Positions 1-64,000 are shown, counted from the stretch's first letter. The stretch is DNA of 64,000 bases from Kiritimatiellia bacterium (GCA_027858965.1 JAQIBS010000137.1:62001-126000); one strand, 5' to 3'. Made by a program: numbers and translations. Notes: generated by a model not told the origin, from the letters alone.

Positions 1-2
1 GA

Positions 3-620
3 TTTGAAACCAGTCATTCAGAGAGCTTTGCAAAGATCCATCCCGACGAGAGTTTTGAGAGGCGTGGGCAATGCCTGCAGGATCTGCGCGAACTGGGGTT
101 TCAGGTAGGCAGCGGATTTATGATAGGCTTGCCGGGAGCTACACTGGAGATGATTGCACAGGACATACTTTATACAACTCAGTTAAAGTTGGATATGATC
201 GGTTGCGGTCCGTTTCTTTCACACCCAGGTACTGAACTGGCTGATGAGCCGCTACTGGATGATATCAGTGTTTACTATAAAACGATTGCGTTGGTTCGTC
301 TGCTCAACCCACGAGCACATATACCGGCTACAACTGCCTTTGATGCCCTTGAAGCAGATGGACGTAATAATATCCTCACTCGGGGTGCAAATATATTTAT
401 GCCAAACCTGACACCGGGCAAGTATCGTGTTTTCTATCAGCTTTACCCTAACAAACCTTGTGTTGATGAGGATGGGGCTGCCTGCGCAATGTGTGTTCGT
501 GGACGCCTGGCATCTCTCAACCGTCCACTTGGATCAGGCCCGGGACACTCTATCTTAAACAAGGCTAAGGGAAAATCCCGCCTAGCGGGATCTTGCCCTT
601 CGGTGAAGGGCCTAACGTAG
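3..620 (+). CDS. hydE: HydE-like radical SAM protein ([FeFe]-hydrogenase H-cluster maturation), 5' truncated by window edge
   Basis: Frame +3 is open from the window start: FETSHSESFAKIHPDESFERRGQCLQDLRELGFQVGSGFMIGLPG...LDMIGCGPFLSHPGT...NPRAHIPATTAFDAL...GANIFMPNLTPGKYR, typical of the HydE C-terminal half. Confidence 0.85.
   Translation, partial: FETSHSESFAKIHPDESFERRGQCLQDLRELGFQVGSGFMIGLPGATLEMIAQDILYTTQLKLDMIGCGPFLSHPGTELADEPLLDDISVYYKTIALVRLLNPRAHIPATTAFDALEADGRNNILTRGANIFMPNLTPGKYRVFYQLYPNKPCVDEDGAACAMCVRGRLASLNRPLGSGPGHSILNKAKGKSRLAGSCPSVKGLT
575..611. repeat. Two adjacent micro-hairpins at the hydE 3' end
   Basis: ATCCCGC-CTA-GCGGGAT and GCCCTTC-GGT-GAAGGGC; no T-run follows. Confidence 0.8.
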
Positions 621-3600
621 TATTATCAACGTGCCCTGGGTGCGGATTGTATAGAGCCAGCCATCACGGTAGATCACCTGAGTTTTTCCATCATCACCAT
701 CGATCACAAAGGTCACTTCCTCCAGATTTTCGATCTCCGCATTGCGGAAATCAACCAGATTCATGCGTCCCACGGGAATTTCTCCGTCGATTACAATATG
801 TACCGTCTGCGGTAGTGTTACGATACCCGAAACAGTCAGGACTGCTCCGGCTGTGAAGCTCCAGGTATCACCATTGAGAATTACTTGCGCAATCGGATCA
901 ATGGTCAGTGCGCTGTCACCGAGTACAGTGAGATCGCCGAAACGCAGAAACGCTGAATTAGGATCTGTGTCCCATGCGGGTACAGCCTCGAGTTCCGCAC
1001 CTGTATTAAAGGTGATATCTCCTATTGTCAACGGAAGGGCCGCGTTAATGGATGACGCTGTCTCAACCAGGGAAGTTGTTCCAGCCGCCAGCGTAATGCC
1101 GTTTGTGAAAACATGCATCTCTTCCGCTGTGTAGGCTAAGGCTAAGGTGTCGATAAGCTGTTGTCCATAACACCCTCCTGTGCGACCCACAACGCCCAGC
1201 CAGGCATTGGTGCCAACTGCAGCCAGCCGTGCGCCTGCGTTAAGATTAGTCATGCTATAGGTGGATGTGCCCTGCTGCATATCAACGACCATCCGGGTGC
1301 CGTCAAAGGTCATGCAGGCAGTAAACTCACCTTTGGTCTGTCCGAATAGGTTCGTGGCTACCTTTCCAACCAATGTCCCGTTCTCAACCCATGACAGATA
1401 GCAAGCTGTCCCCATCAGGTAGTATTGAAAGCCGAAGCATGGTGAATAGGAGCTGAAGTTGTTCCAGGAGCTCGGCAGGGCTTCTGTGCCAAGTGCGTTA
1501 TTCTGGAAAAAGACACCGAAGCCATCGCCTCCACCGCATCCGCCGATTTCACCCTCGTGGAAGGTCAGATCAATCACCCATGGATCGATTGTCCGTAAAC
1601 GATCACGGTAGTATGCGGCGCCAAATGTGAGGCCGATATTCGGGTTGAGTTCGAGAATCGTATCGCCAAAATCATCAATTACAAAACGAGAGACCCCGGT
1701 TGTAACCCACATTGTGTCGTCGAAGCCGATTGTCCCTCCATTATTGAGCAGTAGAGAGCCACCGTTAAGCAACATGTTCTGGTTATCAGTAAGTCCGCCG
1801 TGATTAACCAGTAGAGAGGTGTCCGGTCCAACACGTACCTCGCCGTCACCAATAATCGGAGTGCTCAACTGCAGGATGCCGGGGGTGTTGAAGACCAGGA
1901 TGCCCTCGTTATGGAAGGTGCCGGAAAAACCCTCGATACCGCTCACAGCCGCGCCGTCGAGGATGATTGTCTGGCCCTCCTCAACTTCTACTCCGCTGGA
2001 GATTGCACCGGTGAGGGTCAGTGTGCCGGAACCTTCGCTGCGTACCGTGCCGGTTCCGCTGATCGCACCGGCAAACACATAGTTTGTATGGCAGCGGAAA
2101 ACAATGGTACCGTCCGTACGGGTTTCAATCGCTGCGTTATCTGCAAGTTTGCCGCCATCTTCGATATCTATCACGAGATCTCCATTGAGAATTGACCACG
2201 CTCCGGGATAAGCGCTGACATCGCTTGTGATCACCAGTTCGGCCGGGCCGGACTTGGCGATCACGCTGTCTGTTGTGCCGCCTGAGAGTATACCGGCGAA
2301 TGTGCCATCTGTCGTCTGATTAATACGTAGTGCAGTGGTGCCAGCCAGCGTCATCTCTCCTGCCGTTGCAACATCCAGTGAACCGATCAGTACAGGATCG
2401 TCATTTACATCCGTGCCGCCGCTCAGGGTGAGCGTACCATTCACAACATCGAATGCGCCGGTATGGGAAACGCCATCTGTGAGGGTGATGCCGCCCGCAG
2501 TAATGCGTGTGGTGCCGCTGAAGCTGCTGGTGTCGATCAACGTCAGTGTGCCGCCGCCCTGTTTTTCGATCACAGCCTGGGTAACAGCCGCTCCGCTGAA
2601 ACTGCCGATGGAAGCACCCGTCTGCTGTACGATGTCAAGTTGCGCATAATCAGTTACTCCCAGCTGACTGCCGGAGATGCCGCTTACATCGGCAACCGTT
2701 GCAGGCAACTGACTTAGTAGATATTGCGGCAACAGCGTTTCGCTGCTACCCGGAGCTGTCATAAAGATTCTGACCACTTGAGCTCCCGTTTTTTCATAAA
2801 AGAAGATCATGATATCATGCTGTCCCTGCGTCAGGGTCACACTGCCATCTGTCGTACCGCTACCTGTACGGTTATTGACAACCAGCTCTCCATCGATGAA
2901 GAGCAGGCAGCCGTCATCAGCGAAGATTCTGAAGGCGTAAAGCCCAGTTGACTCGGCTGTGAATATGCCGGTCCATTGTGTGACAAAGTACGAAATTGAT
3001 CCGCTGTACTTGTCGGGGAAGGTTGCACCGGTGGTCGTGGAGTCAAAAAATTCACCGAAGCAGTCACTGCCCGTCACCAGATTGGGAATATGTCCCGTTA
3101 GGATTGCGGCAACCGTTTCCGGTGTTGTACCCAGCTCCGGCCAGGAAGTACTGCTGTCAGGTGGGAAAACATTGTCGTAATATTCACCGCGCAGGCCCTG
3201 GTATGCGCTTGCCTGGACCAGCGCGCCGTCCGCAATGGTTATCCCGTTTGTGAGTGCCGTGCCGGGATCCAGCGCAAGGGTGCCGGCTACGGCCGTAACC
3301 GGTTCGCGGGTGGGATTCGAGTGTGTGAGCGTGAACACGTTGGTGCCGCTCTTGGCGAGAGTCAGCGGTGAGACAAAGGTGCCGCTGAAGCGTGAGTCTG
3401 GTGTGTCGGCACCCACTGTCACGGCGACGGCGGTCGCGGCGGAGTTGGTTACATCGCCGCCTCCGCTCAGTCCATTGAGTGTAACGGCGTGTCCATTCAC
3501 ATCCAGGCGGGTATCCGGCCATAGATCGACGATACCATAACCCGTACCTGACGGAAGCGCGTCCTGCACGCCATAGCGCAGTGTGCCCGCTTCGATGACG

Positions 3601-6464
3601 GTGCTGACAGGGGTATGCATGTGACTTTGCTTTGTTGCCAGTGTGAGTGTTCCTTCTCCTTTTTTAGAGAGGGTCCCTTTGCCCGAGAAGGTGTCGGAGA
3701 AGGTTTCATTGCCGTTGTTGTTGAGGTAGAGACAGCTGTGCGTGCCGATTCCCGTAATACCGCCCGTAGAAGCCCAGCTGAACGTGTTACCGTCGCCGAT
3801 CATCAGTGTCGCACCTGGATTGCCTCCATTATCCAGTTGCACAGTGCCATTGTAGGTGTTATTCGTGCCTGCGAATACAACCCAGCCTATGTCGGTCAGG
3901 CGCAGCGCGCCGGTGCCGGTGATATCGCCGGGGATCATGAGCTCTGCCGGCAGCGAACCGGATGCGTGAATACGCGTGGTGCCGGAGTCAAAAGTGATGC
4001 CGCGATTCTGGGAGAGGGTTACAAAACGGTTTTCCGTACGGAGCACACCGCTGTTGCTAAAAACAATGTTTGATGGATCAAATGCATCCGGTACTGTACC
4101 GAAGCCGCGGTCGCCGGTGATAATGATTTTACCACCATTTTCTACACGTGTGCCACCGGAGTAGTTGCCGTTATTGCGTGTATCCACTACACCGATTCCT
4201 CTGATCAGCACGCTGCGCGGGGCACCACCCGGGTTGTCTGTCAGGTTTGTGATGACAAAACCGTGCGACCCGTCATTGGGATCCACACCGCTGTTGCCCA
4301 GCAGATAGGTGTTGCCGTACGGCGTGAGTGTTCCATTAAAATAATTTTTCTGGCTGGTATTTCCCGTACCGGTAAAGAGGTTCGGGCAATCGGAGAGGTC
4401 AATGTCGTTTTCCAAGCCTGTACCGTCGAGCTGCAGCGAAACATCGGATTCCGCATCCACACGGTCAAAGAAGTTTGTATCGTTCAACTGGACCTCGACT
4501 TTCAGGGCGGTGTCGCTGCGGCAGACAATGTCGCGGACGCCGGTTGAGCCGGCACCCAGTGCGTTGGCGTGAGACATGATCAGGCTGCCTGAATCCAGCA
4601 GGGTTCCGCCTGTATAGCTACTGTCACCAGATAGGCTAAGAGTGCCGTCCGGTGTTCCTTGAACTTCTACGCGTCCGGCTATTCCCGGTAGATCGACAAT
4701 TGGTTGTGAGAAGCTAAGGGTTCCGTTATCCGGGGTAAAGCGGTAGAGATTGGTATAGGGTGTCAGTGTGCCGTTATAGGCAAATGTGCCATCCGTACGC
4801 AATGTTACATTGGAGAGCGTTGAAAGATTGATGTCATCGCTGGCATTGGCGCTGTAGAGGGTCAGCGAGCCTGTGGACTCTTCAGTGAAGTGATCCGCAA
4901 GCGTGGTGGCACCGCCCGCCTGGCTCCAGGTGATGTCGGCATCATTGGAGAGTGTGATCGGCGAGGCGAATCCGGCAGGAAGGGCTCCGGACTGGATAAG
5001 CAGTCGCCCGTCGGTGACAGCCAGCGCACCTGTAAAGGTATTGGCACCGGAAAGAGTGAGCATGCCCAGGCCGGTTTTCGTCAGCCCGCCGCCGCGACTG
5101 CCCGCATCTTCAGTCAGTGCCTGGGGAACGCTGATGGCGACATTTGACGGCACGTCGAAGATGATGCCGCCGGCTTTCACCGTGGCGCTGTCGAGTCCTT
5201 GCAGGAAGTTGCTGGCGTCCACGGTTGCCGCGAGCGTCCCGCCATCAGCTGTAAGCTCGGCATTGCCGGTGCCCTTCAGGATGCGTGGAACAGTTAACCG
5301 TCCGCCTGTGGCGAGGCTGACGATGCCGGTTGAACTCGCGGCATCACCGAGAATCAAAGGTCTGCCGGCTGTTGTGAAGGTGCCGCCTGAGAGTTTCAGG
5401 GTGAAGGTTCTGTCCGTTTCAACTGCGAGACGCAGATAAGCATCGTTCATCACGAAAGGCAGGGCGGTAAAGGTGCCGCCGGCAATATCCAGGGTTCCGT
5501 GCTCAGCGAACAGCATGGCGGTGTCGGTGTTGTTCGCATAAGGTGCGCCGTTGTAGGTTGCGGTGCCGCCGTTGCTGATGTAGACAGGCGCGTCCTGCGG
5601 GGGAATATGTCCGTTTTCCCAGTTGCCGGCTTCGTTCCATGCGCCGGTACCCGCATTTTTCCAGTCGCCCCCAAAGCGGCTGCGCTCGACCGTGAAATTA
5701 TGCTGCACATCCTCCGGACTTAAGGCACCGTCATGCACGCGCACCACGGCGATGGCAGCGCTCAGCGGATACATCCATCCGTAATGGGTGTCTACTGTGC
5801 CGATTGAGAAGAGCGCGTTTGCCTGATAGAGATTCAGCATAGTACTGCCGCCCATGTCTTTATCAGACACCAGCCGACCATCAACGTAGACGCTGTTAAA
5901 AAGGGTCGCATTCCGTACACAGGCCACATGGTGCCATTGACCGAATGCCGGGGCTTTGTTGCCCCAATAAAGATTACGGCCATAATGTTCAACGGCATCA
6001 GAGGTGTTGTAGTAGCGCATTTCCATTAGTCTGTACATTCCCGCACTACGACGCGAGGTCCATGCCAGCAGGGTTTCGATGGTTGAGCTTCCGGCTGGAT
6101 TGTAGACCCAGATTTCCGCTGACCATATGTTTGTGCCCAGGATACTCTCAGGCACACCGCCCGCCGTGGCATTGCTGGTGTGTCCCAGCTGCACCATGGT
6201 GCTGTCAATCGTGCCGTTGAACGCAAGTGCCGGAGAGCCGCCGACATCGGATGCGTAGGTTGCGCCTTTGCCGGAAACAGCCGGGACGAATTCAGATAGT
6301 GTGCCGCTGTTGGCCCAGCTTGTGACATAAGCGTCATTCGCAAGACCGGTTACATTGGTTACATCCAGATTAACAAACAATTCTCCTGCTGAACGGATAC
6401 TCTGCCCCCAGACGGCAATACTCACAAACATAAAAACTGCTGCACAACATATTCTGCGTTTCAT
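612..6464 (-). CDS. Very large secreted protein: signal peptide, LamG-like domain, many PATR (autotransporter-associated beta strand) repeats, PA14 domain
   Basis: 1950 aa ORF; PATR-type repeats such as GGGLTKTGLGMLTLSGANTFTGALAVTDGRL; PA14-like GLRGEYYDN...FRIFADDGCLLFIDGELVVNN; no recognisable C-terminal beta-barrel; ends QGTLIILR. Confidence 0.85.
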   Translation of the reverse strand: MKRRICCAAVFMFVSIAVWGQSIRSAGELFVNLDVTNVTGLANDAYVTSWANSGTLSEFVPAVSGKGATYASDVGGSPALAFNGTIDSTMVQLGHTSNATAGGVPESILGTNIWSAEIWVYNPAGSSTIETLLAWTSRRSAGMYRLMEMRYYNTSDAVEHYGRNLYWGNKAPAFGQWHHVACVRNATLFNSVYVDGRLVSDKDMGGSTMLNLYQANALFSIGTVDTHYGWMYPLSAAIAVVRVHDGALSPEDVQHNFTVERSRFGGDWKNAGTGAWNEAGNWENGHIPPQDAPVYISNGGTATYNGAPYANNTDTAMLFAEHGTLDIAGGTFTALPFVMNDAYLRLAVETDRTFTLKLSGGTFTTAGRPLILGDAASSTGIVSLATGGRLTVPRILKGTGNAELTADGGTLAATVDASNFLQGLDSATVKAGGIIFDVPSNVAISVPQALTEDAGSRGGGLTKTGLGMLTLSGANTFTGALAVTDGRLLIQSGALPAGFASPITLSNDADITWSQAGGATTLADHFTEESTGSLTLYSANASDDINLSTLSNVTLRTDGTFAYNGTLTPYTNLYRFTPDNGTLSFSQPIVDLPGIAGRVEVQGTPDGTLSLSGDSSYTGGTLLDSGSLIMSHANALGAGSTGVRDIVCRSDTALKVEVQLNDTNFFDRVDAESDVSLQLDGTGLENDIDLSDCPNLFTGTGNTSQKNYFNGTLTPYGNTYLLGNSGVDPNDGSHGFVITNLTDNPGGAPRSVLIRGIGVVDTRNNGNYSGGTRVENGGKIIITGDRGFGTVPDAFDPSNIVFSNSGVLRTENRFVTLSQNRGITFDSGTTRIHASGSLPAELMIPGDITGTGALRLTDIGWVVFAGTNNTYNGTVQLDNGGNPGATLMIGDGNTFSWASTGGITGIGTHSCLYLNNNGNETFSDTFSGKGTLSKKGEGTLTLATKQSHMHTPVSTVIEAGTLRYGVQDALPSGTGYGIVDLWPDTRLDVNGHAVTLNGLSGGGDVTNSAATAVAVTVGADTPDSRFSGTFVSPLTLAKSGTNVFTLTHSNPTREPVTAVAGTLALDPGTALTNGITIADGALVQASAYQGLRGEYYDNVFPPDSSTSWPELGTTPETVAAILTGHIPNLVTGSDCFGEFFDSTTTGATFPDKYSGSISYFVTQWTGIFTAESTGLYAFRIFADDGCLLFIDGELVVNNRTGSGTTDGSVTLTQGQHDIMIFFYEKTGAQVVRIFMTAPGSSETLLPQYLLSQLPATVADVSGISGSQLGVTDYAQLDIVQQTGASIGSFSGAAVTQAVIEKQGGGTLTLIDTSSFSGTTRITAGGITLTDGVSHTGAFDVVNGTLTLSGGTDVNDDPVLIGSLDVATAGEMTLAGTTALRINQTTDGTFAGILSGGTTDSVIAKSGPAELVITSDVSAYPGAWSILNGDLVIDIEDGGKLADNAAIETRTDGTIVFRCHTNYVFAGAISGTGTVRSEGSGTLTLTGAISSGVEVEEGQTIILDGAAVSGIEGFSGTFHNEGILVFNTPGILQLSTPIIGDGEVRVGPDTSLLVNHGGLTDNQNMLLNGGSLLLNNGGTIGFDDTMWVTTGVSRFVIDDFGDTILELNPNIGLTFGAAYYRDRLRTIDPWVIDLTFHEGEIGGCGGGDGFGVFFQNNALGTEALPSSWNNFSSYSPCFGFQYYLMGTACYLSWVENGTLVGKVATNLFGQTKGEFTACMTFDGTRMVVDMQQGTSTYSMTNLNAGARLAAVGTNAWLGVVGRTGGCYGQQLIDTLALAYTAEEMHVFTNGITLAAGTTSLVETASSINAALPLTIGDITFNTGAELEAVPAWDTDPNSAFLRFGDLTVLGDSALTIDPIAQVILNGDTWSFTAGAVLTVSGIVTLPQTVHIVIDGEIPVGRMNLVDFRNAEIENLEEVTFVIDGDDGKTQVIYRDGWLYTIRTQGTLIILR

Positions 6465-6729
6465 AATGCACTCCTTTGTATTCCATTGTTTTCAATTTCA
6501 TAACAATATAAATTGTATACTTATAAATGCTAGGCTCAGGAACTGAAAAAGTCAACCTTGAAAATATCCTAGTTGTAAATCGTTTTTATAGACAGTACAT
6601 CCAGGGTTGATTCGATCGTATTTCAGCTCCGTATTAGAGGTAGCCCAAGCATTCTGCCCGGCTTATTATTGAGTTTATGAAGATTGAGTCAGCTAGCGTT
6701 TTATGGTTTAATCTTATTAAATTAATCAA

Positions 6730-8376
6730 TTGGAGAATATTATGCTTAGGGGAGTAGTTAAAGGGTTGTTGTTGGCTATTGTATTTCTGGCGGGATGCCG
6801 ATTGATTTCACCCACGGAAAAGGTGCAGAAAAACTGTATTTATCTGAACATGTCGGCGGATGCAATCCCGATTCAGGCTAAGTTTGCCAAGGAGGGTAAG
6901 GGCGTAAGCAAGGAAGAGGCCATCAACAGGTGTACGAAAGCGGAGATTATCGAGGCTCTGAATGGGTTTGTTGATTATTATGCCGATACTCAGGTTAAGG
7001 GGCTTTTTCTTAATGTCAACTACCAGCGCGCCTGTTTTGACAGTGAGGTTATGGAAGCCTACTGGGATCAGGAAAACCCTGAAAAGGATCTGGTAGGATG
7101 GACGCGTATGTTTCTGGCACTTAAGAAAAAAGATGTCGATGCCTTTGATGTCTGTGTAAAGCGCTGTCGGGAAAATAAGATTGAACCCTGGATCTCATTC
7201 CGGATGAATGACCATCACTATTTTGACAAACCCGCGCTTATCAACAGCTTTTATCTGGATAATCCAGAGTTCAGAACGCGTCCCCCTCATGGACTCTTCA
7301 ATTATGGAAAGAAAGAGGTCCGCGACTATTACAAGGCTTTCATTGTAGAAACCCTGGACAAATATGATGTGGATGGTATTGAGCTGGACTGGATGCGGAC
7401 ACAGCATCTGTTTCCCGACGGCAAAGCGGCCGAGGGTATGAAGCTGATCGATCAGTTTATGCGTGAGATCAGGGAAATTACAAAGGCAAAGGCAAAAGAG
7501 CGTGGGCACCCGATCAAGGTTGCAGTGCGTATTCCCGTAACACCTGAGATCGGAAAACAATTCGGTCTGGATGGAGTGACATGGGCTCGCGAGGGCCTTG
7601 TTGACCTTCTCGTCCTCTCGAACTGGTTTGTGCCTACGGATTTTGATATTCCCGTTGAGCGCTGGAAAAAGGAGATCGGTCCGGAGTCCTCCGCAATTAT
7701 TGCCGCAGGAGTTGATTTTGCCTACTGCATCTGTCATAAGGAACAGGTTAAGCAGCTGAAGGGAAACATCGAGACCATGCGTGGGTTTGCTGCCTCCTCC
7801 TATAGCCGAGGAGCAGATGCCATCTATATTTTCAACAGCTTCATGATTCCTTTCAAAATGAAGATCATCGGGGCTGACGGCAAGGTTTCCTATTCCAACG
7901 ATAAGAAACAGGCAATGAATGAAATCGGCCAGTTGTCAACAGCCCTTGGTAAATCTCGGACTCATGTGTTTACCTATCACGATCCTGATGTTGAGAAAAG
8001 ACCCAGGGAGCCGATTGCACTGAAGAGTGGAGAAACAAAAGAGTTTGAAATTCATATTGGGCCCAAACCGGAGACAGGGGATAGCTTTGTCAACGTAGGA
8101 CTGGAATCAAAAACAGGTTTTGAAAAAGCCGATATCTTCGTAACAGTTAATGGCTCTCCCTGTCAAATCCTGGGAGATATGCTCTGTGATCCCAAATACA
8201 AGTATGACAACACACGCGTATGGCATGTGGTTCAACATGTTTCAGAGACCGGTGCAAGGGTAATGCAGTTTAAGGTGAATCCCGGTGCACTCAAAGATGG
8301 ATATAACCTGATAAGTATCACCAATAAAAGCAAGGATGGACAGGCTCTCACCTGGCTGGAAATGCATCTTGATTGA
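6730..8376 (+). CDS. Lipoprotein, GHL10/GH10-like putative glycoside hydrolase (paralog 1)
   Basis: 548 aa; lipobox-like FLAGC; KYDVDGIELDWMR motif; conserved layout with the ORFs at 13635 and 41949. A start at 6742 (MLRGVV) is also possible. Confidence 0.75.
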   Translation: MENIMLRGVVKGLLLAIVFLAGCRLISPTEKVQKNCIYLNMSADAIPIQAKFAKEGKGVSKEEAINRCTKAEIIEALNGFVDYYADTQVKGLFLNVNYQRACFDSEVMEAYWDQENPEKDLVGWTRMFLALKKKDVDAFDVCVKRCRENKIEPWISFRMNDHHYFDKPALINSFYLDNPEFRTRPPHGLFNYGKKEVRDYYKAFIVETLDKYDVDGIELDWMRTQHLFPDGKAAEGMKLIDQFMREIREITKAKAKERGHPIKVAVRIPVTPEIGKQFGLDGVTWAREGLVDLLVLSNWFVPTDFDIPVERWKKEIGPESSAIIAAGVDFAYCICHKEQVKQLKGNIETMRGFAASSYSRGADAIYIFNSFMIPFKMKIIGADGKVSYSNDKKQAMNEIGQLSTALGKSRTHVFTYHDPDVEKRPREPIALKSGETKEFEIHIGPKPETGDSFVNVGLESKTGFEKADIFVTVNGSPCQILGDMLCDPKYKYDNTRVWHVVQHVSETGARVMQFKVNPGALKDGYNLISITNKSKDGQALTWLEMHLD

Positions 8377-8451
8377 ATTTTCAGTAAGGCACGAAGTCCG
8401 CGCTGAGTGCGGAACTAAATTTATCTGTGATTTTGTATAGGAGGATAGAGT

Positions 8452-10464
8452 ATGAAAATGAGTAAAAGCATAAAGTTCATATTGTTCATTTTAATGTTTG
8501 TAAGCGCAGGAGTGCGGGGCCTGGCTGCCGCACTAGCCAAGCCGCCTGTGGAGAGCATGTCGAAGCCGAATATTGTCTGGTTATTCTCAGATGACCATGC
8601 CTATCAGGCAATTGGTGCTTATGGGGGGCGTTTTCAAAAAGAGAATCTGACCCCCAATATCGACAGCATTGCCAAAGAGGGAATGCTTTTCGAACGTGCC
8701 TATGTCGGCAACTCCATCTGCGCACCGAGTCGGGCAACCCTGCTGACCGGTAAACACAGCCATAAGAACGGCAAGTTTGATAATCGTGGCGGCTTCAATC
8801 ATGATCAGCAGCAGTTCCAGAAAATACTGCAGAAAAGTGGATATCAGACCGCAATGATCGGGAAGATTCACCTTAACGGCGCCATGCAGGGTTTTGATTA
8901 CTGGGAGGTCCTCCCCGGACAGGGACGCTATACCAATCCGCAGTTTATTACCGCTGAGGGAAAAACCGAGTACAAGGGACACTCTACTGACATTGTGACC
9001 GACCGCGCTCTAAACTGGCTCAAGACCGGGGTTGATAGCTCAAAACCCTTTATGCTGATGATTCACTATAAGGCGCCACATCGGAATTGGATTCCGGCAG
9101 AGCGTATCATGAAGAAGTTTAGAAAACGGACATTCCCTGAGCCGGAGTCGCTTTTTGATGATTACCAGAACCGAGGCGAGGCTGCAAATAAGCAGGATAT
9201 GTCGATTGAAAAAACAATGACTATGAAGAGTGACCTCAAGGTTGTCCCCGGCTCTGATCGTGCAAAGTATCTTGAGGAGCATAAACTTGAGGGTAAGGAT
9301 CTGATTCGCTGGAAGTATCAGGCCTATATGCAGGATTATCTGGGATGTATTGCAGGCGTGGATGAAAATATCGGCCGGATTCTGGCTTACCTGAAAGAGA
9401 GTGGGCTTGATAAGAATACAGTTGTGATGTACTCCGCGGATCAGGGCTTTTATCTTGGTGAACATGGCTGGTTTGATAAACGCTTTATGTATGAGGAGTC
9501 CTTCCGCACCCCGTTAATAGCCAAATGGCCCGGTGTGATTAAACCGGGGCAGCGTAACAGCGACCTGGTTCAGAATATCGATTTTGCAGAGACATTCCTG
9601 GATATTGCCGGAGCTCCGATTCCTGAGGACATGCAGGGCAAAAGCATTGTGCCTTTACTGAAAGGGGAGACTCCCAAGGATTGGCGTAAATCTCTCTACT
9701 ACCACTACTATGAATATCCGGCTGTTCACTCTGTGCGTCGTCATGAGGGAGTTGCAGATGGGCGCTACAAGCTGATCCGTTACTATGGCCTCGATGTGCC
9801 GGCTGGAGAAGAGTGGGAGCTCTATGATCTGGATACAGATCCCAATGAAATGAAGAGTGTCTATGATGATCCAGAGATGGCCCGTAAAATCAAGGCTCTT
9901 AAAGCTGAGCTTGAACGACTCAAAAAGCAATATGATGTGCCAGAGAATGGCGGGCAGAAAATTCGGCAGCATTCTCAGCGAGGCGGAAGATCAGCTAAAC
10001 CCGATAAACTCAGCTTCAGCTTTAAGAAAGGCGCTGTTCCTAACAATAAAGCTCCCTATATTCAGGGGCGCGGTATCGAGGTTAATGTCGCATTTTCATA
10101 CAGTGGCAGTGATGGAGTCCTGGTTGCACAGGGAGGTGCATCAGAAGGATATGCTCTGTGGGTTAAGGATGGCATTCCGCAATGGACTGTAAAACGCACC
10201 GATGAAGGTACTACAATAGCAGGTGGCAACAAGCTTTCATCGGGCAAACATTCCTTGAGTGTTGTTCAGGATAAAAAAGGCATGGCTGTGTTGAAACTTG
10301 ATGGCAAAGAGATTGCCAAAGGCTCAGTTGGCTGGTCCTTCAAAATGCAGCCGCATGACACCCTGAGTGTCGGCATTGATAGCGGTTCACCAGTAACGGA
10401 TTATGGAAAATCAAAGCGCTATACCGGTGATATCGACCAGGTTGAGATTAAATTGCTGAAATAG
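8452..10464 (+). CDS. Secreted type I sulfatase (S1 family, Cys-type)
   Basis: 670 aa; KPNIVWLFSDDHAYQAIGAYGG; C-A-P-S-R formylglycine motif in NSICAPSRATLLTGKHSHKNG; C-terminal beta-sandwich-like extension. Confidence 0.95.
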   Translation: MKMSKSIKFILFILMFVSAGVRGLAAALAKPPVESMSKPNIVWLFSDDHAYQAIGAYGGRFQKENLTPNIDSIAKEGMLFERAYVGNSICAPSRATLLTGKHSHKNGKFDNRGGFNHDQQQFQKILQKSGYQTAMIGKIHLNGAMQGFDYWEVLPGQGRYTNPQFITAEGKTEYKGHSTDIVTDRALNWLKTGVDSSKPFMLMIHYKAPHRNWIPAERIMKKFRKRTFPEPESLFDDYQNRGEAANKQDMSIEKTMTMKSDLKVVPGSDRAKYLEEHKLEGKDLIRWKYQAYMQDYLGCIAGVDENIGRILAYLKESGLDKNTVVMYSADQGFYLGEHGWFDKRFMYEESFRTPLIAKWPGVIKPGQRNSDLVQNIDFAETFLDIAGAPIPEDMQGKSIVPLLKGETPKDWRKSLYYHYYEYPAVHSVRRHEGVADGRYKLIRYYGLDVPAGEEWELYDLDTDPNEMKSVYDDPEMARKIKALKAELERLKKQYDVPENGGQKIRQHSQRGGRSAKPDKLSFSFKKGAVPNNKAPYIQGRGIEVNVAFSYSGSDGVLVAQGGASEGYALWVKDGIPQWTVKRTDEGTTIAGGNKLSSGKHSLSVVQDKKGMAVLKLDGKEIAKGSVGWSFKMQPHDTLSVGIDSGSPVTDYGKSKRYTGDIDQVEIKLLK

Positions 10465-10509
10465 TCAATCAATCGTCATTGAAGGAATTGTGTAGGGCGT
10501 GCATTTATA

Positions 10510-13449
10510 TTAATTACTGAAAGAGATAACCTGCACGTAATCAATACCAAAAAAGAATCCTTTGGATTTTTCGTTCTTGCCCACACATCTGATCTTCAGC
10601 TGATGCGTGCCTTTGCCGATTGTAAGGTTCTCAATATCAATGTCAGCGGCAAGAAGCACTTTGGGGTCATATAGGTCGATGGGATCGCTGATTTTTTTGC
10701 CATCCAGATAGAACTCGAAGATGCCATAGTCGGGGGCTTTGGTGAGTGCCAGCCGCAGGGCTGTTCCCGGTTCTTTAACTTCGAATGAGAAAGTCATCTC
10801 TCTCTCGGCCATCTTGCATAGCCAGAGTATCTGTTCGTCGTTACTCCATGCATTGCTCCATCCGGTCATGTTCTGAGCCAAGGTTCTGTCTGCAGGTTTT
10901 TTTGTGAGAGTGAGATGATTCGCACATTCGGCTTCGTATAAACCATTAACAACCGGTATGGGTTTGGTGTTCTTCTTCTTCGCGGAGTTACCTGAATTTC
11001 CGTTACGTGGAGTTGGCCTGAAGCCAGCATGAAATTTTTTATTTTCAAAGAGCTTTGGTGCAACTGATGAGTCGGGGTAGTGCCAGTGCATCTCAAAGTA
11101 CCTTCTGTCGATAGTAAACACATCCACTGTATCTTTCTCGCGGTCATACTCTTCCGACATCACACCAAAACGTTTCATCTCACGAATGTAGAGAGGGTTG
11201 GGTTTAAAGCCCGGCATGTCCCAGCGCTTGATGGTTTCCAGAACCTTCTTGCCCTCTTCAATGTGAGCGAGGATTGCCTGGAATGTCGGATCGTTTTTGT
11301 CCTTGATAACTCCCGGAGAATCTTTGGAATCCTTTGCTTTGCAGATGCCCCATCCACCTGCCTGCTTTGATAAGGGGGCCATGAGCAGTCCTGATTTTTC
11401 AGGGTGGGTCAGGTTGTAACCGGCATGCGGACTCCATGATTGTTTTTTTCTGTCAACCTTTCCTGCAATGGGGTAGTCATGCATCTCAGGCATCTTATTA
11501 TCATGACAACCTATGCAGTTCTTTTTAAACATGGCCTGGGCTTTTTTATGTGTTCTCCAATATTCCTTCGGCAGATCTCTGTTGTTGCGGATCATCCCGG
11601 TTCCCAGTGCAGCGTAGGTGCCTGGATAGGGGGCTCCAATATGGATCCAATTGCGGATCATCTCCACCTCTTTCCCATTGAGCTTTGCTTTGTAATGCGA
11701 TCCATCAAGCATCTTCATCAGCTTGCTTGCCACATCTCCCACAGAGCGCGGGTCTCGGTTTCCAAGTTTATTCTCCCCATGAGAGATATACCCCATTGCA
11801 AATAGGTTGATGTAACTGAGAGAGAAACATGGCCCATGATCGCCACTGAGAGTTATGCGTCCATCTGGTTTGTCGGGGTTATGACACTTCACGCAGTGTC
11901 TGTCCAGAATCGGTTGGATATGGGTTGGAAAGTCAATGGTGTAGGGGACATCAGGAACCGGCGTGACTTTGCTTGCTGGACGTGCTAATGCCATAAGGGA
12001 GGCCTGCTCTATTTGCGGTGCGTCGGTTTTTTTCTCGTGGCAGCCCACACAGCCAGTCACCTCGCCCGGCATTACTGATAGAAAGCTGTGCATACGCTTG
12101 ACGGTTTCATTCTTCTCGTTGACCGCAATAAAGAAAAACGGCCGGTTGGCAGGTAGTTCAAAATGAGCGGAGCCATCCTCCTCAACAGGTACGGTTCCAA
12201 TAATTCTTTCGAGGGTAAAAGTGCCTCCTAAAGTCAGGGGAATAAAGTCCCATAAACGGTCGCCATAGTTAAGAGGTTTGGGCAGGGTTTCAAGAATCAG
12301 AAGTTTTTTGATATCTCCCCTTTTTACGCCCTTCATGTTTCTGCCGACATAGACATTGTTCAGAATTAAGGTGCCGGTCGCCTTAGCCATGTCAATTCGT
12401 GAGGGGATAAGTGGCTCCCGCTGACGTTCCATTACAGGGCGTGGCTCATTAACGGTGAATTCGCCCCCATAGAGGGGTGAAGCTTTTCCGGTTTCGTCAA
12501 CAAGTACAATCGCTGTTTCATTCTCTGTTGCAAGAAAGAGATCTTTTGTAATTGCATACGGGTCACGGAACTCTTTCCCCTCGGTAATATGCTTTATCGC
12601 GGCCTTGTCATCCGGTCCGTTTTTAGCTGTAACTGTTGCAAGAAACCCGGCATGTTCTTTTTGTCCGTGTCCGGGGGAGTCGATCATGACAATAAGGTCG
12701 CTATCGGGAATGGGCTTGGCATCGATAAAAACATTGCCCGGATGCATATTGCCAAAGAATACTTTCTGGTTGCTTCCATCAGGGTTACATGTCCAGAGGT
12801 GATGAAACTTAACCTGTGAGCGGTCCACATACTCCCAGCGGGTGAAAAGGATTCGTCCATCATTCATAACCCATGGTGTATTATCCTGTTCAATGTTGGC
12901 TGATATCACACGCATGTTTGTGCCATCACCATTGCAGCGGTAGAGGTTTGCCACCTGAGAGAACCAGCAGTTCACCCAGCGCCGAGATCTGGAAGAGACA
13001 CACATAATACCACCATCGGGGAGGTAGGTGGGTTCCAGTTCGTCATAAATGCCGGATGTGAGTTGCTTGAGATTATTGCCGTCAATATCGATTTCATACA
13101 GGTGATAATGATCTGTGCCGCCTTTGCGATATGAAAAGAGAATTTTCTTGGCATCGTAGTGAACCTGCGGGTCGCGCACAGAGCCGGTTGGATCGTCAAT
13201 CAGAGCGTTTACTTCGCCTGTGGCCAAATCCAGCTTGCATAGTCGTCCTTTTTCACCATAGAGAGCCCGACCACTCCAGTCGTACCCGAAATTGGCATAC
13301 CAATGCCCATCATTTGTATACGTTCTTTCCGCAAAAATGATCTCTTTCACTCCGTGTTTGGCAAGAACCACCGCGTTTTCATCACTTGCAATCAAAGAGG
13401 AGCTGATGAGTAACAGTATAATTATAAATCGGTAAAGTGTTTCAAGCAT
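10510..13449 (-). CDS. HzsA-related secreted protein: TolB/PD40-like propeller, multiple CxxCH haem motifs, C-terminal CBM-like domain
   Basis: 979 aa; CxxCH motifs CVGCHEKK, CVKCHNPD, CIGCHDNK; propeller-like N-terminus; C-terminal YEAECANHLTL...QLKIRCVGKNEKSKGFFFGIDYVQV. Confidence 0.75.
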   Translation of the reverse strand: MLETLYRFIIILLLISSSLIASDENAVVLAKHGVKEIIFAERTYTNDGHWYANFGYDWSGRALYGEKGRLCKLDLATGEVNALIDDPTGSVRDPQVHYDAKKILFSYRKGGTDHYHLYEIDIDGNNLKQLTSGIYDELEPTYLPDGGIMCVSSRSRRWVNCWFSQVANLYRCNGDGTNMRVISANIEQDNTPWVMNDGRILFTRWEYVDRSQVKFHHLWTCNPDGSNQKVFFGNMHPGNVFIDAKPIPDSDLIVMIDSPGHGQKEHAGFLATVTAKNGPDDKAAIKHITEGKEFRDPYAITKDLFLATENETAIVLVDETGKASPLYGGEFTVNEPRPVMERQREPLIPSRIDMAKATGTLILNNVYVGRNMKGVKRGDIKKLLILETLPKPLNYGDRLWDFIPLTLGGTFTLERIIGTVPVEEDGSAHFELPANRPFFFIAVNEKNETVKRMHSFLSVMPGEVTGCVGCHEKKTDAPQIEQASLMALARPASKVTPVPDVPYTIDFPTHIQPILDRHCVKCHNPDKPDGRITLSGDHGPCFSLSYINLFAMGYISHGENKLGNRDPRSVGDVASKLMKMLDGSHYKAKLNGKEVEMIRNWIHIGAPYPGTYAALGTGMIRNNRDLPKEYWRTHKKAQAMFKKNCIGCHDNKMPEMHDYPIAGKVDRKKQSWSPHAGYNLTHPEKSGLLMAPLSKQAGGWGICKAKDSKDSPGVIKDKNDPTFQAILAHIEEGKKVLETIKRWDMPGFKPNPLYIREMKRFGVMSEEYDREKDTVDVFTIDRRYFEMHWHYPDSSVAPKLFENKKFHAGFRPTPRNGNSGNSAKKKNTKPIPVVNGLYEAECANHLTLTKKPADRTLAQNMTGWSNAWSNDEQILWLCKMAEREMTFSFEVKEPGTALRLALTKAPDYGIFEFYLDGKKISDPIDLYDPKVLLAADIDIENLTIGKGTHQLKIRCVGKNEKSKGFFFGIDYVQVISFSN

Positions 13450-13634
13450 TCACTTCTCCATCATTATGTAATTTCCCGTGTAATAAATTTATATAATGAT
13501 CCCATAAATAAGCGATAATGTCGAACGAAGACCGATGTTAAGGGCAACAGGGATTTGACTGCAATGCTTGACAAGATTGAATGATCGCTGTTATATAACT
13601 ATTGCTAATTTGGATTTTTAAATAGGAATTAACC

Positions 13635-15212
13635 ATGCAACTGAAACATCTCACATTTACACTCTCTCTTGTCGTCCTGCTCGGATGCCTTTCATGCGAA
13701 CATTTCACCGAGAAAAAACTTACATCGAAAAATCTCAAAGCCGCCCGTCGGGAGTTGGCCTGGAAGAAGCGCCGGGTTCTCATGAATAACGATGGCAATG
13801 ATTCGCGCAAGGCCCTGAAGAAAACCCGTGAAGCATTTCTTGAATCACGCTCCACTCCGCTGATTGGAAGTCAGGTTGATACAATTCTGTATTGCGATGG
13901 AATTTGGGGTATGTTTACGCATGCCAGTCCAACGGCCGATCTGCGTGCCGGCAGTGACCAGGCTTATAAGGAATGGGCTGTTGACCTCATCAAAGATGGC
14001 GGTCCTGATCCACTGGGATCTGTCATTGATTTTGGACATACGAACGGCATAGAGGTTTTCTGGTCGTTGCGCATGAGCGATACCCATGATTCGGGTGATC
14101 CGACTATGTTGAGCCCATGGAAGAAAGAAAATCCCGATTGCCTGGTTGGAAAGTTTGAAGAGCGCAAGAGCTATAAGGGTGCCGGTAAACGCTGGTCCGG
14201 TGTTAACTATGCTGAAAAAAAGGTACGGGATCGGACGGTTGGATGGTTTGATGAAGTTGGGGCAAAGTATGATGTTGATGGATTTGAACTGGATTTCTTC
14301 CGCCATCTGGTCTTTTTTAAGAATCCGTTACTCGGCAAACCTGCAACCGATGAGAATCGCAAGCAGATGACAGAGGTAATCCGGAGTATTCGCAAGATTG
14401 CCGATAAACATGCCTTGCGGCGTGGACACCCCATCCTTGTGACTGTGCGGGTGCCTGATTCACTTGAATATGGCAAGGATGCCGGACTTGATATCGAAGA
14501 GTGGCTTAAAGAGGGACTGATCGATATGATGACCGTCAGTGGTTATTTTCGTCTGAATTCATGGAAAACCAGTGTTGAACTGGGCCATCAGTATGATGTG
14601 CCGGTCTTTGCAGGTCTGAGCGAGTCGCGTGTCAGAAAGCCGAAACGTAAGTTTAAGAATAAACCTGAAGAGTATCGTGGCCGCGCCTTTTCAGCCTGGA
14701 ACGAGGGCGTCGATGGGGTATATACATTTAACCATTTTAACCCTAAATCCCCCGTTTTTAGTGAGATTGGCGATCCTGTAGCGCTGGCTGGGATGGACAA
14801 GGTTTATACAACCGGTGCCCGTAATACCCGGGCGGTCAACTACTGGCTTGCTGACGGAATGCAGTATATGGGACGGTTTGTTCCCTTGGCTGATACGCCT
14901 AGAAAACTCTCCAATACAGAGCCTCTTATTGTTCCGGTCGATATATGGGATAATTTTGCCGATGCCTCTTCTCAGATGAGGGCGAGGGCGACATTTGTCC
15001 TGAGTGGAGTGAAAGAGCCATCACAGCTGGAAGTTAAACTTAACGATCACTCCTTGAAACTGGAGAAAATGAAAATGGGTCGGGTTAGCTGCAACCTTTC
15101 CTCCCATCAGATCAAGGCCGGAGAGAATAGTTTTTCATTCAGAGTAACAGATGCATCGCTTCCTAAAGCCGCCCTTCTCGATTTGGTTGTTAAGGTTGAA
15201 GTAACGAAATAG
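13635..15212 (+). CDS. Lipoprotein, GHL10/GH10-like putative glycoside hydrolase (paralog 2)
   Basis: 525 aa; LLGCLSC lipobox; KYDVDGFELDFFRH; parallels the 548 aa protein. Confidence 0.75.
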   Translation: MQLKHLTFTLSLVVLLGCLSCEHFTEKKLTSKNLKAARRELAWKKRRVLMNNDGNDSRKALKKTREAFLESRSTPLIGSQVDTILYCDGIWGMFTHASPTADLRAGSDQAYKEWAVDLIKDGGPDPLGSVIDFGHTNGIEVFWSLRMSDTHDSGDPTMLSPWKKENPDCLVGKFEERKSYKGAGKRWSGVNYAEKKVRDRTVGWFDEVGAKYDVDGFELDFFRHLVFFKNPLLGKPATDENRKQMTEVIRSIRKIADKHALRRGHPILVTVRVPDSLEYGKDAGLDIEEWLKEGLIDMMTVSGYFRLNSWKTSVELGHQYDVPVFAGLSESRVRKPKRKFKNKPEEYRGRAFSAWNEGVDGVYTFNHFNPKSPVFSEIGDPVALAGMDKVYTTGARNTRAVNYWLADGMQYMGRFVPLADTPRKLSNTEPLIVPVDIWDNFADASSQMRARATFVLSGVKEPSQLEVKLNDHSLKLEKMKMGRVSCNLSSHQIKAGENSFSFRVTDASLPKAALLDLVVKVEVTK

Positions 15213-15278
15213 AACAGGTTAGTGCGAAAGTGCGCGAGTTAAAACCGTTGAAACCGTTGAAGGCTTTAGAGGTAATTG

Positions 15279-15303
15279 CTGGAGGGACGACGGCTCGTCG
15301 TCC
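15279..15303. repeat. Micro-hairpin family 2, copy A
   Basis: CTGGAG-GGACGACG-GCT-CGTCGTCC. Confidence 0.75.
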
Positions 15304-15735
15304 ATTATGTTGATGCCTGAACACGTGAACCCTGCTAAAATTTCACCTTTGTGCTTCTTCTTTCAAAACCGGATTAACGGCGAAGGAATGGTGGAGCGAT
15401 AAAATCACTTTCCCCCTTTTTTCCTAAAGCGGGTTTCGCCCGCAAACCAGCTTGTAGCCAGTAGCTTGTAGTTTGCTCTGCTGTATTTGCTGCCAGCTAC
15501 AGACTACCAGCTACCAGCTCAAGTTGCAGCTTCTGAGCTATAAGCAACTAAAACCTCCATGATCTCCTTCCCTTCTGTCGTTGACTAAATATGTAGGAAT
15601 ATGTAAGATTTATGAGATTAGAGGTCTGCGCGAAAAAAATAGGAGTAACTTTGCCCACAGGTCAACACAGATTGAATCGAAATCTGCGTAATCGGTGGGT
15701 TGAAAATTGAAGTTATAAACAAGAGGAGGGTGCTG

Positions 15736-16764
15736 ATGAAAGAGGTATCACGGCGTACATTTGTACAAAGCGGGTTGACGGCGACGGCTGTTTCGGCTTT
15801 TCCAGGGGCGGGGCACGCGCAAGCGGCCTCACCGGAGTTTATGTGGGGCGCGCTTCTGCACATGGGTGTGAATATGTGGTCCGATATCCCAGTTGATTCG
15901 TGGGGCCACTTAAAACCGGAAAAGCTTAAGCTGGTCTGCCAGGCTGATCATCTGCGTTTTGACGAAAAGGTGTGGCAGACGCTTACCGCACGTATGCAGA
16001 AGGCGGGAATGAACCTGATCGTGATCGATCTTGGGGAAGCGTTGCAGTATGAGAGCCACCCGGAGCTGTCTGTCAAGGGGTCATGGAAGATCAGCCGGTT
16101 TCGCAACGAGCTGGCACGGCTGCGGGCGATGGGCCTGGAACCTATCCCAAAACTGAATTTTTCAACCGCGCACGACACCTGGCTAAAAACGTACGGTCGG
16201 CAGGTCTCCACGCCGGTCTATTACAGCGTGTGCGCGGATATGATCAAGGAGGTGTGCGCGATTTTTGACACTCCGCGTTTCTTTCATCTCGGGTATGACG
16301 AGGAAACTGCGGCGCACCAGCGCAAATACAGTTATGCCGTGGTGCGGCAGGGGGAATTGTGGTGGCATGATTTTCTGTTTTTTGTAAAGCAGGTCGAAAA
16401 ACAGGGTGTGCGGCCGTGGATCTGGTCGGATTACTGCTGGAACCATCCGGATGAGTTTATGAAGCGCATGCCGAAGTCGGTTCTACAGAGTAACTGGTAT
16501 TACGGCGAGGGGTTTGATCCCGCAAAACAGAAGCATGTGAAGGCTTATATCGACCTGGAAAAAGCGGGTTTTGATCAGGTGCCCACGGGGTCAAACTGGA
16601 GCAATGATGTGAATTTCAAAGGCACGGTGGACTTTTGTAAAAAGAACATTGCGCCGGAACGGCTGAAGGGGTTTCTGATGGCATCGTGGTTTTTCACCCT
16701 GCCCGGGCGACAGGAGAAGAACCTGCAGGCAATCGCACAGGTTGAGAAGATGATCAAAGGATAA
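15736..16764 (+). CDS. Tat-exported GH20-like family protein
   Basis: SRRTFVQSGLTATAVSAFPGAGHAQA Tat-type leader; FFHLGYDEETAAHQ and PWIWSDYCWNHP. ORF opens at 15700, but MKEVSRRTF at 15736 is the likely start. Confidence 0.7.
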   Translation: MKEVSRRTFVQSGLTATAVSAFPGAGHAQAASPEFMWGALLHMGVNMWSDIPVDSWGHLKPEKLKLVCQADHLRFDEKVWQTLTARMQKAGMNLIVIDLGEALQYESHPELSVKGSWKISRFRNELARLRAMGLEPIPKLNFSTAHDTWLKTYGRQVSTPVYYSVCADMIKEVCAIFDTPRFFHLGYDEETAAHQRKYSYAVVRQGELWWHDFLFFVKQVEKQGVRPWIWSDYCWNHPDEFMKRMPKSVLQSNWYYGEGFDPAKQKHVKAYIDLEKAGFDQVPTGSNWSNDVNFKGTVDFCKKNIAPERLKGFLMASWFFTLPGRQEKNLQAIAQVEKMIKG

Positions 16765-16768
16765 CAAG

Positions 16769-17713
16769 ATGCTTACTCTCACATGGTTGGACACGTTGAT
16801 CATTATCGGGTTTCTGGTCTCCGTTGTCGTGGTTGGCTCGTGGGCAGCTAAACGCGCGGGACAGAACACCGAGGCGTTCTTCCTGTCGGGGCGGAATATG
16901 CCGTGGTGGTTGCTGGGCGTCTCAATGGTAGCGTGTACGTTTTCGTGCGATACGCCGAATCTCATCACGGAGATCGTGCGCCTGAACGGCGTGGCGGGCA
17001 ACTGGGTGTGGTGGGCCTTCCTGCTGACCGGGATTTCACCGGGGTTGTCGTTGGTGTGTGCCATGGCGGGCGTGGCCGTCTATGCGACGCTGGGTGGGTT
17101 GACGGGCTCGATATGGGCGGATTTCTATCAATTCGCGGTTGCGATGACCGGTGCGATCTTTGCGGCCGTTTACGCGATTGACTCCGGCATGGCGGAAGGG
17201 GTCCATTCGTTGCGCGAACTGATCGTACATCCGGCCGTGTCGGGCAAACTCGCATTGCTGCCGCCGTTGACGGGCGATCTTTCGACGCTGATGACGGTTT
17301 TGATCCTGCCGCTCGCCGTACAGTGGTGGAACGTGTGGTACCCCGGAGCGGAACCGGGCGGTGGCGGGTTCATCGCGTAGCGCATGTTGTCGGCGAAAAG
17401 TGAAGGCCATGCGGTGGGCGGCACGTTACTCTTCAATGTGCTGCATTACGCCGTGCGCCCATGGCCGTGGATTCTGGTGGCGCTTGTGTCGCTGGTCGTC
17501 TTTCCGCTCACGCCGCAGATTGAGCGAGACGCGGCGGAGGTTTGGCTAGAGACGCATGCGACGGCGGTGCGCGCATACGAAACGGATTCGGCATCGCTGG
17601 CCACGGATGTGCGACATGCAGGGTCGGCCTATTTAAAGCTGCAACAGGGTTGCAGCACTCCAGAGCGCTACGCGCGGCCGACACATACATCTGGGAGAGT
17701 TGGGTTTCTGTAG
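16769..17713 (+). pseudogene. Decayed sodium:solute symporter (SSS family)
   Basis: SSS start LTWLDTLIIIGFLVSVVVVGSWAAKRAGQNTEAFFLSGRNMPWWLLG; apparent internal deletion after WWAFLLTG; in-frame TAG after GGGFIA, then same-frame RMLSAKSEGHAVGGTLLFNVLHYAVRPWPWILVALVSLVVFPLTPQIERDA; 3' end lost. Confidence 0.85.
17638..17675. repeat. Micro-hairpin plus constant flank (copy A)
   Basis: GCTGCAAC-AGG-GTTGCAGC then ACTCCAGAGCGCTACGCGC. Confidence 0.8.
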
Positions 17714-17824
17714 AACAACAAGGTTCGTGCATGTCATGCCGTAGCCTTGGCGTAGGTTGAACTTCGGAAGGGTTACCCACACAAAAGCAGGAAGAACCAA
17801 AGAGCAATTCCCGTTTTACTTTCA

Positions 17825-18460
17825 TCAATGGATAAAATGGGTCCAGGTTTTGGTAACAGGTTCAGGGGCAGGAATCTGCTCTTTTCCATGCTCAATAATT
17901 TTCATGATCCATGCCATGTTCATACCTAAAACCTCCATGATCTGCTTGCCTTCTTCATCCTGCTCCATCTCTCCGGGCACACGGCCATGGATTACATTCC
18001 AGTAGTTTGAAGCAGGCATGATCATCTCTGCATAGCTGATAAATTTATTCAACGCGTCAACCGTGGGGATTCCACCAGAACGCCTGACAGCGGCAACCGA
18101 CGTACCGACTTTGTGACGGAATAGTCCTCCATTCACTGATGCAACGAAAAAGGCTCGGTCGAGGAAGGATTTCATGGTTCCTCCGACACCGGAAAAATGA
18201 ACAGGAGAACCGAACAGAATGCCATCGGCTTCAACCATCTTCTGTATCCATTCGTTAACTGGATCATCATTGAAGATACACGTGCCGTCCTGACTTTTTA
18301 CACAAGCGTGACAGGCCATGCATCCCCGTATTTTCTCTCTACCGACTTGTATCATCTCTGTTTCAATACCGGACTTTTCCAATTGCTCAAAAACAATTTT
18401 CATTGCACCGGCTGTATTCCCTTTTTTATTGGGGCTACCATTGAATCCTACTACCTTCAT
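17825..18460 (-). CDS. Flavodoxin-fold NAD(P)H-dependent FMN reductase / iron-sulfur flavoprotein-like
   Basis: MKVVGFNGSPNKKGNTAGAMKIV; GCMACHACVKSQDGTC; GSPVHFSGVGGTMKSFLDRAF. Confidence 0.9.
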   Translation of the reverse strand: MKVVGFNGSPNKKGNTAGAMKIVFEQLEKSGIETEMIQVGREKIRGCMACHACVKSQDGTCIFNDDPVNEWIQKMVEADGILFGSPVHFSGVGGTMKSFLDRAFFVASVNGGLFRHKVGTSVAAVRRSGGIPTVDALNKFISYAEMIMPASNYWNVIHGRVPGEMEQDEEGKQIMEVLGMNMAWIMKIIEHGKEQIPAPEPVTKTWTHFIH

Positions 18461-18698
18461 AATTCTCTCCTTTTTCAGCCGCTTATGCGGTTATAAAACA
18501 AATTTTTTCAATTAGTTGTCTGTCAAATGATTCTCTGGTTTTGTTATAGTAGCCGCTCTCAGAGCGGCAGATACCGCTCATAGAGCTGTTACTACAGCTG
18601 ATGCGCCAACGGCGCTAACACTTCACTTTAGAACTTTAGAACTCGCGCACTTTAGAACTTCCCACTTCCCTCTCCGCGCGGGTCTAGCCTCTTTGTTT

Positions 18699-19214
18699 TC
18701 ATATTATTCTATAAATTTCATTCAGCGGTTTGCGGTCCGGTCGCTGATCAGATGATTTTTCTTCTTTCGGATATCCGACCGGAGTAATCGCCACGACCGT
18801 TTTTTCTGTTCCGGTCACTCCCAGAGCAGCATCCATTTCCGCGCGGTTGAAGGCACATATCCAGCAGGTTCCGAGTCCTTCCGCCTGGGCAGCCAGAACA
18901 AAATGTTCCAGAACAATTCCTATATCGACATCAAGAATGGAATTTCCCTCCGCACGTTTCCACGCTGTTCCGCGATCACCGATTGCTATGGCAATAGCCG
19001 GCGCTGATTTCAACCAGTCGCGTGGATAAACCGATGCAATTTTCGCACGCAGTTCATCATTAACCACAACCTGAATCTCGAATGGCTGCAGGTTGCAGGC
19101 GGTAGGTGCAAGGCTTACCGCTTCTCCCATGCGTTCAAGGGCATCCATTGGAATCGGCTGATCCGTATATTCCCGGTAGCTGTGTCGTTTTCTGAAAACC
19201 TCATAAATATCCAT
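18699..19214 (-). CDS. Nitroreductase family protein
   Basis: 171 aa; RHSYREYTDQPIPMDALERMGEAVSLAPTACNLQPFEIQVV; AAQAEGLGTCWICAFN. Confidence 0.92.
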   Translation of the reverse strand: MDIYEVFRKRHSYREYTDQPIPMDALERMGEAVSLAPTACNLQPFEIQVVVNDELRAKIASVYPRDWLKSAPAIAIAIGDRGTAWKRAEGNSILDVDIGIVLEHFVLAAQAEGLGTCWICAFNRAEMDAALGVTGTEKTVVAITPVGYPKEEKSSDQRPDRKPLNEIYRII

Positions 19215-19353
19215 AATATATCTCCGTATGTTTGATGGTTAAAATCAAAATAAAGTATATCATGGATTTTCCGAAGATGCAGTGCTTCTTTCTTTGGATT
19301 TCAGCCCGGCAACAATATCAGTGCCGATTTCGCCGAAGCTGTGATAATCATCT

Positions 19354-19395
19354 CTCGCAGAGCCGCAGAGCCGCAGAGCCGCAGAGAGCGCAGAG
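19354..19395. repeat. Short tandem gcagagcc repeat
   Basis: ctcgcagagccgcagagccgcagagccgcagagagcgcagagg; 8-9 bp units. Confidence 0.85.
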
Positions 19396-19474
19396 GTTCA
19401 GGCTGGCCAGAGAATCTGGAAAAGTCTTCGAAAACGGTGCCAGCAACCAAAATGTCGAGTTTTATCTACGCCCT

Positions 19475-22417
19475 CTATTCCCTGACCAGTCCCTCTACAT
19501 CAAATGATGCAATGGCCGGTCGGGTATCTGCTTGCATGGGTTTGAAGTCAATATTCTTCAGACTTATGTTTCTGGTATGTCGGATGAACAGGCCGTAAGC
19601 TGGCAAAGTTCCAAAATTGCCGCCATGCGGATAAGCCTCCGGCTTCTCAGGAATCTTTGCCGGGTCAGGTATTGCTGTCTCTCCACCGGGTACACGCACG
19701 TTCATATTCTCTATCACTACGTTCTCAATGATATGTCCCGGCAGTCCGGAGATGCAGCTGTCATAAGGAGTCTCCGGTTTCCCATTGGCCCATTCGGCAT
19801 CGGGGATGTTATGTTCAATCAATATTTCACGCCATGACTTGTTGCCGATTTCTACATCAAGATTCTTAATGCTGATATCCCGCAGATATCCCACCTTAGG
19901 TTCAAGCCCTTTGTTCCAATAGGAGGAACGTAACCGCGCACCCAGTTTGATATTGAGAGCTATCAGCGCATCGTATGCCTTAATATTTTCTGCAACGATA
20001 TTGCTGGTCTCGGAACCATCCACGGAATAGAGCTCCAGCGCCTTTGACCCATAACAGGTTAAATCGCGACAGACAATATTTTCGTATCTGCCGCGTGTTT
20101 CGGTGCCCAGTTTGAATGCACCGCGGTAGGTGTGGCATATATTGCCGATGGCCTTGATGTTACGGTTAATGCGCTCGGCCGTCTGGCTCTTGATCACAAT
20201 GGCATCATCATCAGAGATAACAGTACAACCCTCTATGCGGACATTCTCACAGCCGGAGAGGTCGATGCCGTCGTTATTACGTGCGGGACGGAGACTACGC
20301 ACCGTAGCATCCCGGATCGTCAGTCCTATGCAGCGAATGTAATGCTGTGTCCAGGCACCCGAATTGATCGTGCTGACGCCCTCAATGAGGACATCCCGGC
20401 AATTTTCCATGTGAATGCAGTTATGACGCCATCCACGTGCACCGGTAAAATACCCCAATGCATTGATTACTCCCTTGCCGGTGACCGCAATTCTGTTCAG
20501 GTCGTTCGCTTTGATCATTGCCTTTTGCGGGTAGAGTTCGCAATTGGTTGCCGCCAGAATCACAGCTCCGGCATTAAGGTGGAGCCGAACGCCATTGCGC
20601 AGCTCCAGAGATCCTGTCCGGTAGGTGCCCGGTGGAAACCAGACAATCCCTCCACCTTGTTTGCCGCACTCATCAATGACTTTCTGCAATGCCTGTTGAT
20701 CCAGCGTAGTTCCATCCCCCTTGGCACCATGCTCTTTGACATTGATAACCTTTCCTTCAGGCGGATTAAAATCAGGCTTCTGCACGGATTGCGGTTTGGG
20801 AGGAAGTGGTTGAGTGGCTTCATCGAAAAGACCAACCTTCTTAGCTATGATGCCATCACTGACATTTCCGCTGCCAAGCTGGCCGAATCCATTGTGTCCC
20901 CATGCCCAGATATCTCCGTTACGGTCGCGGGCGAGAGCATGATGCATCCCTCCAACAAGAGTGACGATATTGCCCAGCGGCGGCACATTTCCTGCATAAA
21001 CACATTTGCCCGTACTCAGGGGGATATCAACAATCTCTTTGGATTTTGTATTTGTCCAGCGAAGCCGTACTTCAGTTGCAAAATCATTGTCGCCTGCATG
21101 ACTCCCAAATGTCAATCCTGTTAACAGACACGATACCGGCTTGCCTTTTTTTATCTGCGCCGGATAGATCAACGAAGCTTCCATCTCGATATATCCTGCA
21201 TTGTGTTTGATCTTGCTTTTATGGGAACCATCTGCGGAACTGCCGCCTACAATCAACGGCTGTGCATTAAAAAAATCTACAACCTCCATATCCTTTACGC
21301 CTGTGTTTACATGGCCCAGATCTGTGTATAGATAGACCAGAGAGGGCTGCCAGCTGCCAGGTTGGGAATCTTTCCAGATCACCTCCCGCCCGGAGATAAC
21401 AGAACCCAATGTATCGCGGTTTCTGCCATAGCTGCCGTCTCCCAGCTCTCCGTAGATACTCCAGCCAGCTGACAAAACCGTCCCCTCGGCAGTCAGGACA
21501 TAGATTGATTCATTTCCAGCTGCCACGGATTGCCCTTTTGCCGGAGTTTCTTTGTTCCCGCCGGGATCTGCCAATGTGGGAGTATAGACAGTCTTCTTTC
21601 CTTTCGTTCCCCAGAAACCACCTCGCTTGCCGGTTGGTACCTGTCCTGAACCATTATATCCCCATGCGTAAATCAAGCCGTCCTTGGTAACAGCAGCGCT
21701 ATGAAGAGCACCAGCTGCAATGCTTACAACTTTTTCCAGCGTTCCTTTTCCAGCCCGTCCGACTACTGGTTGCGGCGCAGCATAGTGTCTGTTCCTGTTT
21801 GATGTGCCGCTGCCAAGCTGTCCATTCCAATTGTTACCCCAGGCAAAAAGAGTGCCATCCTTTCGCAGAGCCAGGCTGTGCTCTCCTCCGGCGGCAATGG
21901 CAATGATATCTTTCAGTTCCGCAACCGGTATGGGTTGTGATGCAGGTTGACCTGTCTTGCAGATCCCATCGCCCAGCTGGCCATGTGAGCGACTGCCCCA
22001 TACAAAAACAGTGCCATTACGGGAGAGAGCTATGCTGTGTTCCCAGCCGGCGGCTATTGCAGTAATATCGGAGAGTCCCGTCACATGAATGGGACGCAAT
22101 TCTTTTTCCTTCAAACCGAAATGTCCGTTTCCAAGCTGCCCGCTGCTGTTCCGGCCCCATGCGTAGACCTTGCCGTCAGCTGTCAGGGCGAGAGTGTGTC
22201 GGGAAGCAGACACTGCAATCACATTGTCCAATCCGGCAACAGGGCGCGGCAGCAATGTGCGACCGGCATCCGGTTGGCCCAGCTGTCCATCGGCATTGTC
22301 GCCCCAGCTCCAGACATGGCCCTCTTTGATGGCAACAGAGTGGTTCCAGCCAGCGGCCAGATCAGCGGCAACAGCACTGATAGAAGTTAAAATAGTTATT
22401 ATAAAAATACGCAACAT
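19475..22417 (-). CDS. Secreted RCC1-repeat / GH28-like (polygalacturonase fold) fusion
   Basis: N-terminal RCC1 repeats (GWNHSVAIKEGHVWSWGDNADGQLG); C-terminal INVKEHGAKGDGTTLDQQALQKVIDEC...NNDGIDLSGCENVRIEGCTVISDDDAIVIKS. Confidence 0.88.
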   Translation of the reverse strand: MLRIFIITILTSISAVAADLAAGWNHSVAIKEGHVWSWGDNADGQLGQPDAGRTLLPRPVAGLDNVIAVSASRHTLALTADGKVYAWGRNSSGQLGNGHFGLKEKELRPIHVTGLSDITAIAAGWEHSIALSRNGTVFVWGSRSHGQLGDGICKTGQPASQPIPVAELKDIIAIAAGGEHSLALRKDGTLFAWGNNWNGQLGSGTSNRNRHYAAPQPVVGRAGKGTLEKVVSIAAGALHSAAVTKDGLIYAWGYNGSGQVPTGKRGGFWGTKGKKTVYTPTLADPGGNKETPAKGQSVAAGNESIYVLTAEGTVLSAGWSIYGELGDGSYGRNRDTLGSVISGREVIWKDSQPGSWQPSLVYLYTDLGHVNTGVKDMEVVDFFNAQPLIVGGSSADGSHKSKIKHNAGYIEMEASLIYPAQIKKGKPVSCLLTGLTFGSHAGDNDFATEVRLRWTNTKSKEIVDIPLSTGKCVYAGNVPPLGNIVTLVGGMHHALARDRNGDIWAWGHNGFGQLGSGNVSDGIIAKKVGLFDEATQPLPPKPQSVQKPDFNPPEGKVINVKEHGAKGDGTTLDQQALQKVIDECGKQGGGIVWFPPGTYRTGSLELRNGVRLHLNAGAVILAATNCELYPQKAMIKANDLNRIAVTGKGVINALGYFTGARGWRHNCIHMENCRDVLIEGVSTINSGAWTQHYIRCIGLTIRDATVRSLRPARNNDGIDLSGCENVRIEGCTVISDDDAIVIKSQTAERINRNIKAIGNICHTYRGAFKLGTETRGRYENIVCRDLTCYGSKALELYSVDGSETSNIVAENIKAYDALIALNIKLGARLRSSYWNKGLEPKVGYLRDISIKNLDVEIGNKSWREILIEHNIPDAEWANGKPETPYDSCISGLPGHIIENVVIENMNVRVPGGETAIPDPAKIPEKPEAYPHGGNFGTLPAYGLFIRHTRNISLKNIDFKPMQADTRPAIASFDVEGLVRE

Positions 22418-22838
22418 CTGGGTTCTCCGTAAAACTGATAGATTGAAGAATAATATCTGTAGCTATTCTCTCAGCTCCTGTCGTAAAAAACAAGAAATTT
22501 GAGGTGTTCCATAAGCTGCGCCTGGGGGACGGGCAGAGTCCGCGTTAGTAGCTATAACATCAACTTCTTGTTGTTTTGGCACATTTTTTAAACCACGAAG
22601 TTCATAGCACGAGCTTTGCCCGCAAACCAATAAAAATTTAACATGGATGGACAGGATGGACAGGATAAAGATATGTGAGGCATCCATCTATCCTATATAT
22701 CCATATTGGATTCTTTTGCGCAGAAGACGTGTGCAATTCGATGCCGATAGCGAATAAGGAATATATACCTTGCAGAGATGCGGAGAGCGCAGAGATGGAC
22801 CCCGCAATGGATAGTGTAATAAAAGTTTCTGTTTTATC

Positions 22839-22883
22839 TGGAGGGACGGTGGCCCACCGTCCGCGGTCCCAGGGCCTGGGACC
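22839..22883. repeat. Micro-hairpin family 2, copy B, with a second adjacent hairpin
   Basis: CTGGAG-GGACGGTG-GCC-CACCGTCC followed by GGTCCCAG-GGC-CTGGGACC. Confidence 0.75.
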
Positions 22884-22958
22884 CTCCAATCCGTAACTCC
22901 GTGGTTGAAAAACGTACACAAAAAACACGAATAAACTGAGAAGAGACGATATTTTGTG

Positions 22959-23822
22959 TTATTCGCCAACCACATTAAAGGCGCGGATTGCTTCGAGAGA
23001 TTTGGGCCCAATCCCCTTCACCTTGAGTAAATCTTCAACCGTTTTATAAGGTCGCCCAGCTATGATTCTTTTCGCCCTAGCGGGGCCGATTGTTTTGATT
23101 GTCTGCAGCTCTTCTTCGGTGGCGGTGTTAATATCAAGCAACCCTTGTGGCGCCTTTGCATTTACGACCTGTTCTTTGACTTTCTGCAATTCGCTTTCTT
23201 CATTGCGTTGTAGGGCTCGGAGTTCTGCAATCCGGTCAGAGTCGCTTTCTTCCCAGATTCCGACACGTTTCAGGATAGCAGAAATTTCGAGATCGCGAAG
23301 TCTTTCTATCATTTCGTCACGAGGTACACCATTCGGTGTTTTTCTTCCAATGCCGCGCGTACGGGCCAACCCTTTTTTGATGAGTAGCTCCGCAAGATCA
23401 TCGCCTTTTGCGGTTGTGATGAATCCATAAACCCGGCCATTGGCAGAGCGTCCCAATGCACTGGCAAAGGCTGTGTGAACGGTGAAAGGTTCATGAAGAG
23501 TTTTTTCGATAAATGTTTTAGCTTCATTGCCGAAATGGATTATGCGTTCCGGACCAGGTAATCCAAAATAGCGTGTTTGCTCCCGAACCCGTTGCGCATC
23601 ACTGTTACTCCCTGCTGTGGTTTCGGGACAATCTACATAATAGAGTCTTAAGCAGAAAGATTTCCCCCCACCTTCCACCATTATGCTGTCCCCATCATTG
23701 GATGGGCTGCTGAGCAATCGTACATCGGAGAGCTTCTGCAGCTCTGCTGCTGATAGACGAAGAGCTCCCCCAAGTGTAAATGTTACTGCCAGCAAAAGAG
23801 TTCTTGTAAACAATATGTTCAT
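22959..23822 (-). CDS. Secreted thermonuclease-like (SNase) protein with C-terminal ComEA-type helix-hairpin-helix
   Basis: NDGDSIMVEGGGKSFCLRLYYVDCPET; LLDINTATEEELQTIKTIGPARAKRIIAGRPYKTVEDLLKVKGIGPKSLEAI. ORF to 23894; MNILFTRTLLLAVTF at 23822 is the likely start. Confidence 0.85.
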   Translation of the reverse strand: MNILFTRTLLLAVTFTLGGALRLSAAELQKLSDVRLLSSPSNDGDSIMVEGGGKSFCLRLYYVDCPETTAGSNSDAQRVREQTRYFGLPGPERIIHFGNEAKTFIEKTLHEPFTVHTAFASALGRSANGRVYGFITTAKGDDLAELLIKKGLARTRGIGRKTPNGVPRDEMIERLRDLEISAILKRVGIWEESDSDRIAELRALQRNEESELQKVKEQVVNAKAPQGLLDINTATEEELQTIKTIGPARAKRIIAGRPYKTVEDLLKVKGIGPKSLEAIRAFNVVGE

Positions 23823-24132
23823 GGTTTTTGATTTCAGTGATCTGTTTGAGCATGAAAATGCCAGAAATTGATACTGATCAAATGTACAATACACTCCTTA
23901 TTACGTCAACGAGATTAATCCGAACTCTACGAGGAATTCAAAGAGTATTATAGACATGACCCGGCTGAGCGGGTGTAAGGTGATACAACGTATGTGATTT
24001 CCCGTGTAAAAATGAAAAGAATTAGAAAAGAATTAGTGTCAGGCATTAAAAAAAGAAAAGCGTAAAAATAAGTTCACTGTTGACAAATATGTTCGGCTGG
24101 ATATCACTGGGACTTAGAATGTCATTTTAAAG

Positions 24133-25320
24133 TCAGGTATTATTCACTCGCCATTTGCTCATTGTGATTTGGTGTTCTCTTCGGAATACCTTGCCGAGAT
24201 AACTCTTACTTGTAAAACCGCAGGCCCTGGCAATAGCCGTAACTGAGAGGTTGGTCTCCGTCAATAGTATTCTCACCCTCTTAAGACGTGTACTCTGCAG
24301 CTCTCCCTGCAGTGTCCTTTGCATGACCTTGCGAAAACGTTTCTCCAACTGTCGGCGTGATACGCCGACGTGTTCCACAATATCCGGAACACCGATAGGA
24401 CTCTGCGCGTTAAGCCAGATATATGAGAGAGCTTCAGATACTATCCTGTCATCGATTTGTACGGCATCAGTGGATTGCCGCGATACCACCTGAACCGGGG
24501 CAAATGTACGATTCATCTTTTTCAGTTTACGAGTGCTGCGCAAGTGGCAATCAAGCAGTCGGGCGGCCTCAAACCCCATGCGTTCTGTATTGAGCTGAAT
24601 ACTGGAAAGGGGAGGAGTTGTTGCTTCACAGATGAGCTCATCATTATCCACCGCCAGAATTGAGATCTCACGCGGAACATCTATGCCTGCAGTAAGGCAG
24701 GCATCCAGTACCTGACGCCCACGCACATCCATGGCGGCAAAGAGTGCGCAGGGTTTGGGCAGTGACATCAGCCATTTACGGAGTTTTTCCCTCTCGAAAC
24801 CCCAGTCTTTCTTCTGTCGAGCAGTAAGCGGTCCGTATGTATGACAGGGGTAACCGGCCTGCTTTGCAGCTTTTGCAAAGGCCTTACCCCGGTCACGCGA
24901 CCAGTTTATTCCCTGAACTTCCCCGACGTACGCGAATTCCTGATATTGACGCTCCAGAAAAAATTCTGCTGCCATCTCACCGACAGCCCGTTGGTCTGAG
25001 GCCATGACACTGTGCAGGTCAAGCACTCCCGGGGGTAGCTGAGAAGCATTCACAGGGTCAATCAGGACAGCCGGTACCTTTGTCGCCAGGACTGCCTGGG
25101 CATAAGCTCTGTTCTGGATAACACCGATTATACCGGACCCTTCCCGGGCTTTCATTGTCAGCAGGCGCTGCTCACCGGGACGGCCCTCTGCGACATGCAG
25201 GCTCCATGGTCCATGGTTACGGACATAGCGCAGAACCCCGCTCAATATATCACGATGCGCCTGTTCGTTGGTTTCGAATAGAAGCGCAACCTGCGGAATC
25301 TCTGTCAGTGCTTTTGCCAT
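24133..25320 (-). CDS. XylR-like transcriptional regulator (LacI-type sensor plus AraC HTH)
   Basis: TEIPQVALLFETNEQAHRDILSGVLRYVRNHGPW; PREISILAVDNDELICEATTPPLSSI; C-terminal AraC HTH. ORF extends to 25443; MAKALTEIP at 25320 fits the paralog start. Confidence 0.9.
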   Translation of the reverse strand: MAKALTEIPQVALLFETNEQAHRDILSGVLRYVRNHGPWSLHVAEGRPGEQRLLTMKAREGSGIIGVIQNRAYAQAVLATKVPAVLIDPVNASQLPPGVLDLHSVMASDQRAVGEMAAEFFLERQYQEFAYVGEVQGINWSRDRGKAFAKAAKQAGYPCHTYGPLTARQKKDWGFEREKLRKWLMSLPKPCALFAAMDVRGRQVLDACLTAGIDVPREISILAVDNDELICEATTPPLSSIQLNTERMGFEAARLLDCHLRSTRKLKKMNRTFAPVQVVSRQSTDAVQIDDRIVSEALSYIWLNAQSPIGVPDIVEHVGVSRRQLEKRFRKVMQRTLQGELQSTRLKRVRILLTETNLSVTAIARACGFTSKSYLGKVFRREHQITMSKWRVNNT

Positions 25321-25330
25321 AATACGCAAA

Positions 25331-25364
25331 CTTACCATAAAATGTGCGCAAATGTCATCTTGAA
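25331..25364. promoter_or_regulatory. Candidate operator/promoter element (copy 1)
   Basis: Core of TACGCAAACTTACCATAAAATGTGCGCAAATGTCATCTTGAA, nearly identical to copy 2 at 31833-31874; lies between a XylR-like gene and the divergent sugar-phosphate operon. Confidence 0.6.
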
Positions 25365-25441
25365 AAAGAGGATAAACAGATTTATAGTAGCAATTACCAG
25401 CCACTGATGGCTTAAGTGTGAGTAAAATCTGAAACGGGAAC

Positions 25442-26071
25442 ATGATGAGCGATATAAAACATAATCTGGAAAGTTATGCGGCTGATGCCGCTGCACGGCT
25501 GATGCAGACCGATTTTGCAAAGCTGGCAGAGATCGGAAGCCTGTTGCTGAAAGCAAAAGCTGAGGGCCGGACCATATTTCTGATGGGAAATGGAGGTAGT
25601 GCTGCAACGGCATCGCATGTGACAAACGATCTGGTGAAAGGATGCCGTGTCGAAGACACACCGGGATTCAGAGCTTTGTGTCTGAGTGATTCCAATGCCC
25701 TTGTAACCTGCCTCGCCAATGATTTCTGCTATGAAGAGATTTATTCAATCCTCTTGCAGACCTACGCTAAACCCGGTGATATTGTGCTGGCCTTCAGCGG
25801 TAGTGGAAACTCCCCTAATATTATACACGCACTGAATACGGCAAAGGGTATTGGCATGCTGGCGATAGGACTCGGAGGACGCGATGGGGGCAGGATGAAA
25901 TTACTGTGTGATCATATCCTTATTGCGCCAACCGATTCAATGGAGATGCTGGAGGATATGCACCTCATCTATTTCCACGATCTGGTCTGTGCAATGCGTC
26001 CGGCGTTGGCAAAACTTGCAGGCGTAGATTATCAGGAGTGTGGTTGCCAGGCGGGGATTTGTAGTATGTGA
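25442..26071 (+). CDS. SIS-domain phosphoheptose isomerase-like (GmhA-like)
   Basis: FLMGNGGSAATASHVTNDLVKGC; AFSGSGNSPNIIHALNTAK; IGLGGRDGG. Confidence 0.9.
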   Translation: MMSDIKHNLESYAADAAARLMQTDFAKLAEIGSLLLKAKAEGRTIFLMGNGGSAATASHVTNDLVKGCRVEDTPGFRALCLSDSNALVTCLANDFCYEEIYSILLQTYAKPGDIVLAFSGSGNSPNIIHALNTAKGIGMLAIGLGGRDGGRMKLLCDHILIAPTDSMEMLEDMHLIYFHDLVCAMRPALAKLAGVDYQECGCQAGICSM

Positions 26072-26125
26072 TTGTGTTAATTCCAATGACACCTGCGCGT
26101 GGCGCACAAACTTTAGAACTATTAA

Positions 26126-27061
26126 ATGAATTTTAATAATATGTTAATCGGAGCTATAGATGCCGGTGGCACTAAGGTGCTGACTGCTGTGATGACCGAA
26201 ACCGGAAAGGTGCTGGCCAAGCGTCGGCTGCCGGTCTCCACTGAGGATGTCCCCGCCTATTTCGGGTGTTGTGCTGAAATGCTCTCTATGTGTGCTTGTG
26301 ACCTCGGATACGTTCTGGGGGATCTGGATGGTATCGGGATGAACATTCCCGGCATGGTTACACCTCATGGATGTGTTCTCGGCTCGCCCTCAGCAGGATG
26401 GCAAAGCTTTGATGCACGCTCTCTGCTGGCTGTAGCACTGGAGAGCAATCCGGAAAAACTCTATTTTGAAAATGACATCAATGCCTGTGCCCTTGCTGAA
26501 CTGCGATTTGGAGGTGCGGATGGTAATTTCATCTGGCTGACAATCAGTACCGGCAATGGAGGAGCGGTAGTTGCCAATGGAAACCTTCTCCGTGGTGCGA
26601 ACAATTGTGCCGGGGAGATAGGCCACATAAAAGTGGAAAGGCAGGATGCCTATCCCTGTGGATGTGGCGGTTCCGGCTGTCTTGAAGCTCATGCCTCCGG
26701 TGTGGCTATCGCACGCCGTGCCGCAGAAGCCGGATTGGGGCATGACACAGATGCCAGACGATGTGAAGAGTTGGCGCGGGATGGAAATGCTGTCGCCCAA
26801 GCTGTTTTCGCCGAGACAGGCATCTACATCGGTCGTGCCCTGGCTTCAGCCGCGAATCTGATTAACCCTGAATATGCTTTTATCGGTGGCGGGGTTGCAG
26901 CGGCTCTGGATCTGATGTTGCCGGCAATTGAGGATACTCTTAAGAATGAAGCCGTACCACAATGCGCTGACTTGAAAGTTATGCGGACCAGGCTGGGTTA
27001 TGACGCGGCCTTGCTGGGTGCAGCTGCCGTCTGCTTAAATGGATTGGAAAAAGCAAAATGA
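26126..27061 (+). CDS. ROK-family sugar kinase
   Basis: IGAIDAGGTKVLTAVMTETG; AEIGHIKVERQDAYPCGCGGSGCLEAHASG. Confidence 0.93.
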   Translation: MNFNNMLIGAIDAGGTKVLTAVMTETGKVLAKRRLPVSTEDVPAYFGCCAEMLSMCACDLGYVLGDLDGIGMNIPGMVTPHGCVLGSPSAGWQSFDARSLLAVALESNPEKLYFENDINACALAELRFGGADGNFIWLTISTGNGGAVVANGNLLRGANNCAGEIGHIKVERQDAYPCGCGGSGCLEAHASGVAIARRAAEAGLGHDTDARRCEELARDGNAVAQAVFAETGIYIGRALASAANLINPEYAFIGGGVAAALDLMLPAIEDTLKNEAVPQCADLKVMRTRLGYDAALLGAAAVCLNGLEKAK

Positions 27062-27297
27062 AAGAGGCAAGCATGAAAGACAGTAAAAGCAAAATTTCAC
27101 GCAGGAAGTTTGTCAACCGCACAGCCTTGACGGCTGCGGCTTTTCAGGTTGTTCCGAGAGGTGTTCTCGGCTGTCATATACTTGACTGCGTTTATTGGTC
27201 GCTTAAGTTAACGATGCCCAGGCTTTCGTCACGCGTAAATACCATAATGGCTGGATACTCTGAGTTTCCATGTTTCAGAAAGGTTGAATCAATTTGA
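27058..27297 (+). pseudogene. Remnant of a Tat-exported protein (leader only, probably Gfo/Idh/MocA oxidoreductase-type)
   Basis: ISRRKFVNRTALTAAAFQVVPRGVLG resembles Tat leaders of Gfo/Idh proteins; the following residues are unrelated and no Rossmann domain follows. Confidence 0.6.
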
Positions 27298-28175
27298 ACG
27301 AACGAGATTACACTCCTGTTACCCCGCTGCCCGGAGAGGTGAGGCTTCTGCCTGGCACATCAATCGAGATTATCTCCTCCGGTTCCTCATGGAAGCGGAC
27401 TCAACATGCCCTGTTTGATTTTGACGGAACGTTGAGTCTTATCCGCGAAGGATGGGTGGATATCATGATTCCCATGCTGGTGGATTACCTGATGCCCTGG
27501 GCTGCAGGCGGAGAGACCAGTGAGTCAATCACAGTACTTGTGCGCGATTTCGTCACGGAACTGACCGGTAAGCAGACGATCTACCAGATGATGCGATTGG
27601 CTGATGAGATCCGCAGGCGCGGTGGAGAACCCCTCGATCCGCTGGAATACAAGGCGGATTACCATGAACGACTTATGAAGCGCATCACCAGTCGCCGGGA
27701 AGCCCTGCTTGCGGGAAGCATTCCGCCCGACGAGATGCTGGTACCCGGATCCTTTGAAATATTGCGGGAGTTGCGTGACCGCGGCGTAACAATCTACATC
27801 GCATCCGGCACCGATGAAAATTATGTCATCGAAGAGGCCCGGATGCTTGGTCTGGTTGAATATGCCAACGGTGGTATATATGGTGCTCAGGTCGCCCGCG
27901 GAGCTTTTTCGAAGGAAATGGTCATCAGGCGGATAATAAAGGATAATGATGTTGACGGTACCGCCCTGGCTGCCTTCGGGGATGGCTATGTGGAGATTGC
28001 CGACTGTAAGGCCGTCGGAGGACTGGCAGTTGCGGTCGCCAGCGATGAAGCCGGATGTTCGGGCATCTGTGATTCGTGGAAACGGGAAAGGCTTATAGGA
28101 GCTGGTGCGGATATTGTGATACCTGACTTCAGGGAGAGTGCAGCACTTCTGGATTATATCTGGGATAGAGCATAG
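27294..28175 (+). CDS. HAD-superfamily hydrolase
   Basis: HALFDFDGTLSLIREGW; IYIASGTDENYV; AAFGDGYVEIADCKAVGG. Confidence 0.88.
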   Translation: MNERDYTPVTPLPGEVRLLPGTSIEIISSGSSWKRTQHALFDFDGTLSLIREGWVDIMIPMLVDYLMPWAAGGETSESITVLVRDFVTELTGKQTIYQMMRLADEIRRRGGEPLDPLEYKADYHERLMKRITSRREALLAGSIPPDEMLVPGSFEILRELRDRGVTIYIASGTDENYVIEEARMLGLVEYANGGIYGAQVARGAFSKEMVIRRIIKDNDVDGTALAAFGDGYVEIADCKAVGGLAVAVASDEAGCSGICDSWKRERLIGAGADIVIPDFRESAALLDYIWDRA

Positions 28176-28184
28176 GCAAGCTTA

Positions 28185-29318
28185 TTGAGTGGTCTTAAAA
28201 CCAATCCCCGCAGGAACAGTTCAAATTTATTACAACAAGATAATTTAAAAGAGAGTAGCAAAGTGAATAACCTTCTTCATAGTTTTGATTCGGTGCGGTT
28301 GGAATCCATCTGCGCCCGATTCAAGGATGTGAGAGTTGCTGTGATAGGCGACTACTTCCTGGATAGGTATTACGTGGTGGATTCCTCTTTGGCCGAACCC
28401 TCGTTGGAAACTGGACGTATCTCACATCAGGTTGTTGAAGTCCGTCACTCCCCCGGTGCGGCAGGTACAGTGGTGAATAATCTGTCCGCACTAGGAGCCG
28501 GTGAAATCACCTGCATCGGTTTCACCGGTGAAGATGGTGAAGGCTGGGAACTTCGTAAGGACCTTGACGCACTCGGGTGCAATCTTGACCACCTGCATGT
28601 TGATCCAGCCTCGGTTACACCGACCTATCTTAAGCCTCGCGAAAAGCTTTGCATCGGTTTGGAAGGCGAACATGAACGATATGATATCAAGAACATGTAT
28701 CCACTCAGCAAGTCCACGGAGGAATCCCTGATCGCATCACTGCGGGCAACGGTACCTTTGGTTGATGCCGTGATCGTCATGGACCAGGTTCGCGAAGAAG
28801 GCTGCGGAGCTCTGACCAACGAGGTTGTCAAAGTGCTCTCGAAAATGGCCGGGCAACATGATGAAATCGTTTTCTGGACCGATTCACGCGGAGATATCAG
28901 ACGTTACTTCAATATCACTGCAAAGGTCAACCAGTTCGAAGTAGCCGGAATAACTGATCCCGCGCCCGCTGATGTTGTTCCTTTTCAAACTGTTCTTGAT
29001 GCAACAAAGGAACTGACCGGACATCTGCAGGCGCCAGTATTTACAACCTTCGCCGAGCGCGGCGTCTATGTTTCCGGATGCACCCCGTTGATAGTCCCGG
29101 CAGTCAAGGTCGAAGGACCTATCGATCCCACCGGTGCAGGAGATTCTTTCTCTGCTGCGGCTGTGTTGGCTCTTGCCTCAGGTGCAACTCGCCCGGAAGC
29201 GGCCTTAGTCGGTAATCTGGCCGCATCCAGAACCGTCAAGCAACTGGGCACAACCGGTACAGTTACGCACTATGATCTGTTGAACGCCCTTCAGACATGG
29301 AGAGAGCAGAACTTATGA
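28185..29318 (+). CDS. PfkB-family carbohydrate kinase (HldE N-domain-like)
   Basis: VRVAVIGDYFLDRYYVVD; SPGAAGTVVNNLSALGAGEITCIGFTGEDGEG; GPIDPTGAGDSFSAAAVLAL. A GTG start at 28263 is possible. Confidence 0.9.
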   Translation: MSGLKTNPRRNSSNLLQQDNLKESSKVNNLLHSFDSVRLESICARFKDVRVAVIGDYFLDRYYVVDSSLAEPSLETGRISHQVVEVRHSPGAAGTVVNNLSALGAGEITCIGFTGEDGEGWELRKDLDALGCNLDHLHVDPASVTPTYLKPREKLCIGLEGEHERYDIKNMYPLSKSTEESLIASLRATVPLVDAVIVMDQVREEGCGALTNEVVKVLSKMAGQHDEIVFWTDSRGDIRRYFNITAKVNQFEVAGITDPAPADVVPFQTVLDATKELTGHLQAPVFTTFAERGVYVSGCTPLIVPAVKVEGPIDPTGAGDSFSAAAVLALASGATRPEAALVGNLAASRTVKQLGTTGTVTHYDLLNALQTWREQNL

Positions 29319-30445
29319 AACATTTATTTGACCGTAACAATATCTCATTCAGTTCGCTCTCCGAACGTGTAAACAAACTGGATGTCAATCGGGACATGAT
29401 AGACCCGGAAAGCTACACCCCGGATCTTAATGAAGACGCCGCAGCCAGCGTTGAATGCGCCGCTGATGAGATACGAACCGCACGGAAAAATGGAGCTTCG
29501 GTTGTTCTTGCATTCGGGGCTCACTCCATCAAGAACGGCCTGGCACATGTTTTTACCGGACTGATGGATGGAGGCTGGGTCACTCACTTCGCCACCAATG
29601 GGGCTGGTGTAATTCATGACTGGGAGTTTGCCTACCAGGGGCGTTCAGGAGAGGATGTGCAGCGTTATGCCTCAGAGGGGCGTTTCGGCATCTGGCAGGA
29701 GACAGGTTTGTATATAAATCTTTCAATCGCAGCAGGAGCATTCCATGGTCTGGGATATGGTGAATCTGTGGGTGCCATGGTGGCGGAGAATGGGTTACGC
29801 ATTCCTGAAGAAAATGAACTTATAGAGGCAATTGCAGCGGGGTCTGCAATAGATGCTACTGGCGAAACATTGCTGCGTGCCGCTGCTGCGGCTGACCTGA
29901 GGCAGAGAATGCACCGTCTGGGGATAGAGCCGGGCTGGCTTGATATTCAGCATTTTTACAGGGAGTGCGGTTTTCAGGCGGCTGCCTATAATGCCGGAGT
30001 GCCGTTTACCGCCCACCCGATGTTTGGTCATGACATTATCTATACCCACCCGATGAATTGCGGGGCTGCCATCGGTAGAACAGCTGAACGTGATTTTCTT
30101 GCTTTTACTGAATCGGTCAACCGATTGGAGGGGGGTGTCTATCTCTCTGTGGGATCTGCCGTGATGTCACCGATGATCTTTGAGAAGGCCCTGTCAATGT
30201 CGCGTAACCTGGCGCATAATGAGGATCGGAAAATTGAAAACTTTTCGATTCATGTGGTTGACTTGGCCAGATCATCCTGGGACTGGACCAGGGATGGAGA
30301 ACCGCCTCAGGATAATCCTGCCTACTATCTGCGCTTCTGCAAAACATTTTCCCGTATGGGTGGTCGCATGACCTACACCAGTGCGGACAACCGCGACTGG
30401 CTGGTGGCCCTTTTGAAAAATCTGGAATCAGCAGGAATAAAATAA
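29315..30445 (+). CDS. Conserved protein of unknown function, possibly deoxyhypusine-synthase-like
   Basis: VVLAFGAHSIKNGLAHVFTGLMDGGWVTHFATNGAGVIHDWEFAYQG; ATG overlaps the PfkB stop, implying translational coupling. Confidence 0.6.
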   Translation: MKHLFDRNNISFSSLSERVNKLDVNRDMIDPESYTPDLNEDAAASVECAADEIRTARKNGASVVLAFGAHSIKNGLAHVFTGLMDGGWVTHFATNGAGVIHDWEFAYQGRSGEDVQRYASEGRFGIWQETGLYINLSIAAGAFHGLGYGESVGAMVAENGLRIPEENELIEAIAAGSAIDATGETLLRAAAAADLRQRMHRLGIEPGWLDIQHFYRECGFQAAAYNAGVPFTAHPMFGHDIIYTHPMNCGAAIGRTAERDFLAFTESVNRLEGGVYLSVGSAVMSPMIFEKALSMSRNLAHNEDRKIENFSIHVVDLARSSWDWTRDGEPPQDNPAYYLRFCKTFSRMGGRMTYTSADNRDWLVALLKNLESAGIK

Positions 30446-30698
30446 GCGTCAACCAATTGACAGGGGAACTGCCAGCGGCGCACTTGGATTATTCGGCTCA
30501 GTTAGGAGTGCCACCGACGTGGTGGTATCGAGGAATACGATTGCTGTTTCGTGGTTGATCCGCCACATGTGCCGTACAATGCCTTTCATTCCCCGGATGT
30601 AGCCGATTCTTACTGGTTCGCCGCAGTGGTCTTACAGTTCTGTGCGAAATGGTCCAGCCGGCTGGACCCTGTGTCCGGTACTCCAAGAACAAGATTTT

Positions 30699-31613
30699 TT
30701 AAGCTTTATCGACTTTGAATTTTTCCGTCAGGGCAACATCAAATGGCTTACTTGCCTCACCGAAGTAGAGCGTCTGGTGCGGGAAGGGGATTTCGATGCC
30801 AGCCTTGTCGAAAGCCAGCTTGATTCGACGTAAATATTCCCGGCCTACCTGCCATTGGCGGATGGGCTTGGTCTTGATCCGGCCCTTGATGATGACCGCT
30901 GAGTTGTCAAACTTGTCCACGCCGAATATCTCCGGCTCGTCCAGCATGAGATCGCCATTGGCGGGATCTTTTTTCAGCTCAGTTCCGACAGCTTTCATGA
31001 TCTCAATCACCTGATCGGTGTTTTCCTTGTAGGCCACCCCGATTTCGAAGACGTAAGCTGACCAGTCATTGGTCATGTTGCTCAATGTCGTGACGGTGCC
31101 GTTGGGAAATATGTGAACCACGCCTGAGAGGTCACGCAGAACGATCGTGCGGAAGTTGATGCTTTCCACCAGACCTCCGGTTCCGTTGACGACAGCAACG
31201 TCACCCACCCGGACCTGATTTTCGAGGATAAAGAAGAAACCGGAGATACAATCTCGTACGAGGTTTTGCGCGCCGAAACCGATTGCCAGGCCGAGAATAC
31301 CGGCGCTGGCCAGAATCGGGCGAATATCCACACCGAACTCTTTAAGAATGATCAGGATAACCGTCAACAATATGGCAATGCGGATGGCCTGACGTATCAG
31401 ACGAATAAGGGTTTCTATACGTTTACTGGATTCGGAAGGGGGCTCGCCGGACTCCCTGCTCGTCTTAAGCAGCCGGCCTTCGAGTTTTACAAGGGATTTC
31501 TTAATAATAGATAAGCCAAGCCAGGTCAGTGCCAGAATTATAAGCACTCGGGATGAGGTGGTCAGCAGATCTTCCCATTTTATCTGCTGCAACATTTGCA
31601 TGATACTATCCAT
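30699..31613 (-). CDS. Small-conductance mechanosensitive channel (MscS family)
   Basis: ILASAGILGLAIGFGAQNLVRDCISGFFFILENQVRVGDVAVVNGTGGLVESINFRTIVLRDLSGVVHIFPNG. Confidence 0.95.
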   Translation of the reverse strand: MDSIMQMLQQIKWEDLLTTSSRVLIILALTWLGLSIIKKSLVKLEGRLLKTSRESGEPPSESSKRIETLIRLIRQAIRIAILLTVILIILKEFGVDIRPILASAGILGLAIGFGAQNLVRDCISGFFFILENQVRVGDVAVVNGTGGLVESINFRTIVLRDLSGVVHIFPNGTVTTLSNMTNDWSAYVFEIGVAYKENTDQVIEIMKAVGTELKKDPANGDLMLDEPEIFGVDKFDNSAVIIKGRIKTKPIRQWQVGREYLRRIKLAFDKAGIEIPFPHQTLYFGEASKPFDVALTEKFKVDKA

Positions 31614-31832
31614 AATAGATTCCTTTGTTTAGTGATTAGGATAGCATAACTTTCCTGAACTATCAACCATGTGCATCTTTTAATATGCGGGCGGTATCCG
31701 CCGAGCCTCCTCCTGCCTCAACAATCGATTTGCGGAAGGTCTCTTCAATCACATTGTGATCTCAATATCTGCTTGCGACATTATTCAGGTTTTAGGAACG
31801 TGATTTTGAGCCGATGGAGAAAGAGTCGTGTG

Positions 31833-31874
31833 TACGCAAAATTACCATAAAGTGTGCGCATATGTTATCTTGAT
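31833..31874. promoter_or_regulatory. Candidate operator/promoter element (copy 2)
   Basis: TACGCAAAATTACCATAAAGTGTGCGCATATGTTATCTTGAT; about 70 bp upstream of the Gfo/Idh start. Confidence 0.6.
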
Positions 31875-31943
31875 ATTTTCAGCGTTCGGATTTATGCTTG
31901 AATAACTCATCTGAGAAATACACTGTATAAAGGAACAATTGAT

Positions 31944-33362
31944 ATGAGTAAAATTACAATGACACGTCGAAAATTTCTAAGGAATTCCGCCTTTGCAACG
32001 GGAGCTATGGCTATTAACGGTTGTACATCTACAAAAAAGACATTATCTTTTCGCAAACCGGGCGAGATGCTTCGGCTAGGAGTCGTGGGTGCTGGAGGTC
32101 AAGGCATCCGGGATTGGTCTGAAATGGTCGATTGCGGCAATGTTCAGGTTGTCGCCATGAGCGACACAGATTCGACCATGCTTGATAACGCGAAGAAATG
32201 GCACCTTGATAAAGGTTTGAAGGCGGACTTCAGCACATATTCTGACTACCGTAAGATGCTTGAAACTGAAAAGATTCTGGATGCTGTCATGGTTGCCACG
32301 CCTGATCACACCCACGCTCGTGCCGCAATACAGGCTATGAAGCGGGGTTGCCACGTTTACGTGGAAAAGCCGCTCGTGCGTACAATCTGGGAGGCCCGCT
32401 ACTTTAAGGATACGGCAAAGGATTGCGGAGTAATCACCCAGATGGGCAACCACGGCAGTGCAAAAGACGGTATGCGTCGTGGTGTGGAAATCCTGCGCTC
32501 GGGGCTGCTTGGCAATGTCACCGAAGTTCATGTCTGGACCAACCGTCCTGAAATCTCCCCTGGTAATACATGGGGTTGGAAACAGCCGGTAAAACGTCCT
32601 GTAGGCTCCGATCCGGTTCCTCCTGAGTTGAACTGGGAGTGTTGGCTGGGAATATCTCCCGAACGGCCTTTCAAAAAAGGGGTCTACCATCGCATTGCAT
32701 GGCGTGCCTTTTATGACTTCGGCACCGGTGCTTTCGGCGACATGGCATGCCATACCATGAACCTGGCCTTCCGTGGGCTGGAGCTCGGGAAGGTCACAGC
32801 CGGTGAAGCAGTTGAAATCTCTGAGCGCTATGCCGATACATATCCAGAATACAGCAAGGTCCGCCTGACCTATGCCGCACGCGGCAGGAAACCTCCGGTT
32901 GATCTCTATTGGTATGATGGCTATCGCAAACCCGCGGCTGAAATCATGCCACAGGTGATTGAAACATTGGGTAAGGTGCCGACAACCGGATGTTTCATCC
33001 TGGGCGATAAGGGCGTTATGGTGAATACCGACGACTACGGTGAATTCAGCTATATTGCCTTGAAAGGGGAGAAAAAGATGAAATCCATTACCAAGCATGA
33101 GGCCTGCCAGGCAGTACCGCTTTCATTACCGCGTGCCAGGGATCAGAATCAGCGGCGTGAGTTTGTTGAAGCGTGTTTCGGCCTGACAAAAACAACATCC
33201 GGCACCGATCACTCGGTTCCGTTGGTGGAAAGTATGCTGGTTGGATGTATGGCGCAGCGTATTCCTGGTAAAATCAACTGGAATGCCGACCAATGCATTT
33301 CGGACAACAAGGTAGCGAATGCCTTGATCAAACCATATATTCGTTCTGGCTGGGAATTCTGA
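31944..33362 (+). CDS. Tat-exported Gfo/Idh/MocA-family oxidoreductase
   Basis: TRRKFLRNSAFATGAMAINGC; LRLGVVGAGGQGIRDW; DAVMVATPDHTHARAAIQAMKRGCHVYVEKPL. Confidence 0.93.
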   Translation: MSKITMTRRKFLRNSAFATGAMAINGCTSTKKTLSFRKPGEMLRLGVVGAGGQGIRDWSEMVDCGNVQVVAMSDTDSTMLDNAKKWHLDKGLKADFSTYSDYRKMLETEKILDAVMVATPDHTHARAAIQAMKRGCHVYVEKPLVRTIWEARYFKDTAKDCGVITQMGNHGSAKDGMRRGVEILRSGLLGNVTEVHVWTNRPEISPGNTWGWKQPVKRPVGSDPVPPELNWECWLGISPERPFKKGVYHRIAWRAFYDFGTGAFGDMACHTMNLAFRGLELGKVTAGEAVEISERYADTYPEYSKVRLTYAARGRKPPVDLYWYDGYRKPAAEIMPQVIETLGKVPTTGCFILGDKGVMVNTDDYGEFSYIALKGEKKMKSITKHEACQAVPLSLPRARDQNQRREFVEACFGLTKTTSGTDHSVPLVESMLVGCMAQRIPGKINWNADQCISDNKVANALIKPYIRSGWEF

Positions 33363-33369
33363 GGGCAGT

Positions 33370-34948
33370 ATGAAAACGGATTTGAATCGGCGAGAGTGGT
33401 TGCGAAGAACAGGACTGTTGATGGTTGGACTGTTCTGCGTTGCTGTCCTGAGCTTTACGGCGATGGGGGCACAATCTGCTGCCGCTGACCAGGATGCTTA
33501 CGTCGATCAACAGGGAGGTCTGCGCTGGCGTGGATCGAATGATGAGGTCGCACTTTTTGGTGTCAATTACTACACCCCCTTCACGGTTGATTATGCAGAG
33601 GTCCGTAAACTTGGTGGCGATCATCGCCAGACCATCCTTGATGATGTAGCCCACCTGCGCCGGTTAGGGTTAGGGTGTATCCGTGTTCACTGCTTTGATC
33701 GTGAATTCAGTGATGCAGAGGGAAATCTCATTGATAATCACCATGTGGAGCTGCAACATTTCCGCCTTTCCGCAGTTCAGATACGGAGAATCTTTCGGAG
33801 ATGGCCGCGGAAGATGCTTTTATCTACAGCAATACCACCGAGACCCAACCGCCAGTACCGGAAAAGCTGAAACGTATCTGGGGGTGTGGCAGTTCGCCCT
33901 GCGTCAGCTTTGGAGGGAGTGGCACCTACTTTCTGGACCGGGTTACGTCAGGAGTCTGGAGGTTGCAGGTTTATCCGGATATCTTTAATGTTGCGGATGC
34001 CTATACCGGTACAGATCAGCGCAAGGTCTATCTGCTGCCGGTTTTCTTCAGAGCTTCGCGCCACTCCGGATGCCGCGTCCCGGACCTGACAGGGGGCTGC
34101 GCGTTGTTGCGCGCAGTGTAGGCAGTGCTTCGGCGGTTGAGCTGGGCTTCCGTATGCGGAATGGTCAGGGCCTCGGTTGTAATATTTATCTGGCTCCTGT
34201 ATGGCATGAGTATCTTGTGCCGGCCTCAGAGATGATGACTTTGTGGGGGCTTCCGTCGGCGGATGCATTTGATTGGGCAGAGGTTGAGAGTCTCAGTGTT
34301 CTCACGGGTGCCTGGCTGTTGAAGGAATCGAGAACCAAACCCCAGCTAATCGAAATACAATCCGTTGAATGGGTGCAGCTTCGATCCGCCTGGCAGCTGG
34401 TATCAGTCGGGGGCGGAATCCCGTGGAGCATCTTTGATGCAGATGAGTGGTTAAGGTCCAGGCTGTGGAATAAAAAGATCCAGCGATGGGGAACCTCTGA
34501 TGATCAGGGGCGGACCGCTGTCCATATTGGCGCGGAAGGTTTCAGCGATGATTTTGAATCTCTCTCCATGCGTGGTACATGTGATGGGAGTACACTGGCC
34601 AATTTGTGGAAAGGCGCGGACGAGGATGCGATCCTGTATGTCTGTGCACGTGCGGCGGCACCGGCTACCACCTCTTTTGAACTGGCTCTGATGGAATCGG
34701 GGGGTGTCACCTGGGGGACAGTTGTTAAACTGACCCCGGAGTGGCGCACAACCCGGATTCCCATCAAAAACCTTCGTCTTTTCACTCACTGGGACCCGGA
34801 GGCAGCTCAGAATGCAGGACCGTCGTTACGTCTCTCACGCCTGCAGAATGTTAATGTCTGCTTTGGAAGTTGGCTTTTTCCAAAAAAATCCGATCAGCCG
34901 CATGCAATGGAAATTTCCGCTATTGGAATAACGATCAACGCGAGATAA
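33370..34948 (+). pseudogene. Fragmented GH5-like (cellulase/mannanase-type) secreted protein with C-terminal CBM-like domains
   Basis: N-terminal fragment LRWRGSNDEVALFGVNYYTPFTVDYAEVRKLGGD...GLGCIRVHCFDREFSDAEGNLIDNHHVEL ends abruptly; C-terminal pieces continue in other frames (ORFs at 33801 and 34070). Indicates internal deletion plus frameshifts. Confidence 0.75.
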
Positions 34949-34960
34949 ACATGAAAAATG

Positions 34961-35015
34961 GTGTCAGGCATTAAAAAACAACAATGTAACCAAGAAATGG
35001 TGTCAGGCATTAAGA
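34961..35015. repeat. Two copies of GTGTCAGGCATTAA(A/G)AAA
   Basis: atggtgtcaggcattaaaaaacaacaatgtaaccaagaaatggtgtcaggcattaagaaag; a third copy begins at about 24036. Confidence 0.85.
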
Positions 35016-35187
35016 AAGAATCGGATTTGTCCCGATTGCCTGTCTCTTAGTGTGTTAAAATGTCTCATGTTGTATTCGTGGTGATAAAATGTAAGTGCAT
35101 AATATAAAGTTGTTTATATAATTATTGTCAGGGGTGGCACGGGGTATGCTTAAGATATAGCATATTTTGTAGAAAGGTTTTAAAACT

Positions 35188-37791
35188 ATGATGGATATGA
35201 ATAAATGGACCCAGAAAGCGCAGGAATCGGTGAAAAAAGCGCAGGGAGAGGCAATACGACGCACTCATCAGCAGGTTGATGTGGAGCATCTGCTATTTGC
35301 CCTGCTTAAATTGCCGGAGGGGCTGGTTCCTTCGCTGTTGCAACGTATGGGAGTTTCGGTTCCTGCTCTGACTGCTTCGGTTGAAGAGGCGCTTTCTAAA
35401 CGCCCCGCTGTGAGTGGCGACGTGGAGCACGGTAAGATCTATGTGACGCAGGAGTTTAATTCGCTGTTGGTTAAGGCGGGAGATTACGCCAAGCGTCTGG
35501 GTGATGAATATCTCTCGGTGGAGCATCTGTTGCTGGCCATGACCGGCCTGAGTAAAAAAAACGGGGTTGGCAAGCTTCTGCATGATGCCGGTGTGAATAC
35601 CAAGAGTTTTCTGGAGGCCCTCAAAGAGGTGCGCGGTAATCAGCGCGTGACCAGCGATAATCCGGAAGGTCAGTATGAAGCTCTGACAAAATATGGTAGC
35701 GATCTGGTGGAGCTGGCCCGTGCGGGTAAGCTCGATCCTGTGATTGGGCGCGATACGGAGATCCGCGATGTGGTTCGTATTCTTTCACGTAAAACCAAGA
35801 ACAACCCAGTGCTGATCGGTGAACCGGGTGTCGGTAAGACCGCGATTGTCGAGGGGCTGGCCCAGCGTATTGTGCGAGGTGATGTTCCTGAGGGACTTAA
35901 GGATCGCACGATCTTTTCCCTGGATATGACCTCTCTGATGGCGGGTGCCAAGTTTCGTGGTGATTTTGAGGAGCGTCTCAAGGCGGTTCTGAATGAGATC
36001 AAGGCTGCTGAAGGACGCATCCTGCTCTTTATTGATGAGATTCATACGATAGTTGGTGCTGGCAAGACCGAGGGCTCCTCGGATGCCGGTAATATGCTCA
36101 AGCCGATGTTGGCACGTGGTGAGCTGCATTGTATCGGTGCAACTACCCTGGATGAGTATCGCAAATACATGGAAAAGGATGCCGCTCTGGAGCGTCGTTT
36201 CCAGCCGATCAAAGTGGAAGCTCCCAGTGTGGAGGACTCAATTTCCATTTTGCGTGGGTTGAAAGAGCGTTTTGAGAGTCATCATAATGTGCGTATTCTG
36301 GATGCGGCGTTGGTTTCGGCCGCGATTCTCTCGGATCGGTATGTGCAGGATCGTTTCCTTCCGGATAAGGCCATTGATTTGCTGGATGAGGCCTGCGCAT
36401 CGATCCGGACGGAGATGGACTCTATGCCCGCCGAGCTGGATGAGATTACCCGTAAGGTGATGCGCCTTGAGATTGAGGAGGCGGCGCTTAAGAAGGAGAA
36501 AGATCAGGCTTCCAAGCAGCGCTTGAAGGAGCTGCGCAAGGAGTTGGCGGAGTTTAAGAGTCGCTCGGATGAGATGGTCTCTCGTTGGAAGTCGGAGAAA
36601 GATGTTCTGGAACAGACCAGTAAACTTCGCGAGGAGCTGAACGAGGCCAAGATTGAGTACGACCAGGTCGAACGTGCCTCTGATCATAACAAGGCCGCTG
36701 AACTGAAGTATGGCAAGATTCCAGAGCTGGAGAAGCGGCTGGAGGAGGCCTTGCAGCGCCTGCATGAAAATGAAGAGAATTCCATGTTGCGCGAAGAGGT
36801 GACTCCCGAGGAGATTGCATCGGCGGTGTCGCGCTGGTCGGGCATTCCCGTGACCAAACTGCTGGAGGGCGAGCGTAGCAAGCTGTTGCATCTCTCTGAT
36901 GATCTTCATAAGCAGGTGATTGGACAGAATGAGGCAGTTGATGCGGTGGCGGATGCAGTTCTACGTTCACGTGCTGGAATCAAGAACCGGCAGCGACCGG
37001 TGGGTGCATTCCTCTTCCTGGGTCCGACCGGTGTGGGTAAGACCGAGCTGGCCAAGGCGCTGGCAATTGAGCTTTTTGACTCCGAAAATGCGATGGTGCG
37101 GATTGATATGTCCGAGTATATGGAGAAGCACACGGTTTCGCGATTGGTGGGAGCTCCTCCCGGATATGTGGGATATGAGGAGGGCGGACAGCTGACTGAG
37201 GCGGTACGGCGCAAGCCCTACAGCGTGATCCTGCTGGATGAGATTGAGAAGGCGCATCATGATGTTTTTAATATCCTGTTGCAGATGCTGGATGACGGAC
37301 GACTGACCGATAACCGCGGTCGCACGGTGAGCTTCAGTAATGCGGTGATTATCATGACAGGCAATATCGGATCGGAGCTGCTGGCGGAGCCGGTGGGCGA
37401 GGGCGCTGATATGGAGGTTTCAGAGAGTGTGCGCGAGCAGATCATGGAGCGGTTGAAGGTTCACTTCCGCCCGGAGTTTCTTAATCGTCTGGATGAGGTG
37501 GTTCTGTTCAGCATGCTGAACAAGGAGCAGATCGGTGAGATTGTGAAGATTCAGCTGCAGGATCTTAGATCCCGCTTAAAGGAGCAGGAGCTGGAACTTT
37601 CGGTTGATGATGCCGCAATTGCGTTGCTGGCCGAACGCGGGTATGATCCGGTTTACGGAGCACGTCCAGTTAAACGGGCATTGCAGCGCGAGCTGGAAAC
37701 GCCGCTGGCGCGTAAGCTTGTGGCTGGCGAATATCTACCCGGAGCGAAGGTCAGCGTAACGGCCGTTGACGGTAAGCTCAGCTTCGCGTAA
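35188..37791 (+). CDS. clpB: ClpB-type AAA+ disaggregase
   Basis: 867 aa; two Walker A motifs ([33 protein letters not shown]); Clp_N repeats; middle coiled coil. Confidence 0.97.
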
Positions 37792-38127
37792 GCTGCGTGC
37801 CTCGCCTCAGTCCCGCGTGCGGGCGCAGGCGGGGGCACAAAAAAACAGCACGATGACAGCAAGCTGTCCCGTGCTGATTTTTTAAGTATTGTCGGAGGGC
37901 CATCGTCCCCCTGTATAAAAGTACACACTCTTTTTGACCTGCCGAAAAAGAGAGCCATATTTTTATCATTTGCCAATTTTTACTGTCTTTGATAACGTTA
38001 CTTAGATTAGTACTATCGTGAGTTTACCCTAACCCTTAACCCTCCAATTACCTGTTCAAAGAAAAGGGGTGTTAAAATATACCCAGATGAGCATTACTGT
38101 GAAATATATGAGTTGTGGAGGGGCAGG

Positions 38128-41100
38128 ATGAAAGGTTTTTCCGGTATTTGGTTATCCTCTCTTCTGGTTTTCTGTTTTGTTGTGTGTGCGTGTGCGGCGC
38201 CTCAGCCTATTAAGGATGAGTATACGGTTCGTCGGTGGGGTGTTGAAGAGGGATTGCCTGAAGGAATCGTTACGGCGGTTGATATATTTGACGATGGATT
38301 TATCTGGTTGACCACGCCACGCAATGTGGTCCGATTCGATGGTGCGGAATTCATCTCTCTTCCTCAGGAAGATTATCCCGATAAGAAACCCAGACGTTTT
38401 AACTGCATTATTAGTGACCGGAATGGCGATGTATGGGTCTCTGGCGAAGATGGTGTTATGCGGAATTCCGGAGCAGGCTGGGAGGTTGTTCCTCTAAAAG
38501 GAAACCCTGACTTCAGCAAAGAGGAGCTCTGGCAGGTCGAAACCCCTGATGGAAGACTTGAACAATTACCTCACCTTGAAATTTTCTGGGTAAAGGAGGC
38601 TCCCGATGGCACCATCTGGGTTGCTTCGAATGTAGGGATGTACAAGTTTGAAGATAGTTCCCTGAATCGGATCTGCCCGATTGGAAATGATGCCCCGGAA
38701 ATTTTCACATCAGCCTGCATGGATGAGAGGGGGCAGATCTGGTTGGTTGGAGATGGAAGGCTCTTTGCTATTAATGGAGAGCATTATGGACCGGCTGATT
38801 TTCCCTGTGGAAAGGGGCGTGAAGCGCTTTTTCAGTTGTTTTCAGGAGTTGGCGGATCGCTTTGGGGAAAACGGGTGGATGGAAAACTTTTCCGGTGTAA
38901 CGATGAAGAGTGGTATGAGTCAGTTCCCCCTGGTTTGCGACATATGGCCTTACTTGAACAGGAAGATGGAGAGGTCTGGTTTGGAGCTGTTGAAGGAATA
39001 TATAGGTCGAATTTAAAGAACCTGCAGATGCTGGTGAGAGCAGGCATTGATAAGGCGCATGATGTACGTTCTCTTAAATCCGCGGCGGATGGTTCGCTGT
39101 GGGCTGGCAGTGGTAATGGTCTGTTTCAGCTTAAGTCGCGAACAGTGCGGATGTTTGCAGTGAAGGAGTTAAACGTACAGCAGACGGTTACGGCCCTTCG
39201 GCCCGATGAAAAAGGCGGTTTCTGGGTTGGCGTGGAAGGACATGGCATACTGGTCGGATCAGCTGGAGAGTTCAGTTCCTTTAAAACAGACCCGCCGGTA
39301 TTGAACGGTGCAACCGTTTCTGCAATGTGTATGAAACGAGATAAAACGTTCTGGGTGGGTACACGCGATGACCATCTCTGGAAGGTATCTCCGGACGGAA
39401 AAGTGGATCAGGTCAGATCAATGGGAGGATATGCCTCTAGAGGAATCACGGCATTGGCTGAATCTACAGATGGACGCTTATGGGTCGGCACACGGGAAGG
39501 AATATTGAAACGTGATGAGCAGAACCGTCTGAACCCGGTAGCTGGCCCGGATGATACAATTCTGGCATTGCATGCCGATTCTCGTAATGGAATGTGGGCT
39601 GCAACCCAGTGCACCGGTCTGTGGCATATCGATAGTGACGGCAATCACAGGTGCATCCGGCAGTCGGATGGATTACCCTCTGATACAATTCGTGCTTTGC
39701 TTCAGGATCCGGAAGGCCGGATGTGGCTTGCGACCTCCGAGGGCGTGGTTCTTTTTGTCGATTGTGACCCCCGTGTTCCTCAATCTCTCTCTTGTTCAGT
39801 ATCTTTTACGCAAGAGCAGGGCTTGCCCTTTGATGATATATGGCAGATGCTTGATGATGGTAAGGGGCATTTATGGCTGGGCACGCGACAGAGGATCATG
39901 CGGGTGGCAAAGGCTGATATGATGGATGTGGCTGAAGGCCGGAAGAAGGTTTTAACTGTCCGCACCTTTGGTCGGGATGACGGACTGGATTCCGGGCTTG
40001 TGGGGGGTGACCACAGCGGGCCTCTGGCTGTGCAGACGCAGGATGGTCTGCTCTGGTTTGCAACACACTCAGGTTTAGCAATGATAAATCCCGGGCAGTT
40101 GAAAGAGGATAACTTTGCATTGCAGGTATATATTGAAGAGATATCAGCCCGACAGCGTGGAGGTGAAACCTTTGTGCGAAAACTGACTGAACAGAGTCAG
40201 CCGGGAGATGGCTTTTATGAGGAGAGCTCACCTGAGATTGACCTGCCTGCAGGAAGCCGCAATATTACATTCAGTTATACGGCCCCTGTTTTTGTGAATC
40301 CAGAGCAGGTCTTGTTCAGGACGCGGCTTGATGGATATGAAAACGAGTGGTCTACACCATCAACCGGACGGCGGATAAGTTTTTCACGTCTGCCTCCGGG
40401 ACGCTATCGGTTTCGTGTAATGGTCTCCCGTCCCTCTAGCGGCTGGATTGAAAGCGGGAAGGGGGTGCAGTTCATTGTCTGCCCTTTCTTCTGGCAGACT
40501 CTCTGGTTTACGACACTATTAACGCTTTTACTGTTGGTTGCTGTAGGAGTCACGGTGGGTCTGCTTGTAAAAAGGCGTGAAATCCTGAAGCTGGAGAAGG
40601 AGAGGAGAGAGACTCGGGAACGCGAACGGGAGATGGAACGTAAAAGGGCTGTCGAACGCGAACGTGTTCGTATTGCGCGAGATATACATGATGATCTGGG
40701 TGCCGGCTTAACCCAGATGGCTCTGCAATCTGAACTGGCGCAGGGCGAACAAGGTAATCCCGCACAAATGAAATTACGCCTCGACCAGATTTTCAAGGCG
40801 GCCTGTTCCCTGGCTCAGAGCCTGAATGAGATTGTCTGGGCAGTTAATCCGAAGAACGATACGCTGGACAGCATGCTTTCCTATCTGGAAAATTATACGG
40901 ATGAATATTTGCGTGCATCTGGCTTGAGGTTCCGTCCGGATCTGCCTATTGAATGCCCTGACCTGCAGGTTTCATCCATGATTCGGCACCACATCTTCTG
41001 CGCAATAAGAGAGGCGCTTCATAACGCCGTCAAGTATGCGGGGTCATGTGAAGTGCGGCTTAAAGTGGAGGTCACAAAAACTTTCCTGAAAATTGAACTG

Positions 41101-41268
41101 AGTGATACCGGATGCGGATTTGATCCGGAATCGATTCCTTCCAGGGCCGGCAGGCATAACGGAATCATCAATATGCAGAATCGTATGAAGGAGATAGATG
41201 GGAGTTTTGATTTAAACACCGAATCCGGTCGAGGAACACGCTTGAGATTTCAGGTTAGCCTGATGTGA
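38128..41268 (+). CDS. Sensor histidine kinase with Reg_prop beta-propeller, Y_Y_Y domain, HisKA_3 and HATPase
   Basis: Repeated propeller motifs (GLPEGIVTAVDIFDDGFIWLTTPRNVVRFDG); TRLDGYENEWSTPSTGRRISFSRLPPGRYRFRV; RVRIARDIHDDLGAGLTQMALQSE; ELSDTGCGFDPESI. ORF opens at 38113; MKGFSG at 38128 is likely. Confidence 0.93.
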   Translation: MKGFSGIWLSSLLVFCFVVCACAAPQPIKDEYTVRRWGVEEGLPEGIVTAVDIFDDGFIWLTTPRNVVRFDGAEFISLPQEDYPDKKPRRFNCIISDRNGDVWVSGEDGVMRNSGAGWEVVPLKGNPDFSKEELWQVETPDGRLEQLPHLEIFWVKEAPDGTIWVASNVGMYKFEDSSLNRICPIGNDAPEIFTSACMDERGQIWLVGDGRLFAINGEHYGPADFPCGKGREALFQLFSGVGGSLWGKRVDGKLFRCNDEEWYESVPPGLRHMALLEQEDGEVWFGAVEGIYRSNLKNLQMLVRAGIDKAHDVRSLKSAADGSLWAGSGNGLFQLKSRTVRMFAVKELNVQQTVTALRPDEKGGFWVGVEGHGILVGSAGEFSSFKTDPPVLNGATVSAMCMKRDKTFWVGTRDDHLWKVSPDGKVDQVRSMGGYASRGITALAESTDGRLWVGTREGILKRDEQNRLNPVAGPDDTILALHADSRNGMWAATQCTGLWHIDSDGNHRCIRQSDGLPSDTIRALLQDPEGRMWLATSEGVVLFVDCDPRVPQSLSCSVSFTQEQGLPFDDIWQMLDDGKGHLWLGTRQRIMRVAKADMMDVAEGRKKVLTVRTFGRDDGLDSGLVGGDHSGPLAVQTQDGLLWFATHSGLAMINPGQLKEDNFALQVYIEEISARQRGGETFVRKLTEQSQPGDGFYEESSPEIDLPAGSRNITFSYTAPVFVNPEQVLFRTRLDGYENEWSTPSTGRRISFSRLPPGRYRFRVMVSRPSSGWIESGKGVQFIVCPFFWQTLWFTTLLTLLLLVAVGVTVGLLVKRREILKLEKERRETREREREMERKRAVERERVRIARDIHDDLGAGLTQMALQSELAQGEQGNPAQMKLRLDQIFKAACSLAQSLNEIVWAVNPKNDTLDSMLSYLENYTDEYLRASGLRFRPDLPIECPDLQVSSMIRHHIFCAIREALHNAVKYAGSCEVRLKVEVTKTFLKIELSDTGCGFDPESIPSRAGRHNGIINMQNRMKEIDGSFDLNTESGRGTRLRFQVSLM

Positions 41269-41270
41269 TC

Positions 41271-41309
41271 GGCGCGAAGCGCTCTGGAGTGCGGTGACCC
41301 CGTCACCGC
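41271..41309. repeat. Micro-hairpin plus constant flank (copy B, opposite orientation)
   Basis: Reverse complement reads GCGGTGAC-GGG-GTCACCGC then ACTCCAGAGCGCTTCGCGC. Confidence 0.8.
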
Positions 41310-41496
41310 TCAAGGTCAAGCCGACCTTGTCACTATTAATAGCGACATGACAATTTTATAGTATTTCGTTAATATTAAAAGCTGTAAAGAGAGAGAATAC
41401 TTCTTGTACATGAATTGGCACGACGCATTGAAAAAGGAGAAGAAAGGACAGCCATCTTCCCCATGCTCTATGCTCTCTGCCCTATGCGGAAACAAA

Positions 41497-41827
41497 ATGA
41501 TACCTGTTGCAATAGTTGAAGATGATGAGCGTGTAAGGAAGAGTCTGACGGAGATTCTTGCCAGCGATAACCAGCAGTATAGCGCGAAAGATTGTGCAGA
41601 CCTTCCGTCAGCCGGAGACAAATCAGCCTGATAAAGGAGCGGAAGTTTCGTTAGGTCCTCGGGAGCGTGAAATTCTGGATCTATTGACAAAAGGACTTGC
41701 CTATAAAGAGATCGCCGATAAGCTGGATATCAGTCGTAATACTGTAATGACTCTGGTTCAGCGTATTTACCAGAAACTGCACGTTCACTCACGTGGCGAG
41801 GCAGTTGCCAAGTATCTGGGACTGTGA
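41497..41827 (+). pseudogene. NarL/LuxR-type response regulator with most of the receiver domain deleted
   Basis: IPVAIVEDDERVRKSLTEILASDNQ, then a frame change and ITSSIARKIVQTFRQPE...VSLGPREREILDLLTKGLAYKEIADKLDISRNTVMTLVQRIYQKLHVHSRGEAVAKYLGL; paralog of the intact ORF at 45039. Confidence 0.85.
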
Positions 41828-41948
41828 GGATTTATATTCACAATACATAGACGCATTATTATGTTCAGAGGTCAGAGTGTGAAAGGATATGGCTGAAACC
41901 TAAACACCTTCAGCCTAACCACCTAAACGCCTATATTAGTTCAAAACC

Positions 41949-43625
41949 ATGAAAATTAACCGAAGAGATTTTGTGAAATCCAGCGCCGCTTTGGCAGTGG
42001 CCGGTGTGCCGTCGCTTTTTGCTGCAACGGCTCCAGTTGAGTTGCCTGCGGAGCACATAGCATTACTGAGAGCCCGCAAACGCCGTATTGTTATTCAGCA
42101 TGATGTTTACTGGGTGCATTTGAAATACTTGAAGATGCATCCAGATGGAAATGTGCCCTTCGGTCCTTTCCGGGATGCTGTGTTTTCCTATGTGGATGAA
42201 CCGGGTTCCCAGATTGATGCGATCTGGTGGGATATCGCCGGCAATGCCGTGGGCAGTGTATATCCGAGCAAGGTTTTTCAACCTGAGATTCATCCTCTGG
42301 CAAAGCGTTGGCATGAAGAGGGTACAGACTGGGTTCTGGAACTGATGAAAGAGACGCGTAAACGCAAGCTTGAGCTTTTCTGGAATCATCGTATCAGTGA
42401 GGTTGACGTTCTGCCCGAAGGGGGACATGCGAAGGTGCCGAGCACATTGAAACTGGAACACCCGGATTGGACCATGCCGGTTTCCTGGTGGAATCATCCA
42501 ATGTGGAACCTGGCGTCAGAGGGGCTCCGTCGCCATAAGGTCGAGATACTGCGTGAGCTGATAAAGCGCTTTGACCTTGATGGCATCCAGATCGATTTTG
42601 CACGTCATATTCCCTGTCTGCCTGCGGGGCGGCAGTGGGAGTTGCGTAGACATGTTACTGAGTTCATGCGTATGGTGCGGATGATGTCTCTTGAGGAGGC
42701 GAAGCGCAGGGGGCGGCCCGTATTGCTGGCAGCCCGTGTTCCGCAGACCATGGAAGGATGCCATATCGACGGTTTTGACCTGAAGAGATGGGCAGAGCTC
42801 CACCTAGTGGATGTGCTGACTCTGGGAACACGCACTATGGATGTTGATGTGGAAGGTATTCGTGCAGCAGTGGGCAGCGATGTCCAGCTGCAACCCTGCT
42901 TTGATGATCATCATGCAACCGATGGCTACCGTTATGCACCGATTGAATTTCTGCGTGGTGTGTTCTCCAATCATTTTCAGCGTGGTGCTGACAGCGTGGT
43001 TACCTTCAACTGGGCAATGGGCACACCTGAGGTTGCGGAGAAGGTCGGAGGCGAAATAGCCCCGTTAACACATCAGCAGGCTTTCAGGTCAGTCGGCGAT
43101 CCACGCACAATGGCTGGTAAGGACAAGTTCTTTGCAGTTGAACGTCGGGGTGGTTATCCCTGGGCGGATGGTTTCTTTAACCGCAATGATACCGCGCCGC
43201 TGCCATTGAAACTCAGCAGAAAAGGGGAGTCAGCTAAGCTTGTGATGCACATCAGTGATGCTCCTGGAACGGGTGGCTCAGCGGCAACCCTGACTTTGCG
43301 ATGTATTCTGTACGGAGCAGGTAAGAGTGATATGTTTGATGTCCGTTTCAACAGTGCGACGCTTTCAATCTCTGTGTGCGACGCGGAGTGGAAAGACTCT
43401 CAGATATTCTCGCCCAAACCACAGCCACCATCTGGAGGTAAAGGTAACTATAAGATTAATCCTCGACAGAAGCTGCTGCGGATTGATTGTGAGGTTCCCT
43501 CTTCAATATGGCGACAAGGAGAGAATACGGTTGAGATCAGCATCAGTTCCGGGGATGAAAAGCTCTCTTCTATGGTTCAGCTTGAAAAGGTAGAAGCCCA
43601 TCTTGATTATCAGGAGCGATTATGA
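41949..43625 (+). CDS. Tat-exported GHL10/GH10-like putative glycoside hydrolase (paralog 3)
   Basis: 558 aa; NRRDFVKSSAALAVAGVPSLFAA leader; RFDLDGIQIDFARH aligns with paralogs 1 and 2. Confidence 0.75.
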   Translation: MKINRRDFVKSSAALAVAGVPSLFAATAPVELPAEHIALLRARKRRIVIQHDVYWVHLKYLKMHPDGNVPFGPFRDAVFSYVDEPGSQIDAIWWDIAGNAVGSVYPSKVFQPEIHPLAKRWHEEGTDWVLELMKETRKRKLELFWNHRISEVDVLPEGGHAKVPSTLKLEHPDWTMPVSWWNHPMWNLASEGLRRHKVEILRELIKRFDLDGIQIDFARHIPCLPAGRQWELRRHVTEFMRMVRMMSLEEAKRRGRPVLLAARVPQTMEGCHIDGFDLKRWAELHLVDVLTLGTRTMDVDVEGIRAAVGSDVQLQPCFDDHHATDGYRYAPIEFLRGVFSNHFQRGADSVVTFNWAMGTPEVAEKVGGEIAPLTHQQAFRSVGDPRTMAGKDKFFAVERRGGYPWADGFFNRNDTAPLPLKLSRKGESAKLVMHISDAPGTGGSAATLTLRCILYGAGKSDMFDVRFNSATLSISVCDAEWKDSQIFSPKPQPPSGGKGNYKINPRQKLLRIDCEVPSSIWRQGENTVEISISSGDEKLSSMVQLEKVEAHLDYQERL

Positions 43626-43643
43626 AATTGTGGTGGAAAGCAT

Positions 43644-43698
43644 GTAGGGCGGTCCTCCGGGCCGCCTATGATCAGACGGCCCGGAGGACCGTCCTACG
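43644..43698. repeat. Long inverted repeat (about 22-bp arms)
   Basis: TGTAGGGCGGTCCTCCGGGCCG-CCTATGATCAGA-CGGCCCGGAGGACCGTCCTACG. Confidence 0.85.
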
Positions 43699-43789
43699 AT
43701 TTTGTTTAGGTCTCTGCAAACTCAGTGATGCGAGATTTGGTAAATGTGTCTTAAAACCCGAATCCCGTATTCCGCATCTCGTATTCAGC

Positions 43790-45007
43790 ATGTTTGCCCT
43801 CGCCCTTTTTGCAACAGTCGCTACAGCTGAGAACCACGAGCTCCGGGTGCGGACAACTCACAGCAAACTCGGGGTAAGCGGCTTTGTCCGGGGGGGCAAT
43901 ACCGGGCACTTCGGTGGAGTGGATATTAATTTAAAGAACGCCGGGTCGGTCGATAATTTTGCCCGTAAGGGTTATATACGCATGGATATCAGTGATGTTG
44001 ATTTCACGATCCGGTCAGCATATCTTGATATGGTGGTCTGCATGACCGATATAATATATAAAAATATCGATCAGACTATAAATGTGTATGGTCTCACAGA
44101 TGAATCGCTCGATAACTGGAACCCGGCTGAAACAACCTGGGACAACGCACCGGCTAATGATATATCATCTTCCAGCGGTGTTGTGACAAACAGTGCTGTT
44201 TTTCTGGGAGAGTTTACGGTTGCCTACGAGGATGCCGGAACCCCGAAAAGATTTACCAGTGCCGCGCTGATTGACTTTCTGAATGCAGATACAAATGGCA
44301 AGGTGACCTTTATTTTGTGTAGACCTGATTCCATAGAGACGTTCAGCGGCTGGAACCTTCTGTTAGCCGGAGATGCACATGAAACCTATGCGCCTCCAAA
44401 GCTTACTCTAACTTCGGAGATCACCACGCTTTCCGGAACCGGTGGAGTCAGTGGTCAGGTATCAGCTGATGATACCGGAGCATTCGGGATTGCCGGAGGC
44501 TGGCATCTGAAAAACGATGCGGATTTGCTGACTAAATTTACGCGTAAGGGATATATACGTTTTGATATTTCAAGTAACGATGCAGCGGCAACCAACGCCT
44601 CTTTGAACGTAATCCTACTAGTCGTAGACGACCGACATCATTATTACGGCAATAATCAAACTCTCTTTGTCTATGGTTTGACAGATGAGACTCTGGACAT
44701 CTGGGATCCATCGACAACTACCTGGAGTAACGCTCCAGGCAATAATACCAACTCTGCTGACCGTGTTGACACAGAAACAACCACTCATCTGGGTGAGATC
44801 ACAGTGATACCTACTGATGCAGAGGGCACGGTTAAAACACTGTCAGGAACAGCTCTGGATAATTTCCTTAATGCGGACACGAATGGCAAGGTGACCTTTA
44901 TTATCAGCAGAGAACAGAATAAAGGATATAAAAGAGATATAAAGATCGTCGGTGACCGGGATGTGAGATACTCTCCTCCATCACTAATGATGGCACCTGG
45001 AAAATGA
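43790..45007 (+). CDS. Secreted DNRLRE/CBM96-type protein, two repeats
   Basis: Repeats YIRMDISDVDFTIRSAYLDMVV...LTDESLDNWNPAETTWDNAPAND and YIRFDISSNDAAATNASLNVILL...LTDETLDIWDPSTTTWSNAPGNN. ORF opens at 43622, but MFALALFATVATA at 43790 gives a signal peptide and excludes the hairpin. Confidence 0.75.
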   Translation: MFALALFATVATAENHELRVRTTHSKLGVSGFVRGGNTGHFGGVDINLKNAGSVDNFARKGYIRMDISDVDFTIRSAYLDMVVCMTDIIYKNIDQTINVYGLTDESLDNWNPAETTWDNAPANDISSSSGVVTNSAVFLGEFTVAYEDAGTPKRFTSAALIDFLNADTNGKVTFILCRPDSIETFSGWNLLLAGDAHETYAPPKLTLTSEITTLSGTGGVSGQVSADDTGAFGIAGGWHLKNDADLLTKFTRKGYIRFDISSNDAAATNASLNVILLVVDDRHHYYGNNQTLFVYGLTDETLDIWDPSTTTWSNAPGNNTNSADRVDTETTTHLGEITVIPTDAEGTVKTLSGTALDNFLNADTNGKVTFIISREQNKGYKRDIKIVGDRDVRYSPPSLMMAPGK

Positions 45008-45038
45008 GTTTAGAAGTTCAAGCAGGCAAAAATCATAA

Positions 45039-45692
45039 ATGAAATATACCGAGAAAATAACGATACCCGTTGCAATTGTTGAAGATGACGAGCGTGTTCT
45101 AAAGAGCCTGACCGAAATCCTTGCAAATGATAAGCAATGCATATGCGTCGGGGCCTATTCCTCGGCAGAGGAGGCGATGGTGAGCATTCCGAAGACCCCG
45201 CCGAATGTCGCCCTGGTAGATGTTAACCTGCCGGGTATGGATGGAGTCTCTCTGGTTCAGCAGCTGGCGCCGAAGATGCCGAAAACGCAGTTTATGATAC
45301 TCTCCGTTTTATCTGACACAGAGACAATCTTCAAGGCGCTGGCGGCCGGGGCGCATGGCTATCTTCTCAAACCGGTACGGGCGAAACAGTTGCTGGAGGC
45401 GGTTCATGATGTCTACAAAGGTGGCTCGCCGATTACCAGCAGCATCGCCCGTAAAATTGTGAAATCTTTCAGAGAACCGCAGGAAAAACCGGTTGATGAT
45501 GCAAAAGAGGTATCGTTGGGACCCCGCGAGAAAGAGGTACTCGACCTGTTGACAAAAGGTTTGGCGTATAAAGAGATCGCCGACAAACTCGGCATCAGCC
45601 GCAATACCGTCATGACGGTCGTGCAGCGTATCTATCAAAAGCTGCATGTTCACTCCCGGGGTGAAGCGGTCGCCAAGTTCCATGGACTCTAA
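45039..45692 (+). CDS. NarL/LuxR-type response regulator
   Basis: IPVAIVEDDERVLKSLTEIL; VALVDVNLPGMDGVSLV; LLKPVRAKQLLEAV; C-terminal LuxR HTH. Confidence 0.96.
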   Translation: MKYTEKITIPVAIVEDDERVLKSLTEILANDKQCICVGAYSSAEEAMVSIPKTPPNVALVDVNLPGMDGVSLVQQLAPKMPKTQFMILSVLSDTETIFKALAAGAHGYLLKPVRAKQLLEAVHDVYKGGSPITSSIARKIVKSFREPQEKPVDDAKEVSLGPREKEVLDLLTKGLAYKEIADKLGISRNTVMTVVQRIYQKLHVHSRGEAVAKFHGL

Positions 45693-45944
45693 GTGTTATA
45701 GCACGCTGATTCGGCATAGCCAGAACCAAGTATATTTTGCGTGCCCTCTGCGAAAGGTACGCCCTGCACGATGTGGGTTTAAAGAGTTTAAGGTTAAAAA
45801 AGGTTGAAGTTGTTGAAGAGTTGAAATTGACGAAGGATTGTAGGACGCGCCTCTCCCGCGACTGCGGGAGGGCGCGTATAATGTTTGTCTTACCCTTCGG
45901 TGAAGCGGCTAATGTCAACATTCCATAAGGAGAGGATTAAGATT

Positions 45945-47099
45945 ATGAATCAATTGCTGATACGCATATGTTGTGCCCTTACTGTTTTATTTTTGATCCA
46001 GGTTGGGTCCGCACAGGAGTTAACTCTGGTTGCGAAAGACCCCAATGGCCATGGCCTGCTGTGTATGGCCGGCAAGAAGCGTGTGCTGATTGTCAGCGGA
46101 ACACCTGAGCAGATGGGGGCGGCGCATGGTCACTTGTTGTCAGACCTGGTTCCGCATGTGATGCCTCAAACCATGGCGCTGGTCGGCGCTGAGTATTCGG
46201 TTAAGAAAGGGCTTTGGTTTTACGACCGGATTAATGAGGTTTACCGGCAGGCCGAACCGCATACACCAGAACGCTTTCTGCGGGAGTGTCGCTCGATGGC
46301 GGCTGCGGCGGGGATTACGGAACGCGATGCAATCTGTGGGAACTTCTTTCCGGCACTCTTTCATTGCAGTGGTATTGCTGTCAGGAATGCAGCTACGGCT
46401 GATGGACGGTTGGTGCATGCACGGGTGCTGGATTATATGCGGGACATTAATTTGCAGAAGTACACTGTGTTGCAGGTCTTTATTCCTGATGACGGTATTC
46501 CGTGGATGTCAGTGGGATATGCCGGTTTTCTTGGAACCGTGACTGCGATGAATGTGCGTGGTCTGGCGATCGGCCAGATGAGTGGTCGCGATCTCGAAGT
46601 TTGGGACGGCATGCCAATGAGTTTTCTGATACGGGAGATTGTGGAAAAGGCCGCGACAGTCGATGAGGCGATGGCGATTATGCGCAAAACTCCACGGACA
46701 TGCGAATACTACTATGTGATTAGTGATGCCAAAAAGAATATGGTGGCAATGCGTGCACGTCCGGAGTCGCTGGATGTTTTTCAGCCCGGGCAGCAGCATG
46801 AGCTGCTGCCGAAGATGCCGCAGGAGACGGTTCTTATCTCGCTCAATGAGCGTGCCAAAAAACTCTCCGAACGGGTGCATGAGCAGTTTGGAAAGATCAC
46901 CCCGGAGCTGATGATTGAGATCATTAAGCGTCCGGTTTCTATGGAGTCGAACCTGCACAACGCTGTCTTTATGCCAGAGACTCTGGATATGTGGTTTGCC
47001 GATGCCGGAAAGACGACTCCGGCCTGTGATGAGCCCTACACAAAGGTGAACCTTAAAACTTTACTTGAGTATTACGAGGCGAAGATGGCCGAGAAGTAA
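45945..47099 (+). CDS. Secreted C45-family (acyl-CoA:6-APA acyltransferase-like) hydrolase
   Basis: GTPEQMGAAHGHLLSDLV; FFPALFHCSGIAVRNAATADGRLVHARVLDYM; EVWDGMPMSFLIREIVEKAATVDEAMAIM. MNQLLIRICCALTVLF at 45945 has an upstream RBS-like ggagagg. Confidence 0.8.
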   Translation: MNQLLIRICCALTVLFLIQVGSAQELTLVAKDPNGHGLLCMAGKKRVLIVSGTPEQMGAAHGHLLSDLVPHVMPQTMALVGAEYSVKKGLWFYDRINEVYRQAEPHTPERFLRECRSMAAAAGITERDAICGNFFPALFHCSGIAVRNAATADGRLVHARVLDYMRDINLQKYTVLQVFIPDDGIPWMSVGYAGFLGTVTAMNVRGLAIGQMSGRDLEVWDGMPMSFLIREIVEKAATVDEAMAIMRKTPRTCEYYYVISDAKKNMVAMRARPESLDVFQPGQQHELLPKMPQETVLISLNERAKKLSERVHEQFGKITPELMIEIIKRPVSMESNLHNAVFMPETLDMWFADAGKTTPACDEPYTKVNLKTLLEYYEAKMAEK

Positions 47100-47130
47100 T
47101 GGGGAGAGCTGTTAGAAATTTTTTATTTTT

Positions 47131-47161
47131 GCGTCATATTTAGTTGTTCACCGCCCATTTA
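47131..47161. repeat. Upstream direct repeat, copy 1
   Basis: gcgtcatatttagttgttcaccgcccattta; matches gcgtcatatttggttgttcagccgcccattta at 49742-49773. Confidence 0.8.
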
Positions 47162-47196
47162 GTTAAAGAAGCGTATAAAAGTTACAGGATGAAAAA

Positions 47197-49725
47197 ATGA
47201 CTAAAACAAGAGTATTTATAACTACTTTTCTGGTTACACTTATTTGCCCATATGGGCAGATGGCGGCTGCCGGGGATTTGGACTGGCCGGAACCATCAAC
47301 ATTCAATCGGCCGGGTGCCTACTGGTGGTGGATGGGCAGTGCCGTTGACAAAGAGAACATCACCTGGAACCTGGAGGCGATGCGTAAGGCGGGAATGGGA
47401 GGAGGAACCATTGTTCCGATCTACGGGGTTAAGGGATACGAGAAAAAGTATATCCAGCATCTTTCGCCTGAGTTTGTAGCGATGGTGAGCCATGCCTCTA
47501 AAGAAGCGGAACGTCTGGGGATGTGGGTGGATATGACCACCGGCACCGGCTGGCCCTTCGGTGGGCCTATGGTGACCGACGAATATTGTGACGCAACAGT
47601 TGATTTCAAGGAGGGTAAGATAACTCAGAAATTTTCAGGAAGAAATGTGAAACGGGCGGCACCCGGAAACAGCGGTAAAGCCATTAATCCCTTCTCGGCG
47701 GAGGCAATGGCCTTTTACCTGAGTCACTTTGATATCCCCTTCAGCGGTAATGATGTGGTTATGCCGCGTGCGATGTATCATGATTCATTTGAATTCAAAG
47801 GTAATTGGTGCAGAGAGCTTCCCGAGGAATTCAGCAGACGTCGTGGATACGATCTGACAAAATATCTACCGGAGTTATTTGGCCGGAGAGGTGATGCTGA
47901 TACCGTTGCCCGAATCAAGTCGGATTATCGCCAGACACTGTCGGACCTGCATCTCGCCTATTTGAAAGAATGGGTTAAGTGGTCTGAATCCAAGGGATGT
48001 ACCACGCGCAATCAAGCGCATGGGTCGCCCTCGAACCTGCTTGACCTTTATGCGGCAAGTGGAATTCCTGAGACTGAGATATTCGGAGCAAGCGTCTTCA
48101 ATATCCCTGGCATACGTCGAGACAAGAGCAATGTTGATGGCAGAAACTACCCCCGCCCCCTGATCAATCGCATGGCATCTTCAGCGGCTCATGTCGCCGC
48201 TAAACCCCTTGTCGCGGCGGAGGCCTGCACATGGATCCGCAACCATTTCCGCACGGCTCTATCTCAGGCTAAACCGGAGATAGATCAGCTCTTTCTGAAC
48301 GGCATCAATCACATCTTTTTTCATGGCACTTGCTACAGCCCTAAAGATGCTCCGTGGCCTGGATGGCTTTTTTATGCATCATTTGAATATAATCCGCGCA
48401 ACGCCATCTGGCGTGACGCGCCGCTGCTGAATGCCTATATAACGCGTTGTCAGTCCATTCTTCAGTCGGGTAGCCCGGATAATGATGTGGCTCTGTACTG
48501 GCCGGTCTACGATATCTGGCATAATGAAAACGGCATGCAGCAGATGCTGACTGTCCATCATCCTGAATGGCTGACCAAGTCCTCTTGTGGAAAGGTCGCA
48601 ACCCAACTTAAAGCAGATGGTTACGGTTTTGACTTTATCTCCGACCGTCAGCTGATTGCCAGCCAAAGCGAAGACTATAAGGCGATTGTGGTTCCAAAGA
48701 CCGCTCATATGCCGCTGGATACATTAAAGGAAATTTTTAAAATCTCTGCTAGCGGTAGAGCGGTGTTTTTTCTGGATAATCTGCCTGAGGACGTGCCGGG
48801 TTTCAATAAACTGGAAGAACGACGTGTCGCATTGAAACATCTGCTGAAGGGGCAGGATAAGCTGGTGATAAAGCGAGAGAAGCTGAAGCAGGCATTGAAT
48901 CGAACGGCTGTATCACGCGAGCCGATGATTGATCAGGGGGTGGACTTCATTCGTCGACGGCATGAGGAGGGTTATCACTATTTTGTCGCCAATATGGGGG
49001 CAATTCCGGTAAGCCGCTGGATAACTTTGGGGGTTCCCTTTGCCAGCGCGGTGATTATGGATCCTCGTTCAGCGGAAAGCGGAGTCGCGATTCAACGCGC
49101 AAATGCCATCTATCTTCAGCTTAATCCGGGAGAGACACGCATCATTCGCACTTTCGACAAACGAGTTGTTGCCGGTGCGCCGTGGTCGGCAATTGTTAAG
49201 GATGGGGAGCCGCTTGTTGTAAAGGGTCTATGGACCATTAGTTTTGTCGATGGCGGTCCGGTTCTGCCTGCGCAAATAACAACAGCTACTCTTGCTTCCT
49301 GGACAGAAATCGGTGATAAAGAGGCTAGGCGCTTCGCCGGAACCGGCCGCTATTCAATCGAAATCAATATCCCGGAAGGGGCGGATGACTGGGAGATTGA
49401 TCTGGGGGATGTTCGCGAAAGCGCACGTGTCTATATCAACGGAAAGAGTGCCGCATCGCTGTACAGTGTTCCCTATAGCGCACCTGTCGGTAAATATCTT
49501 AATCCTGGGAGGAATCTGCTGGAGATTGAAGTGACGAACCTCTCCGCAAACCGGATACGTGATCTGGACTTTCGTCAGGTGAACTGGAAGATATTCCATG
49601 AGATCAATTTAGTGGATCACAACTACCGTAAATTTGATGCATCGAAATGGCCACTGGTGCCGTCTGGACTTCTGGGACCGGTCACCTTAACTCCCATGAA
49701 GATGGCTGAATTCCAAAAAAAGTAA
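47197..49725 (+). CDS. GH106-like alpha-L-rhamnosidase
   Basis: FNRPGAYWWWMGSAVDKENITWNLEAMRKAGMGGGTIVPIYGVKGYEKKYIQHLSPEF; ERLGMWVDMTTGTGWPFGGP. Confidence 0.85.
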   Translation: MTKTRVFITTFLVTLICPYGQMAAAGDLDWPEPSTFNRPGAYWWWMGSAVDKENITWNLEAMRKAGMGGGTIVPIYGVKGYEKKYIQHLSPEFVAMVSHASKEAERLGMWVDMTTGTGWPFGGPMVTDEYCDATVDFKEGKITQKFSGRNVKRAAPGNSGKAINPFSAEAMAFYLSHFDIPFSGNDVVMPRAMYHDSFEFKGNWCRELPEEFSRRRGYDLTKYLPELFGRRGDADTVARIKSDYRQTLSDLHLAYLKEWVKWSESKGCTTRNQAHGSPSNLLDLYAASGIPETEIFGASVFNIPGIRRDKSNVDGRNYPRPLINRMASSAAHVAAKPLVAAEACTWIRNHFRTALSQAKPEIDQLFLNGINHIFFHGTCYSPKDAPWPGWLFYASFEYNPRNAIWRDAPLLNAYITRCQSILQSGSPDNDVALYWPVYDIWHNENGMQQMLTVHHPEWLTKSSCGKVATQLKADGYGFDFISDRQLIASQSEDYKAIVVPKTAHMPLDTLKEIFKISASGRAVFFLDNLPEDVPGFNKLEERRVALKHLLKGQDKLVIKREKLKQALNRTAVSREPMIDQGVDFIRRRHEEGYHYFVANMGAIPVSRWITLGVPFASAVIMDPRSAESGVAIQRANAIYLQLNPGETRIIRTFDKRVVAGAPWSAIVKDGEPLVVKGLWTISFVDGGPVLPAQITTATLASWTEIGDKEARRFAGTGRYSIEINIPEGADDWEIDLGDVRESARVYINGKSAASLYSVPYSAPVGKYLNPGRNLLEIEVTNLSANRIRDLDFRQVNWKIFHEINLVDHNYRKFDASKWPLVPSGLLGPVTLTPMKMAEFQKK

Positions 49726-49741
49726 TATATTTTTGATTTAG

Positions 49742-49773
49742 GCGTCATATTTGGTTGTTCAGCCGCCCATTTA
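49742..49773. repeat. Upstream direct repeat, copy 2
   Basis: gcgtcatatttggttgttcagccgcccattta. Confidence 0.8.
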
Positions 49774-49808
49774 ATACAGAGGGGTGTATTATATCTCCGG
49801 AGTATGAA

Positions 49809-50354
49809 ATGGATGATGATAGTGAAAAAGTATTTCATAAAGAGCTGACTGCTGCGCAGAACGACCTGTTCCTTTATCTGTGTGCCTTGACAGGTAAGCC
49901 GGATGCGGCTCGTGACGTTCTGCAGGAGACAAACCTTGTGCTTTGTCGGGAGATGGATCGCTATGATCCGGAGCGCTATGATCCGGAGCGCCCTTTTCTT
50001 GTCTGGGCCCGGACGGTGGCCTACTATCAGGTGTTGACTTGGCGCAAAAAGCAGGTGCGGGACCGGCTGGTGTTTGATGATGGCCTTCTGGAGGATGTTG
50101 TCTCAACCCTGAAAGAGAATCCCTCGTATTCACATACCCAGTTGGATGCGTTGGAGCAGTGTCTGTCGAAACTGCCTGAACGGATGCGAAAACTGGTTGA
50201 GGCACGCTATAAGGAGAGACAGGCCGTAAATGAGCTGGCAGCCATCTCGGGTCGGGCTGCCAACGCGATATCCGCAAGCCTCTATCGGATCCGTCAGCTT
50301 CTGGGAGCGTGTATTGAAGAAAACCTGGGAGGTAATCTGTATGGGAATCGCTGA
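49809..50354 (+). CDS. ECF-type sigma-70 family sigma factor
   Basis: AAQNDLFLYLCALTGKPDAARDVLQETNLVLCREMDRYDPERYDPERPFLVWARTVAYYQVLTWRKKQ; QCLSKLPERMRKLVEARYKERQAVNELAAISGRAANAISASLYRIRQLL. ORF opens at 49755; MDDDSEKVF at 49809 is likely. Confidence 0.88.
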   Translation: MDDDSEKVFHKELTAAQNDLFLYLCALTGKPDAARDVLQETNLVLCREMDRYDPERYDPERPFLVWARTVAYYQVLTWRKKQVRDRLVFDDGLLEDVVSTLKENPSYSHTQLDALEQCLSKLPERMRKLVEARYKERQAVNELAAISGRAANAISASLYRIRQLLGACIEENLGGNLYGNR

Positions 50355-52905
50355 ACAGGAGACCCGTTTTACCTCACTGGTGATGGCTGTGGTTGAAGAG
50401 ACGGCAACAGCGGCAGATCTTGTCGAATTCCATGCCCTTCTGCATGAACATTCCGAATTTATATTCCAGTATCTGGAGCAGATGCGCATTCACGGAATGA
50501 TGTGTCGTTATGCTGAGGATGCACGTTCCGTTGGTGCTGAAAACAGGAAGACGCGGAAACGCGCGTTCTTGGATGGGTCATGGTGGAGAAGAATAGCGGC
50601 GGTTCTGGTGGCTTCCGCAGTGGTGGCTCTGGCCATGCACTTCAACCCTTTTCTGGAAAAAGCGGAACCCCTTGCTGTGGAAATTGAGAATGGTGATAAG
50701 GTTATGAGTGTGGCTGAACCTCAATCGTCAACTCTGATGTCAGAGAGCATACGTATTGATTTGTCAGATAATAAAGATGCCGATTCTTTGTCTCTTTCAT
50801 CTTCAGAGCAGGAGGAAAAGAGTGTTCCGGCTGCAGATATTCAAACGGATACAGACAACTCTGTGACACAAAGTGTGCCTCAGGTCAAGGAGCTTTCGGG
50901 GGAGCCGGTCTCTGTTGCTCTGGCGGGAGACTCCACGGTTACTGATGATTTTGGATGGGGAGGCGCTCTCAGTGATTTTCTTCCGGCAGGTGTGAGCGTC
51001 AATAACAGAGCTATCGGTGGGTACAGCACTAAGAGTTTCATCGATCAGGGGTATTGGGACTCCACCGTTGACCTTGATTGCGATTACGTTTTTATTCAGT
51101 TCGGACATAACGACCAGAAGCTTAACGATACAATCCGGGGAACTTATCCCGCTGAAAGCCGGCCATTAGGGATAAACGATCGTTCTTACGACCTGTTTAG
51201 GGCAAATCTAACGAAGATGGTGGATGATGTGCGCGCGGAGGGTGGTGTGCCCGTTCTGATCACACCGTTGGCCCGGAGGGGACGCGTTGCCGATATCAAC
51301 GGAGTTCTGCAGTTTCAGAATGACGTGGTGGCAACGGACAACGCTGATCTCCTGGGCAACTGCTACTCACTGCTTGACTATGCCGATGCGGCTAAAGCTG
51401 TGGCAGAGCTGAAAAGAGTTCCTCTTATCGATTTGAACCAGTTGAGTCTGGATCTCTATAACCGGATGCTTGCTGATGGGGAGGATATCACAGCATTAGG
51501 ACCGGATGGCGATAACACTCACCTCAACACCATTGGAGCAATGGCTATAGCCAAATTGATAGCCGATGCAATCCCTGAAGTACTTCCTGACAGCCCACTA
51601 TGGCCACCACCGCCGGTTATTGATAATTATTTGCTGATTTTTACAAATGAGCTTGATTCGGCCTCGGACTACGGTTCACTCACTGTATTACCTAATGCTA
51701 CAGCGGATAACCCCTGCGGAAACACCTCCGACCTAGATGAAAAACCAAAAGCAGTTCAGGTTCAAACGCTGATTACAAGTGCGGGTGCTGCGAGTGTCAG
51801 TTTTATGTCGGCGGCTGTTTGCAACCCCTCTATACTGCATGGCATAGGCACCATTAACTGGTCAACCGAGATCAGAAAAGCTCCTGACGGTTACAATGAC
51901 ACGCCTCTCTGCCCGGCCCTGTGGCAGAGAGGCAAATTATATGTATATGTCGGAGGTAACATCATCGGTGGCGATTTGGCCCCGAATGTTTTTAGGGAAA
52001 CTACCGAAACCTATTCACAGGTTAAACTAGAGGGAGCTGAAGCCTGTCATTTTGAGAGTTATGATCTGAATTCCGCTTCTGTACAACCGCCCCTGACAAA
52101 CAGTGGCGATCACCCGGATTTCTCCAACAATGGAGACTCCATCACTTTTGGATATATTGCCAGCGCGGGAACCGGCAGCACAGGCTATGAGCGCCGAACA
52201 GCAATCAGAAAGAGCCGGATAACCGTAGCTAAATACTCTCCTCTGCGCATAACCACCCATTATGGCCATGGAGCGGATGCGGGAACCGACGAGTACAACA
52301 AAACAACCAATCTGGGTGACAGTGTCGTTCTGACTGCGCGTTGGAGCCCTAACACCAATCCTGCTTTCAACCGCCATGAGCAGATTGTCTTGCGCTTTGA
52401 TCTATCCGACATCGCCGACTTCACAATTATTGATGCCTCTTTGAATTTGGTCAAATACCGCGATCACGAGACGGGTGTTCAAATGGATCTTTATGGCATC
52501 ATCGATGGCAAACCGGGTGATGCACTGGAGGACTGGTCCGAAGGAACGCTGACTTATGCCAATGCGCCGTGGCTGAATCAAGACAACTCTTTTGACAACA
52601 CAGACCTGAAAACGGAGTCGATAGTTAAACTTGACGAAAATTTCCCCACTGTGGGAGATTCAGGAGATACAATGTCCTCCCAAACTATGGATCTGCTTGA
52701 TTTTATCAGGAGTGACAAAAACCAGCTGGTCACATTTATTCTGACGCGAGAAGATATGATCGAGTCGGCGCAGGAAAAGTTTGCGTCAAAAGAGACAACG
52801 CAATTAGAGGATGGAGGCGGAACAGGGCGTGCGGGAGATTTCGCCCCGAGTCTGATTCTCAATCTGAAATTCTCACCTGACGGCACAATTTTCATTATAA
52901 AGTAA
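50341..52905 (+). CDS. Anti-sigma/FecR-like N-terminus with TM segment fused to CE12-like SGNH esterase and DNRLRE/CBM96 domain
   Basis: MGIAEQETRFTSLVMAVVEETATAADLVEFHALLHEHSEF; TM RRIAAVLVASAVVALAMHF; SVALAGDSTVTDDFGWGGALSDFL...VFIQFGHNDQK...GDNTHLNTIGAMAIAKLIADAI; CBM96-like LRFDLSDIADFTIIDASLNLVKYRD; ends DGTIFIIK. ATG overlaps the sigma gene. Confidence 0.8.
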   Translation: MGIAEQETRFTSLVMAVVEETATAADLVEFHALLHEHSEFIFQYLEQMRIHGMMCRYAEDARSVGAENRKTRKRAFLDGSWWRRIAAVLVASAVVALAMHFNPFLEKAEPLAVEIENGDKVMSVAEPQSSTLMSESIRIDLSDNKDADSLSLSSSEQEEKSVPAADIQTDTDNSVTQSVPQVKELSGEPVSVALAGDSTVTDDFGWGGALSDFLPAGVSVNNRAIGGYSTKSFIDQGYWDSTVDLDCDYVFIQFGHNDQKLNDTIRGTYPAESRPLGINDRSYDLFRANLTKMVDDVRAEGGVPVLITPLARRGRVADINGVLQFQNDVVATDNADLLGNCYSLLDYADAAKAVAELKRVPLIDLNQLSLDLYNRMLADGEDITALGPDGDNTHLNTIGAMAIAKLIADAIPEVLPDSPLWPPPPVIDNYLLIFTNELDSASDYGSLTVLPNATADNPCGNTSDLDEKPKAVQVQTLITSAGAASVSFMSAAVCNPSILHGIGTINWSTEIRKAPDGYNDTPLCPALWQRGKLYVYVGGNIIGGDLAPNVFRETTETYSQVKLEGAEACHFESYDLNSASVQPPLTNSGDHPDFSNNGDSITFGYIASAGTGSTGYERRTAIRKSRITVAKYSPLRITTHYGHGADAGTDEYNKTTNLGDSVVLTARWSPNTNPAFNRHEQIVLRFDLSDIADFTIIDASLNLVKYRDHETGVQMDLYGIIDGKPGDALEDWSEGTLTYANAPWLNQDNSFDNTDLKTESIVKLDENFPTVGDSGDTMSSQTMDLLDFIRSDKNQLVTFILTREDMIESAQEKFASKETTQLEDGGGTGRAGDFAPSLILNLKFSPDGTIFIIK

Positions 52906-52927
52906 GAAACAAAAAGGAGTAAAAACC

Positions 52928-54250
52928 ATGAAACAAACAATAAGAACAAGCTGGATTGCGACAGTATTACTGACCCTCTCAGCATATGGTGGCACAGCGC
53001 TAACCTTCACTAACGAACTGGATTATGCCGCAGATTATGGTCCGATTACCGTACTGCCTGGAGCAACTGCATCAAATCCCAGCTTTGGTACCTCCGATAT
53101 AGGTGGAACCCCGAATGAGATTCAAATTCGAACGATAATCACAAGTGCTGGTGTCGCATATTTCAGTTTTGAGTCGGCCGCCACCTGCGACCCTGTAAAT
53201 TTCGGTGGAATCAGCACGGTTGACTGGTCAACCGATATAAAGAAGGATGGTTCTTATGCAGGTGATGTCATTCTTGTCCCTGCTCTCTGGCAGAATGAAA
53301 CTCTTTACATGTATATCGGTAATGAAGTCGTTGGCGGTGAAAGCACTGATTTTTTCAGAAACACGGCCACAACCTATTTAACCACAGCGATAATGGACGC
53401 CAAATCCTCCGATTTCGAGAAATATGATTTAACGAATGTTTTCTCGACACATAGTGGTGATAATCCTGATTTTTCCGACAAAGGCTCAGCCATTACCTTA
53501 GGATACATAACTTCAGTAGGGACAGGCGGCAGCGCAGGAGTTGACAGACGTTCTAAGATTACAAATGGAAAAATAACTATCAATGATTTCTATCCGCTCA
53601 ATATCTCAACTGGCTTTGGCAATGGGGCGGACGCTCAGACTGAGGAATATGTCAAAGATGCTAATTATGGATCTTCCGTCTCATTGGGTGCAAGGTGGGC
53701 TCCAACCACCCCTCGTCAATCGCATATTGTCTTGCGCTTTGATCTGTCCCAGGCCAATAAAGCCACCATTACCAATGCGTCGCTGAATCTGATTAAGTAT
53801 CGTGATGATTCTCAAGGGCACATGGATCTCTATGGCGTTATCAATGGCCAACCAGGCGATGCATTGCAAGACTGGTCCGAAGAAACCTTGACATATAACA
53901 ATGCACCGTGGTTAGAGCAGGATACATCAGTGCCATATGACGACACGGATCTGATTACTTCATCAGTGGTTGAAATTGACGAAGCTTTTCCGACGACGGG
54001 AGTCGAAGGCGATATTAAATCGTCTCAATCTGAGGATCTGCTAACCTTTATCCAAAGCGATACAAACGGACTTGTTACCTTTATTTTAACTCGAGAAGAT
54101 ACGATCGAGAACGGCGTAGAAGTGTTCGCATCAAAAGAGGCGATGGGATTGGAGAGCGACGCAGGAACCGATCCTGAGGGCACCTTTGCACCAAAACTTG
54201 TTCTCGGCCTGAAGTTCGTCGTCAAAGGAACGATAATTTTAATTGAGTGA
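52928..54250 (+). CDS. Secreted DNRLRE/CBM96-type protein, paralog of the C-terminal half of the preceding gene
   Basis: LTFTNELDYAADYGPITVLPGATASNP parallels LIFTNELDSASDYGSLTVLPNATADNP; ends KGTIILIE. Confidence 0.8.
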   Translation: MKQTIRTSWIATVLLTLSAYGGTALTFTNELDYAADYGPITVLPGATASNPSFGTSDIGGTPNEIQIRTIITSAGVAYFSFESAATCDPVNFGGISTVDWSTDIKKDGSYAGDVILVPALWQNETLYMYIGNEVVGGESTDFFRNTATTYLTTAIMDAKSSDFEKYDLTNVFSTHSGDNPDFSDKGSAITLGYITSVGTGGSAGVDRRSKITNGKITINDFYPLNISTGFGNGADAQTEEYVKDANYGSSVSLGARWAPTTPRQSHIVLRFDLSQANKATITNASLNLIKYRDDSQGHMDLYGVINGQPGDALQDWSEETLTYNNAPWLEQDTSVPYDDTDLITSSVVEIDEAFPTTGVEGDIKSSQSEDLLTFIQSDTNGLVTFILTREDTIENGVEVFASKEAMGLESDAGTDPEGTFAPKLVLGLKFVVKGTIILIE

Positions 54251-54281
54251 AACCGGCGGTACCTTCTTCTTGTCTTCACAA

Positions 54282-54321
54282 AACGCCGCAGCTTTTTTAT
54301 CTAAAGCTGCGGCGTTATTTT
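54282..54321 (+). terminator. Rho-independent terminator
   Basis: AACGCCGCAGCTTT-tttatct-AAAGCTGCGGCGTT followed by ATTTTT. Confidence 0.9.
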
Positions 54322-54460
54322 TGAAAACTATTTTGAGGGTTGACATTTTTCACACACCATAGCATAGTAAATACCAAACATGTGTACTGGCCAGGTTGTC
54401 GGTCAACCCTCTAGGATGAAAATGTAATTTAAACAGAATTTATCATGTGTATTCACCGTA

Positions 54461-54781
54461 TTGGGAATCCTTTCTCTAGTCTATACCGCAGATGCCGGTT
54501 TGATCTACTATGATGGACAGGAAAGCGGCAGTGCCTACTCAAGCACAACCTATGATTCCACAGGGCTGATACACCATGGCCAACGGTGTTTCACTCCCTG
54601 TAACCGGTGGCAAAAGGACAGCCCCCGGTGTCGATATATTAGATCCGGACACCCTCTCTCTGGGGGACGGCCCGGGCTCCGTCTGGGATCAGAAAGGGCT
54701 TTACGACAGTGCGTCGGGACTGATCGGCGGCGGCACTGTGATTACCATCCGATAAAGCTGGTTGGTGCTAGATCTGCATGA
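54461..54781 (+). pseudogene. Possible remnant of a LamG-type secreted protein
   Basis: Signal-peptide-like LSLVYTADAGLIYYDGQESG, then low-quality translation with no recognisable domain. Confidence 0.35.
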
Positions 54782-54925
54782 GTCAACAACGCTTCGCGGT
54801 TCATAGAAGAGAATGTGGAGAATTTTGTGGGTAGACCGTCTGAGCTCATGGAACTCGGCTACAGAAAAAAGGCTTGCAATGCTGTAAATGCTGTAGGTGA
54901 GGTCCGTGACCTCGCTGAGATGTCG

Positions 54926-57031
54926 CTAATGGTTTCGCGCTACCCATCTTGATGCGCCGGATTTCAGGATGAATCCGTCGGGCATGGAGTAATCCTCAGG
55001 GCTGAAATTGACGGTCACGCGAATGCCATTGGCAAAGGATGTCTGCTGCACGGCCCGGTCGGCAGTCAGAATCCGGTGATCGATCATTTCTGCCTGAGCC
55101 GTGAGTTTTGAAACAGGTTCAGCGACACGGTAACTGGCAAATATCCGTTCGCGGAACTCAGCCCAGTTGTCCGGTGTCACAACGTACATGGGCGGTACAC
55201 CATATAGCGCATTGAACAGGTCCCGCTTGCCCCAGAGCGCTGGCAGTTTGTTGTTGTAATCACCCCAATACCAGTACGACACGATGCAGTCATGGTAGAC
55301 GAGTTGAAACAACGGCAATCGGTATGATTCGCCAGTTTGGTATTTGGCGACTTTTGCGGGAACCTTGTCCCAGATTCGGGTCATGTTGCGTCCCGCATCG
55401 GGAACCCGGCAGACAATCAGACTGAGCATGCCCTCAAAATAATCGCACATCGGCACGAACGCTTCGTGACCTGTCTCGGAACCGAATACCAGATTGAACT
55501 CTTTCGCTGGCAAAGCCAGCAGATCCGCCTTGAATGCACGACTCTCCGAGCGTGTGGTCGGGTGCGACGGGGACCAGCACTCCGACCAGGACGAGCATGC
55601 GGTGACGTCGATAAAGCGACAGCTATACGGCTTGGTTTTCAGCTCTTCCGCAATCCGTTTCCGTGCGTAGGGAATTGCCTGACGATCACAAAGCTGAGTG
55701 CAGCTGATCCAGGAGCTGGTTTTTCCATTGATGAGGGTTGGTTTTTTCAGCGGGACCTTCCAGCCAAGGGCAGGTTTTCCATTGCGGTCGATCCGCAAGT
55801 CCTGCGGAAAAGCTTCCTTCGGCCACTCGTTTTTGATGGCGGTCAGATTGTCGTACTGCTCTGGATCCATCACATCCTGATAGATGTCATACCTGCTGGA
55901 CAAGGTTCCATCAATCGCATTGATCTCTTTCAAGTGCGCCGCATCCGCACCCGCGCCGATCAGCAACCGATCCATGCCGTTGGTGCGCATGTCCCGGTAG
56001 ATCGCCAACTGGGAGTCCATGAACTGCTGCGTCGCAGGCGACGGCCGATAGTTTCCGGTGGCTTCATCGTATATGTTCTGATGCTTGCCGAGAAACTCAC
56101 CGGAGAACACCCAGATATTCGCCGCGCCGAAAAGCTTTTTGAGACGTTTGCTCCTGGCCGGATTCTGCTTGAGCTTTTCAGCGAAGGGCACGACAAGGCC
56201 CAGCTTCTGCGCATGGCGGCGGTAACGCTTGCAGATTGCCACGTGTCCTCCGCCGTCAAAAAATACGAAACGGACCCGCCGGGCATAGCCGAACCGGCCA
56301 CGGTCCGCGCCCCACACCTGACGGACAGTCAGCAGTTTGCCACCTGCCGTTGTTCCTGCGCGACCGGTCGTCATATCTCCCTTCACTCGCAGCAAGTCGA
56401 TGCCGGAGTTATCCGGCGTTTCATTAATCGCCATGTATGCTGCATTACCGCTTGCTTCTCCAGAGGGCATGATCTTATCTTCCATGGCTGCAAAAAATGC
56501 CATTGTGATGCCGTGGCCACTGTAATACTTGCGTAATCCCAAGGGAGGGTCTGAGACCTCTGCCGGGTAGGAGATGCCTTCACCGACCGGAACGATGACC
56601 CTGTCGCCCGGTGCGGACTCGAAGGCGGCGGGAAAAAAGATCGGTGTGCGGATCTCATTCTCGGCTGGCCCGAGAAGGTCGACGGTGAACTCCGGTGTGT
56701 CCTGTTCAAGGGTGATCACCGTGCGGTACCCTTGCGGGTGCTGAGGGAGAAGCAGATTGAATGAGGCGGAATTTTTTGACAGTTTGAACCCCGATGTTTT
56801 GATTCCGGAACTTGCCTGTTTCCAGGTGCGCATGGTGCGTTTGTCAAGCACATCGAAACGCGCGCCGGTTCCCGGATGTGCATCCGTAGCGAACGAAATT
56901 CGCAGATACTCGTTTTCCAGAACAGCTGGGGAAGAGTGACTGGCCTGTTCCTGCCCCAGAACCATGGAGCACAATACCAGCATGCTGTTGGCGAGCACAG
57001 CGGTTTTGGAAATTACCTGTTTCATACGCAA
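54926..57031 (-). CDS. Secreted glycoside-hydrolase-like protein, family unassigned
   Basis: 701 aa; signal peptide; VLENEYLRISFATDAHPGTGARFDVLDKRTMRTW beta-sandwich-like N-terminus; C-terminal part with ETGHEAFVPMCDYFEGM and LVYHDCIVSYWYWGDY. Confidence 0.55.
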   Translation of the reverse strand: MRMKQVISKTAVLANSMLVLCSMVLGQEQASHSSPAVLENEYLRISFATDAHPGTGARFDVLDKRTMRTWKQASSGIKTSGFKLSKNSASFNLLLPQHPQGYRTVITLEQDTPEFTVDLLGPAENEIRTPIFFPAAFESAPGDRVIVPVGEGISYPAEVSDPPLGLRKYYSGHGITMAFFAAMEDKIMPSGEASGNAAYMAINETPDNSGIDLLRVKGDMTTGRAGTTAGGKLLTVRQVWGADRGRFGYARRVRFVFFDGGGHVAICKRYRRHAQKLGLVVPFAEKLKQNPARSKRLKKLFGAANIWVFSGEFLGKHQNIYDEATGNYRPSPATQQFMDSQLAIYRDMRTNGMDRLLIGAGADAAHLKEINAIDGTLSSRYDIYQDVMDPEQYDNLTAIKNEWPKEAFPQDLRIDRNGKPALGWKVPLKKPTLINGKTSSWISCTQLCDRQAIPYARKRIAEELKTKPYSCRFIDVTACSSWSECWSPSHPTTRSESRAFKADLLALPAKEFNLVFGSETGHEAFVPMCDYFEGMLSLIVCRVPDAGRNMTRIWDKVPAKVAKYQTGESYRLPLFQLVYHDCIVSYWYWGDYNNKLPALWGKRDLFNALYGVPPMYVVTPDNWAEFRERIFASYRVAEPVSKLTAQAEMIDHRILTADRAVQQTSFANGIRVTVNFSPEDYSMPDGFILKSGASRWVARNH

Positions 57032-57123
57032 ATCACCCTTTCAGGTTTGTTTGATTGCTGAATCATCTCAACGAAACGGCAATGCGCCCTCAGAAGGAGG
57101 TGTGGCAAGTTATTGATTTCGGC

Positions 57124-58725
57124 TCACAAAATACTGATAATAGTACCTGTTTCCCTTACAGACACTACGGCAAACCAGCCGATATAGCCATCAGCAGCAA
57201 TCGGTGCCAACGGAGCAGAGGTGCTGACCGCCTCTGAAAGACCGTCTGTTGTGCCGACCACAGACCACGTGCCGGTGGCGTTACGACGGTAAAGCCGGAT
57301 TTCATCTGAGGACAACACAGAACGACGGTCGTGCCGAATACGCAGGCTCACTGTTCCGAATGAGGTGGTCATGGGGAGCTTCCATACACCCAGAACCTGA
57401 TAGCCTGAATTTGAGGGAAGCCCTGCCGGTATATCTTCGCGATCAGTCGCGTAGAGTTCCCCGCGCAGGTAGTCAGTACCTGTGGTATCGGTGAATGAGA
57501 GATGGATGCTGTTCACCAAGTCGTTCTCTGCTTCATCAGGGCCATCTCCCTGGCCACGTTCGAGGGCAGAGGTGGCGCTGATATAGGCCCGTGGGTAACG
57601 TAAGCGCCCTTTGTTCACCGCATACCAGCCGTTCGTGCCTTCGGTGCCATTGGCAATTGAGTTTTCCGCCTTGTAAAAATCGGTCATATTCAGGTCGCGT
57701 GGTGTGCCCTCTCCGTCTGCGACGATAAGCCCGTTATTGTGAACATAGTTGGGAGCAGCGAGAGAAACGATATCAAAGTCACCCCATCCCTGCAGGAGGC
57801 CTATGCCCGCCGCTTCCCCGCGAATCACCAGAGTCGATTGATTGTACATCTTGACCGTGCCGCTGCGACACTGCATCTCTCCGCAGCCACTGGCTCCGAC
57901 CGTCAGGTGGGAGCCGTTCCCTAGTCCAGATCCGATTGACACTGTGCCGCCTGCGTTGGTATAAACCCCGCAAGCCCCGCTTTCAAGACCGATTGTCAGA
58001 AAACCGTATAATTTAAGCGTTCCACCCTCTTGAGAGACCATCCCGGTGCCGGACTCTCCAATCCGCAGATCGCCGGTGCCAGCTCCGCTACTATTTTCGT
58101 ACAGAGTCAGCGTGGTATTATCCAGATGAAACGAACCCTGCGTCCCTGCCCCGATGCCAATTCTAGCAATGCCAAAAACTGCAGCAGCACTGTCGGTCCA
58201 GGACACCGATCCACTGGCCCCGTTGGTAACACCAACCATTATTGAGCCCCACGTCACTGAGACTCCATTGCTCATGAGCATTGTGCCTTGAGCATCAGCG
58301 CTGTCATTACCGACCCGGATATCTCCGTTCCCGCCTGAACTGCTGCCGACCACGACTCTTCCGCCATCGACCAGTAACTTGCCACGTGCTTTGTCACCCA
58401 CATTCAAGTACGCTGAATTAGTCATGGCTCCCGCGAGTCGCACCGAGGCATAATAATCCTTGTCTGGCACAATCCCCTCGCCCAGGGCGATCCCGTTAAC
58501 GAGAACGGCCTCGCCAGTCTCGATACGTACAGGAGAGGACTCATACGTTCGCGTGATTCCAACGGAGGATCCCGCTGTCGGCAGTGATCCCCCGGTCCAG
58601 TTCGCAGGCGTGTGCCAATACTCATCCGCAGGAGGATCCACAAACCATATATCCGATGCGAACAGCGTCAGCGGCAGAATGAAGCTGATCAGGGTCAATA
58701 CGGTTATAAACAATTTATTTTTCAT
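57124..58725 (-). CDS. Secreted Gly-rich beta-helix/autotransporter-passenger-like protein
   Basis: 533 aa; repeated LRIGESGTGMVSQEGGTLKLYGFLTIG / LNVGDKARGKLLVDGGRVVVG motifs; ends ETGTIISIL. Confidence 0.65.
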   Translation of the reverse strand: MKNKLFITVLTLISFILPLTLFASDIWFVDPPADEYWHTPANWTGGSLPTAGSSVGITRTYESSPVRIETGEAVLVNGIALGEGIVPDKDYYASVRLAGAMTNSAYLNVGDKARGKLLVDGGRVVVGSSSGGNGDIRVGNDSADAQGTMLMSNGVSVTWGSIMVGVTNGASGSVSWTDSAAAVFGIARIGIGAGTQGSFHLDNTTLTLYENSSGAGTGDLRIGESGTGMVSQEGGTLKLYGFLTIGLESGACGVYTNAGGTVSIGSGLGNGSHLTVGASGCGEMQCRSGTVKMYNQSTLVIRGEAAGIGLLQGWGDFDIVSLAAPNYVHNNGLIVADGEGTPRDLNMTDFYKAENSIANGTEGTNGWYAVNKGRLRYPRAYISATSALERGQGDGPDEAENDLVNSIHLSFTDTTGTDYLRGELYATDREDIPAGLPSNSGYQVLGVWKLPMTTSFGTVSLRIRHDRRSVLSSDEIRLYRRNATGTWSVVGTTDGLSEAVSTSAPLAPIAADGYIGWFAVVSVRETGTIISIL

Positions 58726-58873
58726 CTTTCAATTTCCTTTATTTGATACCAATTTCAAGTAACACCCTGATCATACAATCAAATCGATTATTCCAGAAGC
58801 CCAGTTTTGCGTCTTTTATTCATCATAATAACGAACAATCTTCTAGCAGTCACCATAAGCATTATGTTATAAA

Positions 58874-60097
58874 GTGGTTATGAATCAGATACGCACCCGC
58901 ATGCATCATGTTGCGCTTTTGCTGCCACCAACCTCCATTAAGGCGTGCCGCGAGCTTCTACGTGGAGTGCTACGCTTTGCTCATCTGCACGGGCCGTGGA
59001 CGGTACACATGATTGACAAGGGAGTTCGCGCGAGTCAAAGACAACCGTTTGATCCGGTCACCTGGGAGTGTACGGGCATGATTGTCAACGTGCGCGACCG
59101 TAAGAATGCAGACCGGCTGTTGGCCACGGGAATTCCTGCAATCCTCCTCAATGTGCCTGACGACTGTCTGAAAAGCAGTCACCCGTACAGCCGGATGTGC
59201 CGCCTGCAATGTGAAAACAAGCAGATCGGTATTAAAGCGGCTGAATATTTTCTCGACCGGAAGTTCTGCAACTTTGCATTTGTCGGCACCCCGGACAATG
59301 CCATGTGGTCTGAGGTACGCATGGAGGCAATCTGTGACCGGCTGGGTCAATCAGGATACGCCTGCCATGTGTATCCGCGTCTATCGGCGGGCAAACAGCA
59401 AAGCTTGGCAAAGGAGCAGGAGAGACTAATCGCATGGCTGATAGCATTGCCCAAGCCCATTGCACTGTTTGCCGCCAACGACGAACGGGGTTGTCAGGTT
59501 CTCGATGCTTGCTTGCGGGCCGGTATGGATGTGCCGCAGCAGATAGCGGTGTTGGGCGTGGACAACGACGAGTTGGTTTGCGAGACCGCTCATCCCCCGA
59601 TGTCCAGTATCCAGATGAGTCCTGAGCATGCTGGTTTCGAGGCGGCTAGTACACTTGATCAATTGATGCGAAACATGTCTAAAGGCACGTGCAGCCACCC
59701 GAAGGTGATCAGTTATGGCTTTTCGCAGCTGGTAACGCGTCGTTCGACGCAAGTCAGCCAGGTGGATGATCCCCTCGTAGCGCGTGCAGAGGAGTACATC
59801 CATATCAACGCCGGTATTGGCATAACAGTGGAGGTTCTTGCAAAAAAACTGTTGGTGTCCCGGCGCTGGCTTGAGAAACGCTATAAGACTGTGATGGGGC
59901 GCACGCTCTATACCGGAATTATGTGCGCTCGACTCGCGCGCGTGCAGGCACTGTTGCTCGAGACCTCGATGACCGTCGAGTCAATCGCCTTTGAATGCGG
60001 GTTCTCCAGCGTCAGCCACATGGGAACCCATTTCCGCCGTCATTTTAATACAACCCCCTCAGCTTTCCGTCGCCAGATAAGAAATAACTGCAACTGA
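58874..60097 (+). CDS. XylR-like transcriptional regulator (LacI-type sensor plus AraC HTH)
   Basis: HHVALLLPPTSIKACRELLRGVLRFAHLHGPW; QQIAVLGVDNDELVCETAHPPMSSI; C-terminal AraC HTH; paralog of the ORF at 24133. Confidence 0.92.
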   Translation: MVMNQIRTRMHHVALLLPPTSIKACRELLRGVLRFAHLHGPWTVHMIDKGVRASQRQPFDPVTWECTGMIVNVRDRKNADRLLATGIPAILLNVPDDCLKSSHPYSRMCRLQCENKQIGIKAAEYFLDRKFCNFAFVGTPDNAMWSEVRMEAICDRLGQSGYACHVYPRLSAGKQQSLAKEQERLIAWLIALPKPIALFAANDERGCQVLDACLRAGMDVPQQIAVLGVDNDELVCETAHPPMSSIQMSPEHAGFEAASTLDQLMRNMSKGTCSHPKVISYGFSQLVTRRSTQVSQVDDPLVARAEEYIHINAGIGITVEVLAKKLLVSRRWLEKRYKTVMGRTLYTGIMCARLARVQALLLETSMTVESIAFECGFSSVSHMGTHFRRHFNTTPSAFRRQIRNNCN

Positions 60098-60333
60098 CGT
60101 TACTCGCACAGCTTTTCAATGAATATCGATTGTCATCGCATATTGATCCACGTACGTTTGCTTACAACTCCGCTGCATTAGCAGCTATTCTCTCAGTTCC
60201 TCCTTCGTCAAGACTCCGGCGTGACATGTTGGTTCCGGCTCCGCTTGTTTAGTTTGTCACTACTTTTAGCGACATGACAGGATGTATCTATTCTGTTAAA
60301 TTGGAAACAATCAACAGGAAAAAATTATGTGTC

Positions 60334-62184
60334 ATGAGAATTATTAATTGTTTAGAAAAAAGTTATTCGTGTCAAAGGGCTGCCGGTTTTTTGGTTGCCT
60401 TGCTGCTGGCGACAACTGCGGTTGCAGAGAGTGTTTCGATGTACACCACAAACGGAACTGACGGAGTCACCGGTTATGTTAGCGGACCCAATACCGGTTC
60501 CTTCGGAGGCACCTATATGAATCTGAAAAACACGGGTCTGCCGGTCGATTCCTATGACCGCAAAGGCTATATCCGCATGGATATCTCCAGTAAGAGTTTT
60601 ACTGCCAGAACAGCCTATCTGGATATTATTTTAAGCCTGACAGATAGTCTCTACGGCAGCAATCCTCAGACAGTCAATATCTATGGAATGACCGATGAAA
60701 CTCTGGACAGCTGGTCCACTAACACAACGACGTGGGCAAACGCTCCAGGTAACGATGCTGCCTCACCCTCAAATGTTGATCCTGCAAAGACAGTCTTGCT
60801 TGGAACGATTACGATTTCCAGTGATGCCGTGGGCAAGGTGAAACGATTAGCCAGCGCGGCGCTGGTTGACTTCCTCAATGCGGATACGAATGGCAAAGTG
60901 ACCTTTATCCTCTGCCGACCCTATTCAACATATAGCAATAGAAATCTTGGTTTTTCCGGAGATACCCATGCCACCTACCTTCCACCTAAACTGACTATCA
61001 GTTCAGACATTACGAGCCTCACAGGAGCTGATGGAACCGATGGCTATGTGATGGGCAATAATACCGGGTATTTTAATAATGGTTCTGTCACTCTCAAGAA
61101 TGTGGATGTTCCGACTAGTTCGTACACCCGCAAAGGCTATACGCGTATGGATATCTCCAGTATCGATTTCGCTGTGGGTGCGGCATATCTCAAATTTGTG
61201 ATTACGGCTGTCGATACGTACAACTCCACCCCCTATGCCGGTATAAACCAGGTGCTTAAAGTATATGGCCTGACTGATGAGAGTCAGGACGACTGGGATC
61301 CTTCCTCAACGACTTGGAATAACGCGCCCGGAAACGACACTGCCTCTTGTTACGCGGGAGACACGAACAAGACTGTTTATCTTGGAGATTTGACTGTTCC
61401 ATACAACTCTGCGGTCGGTGATACAGTTTCCTTCTCATCTGGTGACCTTGCTGATTTTCTCAATGCCGATTCCAACGGCAAGGTGACCTTCATTATCGGG
61501 CGATACAATTCTGCTGCCCAGCAAGGCGACGAGAACCTTATTTTTGCAGGTGGCGCGAATACGACCTATGACCCTCCAAAGCTGGAAGCTTATCCAACTA
61601 TCAGCGGAACAATTCAGGTCGGTGACGATATGGGCTATTTCCCCTCAGGTGGCTGGCATGTAAAGAATGCCGGGATTGAAAGCGCTGTTACCCGTAAGGG
61701 ATATGTGCGTTTTGGTCTGACCGATGTTGATTACACCATCGGCAGTGCGCAGCTTGATATTACGCTGGCGCTTGTGGATGAAATTCATAACTACTACAAC
61801 AATGATCAGGTTATCAAAGTTTACGGCTTGACGGATCAGAGTCTCGATAACTGGAATTACTCAACAACAACCTGGAGCACCGCTCCCGGAAATGACACCA
61901 ACTCTACCTATGCGGCGGATCTGACCAAAGCTGTCTATCTGGGTGATATCACAGTTACTCCATCTGACGTGGCTGGCAATGTGAAGTCGCTTAAGAATCA
62001 GAACCTTGTCAGTTTCCTGAATTCAGATACGAACGGTCTGGTTACCTTTATATTCGGCCGTTATACCGGTTTTAACGATGGTGGAGGAGAGAATCTTCTG
62101 TTCGCGGGTGAGGTGAGCACCGTTTACGCAGGACCTTCCCTGACATTTGATCGGCCCAAGGGAACGGTTATACTTATTCAGTAA
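60334..62184 (+). CDS. Secreted protein with three DNRLRE/CBM96-type repeats
   Basis: YIRMDISSKSFTARTAYLDIIL, YTRMDISSIDFAVGAAYLKFVI, YVRFGLTDVDYTIGSAQLDITL units; ends KGTVILIQ. MRIINCLEKS at 60334 is likely the start. Confidence 0.85.
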   Translation: MRIINCLEKSYSCQRAAGFLVALLLATTAVAESVSMYTTNGTDGVTGYVSGPNTGSFGGTYMNLKNTGLPVDSYDRKGYIRMDISSKSFTARTAYLDIILSLTDSLYGSNPQTVNIYGMTDETLDSWSTNTTTWANAPGNDAASPSNVDPAKTVLLGTITISSDAVGKVKRLASAALVDFLNADTNGKVTFILCRPYSTYSNRNLGFSGDTHATYLPPKLTISSDITSLTGADGTDGYVMGNNTGYFNNGSVTLKNVDVPTSSYTRKGYTRMDISSIDFAVGAAYLKFVITAVDTYNSTPYAGINQVLKVYGLTDESQDDWDPSSTTWNNAPGNDTASCYAGDTNKTVYLGDLTVPYNSAVGDTVSFSSGDLADFLNADSNGKVTFIIGRYNSAAQQGDENLIFAGGANTTYDPPKLEAYPTISGTIQVGDDMGYFPSGGWHVKNAGIESAVTRKGYVRFGLTDVDYTIGSAQLDITLALVDEIHNYYNNDQVIKVYGLTDQSLDNWNYSTTTWSTAPGNDTNSTYAADLTKAVYLGDITVTPSDVAGNVKSLKNQNLVSFLNSDTNGLVTFIFGRYTGFNDGGGENLLFAGEVSTVYAGPSLTFDRPKGTVILIQ

Positions 62185-62333
62185 TCTTTCCCGGTATTTG
62201 GCAGGAACCACCGGCATAATGAAATTTTAAGTTCAAGAAGAAAATCATGTTCAGCCGCATAGCGACTGACCTCCTGAGAGAAACATCGTTATATTCTCCT
62301 TGATAAATTACGTAATTAAAATAGGAATAAGAG

Positions 62334-64000
62334 ATGAAGAATAGACAAATTCAAATGAACCTGTTGATGGCAGTATTACTTGCCGTGTCACTGACTTCCG
62401 CCCGGGCGGGGTTTCTGGATCAGACAACGACATACGTTCCGGGCGGGATCATCGCCGGCAGTGATAATGTGTGTCTGATTGATTTCAACAATGACGGATA
62501 TGTGGATTTCAATAACGACCGTCATCTTTATCGCAGCAATGGCGGCACGAACTTTACCTATGTCGGTTCCGCCGGAGGCTCGTATGTATGGGGTGATTAC
62601 AACAACGACGGACTTCTTGACCGCTTTATCTGGATAGGAAATGGCTATCTTCAGAAGCTTAATAACACCAGCGGCACTAGCTTTTCGACCTATCATGACA
62701 ACTCTGTGATGCCGATATTGCCACCTGTTGTTATTGATGGTGTCTCTACTTATGATAATGGGAATCGACAGGGCGCCTGCTGGGGCGACTGGAATAACGA
62801 CGGCTGGCTGGATTTCTATGTTACCGGATATGAGCTCAGTTCAGCCGACCCCTCCGGATTTCCCGATGCGGTTCTGATGAATAATGCCGGCTCCTCATTC
62901 TCCATGACAGTCCTGAACTCCACCACCAACAACCGCTCCCGCGGTGTCACGGCCTGCGATTTCGACCAGGATGGGGACCAGGATATCTATGTCTCATGCT
63001 ACCGCCTGCGCGAAAATAATCTGTGGCTTAACGATGGCAGCGGCAACTTCACGGATGTTGCGACAGCACGGGGCGTAGCTGGTGACGGCACGATATATAA
63101 TGACCGCGGGCACACGATCGGATCATGCTGGGGGGATTTCAATAACGATGGCTATTTCGATCTTTTTATCGGCAATTTCGCCCACCCTGATTCATATCAG
63201 GACCGGCCGATGATGATGCAGAACATGGGACCCTCAGGAGGCTACTCGTTTGTCAACCGCTGGACCATCGAGGGTGACGATTACCAGGAGTCCTATTGCA
63301 CGCCGATGTTTGCCGACTATGATAACGATGGCGATCTGGACCTGTTTTTCACCACCATTTACGCTGTCGGCAGCGGCGGTGCGATCGATAATTCAAGGCT
63401 GTGGCGCAACGACGGCAACTGGAACTTTACCGATGTGACCACATCAGAGGGACTGCCCTCAGATCTTGGAGAAACCTATGGTGCGGCCTGGGGTGATATC
63501 AATAATGATGGATTTGTCGATCTTATCACCAACAACAAGATCTTCATAAATCAGGGCAACGCCAACAAGTGGCTGAAGGTGCGTCTAGTGGGTGACGGAG
63601 TGAGTGTCAACCGCGCGGCGATCGGTGCTCAGGTAAGAATTTCGCTGCCCGGTCAGACGCTGGTGCGTCAGGTCGAAGGTGGATCAGGTAAGGCCAGTCA
63701 GAATGAGCTGACCCTGCATTTTGGGCTGGGAACAGAGGCTCAGCCGGTTGATCTCGAAATCACCTGGCCCGATGGGGCGGTGCAGACCGTCGAAGATGTG
63801 GCGCTCAATCAGACGGTTGCATTCGCGGCTCCCGCGGCAATGGCAGTGAGTACAACCGTTCTGGTACCCCAGTGCATGCGTACATCTGATGCTGCCTCTC
63901 AGAGCTTTACGGTTCAGAGCAGCTCGCTGCAGCCGATGAATTTTTCTATTTCGGATGATGCTGCATGGCTGACTCTCTCTCCGATGAGCGGGACAGCATT
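62334..64000 (+). CDS. Secreted FG-GAP/VCBS repeat protein with ASPIC/UnbV-like region, 3' truncated by window end
   Basis: No stop before the window end, so absent from the ORF track. ATG at 62334 gives MKNRQIQMNLLMAVLLAVSLTSARAGFLDQTTTY; repeats WGDYNNDGLLD, WGDWNNDGWLDFY, CDFDQDGDQDIY, WGDFNNDGYFDLF, FADYDNDGDLDLFF; VSVNRAAIGAQVRI. Confidence 0.85.
   Translation, partial: MKNRQIQMNLLMAVLLAVSLTSARAGFLDQTTTYVPGGIIAGSDNVCLIDFNNDGYVDFNNDRHLYRSNGGTNFTYVGSAGGSYVWGDYNNDGLLDRFIWIGNGYLQKLNNTSGTSFSTYHDNSVMPILPPVVIDGVSTYDNGNRQGACWGDWNNDGWLDFYVTGYELSSADPSGFPDAVLMNNAGSSFSMTVLNSTTNNRSRGVTACDFDQDGDQDIYVSCYRLRENNLWLNDGSGNFTDVATARGVAGDGTIYNDRGHTIGSCWGDFNNDGYFDLFIGNFAHPDSYQDRPMMMQNMGPSGGYSFVNRWTIEGDDYQESYCTPMFADYDNDGDLDLFFTTIYAVGSGGAIDNSRLWRNDGNWNFTDVTTSEGLPSDLGETYGAAWGDINNDGFVDLITNNKIFINQGNANKWLKVRLVGDGVSVNRAAIGAQVRISLPGQTLVRQVEGGSGKASQNELTLHFGLGTEAQPVDLEITWPDGAVQTVEDVALNQTVAFAAPAAMAVSTTVLVPQCMRTSDAASQSFTVQSSSLQPMNFSISDDAAWLTLSPMSGTA

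Follow-up and report, generated by a model that had tools for sequence, protein, structure and literature searches.

The locus described here lies in a stretch of 64,000 nucleotides from a Kiritimatiellia bacterium (GCA_027858965.1, JAQIBS010000137.1:62001-126000; hereafter, the window), on a 129-kb contig of a draft genome of 5.9 Mb in 256 contigs. A sigma factor gene overlaps there with a gene whose product joins a short N-terminal domain and a transmembrane (TM) helix to an esterase and a carbohydrate-binding domain, which raises the question of whether the two form a sigma/anti-sigma pair and, if so, whether the large ectodomain is the sensor of that pair. The features that bear on this question are the following:

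43622..45007 (+): CBM96/DNRLRE protein with two domain copies
47197..49725 (+): GH106 alpha-L-rhamnosidase, upstream of the sigma gene
49809..50354 (+): ECF-type sigma factor ORF, 181 aa, TIGR02989 (Sig-70_gvs1)
50341..52905 (+): membrane anti-sigma-like protein with an enzyme/CBM ectodomain, 854 aa
50341..50550 (+): three-helix cytoplasmic domain, residues 1-70, candidate anti-sigma domain (AlphaFold2 model, 33-member alignment, zf-HC2 matches)
50581..50643 (+): transmembrane helix, residues 81-101 (WWRRIAAVLVASAVVALAMHF)
50644..50910 (+): S/E/D-rich low-complexity linker, residues 102-190 (89 residues), in the position of FecR in most relatives
50914..51570 (+): CE12-like SGNH esterase domain, residues 192-410
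51631..52260 (+): domain X, about 210 aa, residues 431-640, uncharacterised
52273..52800 (+): DNRLRE/CBM96-like domain, residues 645-820
52882..52905 (+): C-terminal tail GTIFIIK and stop codon
52928..54250 (+): secreted 440-aa protein with signal peptide, X, DNRLRE and the tail GTIILIE
60274..62184 (+): CBM96/DNRLRE protein with three domain copies and the tail GTVILIQ

The sigma ORF starts with the ATG at 49809, with CCGGAG a short way upstream, and its stop codon ends at 50354. The product matches NCBIfam TIGR02989 (Sig-70_gvs1) with an E-value of 1.9e-43 and 148.2 bits, above the curated cut-off of 124.55, and Pfam Sigma70_r2 with an E-value of 2.5e-6; at an E-value of 1e-20 the family is sparse in the order, being found in 8 of 76 genomes. 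Sigma region 2 contains a 15-bp in-frame tandem duplication (49959-49988, RYDPE-RYDPE) that is absent in three aligned relatives. The 14-bp overlap between this ORF and its partner (50341-50354), reported in an earlier note on this DNA, is genuine, the partner having a good ribosome-binding site of its own (GGGAGG, 8 bp upstream of the ATG at 50341). The length of 891 aa given there, however, needs an ATG at 50230 that lacks support; because this longer form would begin within the sigma gene and position 50341 has its own ribosome-binding site, we take the protein to be 854 aa long, with its stop codon ending at 52905.

Most of the domain architecture proposed in the earlier note could be recovered. 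There is one TM segment with a basic stretch before it, followed by the low-complexity linker, which is acidic, and by a CE12-like SGNH domain with intact motifs (GDST196, GHND255 and DNTHLN391). This domain matches Pfam Lipase_GDSL_2 over residues 196-400 (E 1.3e-14), whereas its match to NCBIfam PaeY is far under the cut-off, and residues 192-410 combine the GDS, GxND and DxxH motifs with rhamnogalacturonan acetylesterases as the nearest solved structures (3c1u and 1deo, E about 2e-5); deacetylation of pectic substrates is a putative activity. The DNRLRE/CBM96-like domain is likewise present, being just above the NCBIfam DNRLRE cut-off (34.4 bits against 34) and below that of Pfam CBM96 when scored alone (21.3 bits, cut-off 26; 26.1 bits with neighbours in frame); the adjacent 440-aa paralogue reaches 36 bits with the Pfam model. 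Missed in that note were domain X, the C-terminal tail GTIFIIK and the adjacent copy of residues 431-853. Domain X is rare (2 of 388 phylum genomes sampled), and an AlphaFold2 run on the 440-aa neighbour, which contains it, with two sequences as input gave no usable structure (pLDDT 34). The sole other X homologue found in the 388 genomes (L146, 1423-2172, minus strand), which is distant and from another family of the class, has a PEP-CTERM end in place of DNRLRE and the GT tail.

Whether residues 1-70 constitute an anti-sigma domain was addressed with an AlphaFold2 model of residues 1-121 built on an alignment of 33 homologues. The model consists of helices 3-18, 24-36 and 39-70, with pLDDT of 93-98 over residues 1-60, and in this respect the 854-aa protein has the N-terminal three-helix bundle of class I anti-sigma factors (ASDI). 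Class I domains are composed of such a bundle and a fourth helix (PMC7406223); after residue 70 the model has the TM helix alone, and no separate fourth anti-sigma helix is predicted. The anti-sigma zinc-finger model zf-HC2 matches 5 of the 33 N-domains, at best with an E-value of 3e-4. A Foldseek search of the PDB returned no significant fold match (best E 0.75), but MucA (8z6g, 6in7), RsiW (5wuq) and RslA (3hug) are within the top 50 matches, all with E > 1, and complexes of these anti-sigma factors supply 8 of the 50 best chains. The structural match on which the earlier note had made the pairing hinge is thus suggestive only: class I domains are among the best matches, none of them at a significant level.

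Scanning genome contigs gave 48 related sigma loci. For 45 of them, which belong to Kiritimatiellae, Verrucomicrobia and Planctomycetes, the gene neighbourhood was inspected, and in nearly all of these the next gene encodes a similar helical N-domain of about 60 aa followed by a TM helix, usually overlapping the sigma gene by 4 bp (ATGA). The N-domains share the motif L-D-G ... LR..P.AR..Y ... LHA.L, and the TM helix is located near residue 80-125. Five further sigma-linked pairs are present in the same genome, one of which (L009) is a natural fusion, a 522-aa ORF (L009 1405-2973, minus strand; G000:C29) in which the sigma factor is followed in frame by the anti-sigma-type N-domain, a TM helix and an extracytoplasmic part. 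By eye, this last part is FecR-like; Pfam gives no match. Fusion of two genes that are usually adjacent is a classical sign that their products interact, and the L009 fusion accordingly supports an interaction between sigma and N-domain. Since the N-domain trails the sigma factor across three phyla, and given also the zf-HC2 matches, the fold matches and the fusion, the assignment of the two genes as a sigma factor and a membrane anti-sigma factor is well supported; that the N-domain binds the sigma factor is something we infer from indirect signs such as the fusion.

Of the 'anti-sigma/FecR-like N-terminus' originally proposed, only the first half stands: the N-domain is anti-sigma-like, as in the sigma-linked relatives, and no FecR domain (PF04773) is detectable with Pfam in the 854-aa protein, so that membership in this family is ruled out and the label 'FecR-type' is wrong for it. 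The N-domain is nevertheless of the type that precedes FecR in most relatives, FecR being located behind the TM helix in 32 of the 46 scanned sigma-linked proteins; L007 is the one paralogue, of five in this genome, with a Pfam match to FecR. Other ectodomains in the 46 proteins include LamG (11), CBM96 (5), planctomycete cytochrome domains (4), F5/8 (3), VWA (2), PATR (2) and FGE-sulfatase (1), and a single protein, the one studied here, has a GDSL/CE12 ectodomain. Ectodomains are, as far as these sequences indicate, interchangeable behind a shared N-domain. Because they vary in this way, with FecR, LamG and the like common and GDSL/CE12 a single case, the layout is ordinary for the TIGR02989 sigma family and the esterase is its unusual part. 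The expectation that the layout would recur in other genomes was therefore borne out for the order of sigma factor, N-domain and TM helix, which is widespread, but not for the full architecture, which is found in no other protein among 145 genomes of the order; as it is seen once, conservation cannot back a sensor role of the esterase. Two of the loci, L079 and L081, are near-identical and are filed as Deltaproteobacteria UBA12015 and Akkermansiaceae, respectively, and the L079 contig looks misbinned. Our literature searches, whose coverage of Planctomycetes was incomplete, yielded no account of a TIGR02989 sigma/anti-sigma family in Kiritimatiellota.

What the ectodomain may be for is suggested by the gene that follows. 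Starting 22 bp after the anti-sigma gene, and probably in the same operon, it encodes the secreted 440-aa protein, which shares about 55% identity with anti-sigma residues 431-853. The adjacency of this copy strengthens the reading of the ectodomain as a putative sensor, which we consider reasonable on the analogy of Clostridium RsgI. A comparable arrangement is seen in two of the paralogous pairs, the FGE-sulfatase ectodomain of L007 being 51% identical to the next gene product and that of L008 showing a weaker likeness to its neighbour (PATR/LamG). Overall, of 44 loci, 11 encode a homologue of the ectodomain nearby; permuting the loci gives an expectation of 3.25, and none of 20,000 permutations reaches 11. 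In 5 of the 11 (the window, L007, L056, L060 and L085) the homologue is the directly adjacent downstream gene. The strength of this enrichment is moderate because two of the 11 homologues (L078 and L084) themselves resemble second anti-sigma proteins, and because the permutation, made across genomes, takes no account of genome-specific paralogues.

Two further DNRLRE proteins are encoded at 43622 and 60274, and this 18-kb stretch holds four of the nine CBM96 ORFs of the genome. The GH106 alpha-L-rhamnosidase upstream of the sigma gene makes the locus consistent with a rhamnogalacturonan-related function and, together with the closeness of the esterase to rhamnogalacturonan acetylesterase, points to a putative rhamnose-rich pectic substrate. 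A Reg_prop/Y_Y_Y histidine kinase and a LuxR response regulator flank the double-DNRLRE protein (38113-45692), possibly as a second surface-sensing system beside the sigma pair. Elsewhere in the window, an RCC1-repeat propeller is fused to a GH28 pectinase-like domain (19475-22417, minus strand), and a protein encoded at 10510-13449 (minus strand) matches the middle domain of the hydrazine synthase alpha-subunit (E 1e-21).

We therefore favour, with a probability of roughly 0.6, a PVC-type sigma/membrane anti-sigma pair with an RsgI-like sensor, in which the ectodomain copies the pair's own surface protein and the sigma factor is released by ligand-triggered proteolysis. The three-helix N-domain would keep the sigma factor inactive at the inner membrane, and the TM helix and the flexible acidic linker would lead to an ectodomain made up of the CE12-like acetylesterase and the copy of the neighbour (X, DNRLRE and GT tail). 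This ectodomain would meet the ligand or partner of the secreted neighbour, presumably an acetylated rhamnose-rich or pectic polysaccharide or a matrix bound by the neighbouring protein; engagement would trigger regulated proteolysis of the anti-sigma protein, and the freed sigma factor would then switch on the operon to which it belongs, the neighbouring copy with it, and probably further surface proteins as well. Binding of sigma, ligand, proteolysis and regulon are all putative steps of this scheme; an M50 site-2 protease is present in the genome. With its tail anchored in the outer membrane, the protein would bridge the whole envelope and possibly be anchored at both membranes; in principle, a linker of 89 residues could reach that far.

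Several known systems resemble parts of this scheme. In Clostridium thermocellum SigI/RsgI, as here, an anti-sigma N-domain and one TM helix carry a carbohydrate-binding or enzymatic ectodomain similar to one of the secreted enzymes that the system targets. RsgI6 has a GH10 ectodomain with 57% identity to Xyn10D, a secreted xylanase; RsgI3 (PA14) binds pectin, and its partner SigI3 controls a CE12 gene (PMC4711584). Signalling passes via RseP and ClpXP (PMC12203970). The sigma family and the N-domain are different, however, neither the RsgI N-terminal domain nor the SigI sigma factor appearing among the listed Pfam and NCBIfam matches, and Clostridium is Gram-positive. RsgI furthermore has an autocleaving periplasmic domain, none of which was detected in the 854-aa protein, whereas the ectodomain described here combines CE12, X and DNRLRE and ends in a tail, and the gene that it copies is directly adjacent. 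Dma of Bacteroides likewise combines an anti-sigma domain, a TM helix and a long disordered tether with a C-terminal part proposed to be at the outer membrane (PMC13088901), but it ends in a beta-barrel and has an ECF21 partner, whereas the protein studied here ends in an enzyme/CBM part with a short hydrophobic tail for which outer-membrane anchoring is hypothetical, and no beta-barrel family is among its Pfam matches. The PVC pairs of TIGR02989 and FecR-LamG proteins have the same sigma family, a similar N-domain and the same overlapping gene order; the 854-aa protein differs from these in the absence of FecR and in being the sole GDSL/CE12 case of the 46.

The C-termini deserve separate consideration. 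Both the anti-sigma protein and the 440-aa neighbour end in GT followed by four hydrophobic residues and one further residue. DNA-pattern scans of the genome for G-T-phi-phi-phi-phi-X-stop identified about 97 sites, against 2 for the reversed pattern; these tails have the form GT[LIVM][IL][LIM][LIVF][RQKH] and stand on otherwise unrelated, mostly large proteins. Inspection of 40 matches showed that the final seven residues are shared, whereas the domains ahead of them vary (PATR, LamG and others). Within the window, tails are found at 612-6464 (minus strand), 52882-52905, 54227-54250 and 60274-62184, with a variant at 57124-58725 (minus strand). A genome of the same genus has 45 tails against 1 reversed. 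The distribution in the class is patchy. A relaxed pattern, set after tailed anti-sigma proteins had been seen, clearly outnumbers its control in other Kiritimatiellae (26 against 3, 18 against 2 and 9 against 1) and shows no enrichment in two non-Kiritimatiellae control genomes. The tail is present on 7 of 10 Kiritimatiellae anti-sigma proteins (Fisher p 1e-6) and absent from 3, the seven amounting to three independent cases because five of them have one homologous C-terminal domain. This conserved domain of about 150 aa, common to the anti-sigma proteins of L010, L043, L045, L049 and L055, is also found in the secreted neighbour of the latter (L055, 3754-4437), for which Pfam gave no name.

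Like the signal of PEP-CTERM/exosortase systems, the GT tail is a short C-terminal element of many unrelated secreted proteins, but it lacks the PEP motif, the TM helix of about 20 residues and the basic cluster. TIGR02595 (PEP-CTERM) does not match the 854-aa and 440-aa proteins, no PEP-CTERM-like end is present among 86 ORFs of the window genome, and the model does match the distant homologue L146. Outside Kiritimatiellota, PEP-CTERM is enriched next to the sigma pairs, with 13 of the 140 genes that lie within 3 kb compared with 5 of the 174 more distant ones (p 0.025), and the adjacent ectodomain copies at L056, L060 and L085 end in PEP-CTERM-like tails. PEP-CTERM neighbours of TIGR02989 pairs in Planctomycetes and Verrucomicrobia were noted at L056, L060, L066, L067, L069, L072, L078, L081 and L086. 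Because PEP-CTERM holds the place of the tail in the X homologue and at related pairs, the GT tail may serve in the sorting or anchoring of proteins in some Kiritimatiellota. A bolder proposal, which we regard as doubtful, is that GT[LIV]-I-[LIM]-[LIV]-[RKQH] is a new Kiritimatiellota C-terminal signal replacing PEP-CTERM, and that the tailed anti-sigma protein spans the envelope as a tether, fixed by its TM helix to the inner membrane and by its tail to the cell surface, the outer part copying the surface protein under its control.

The same tails allow a different view of what is sensed. The ectodomain might watch the export or anchoring of GT-tailed surface proteins and not a sugar, competing with them for the sorting machinery so that crowding or failure would free the sigma factor. 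The X-DNRLRE part and C-terminal tail common to the anti-sigma protein and its neighbour, the 97 tails against 2 reversed in the genome, the PEP-CTERM sorting signal of the distant X homologue and the enrichment of PEP-CTERM beside related pairs outside Kiritimatiellota would all fit such a monitor. It would, however, leave the esterase without a role, 3 of the 10 Kiritimatiellae anti-sigma proteins have no tail and five of the seven tailed ones are not independent, and we consider this explanation unlikely, if still the strongest competitor of polysaccharide sensing. Less probable again is that the ectodomain sends no signal and simply works as a membrane-anchored enzyme that is incidentally regulated, the N-domain binding the sigma factor. 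The intact catalytic motifs and the GH106 rhamnosidase upstream would agree with an enzyme at work, but relatives with the same N-domain bear diverse and mostly non-enzymatic ectodomains (LamG, F5/8, VWA and PATR), and sensing fits this wide variation better than one catalytic task does.

Finally, the architecture could owe itself to chance adjacency or to an assembly chimera, as might be suspected from its occurrence in this genome alone among the 145 of the order and from the state of the assembly, a draft in 256 contigs. Yet the protein is encoded by a single ORF without interruption, the contig being 129 kb long; at 65% DNA identity, the gene and its neighbouring paralogue have no exact repeat of more than 20 bp in common, and the same layout recurs in other genomes and in the five paralogous pairs. 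The misassembly that the earlier note named as a possible refutation has left no sign and is unlikely, and we give this explanation very little weight.

On the preferred reading, the cell would sense its surroundings by means of an ectodomain that copies one of its surface proteins. If the tail is a sorting signal, it would single out the surface proteins of this group, where the literature searched gave no such system. If the preferred reading is true, the principle described in Clostridium, the sensing of a polysaccharide via a copy of the cell's own enzyme, would have a Gram-negative counterpart in the PVC group, built on a different sigma family and on interchangeable ectodomains. The ectodomain of each pair would then predict the stimulus of its regulon, which would be useful as most members of the group are uncultured.
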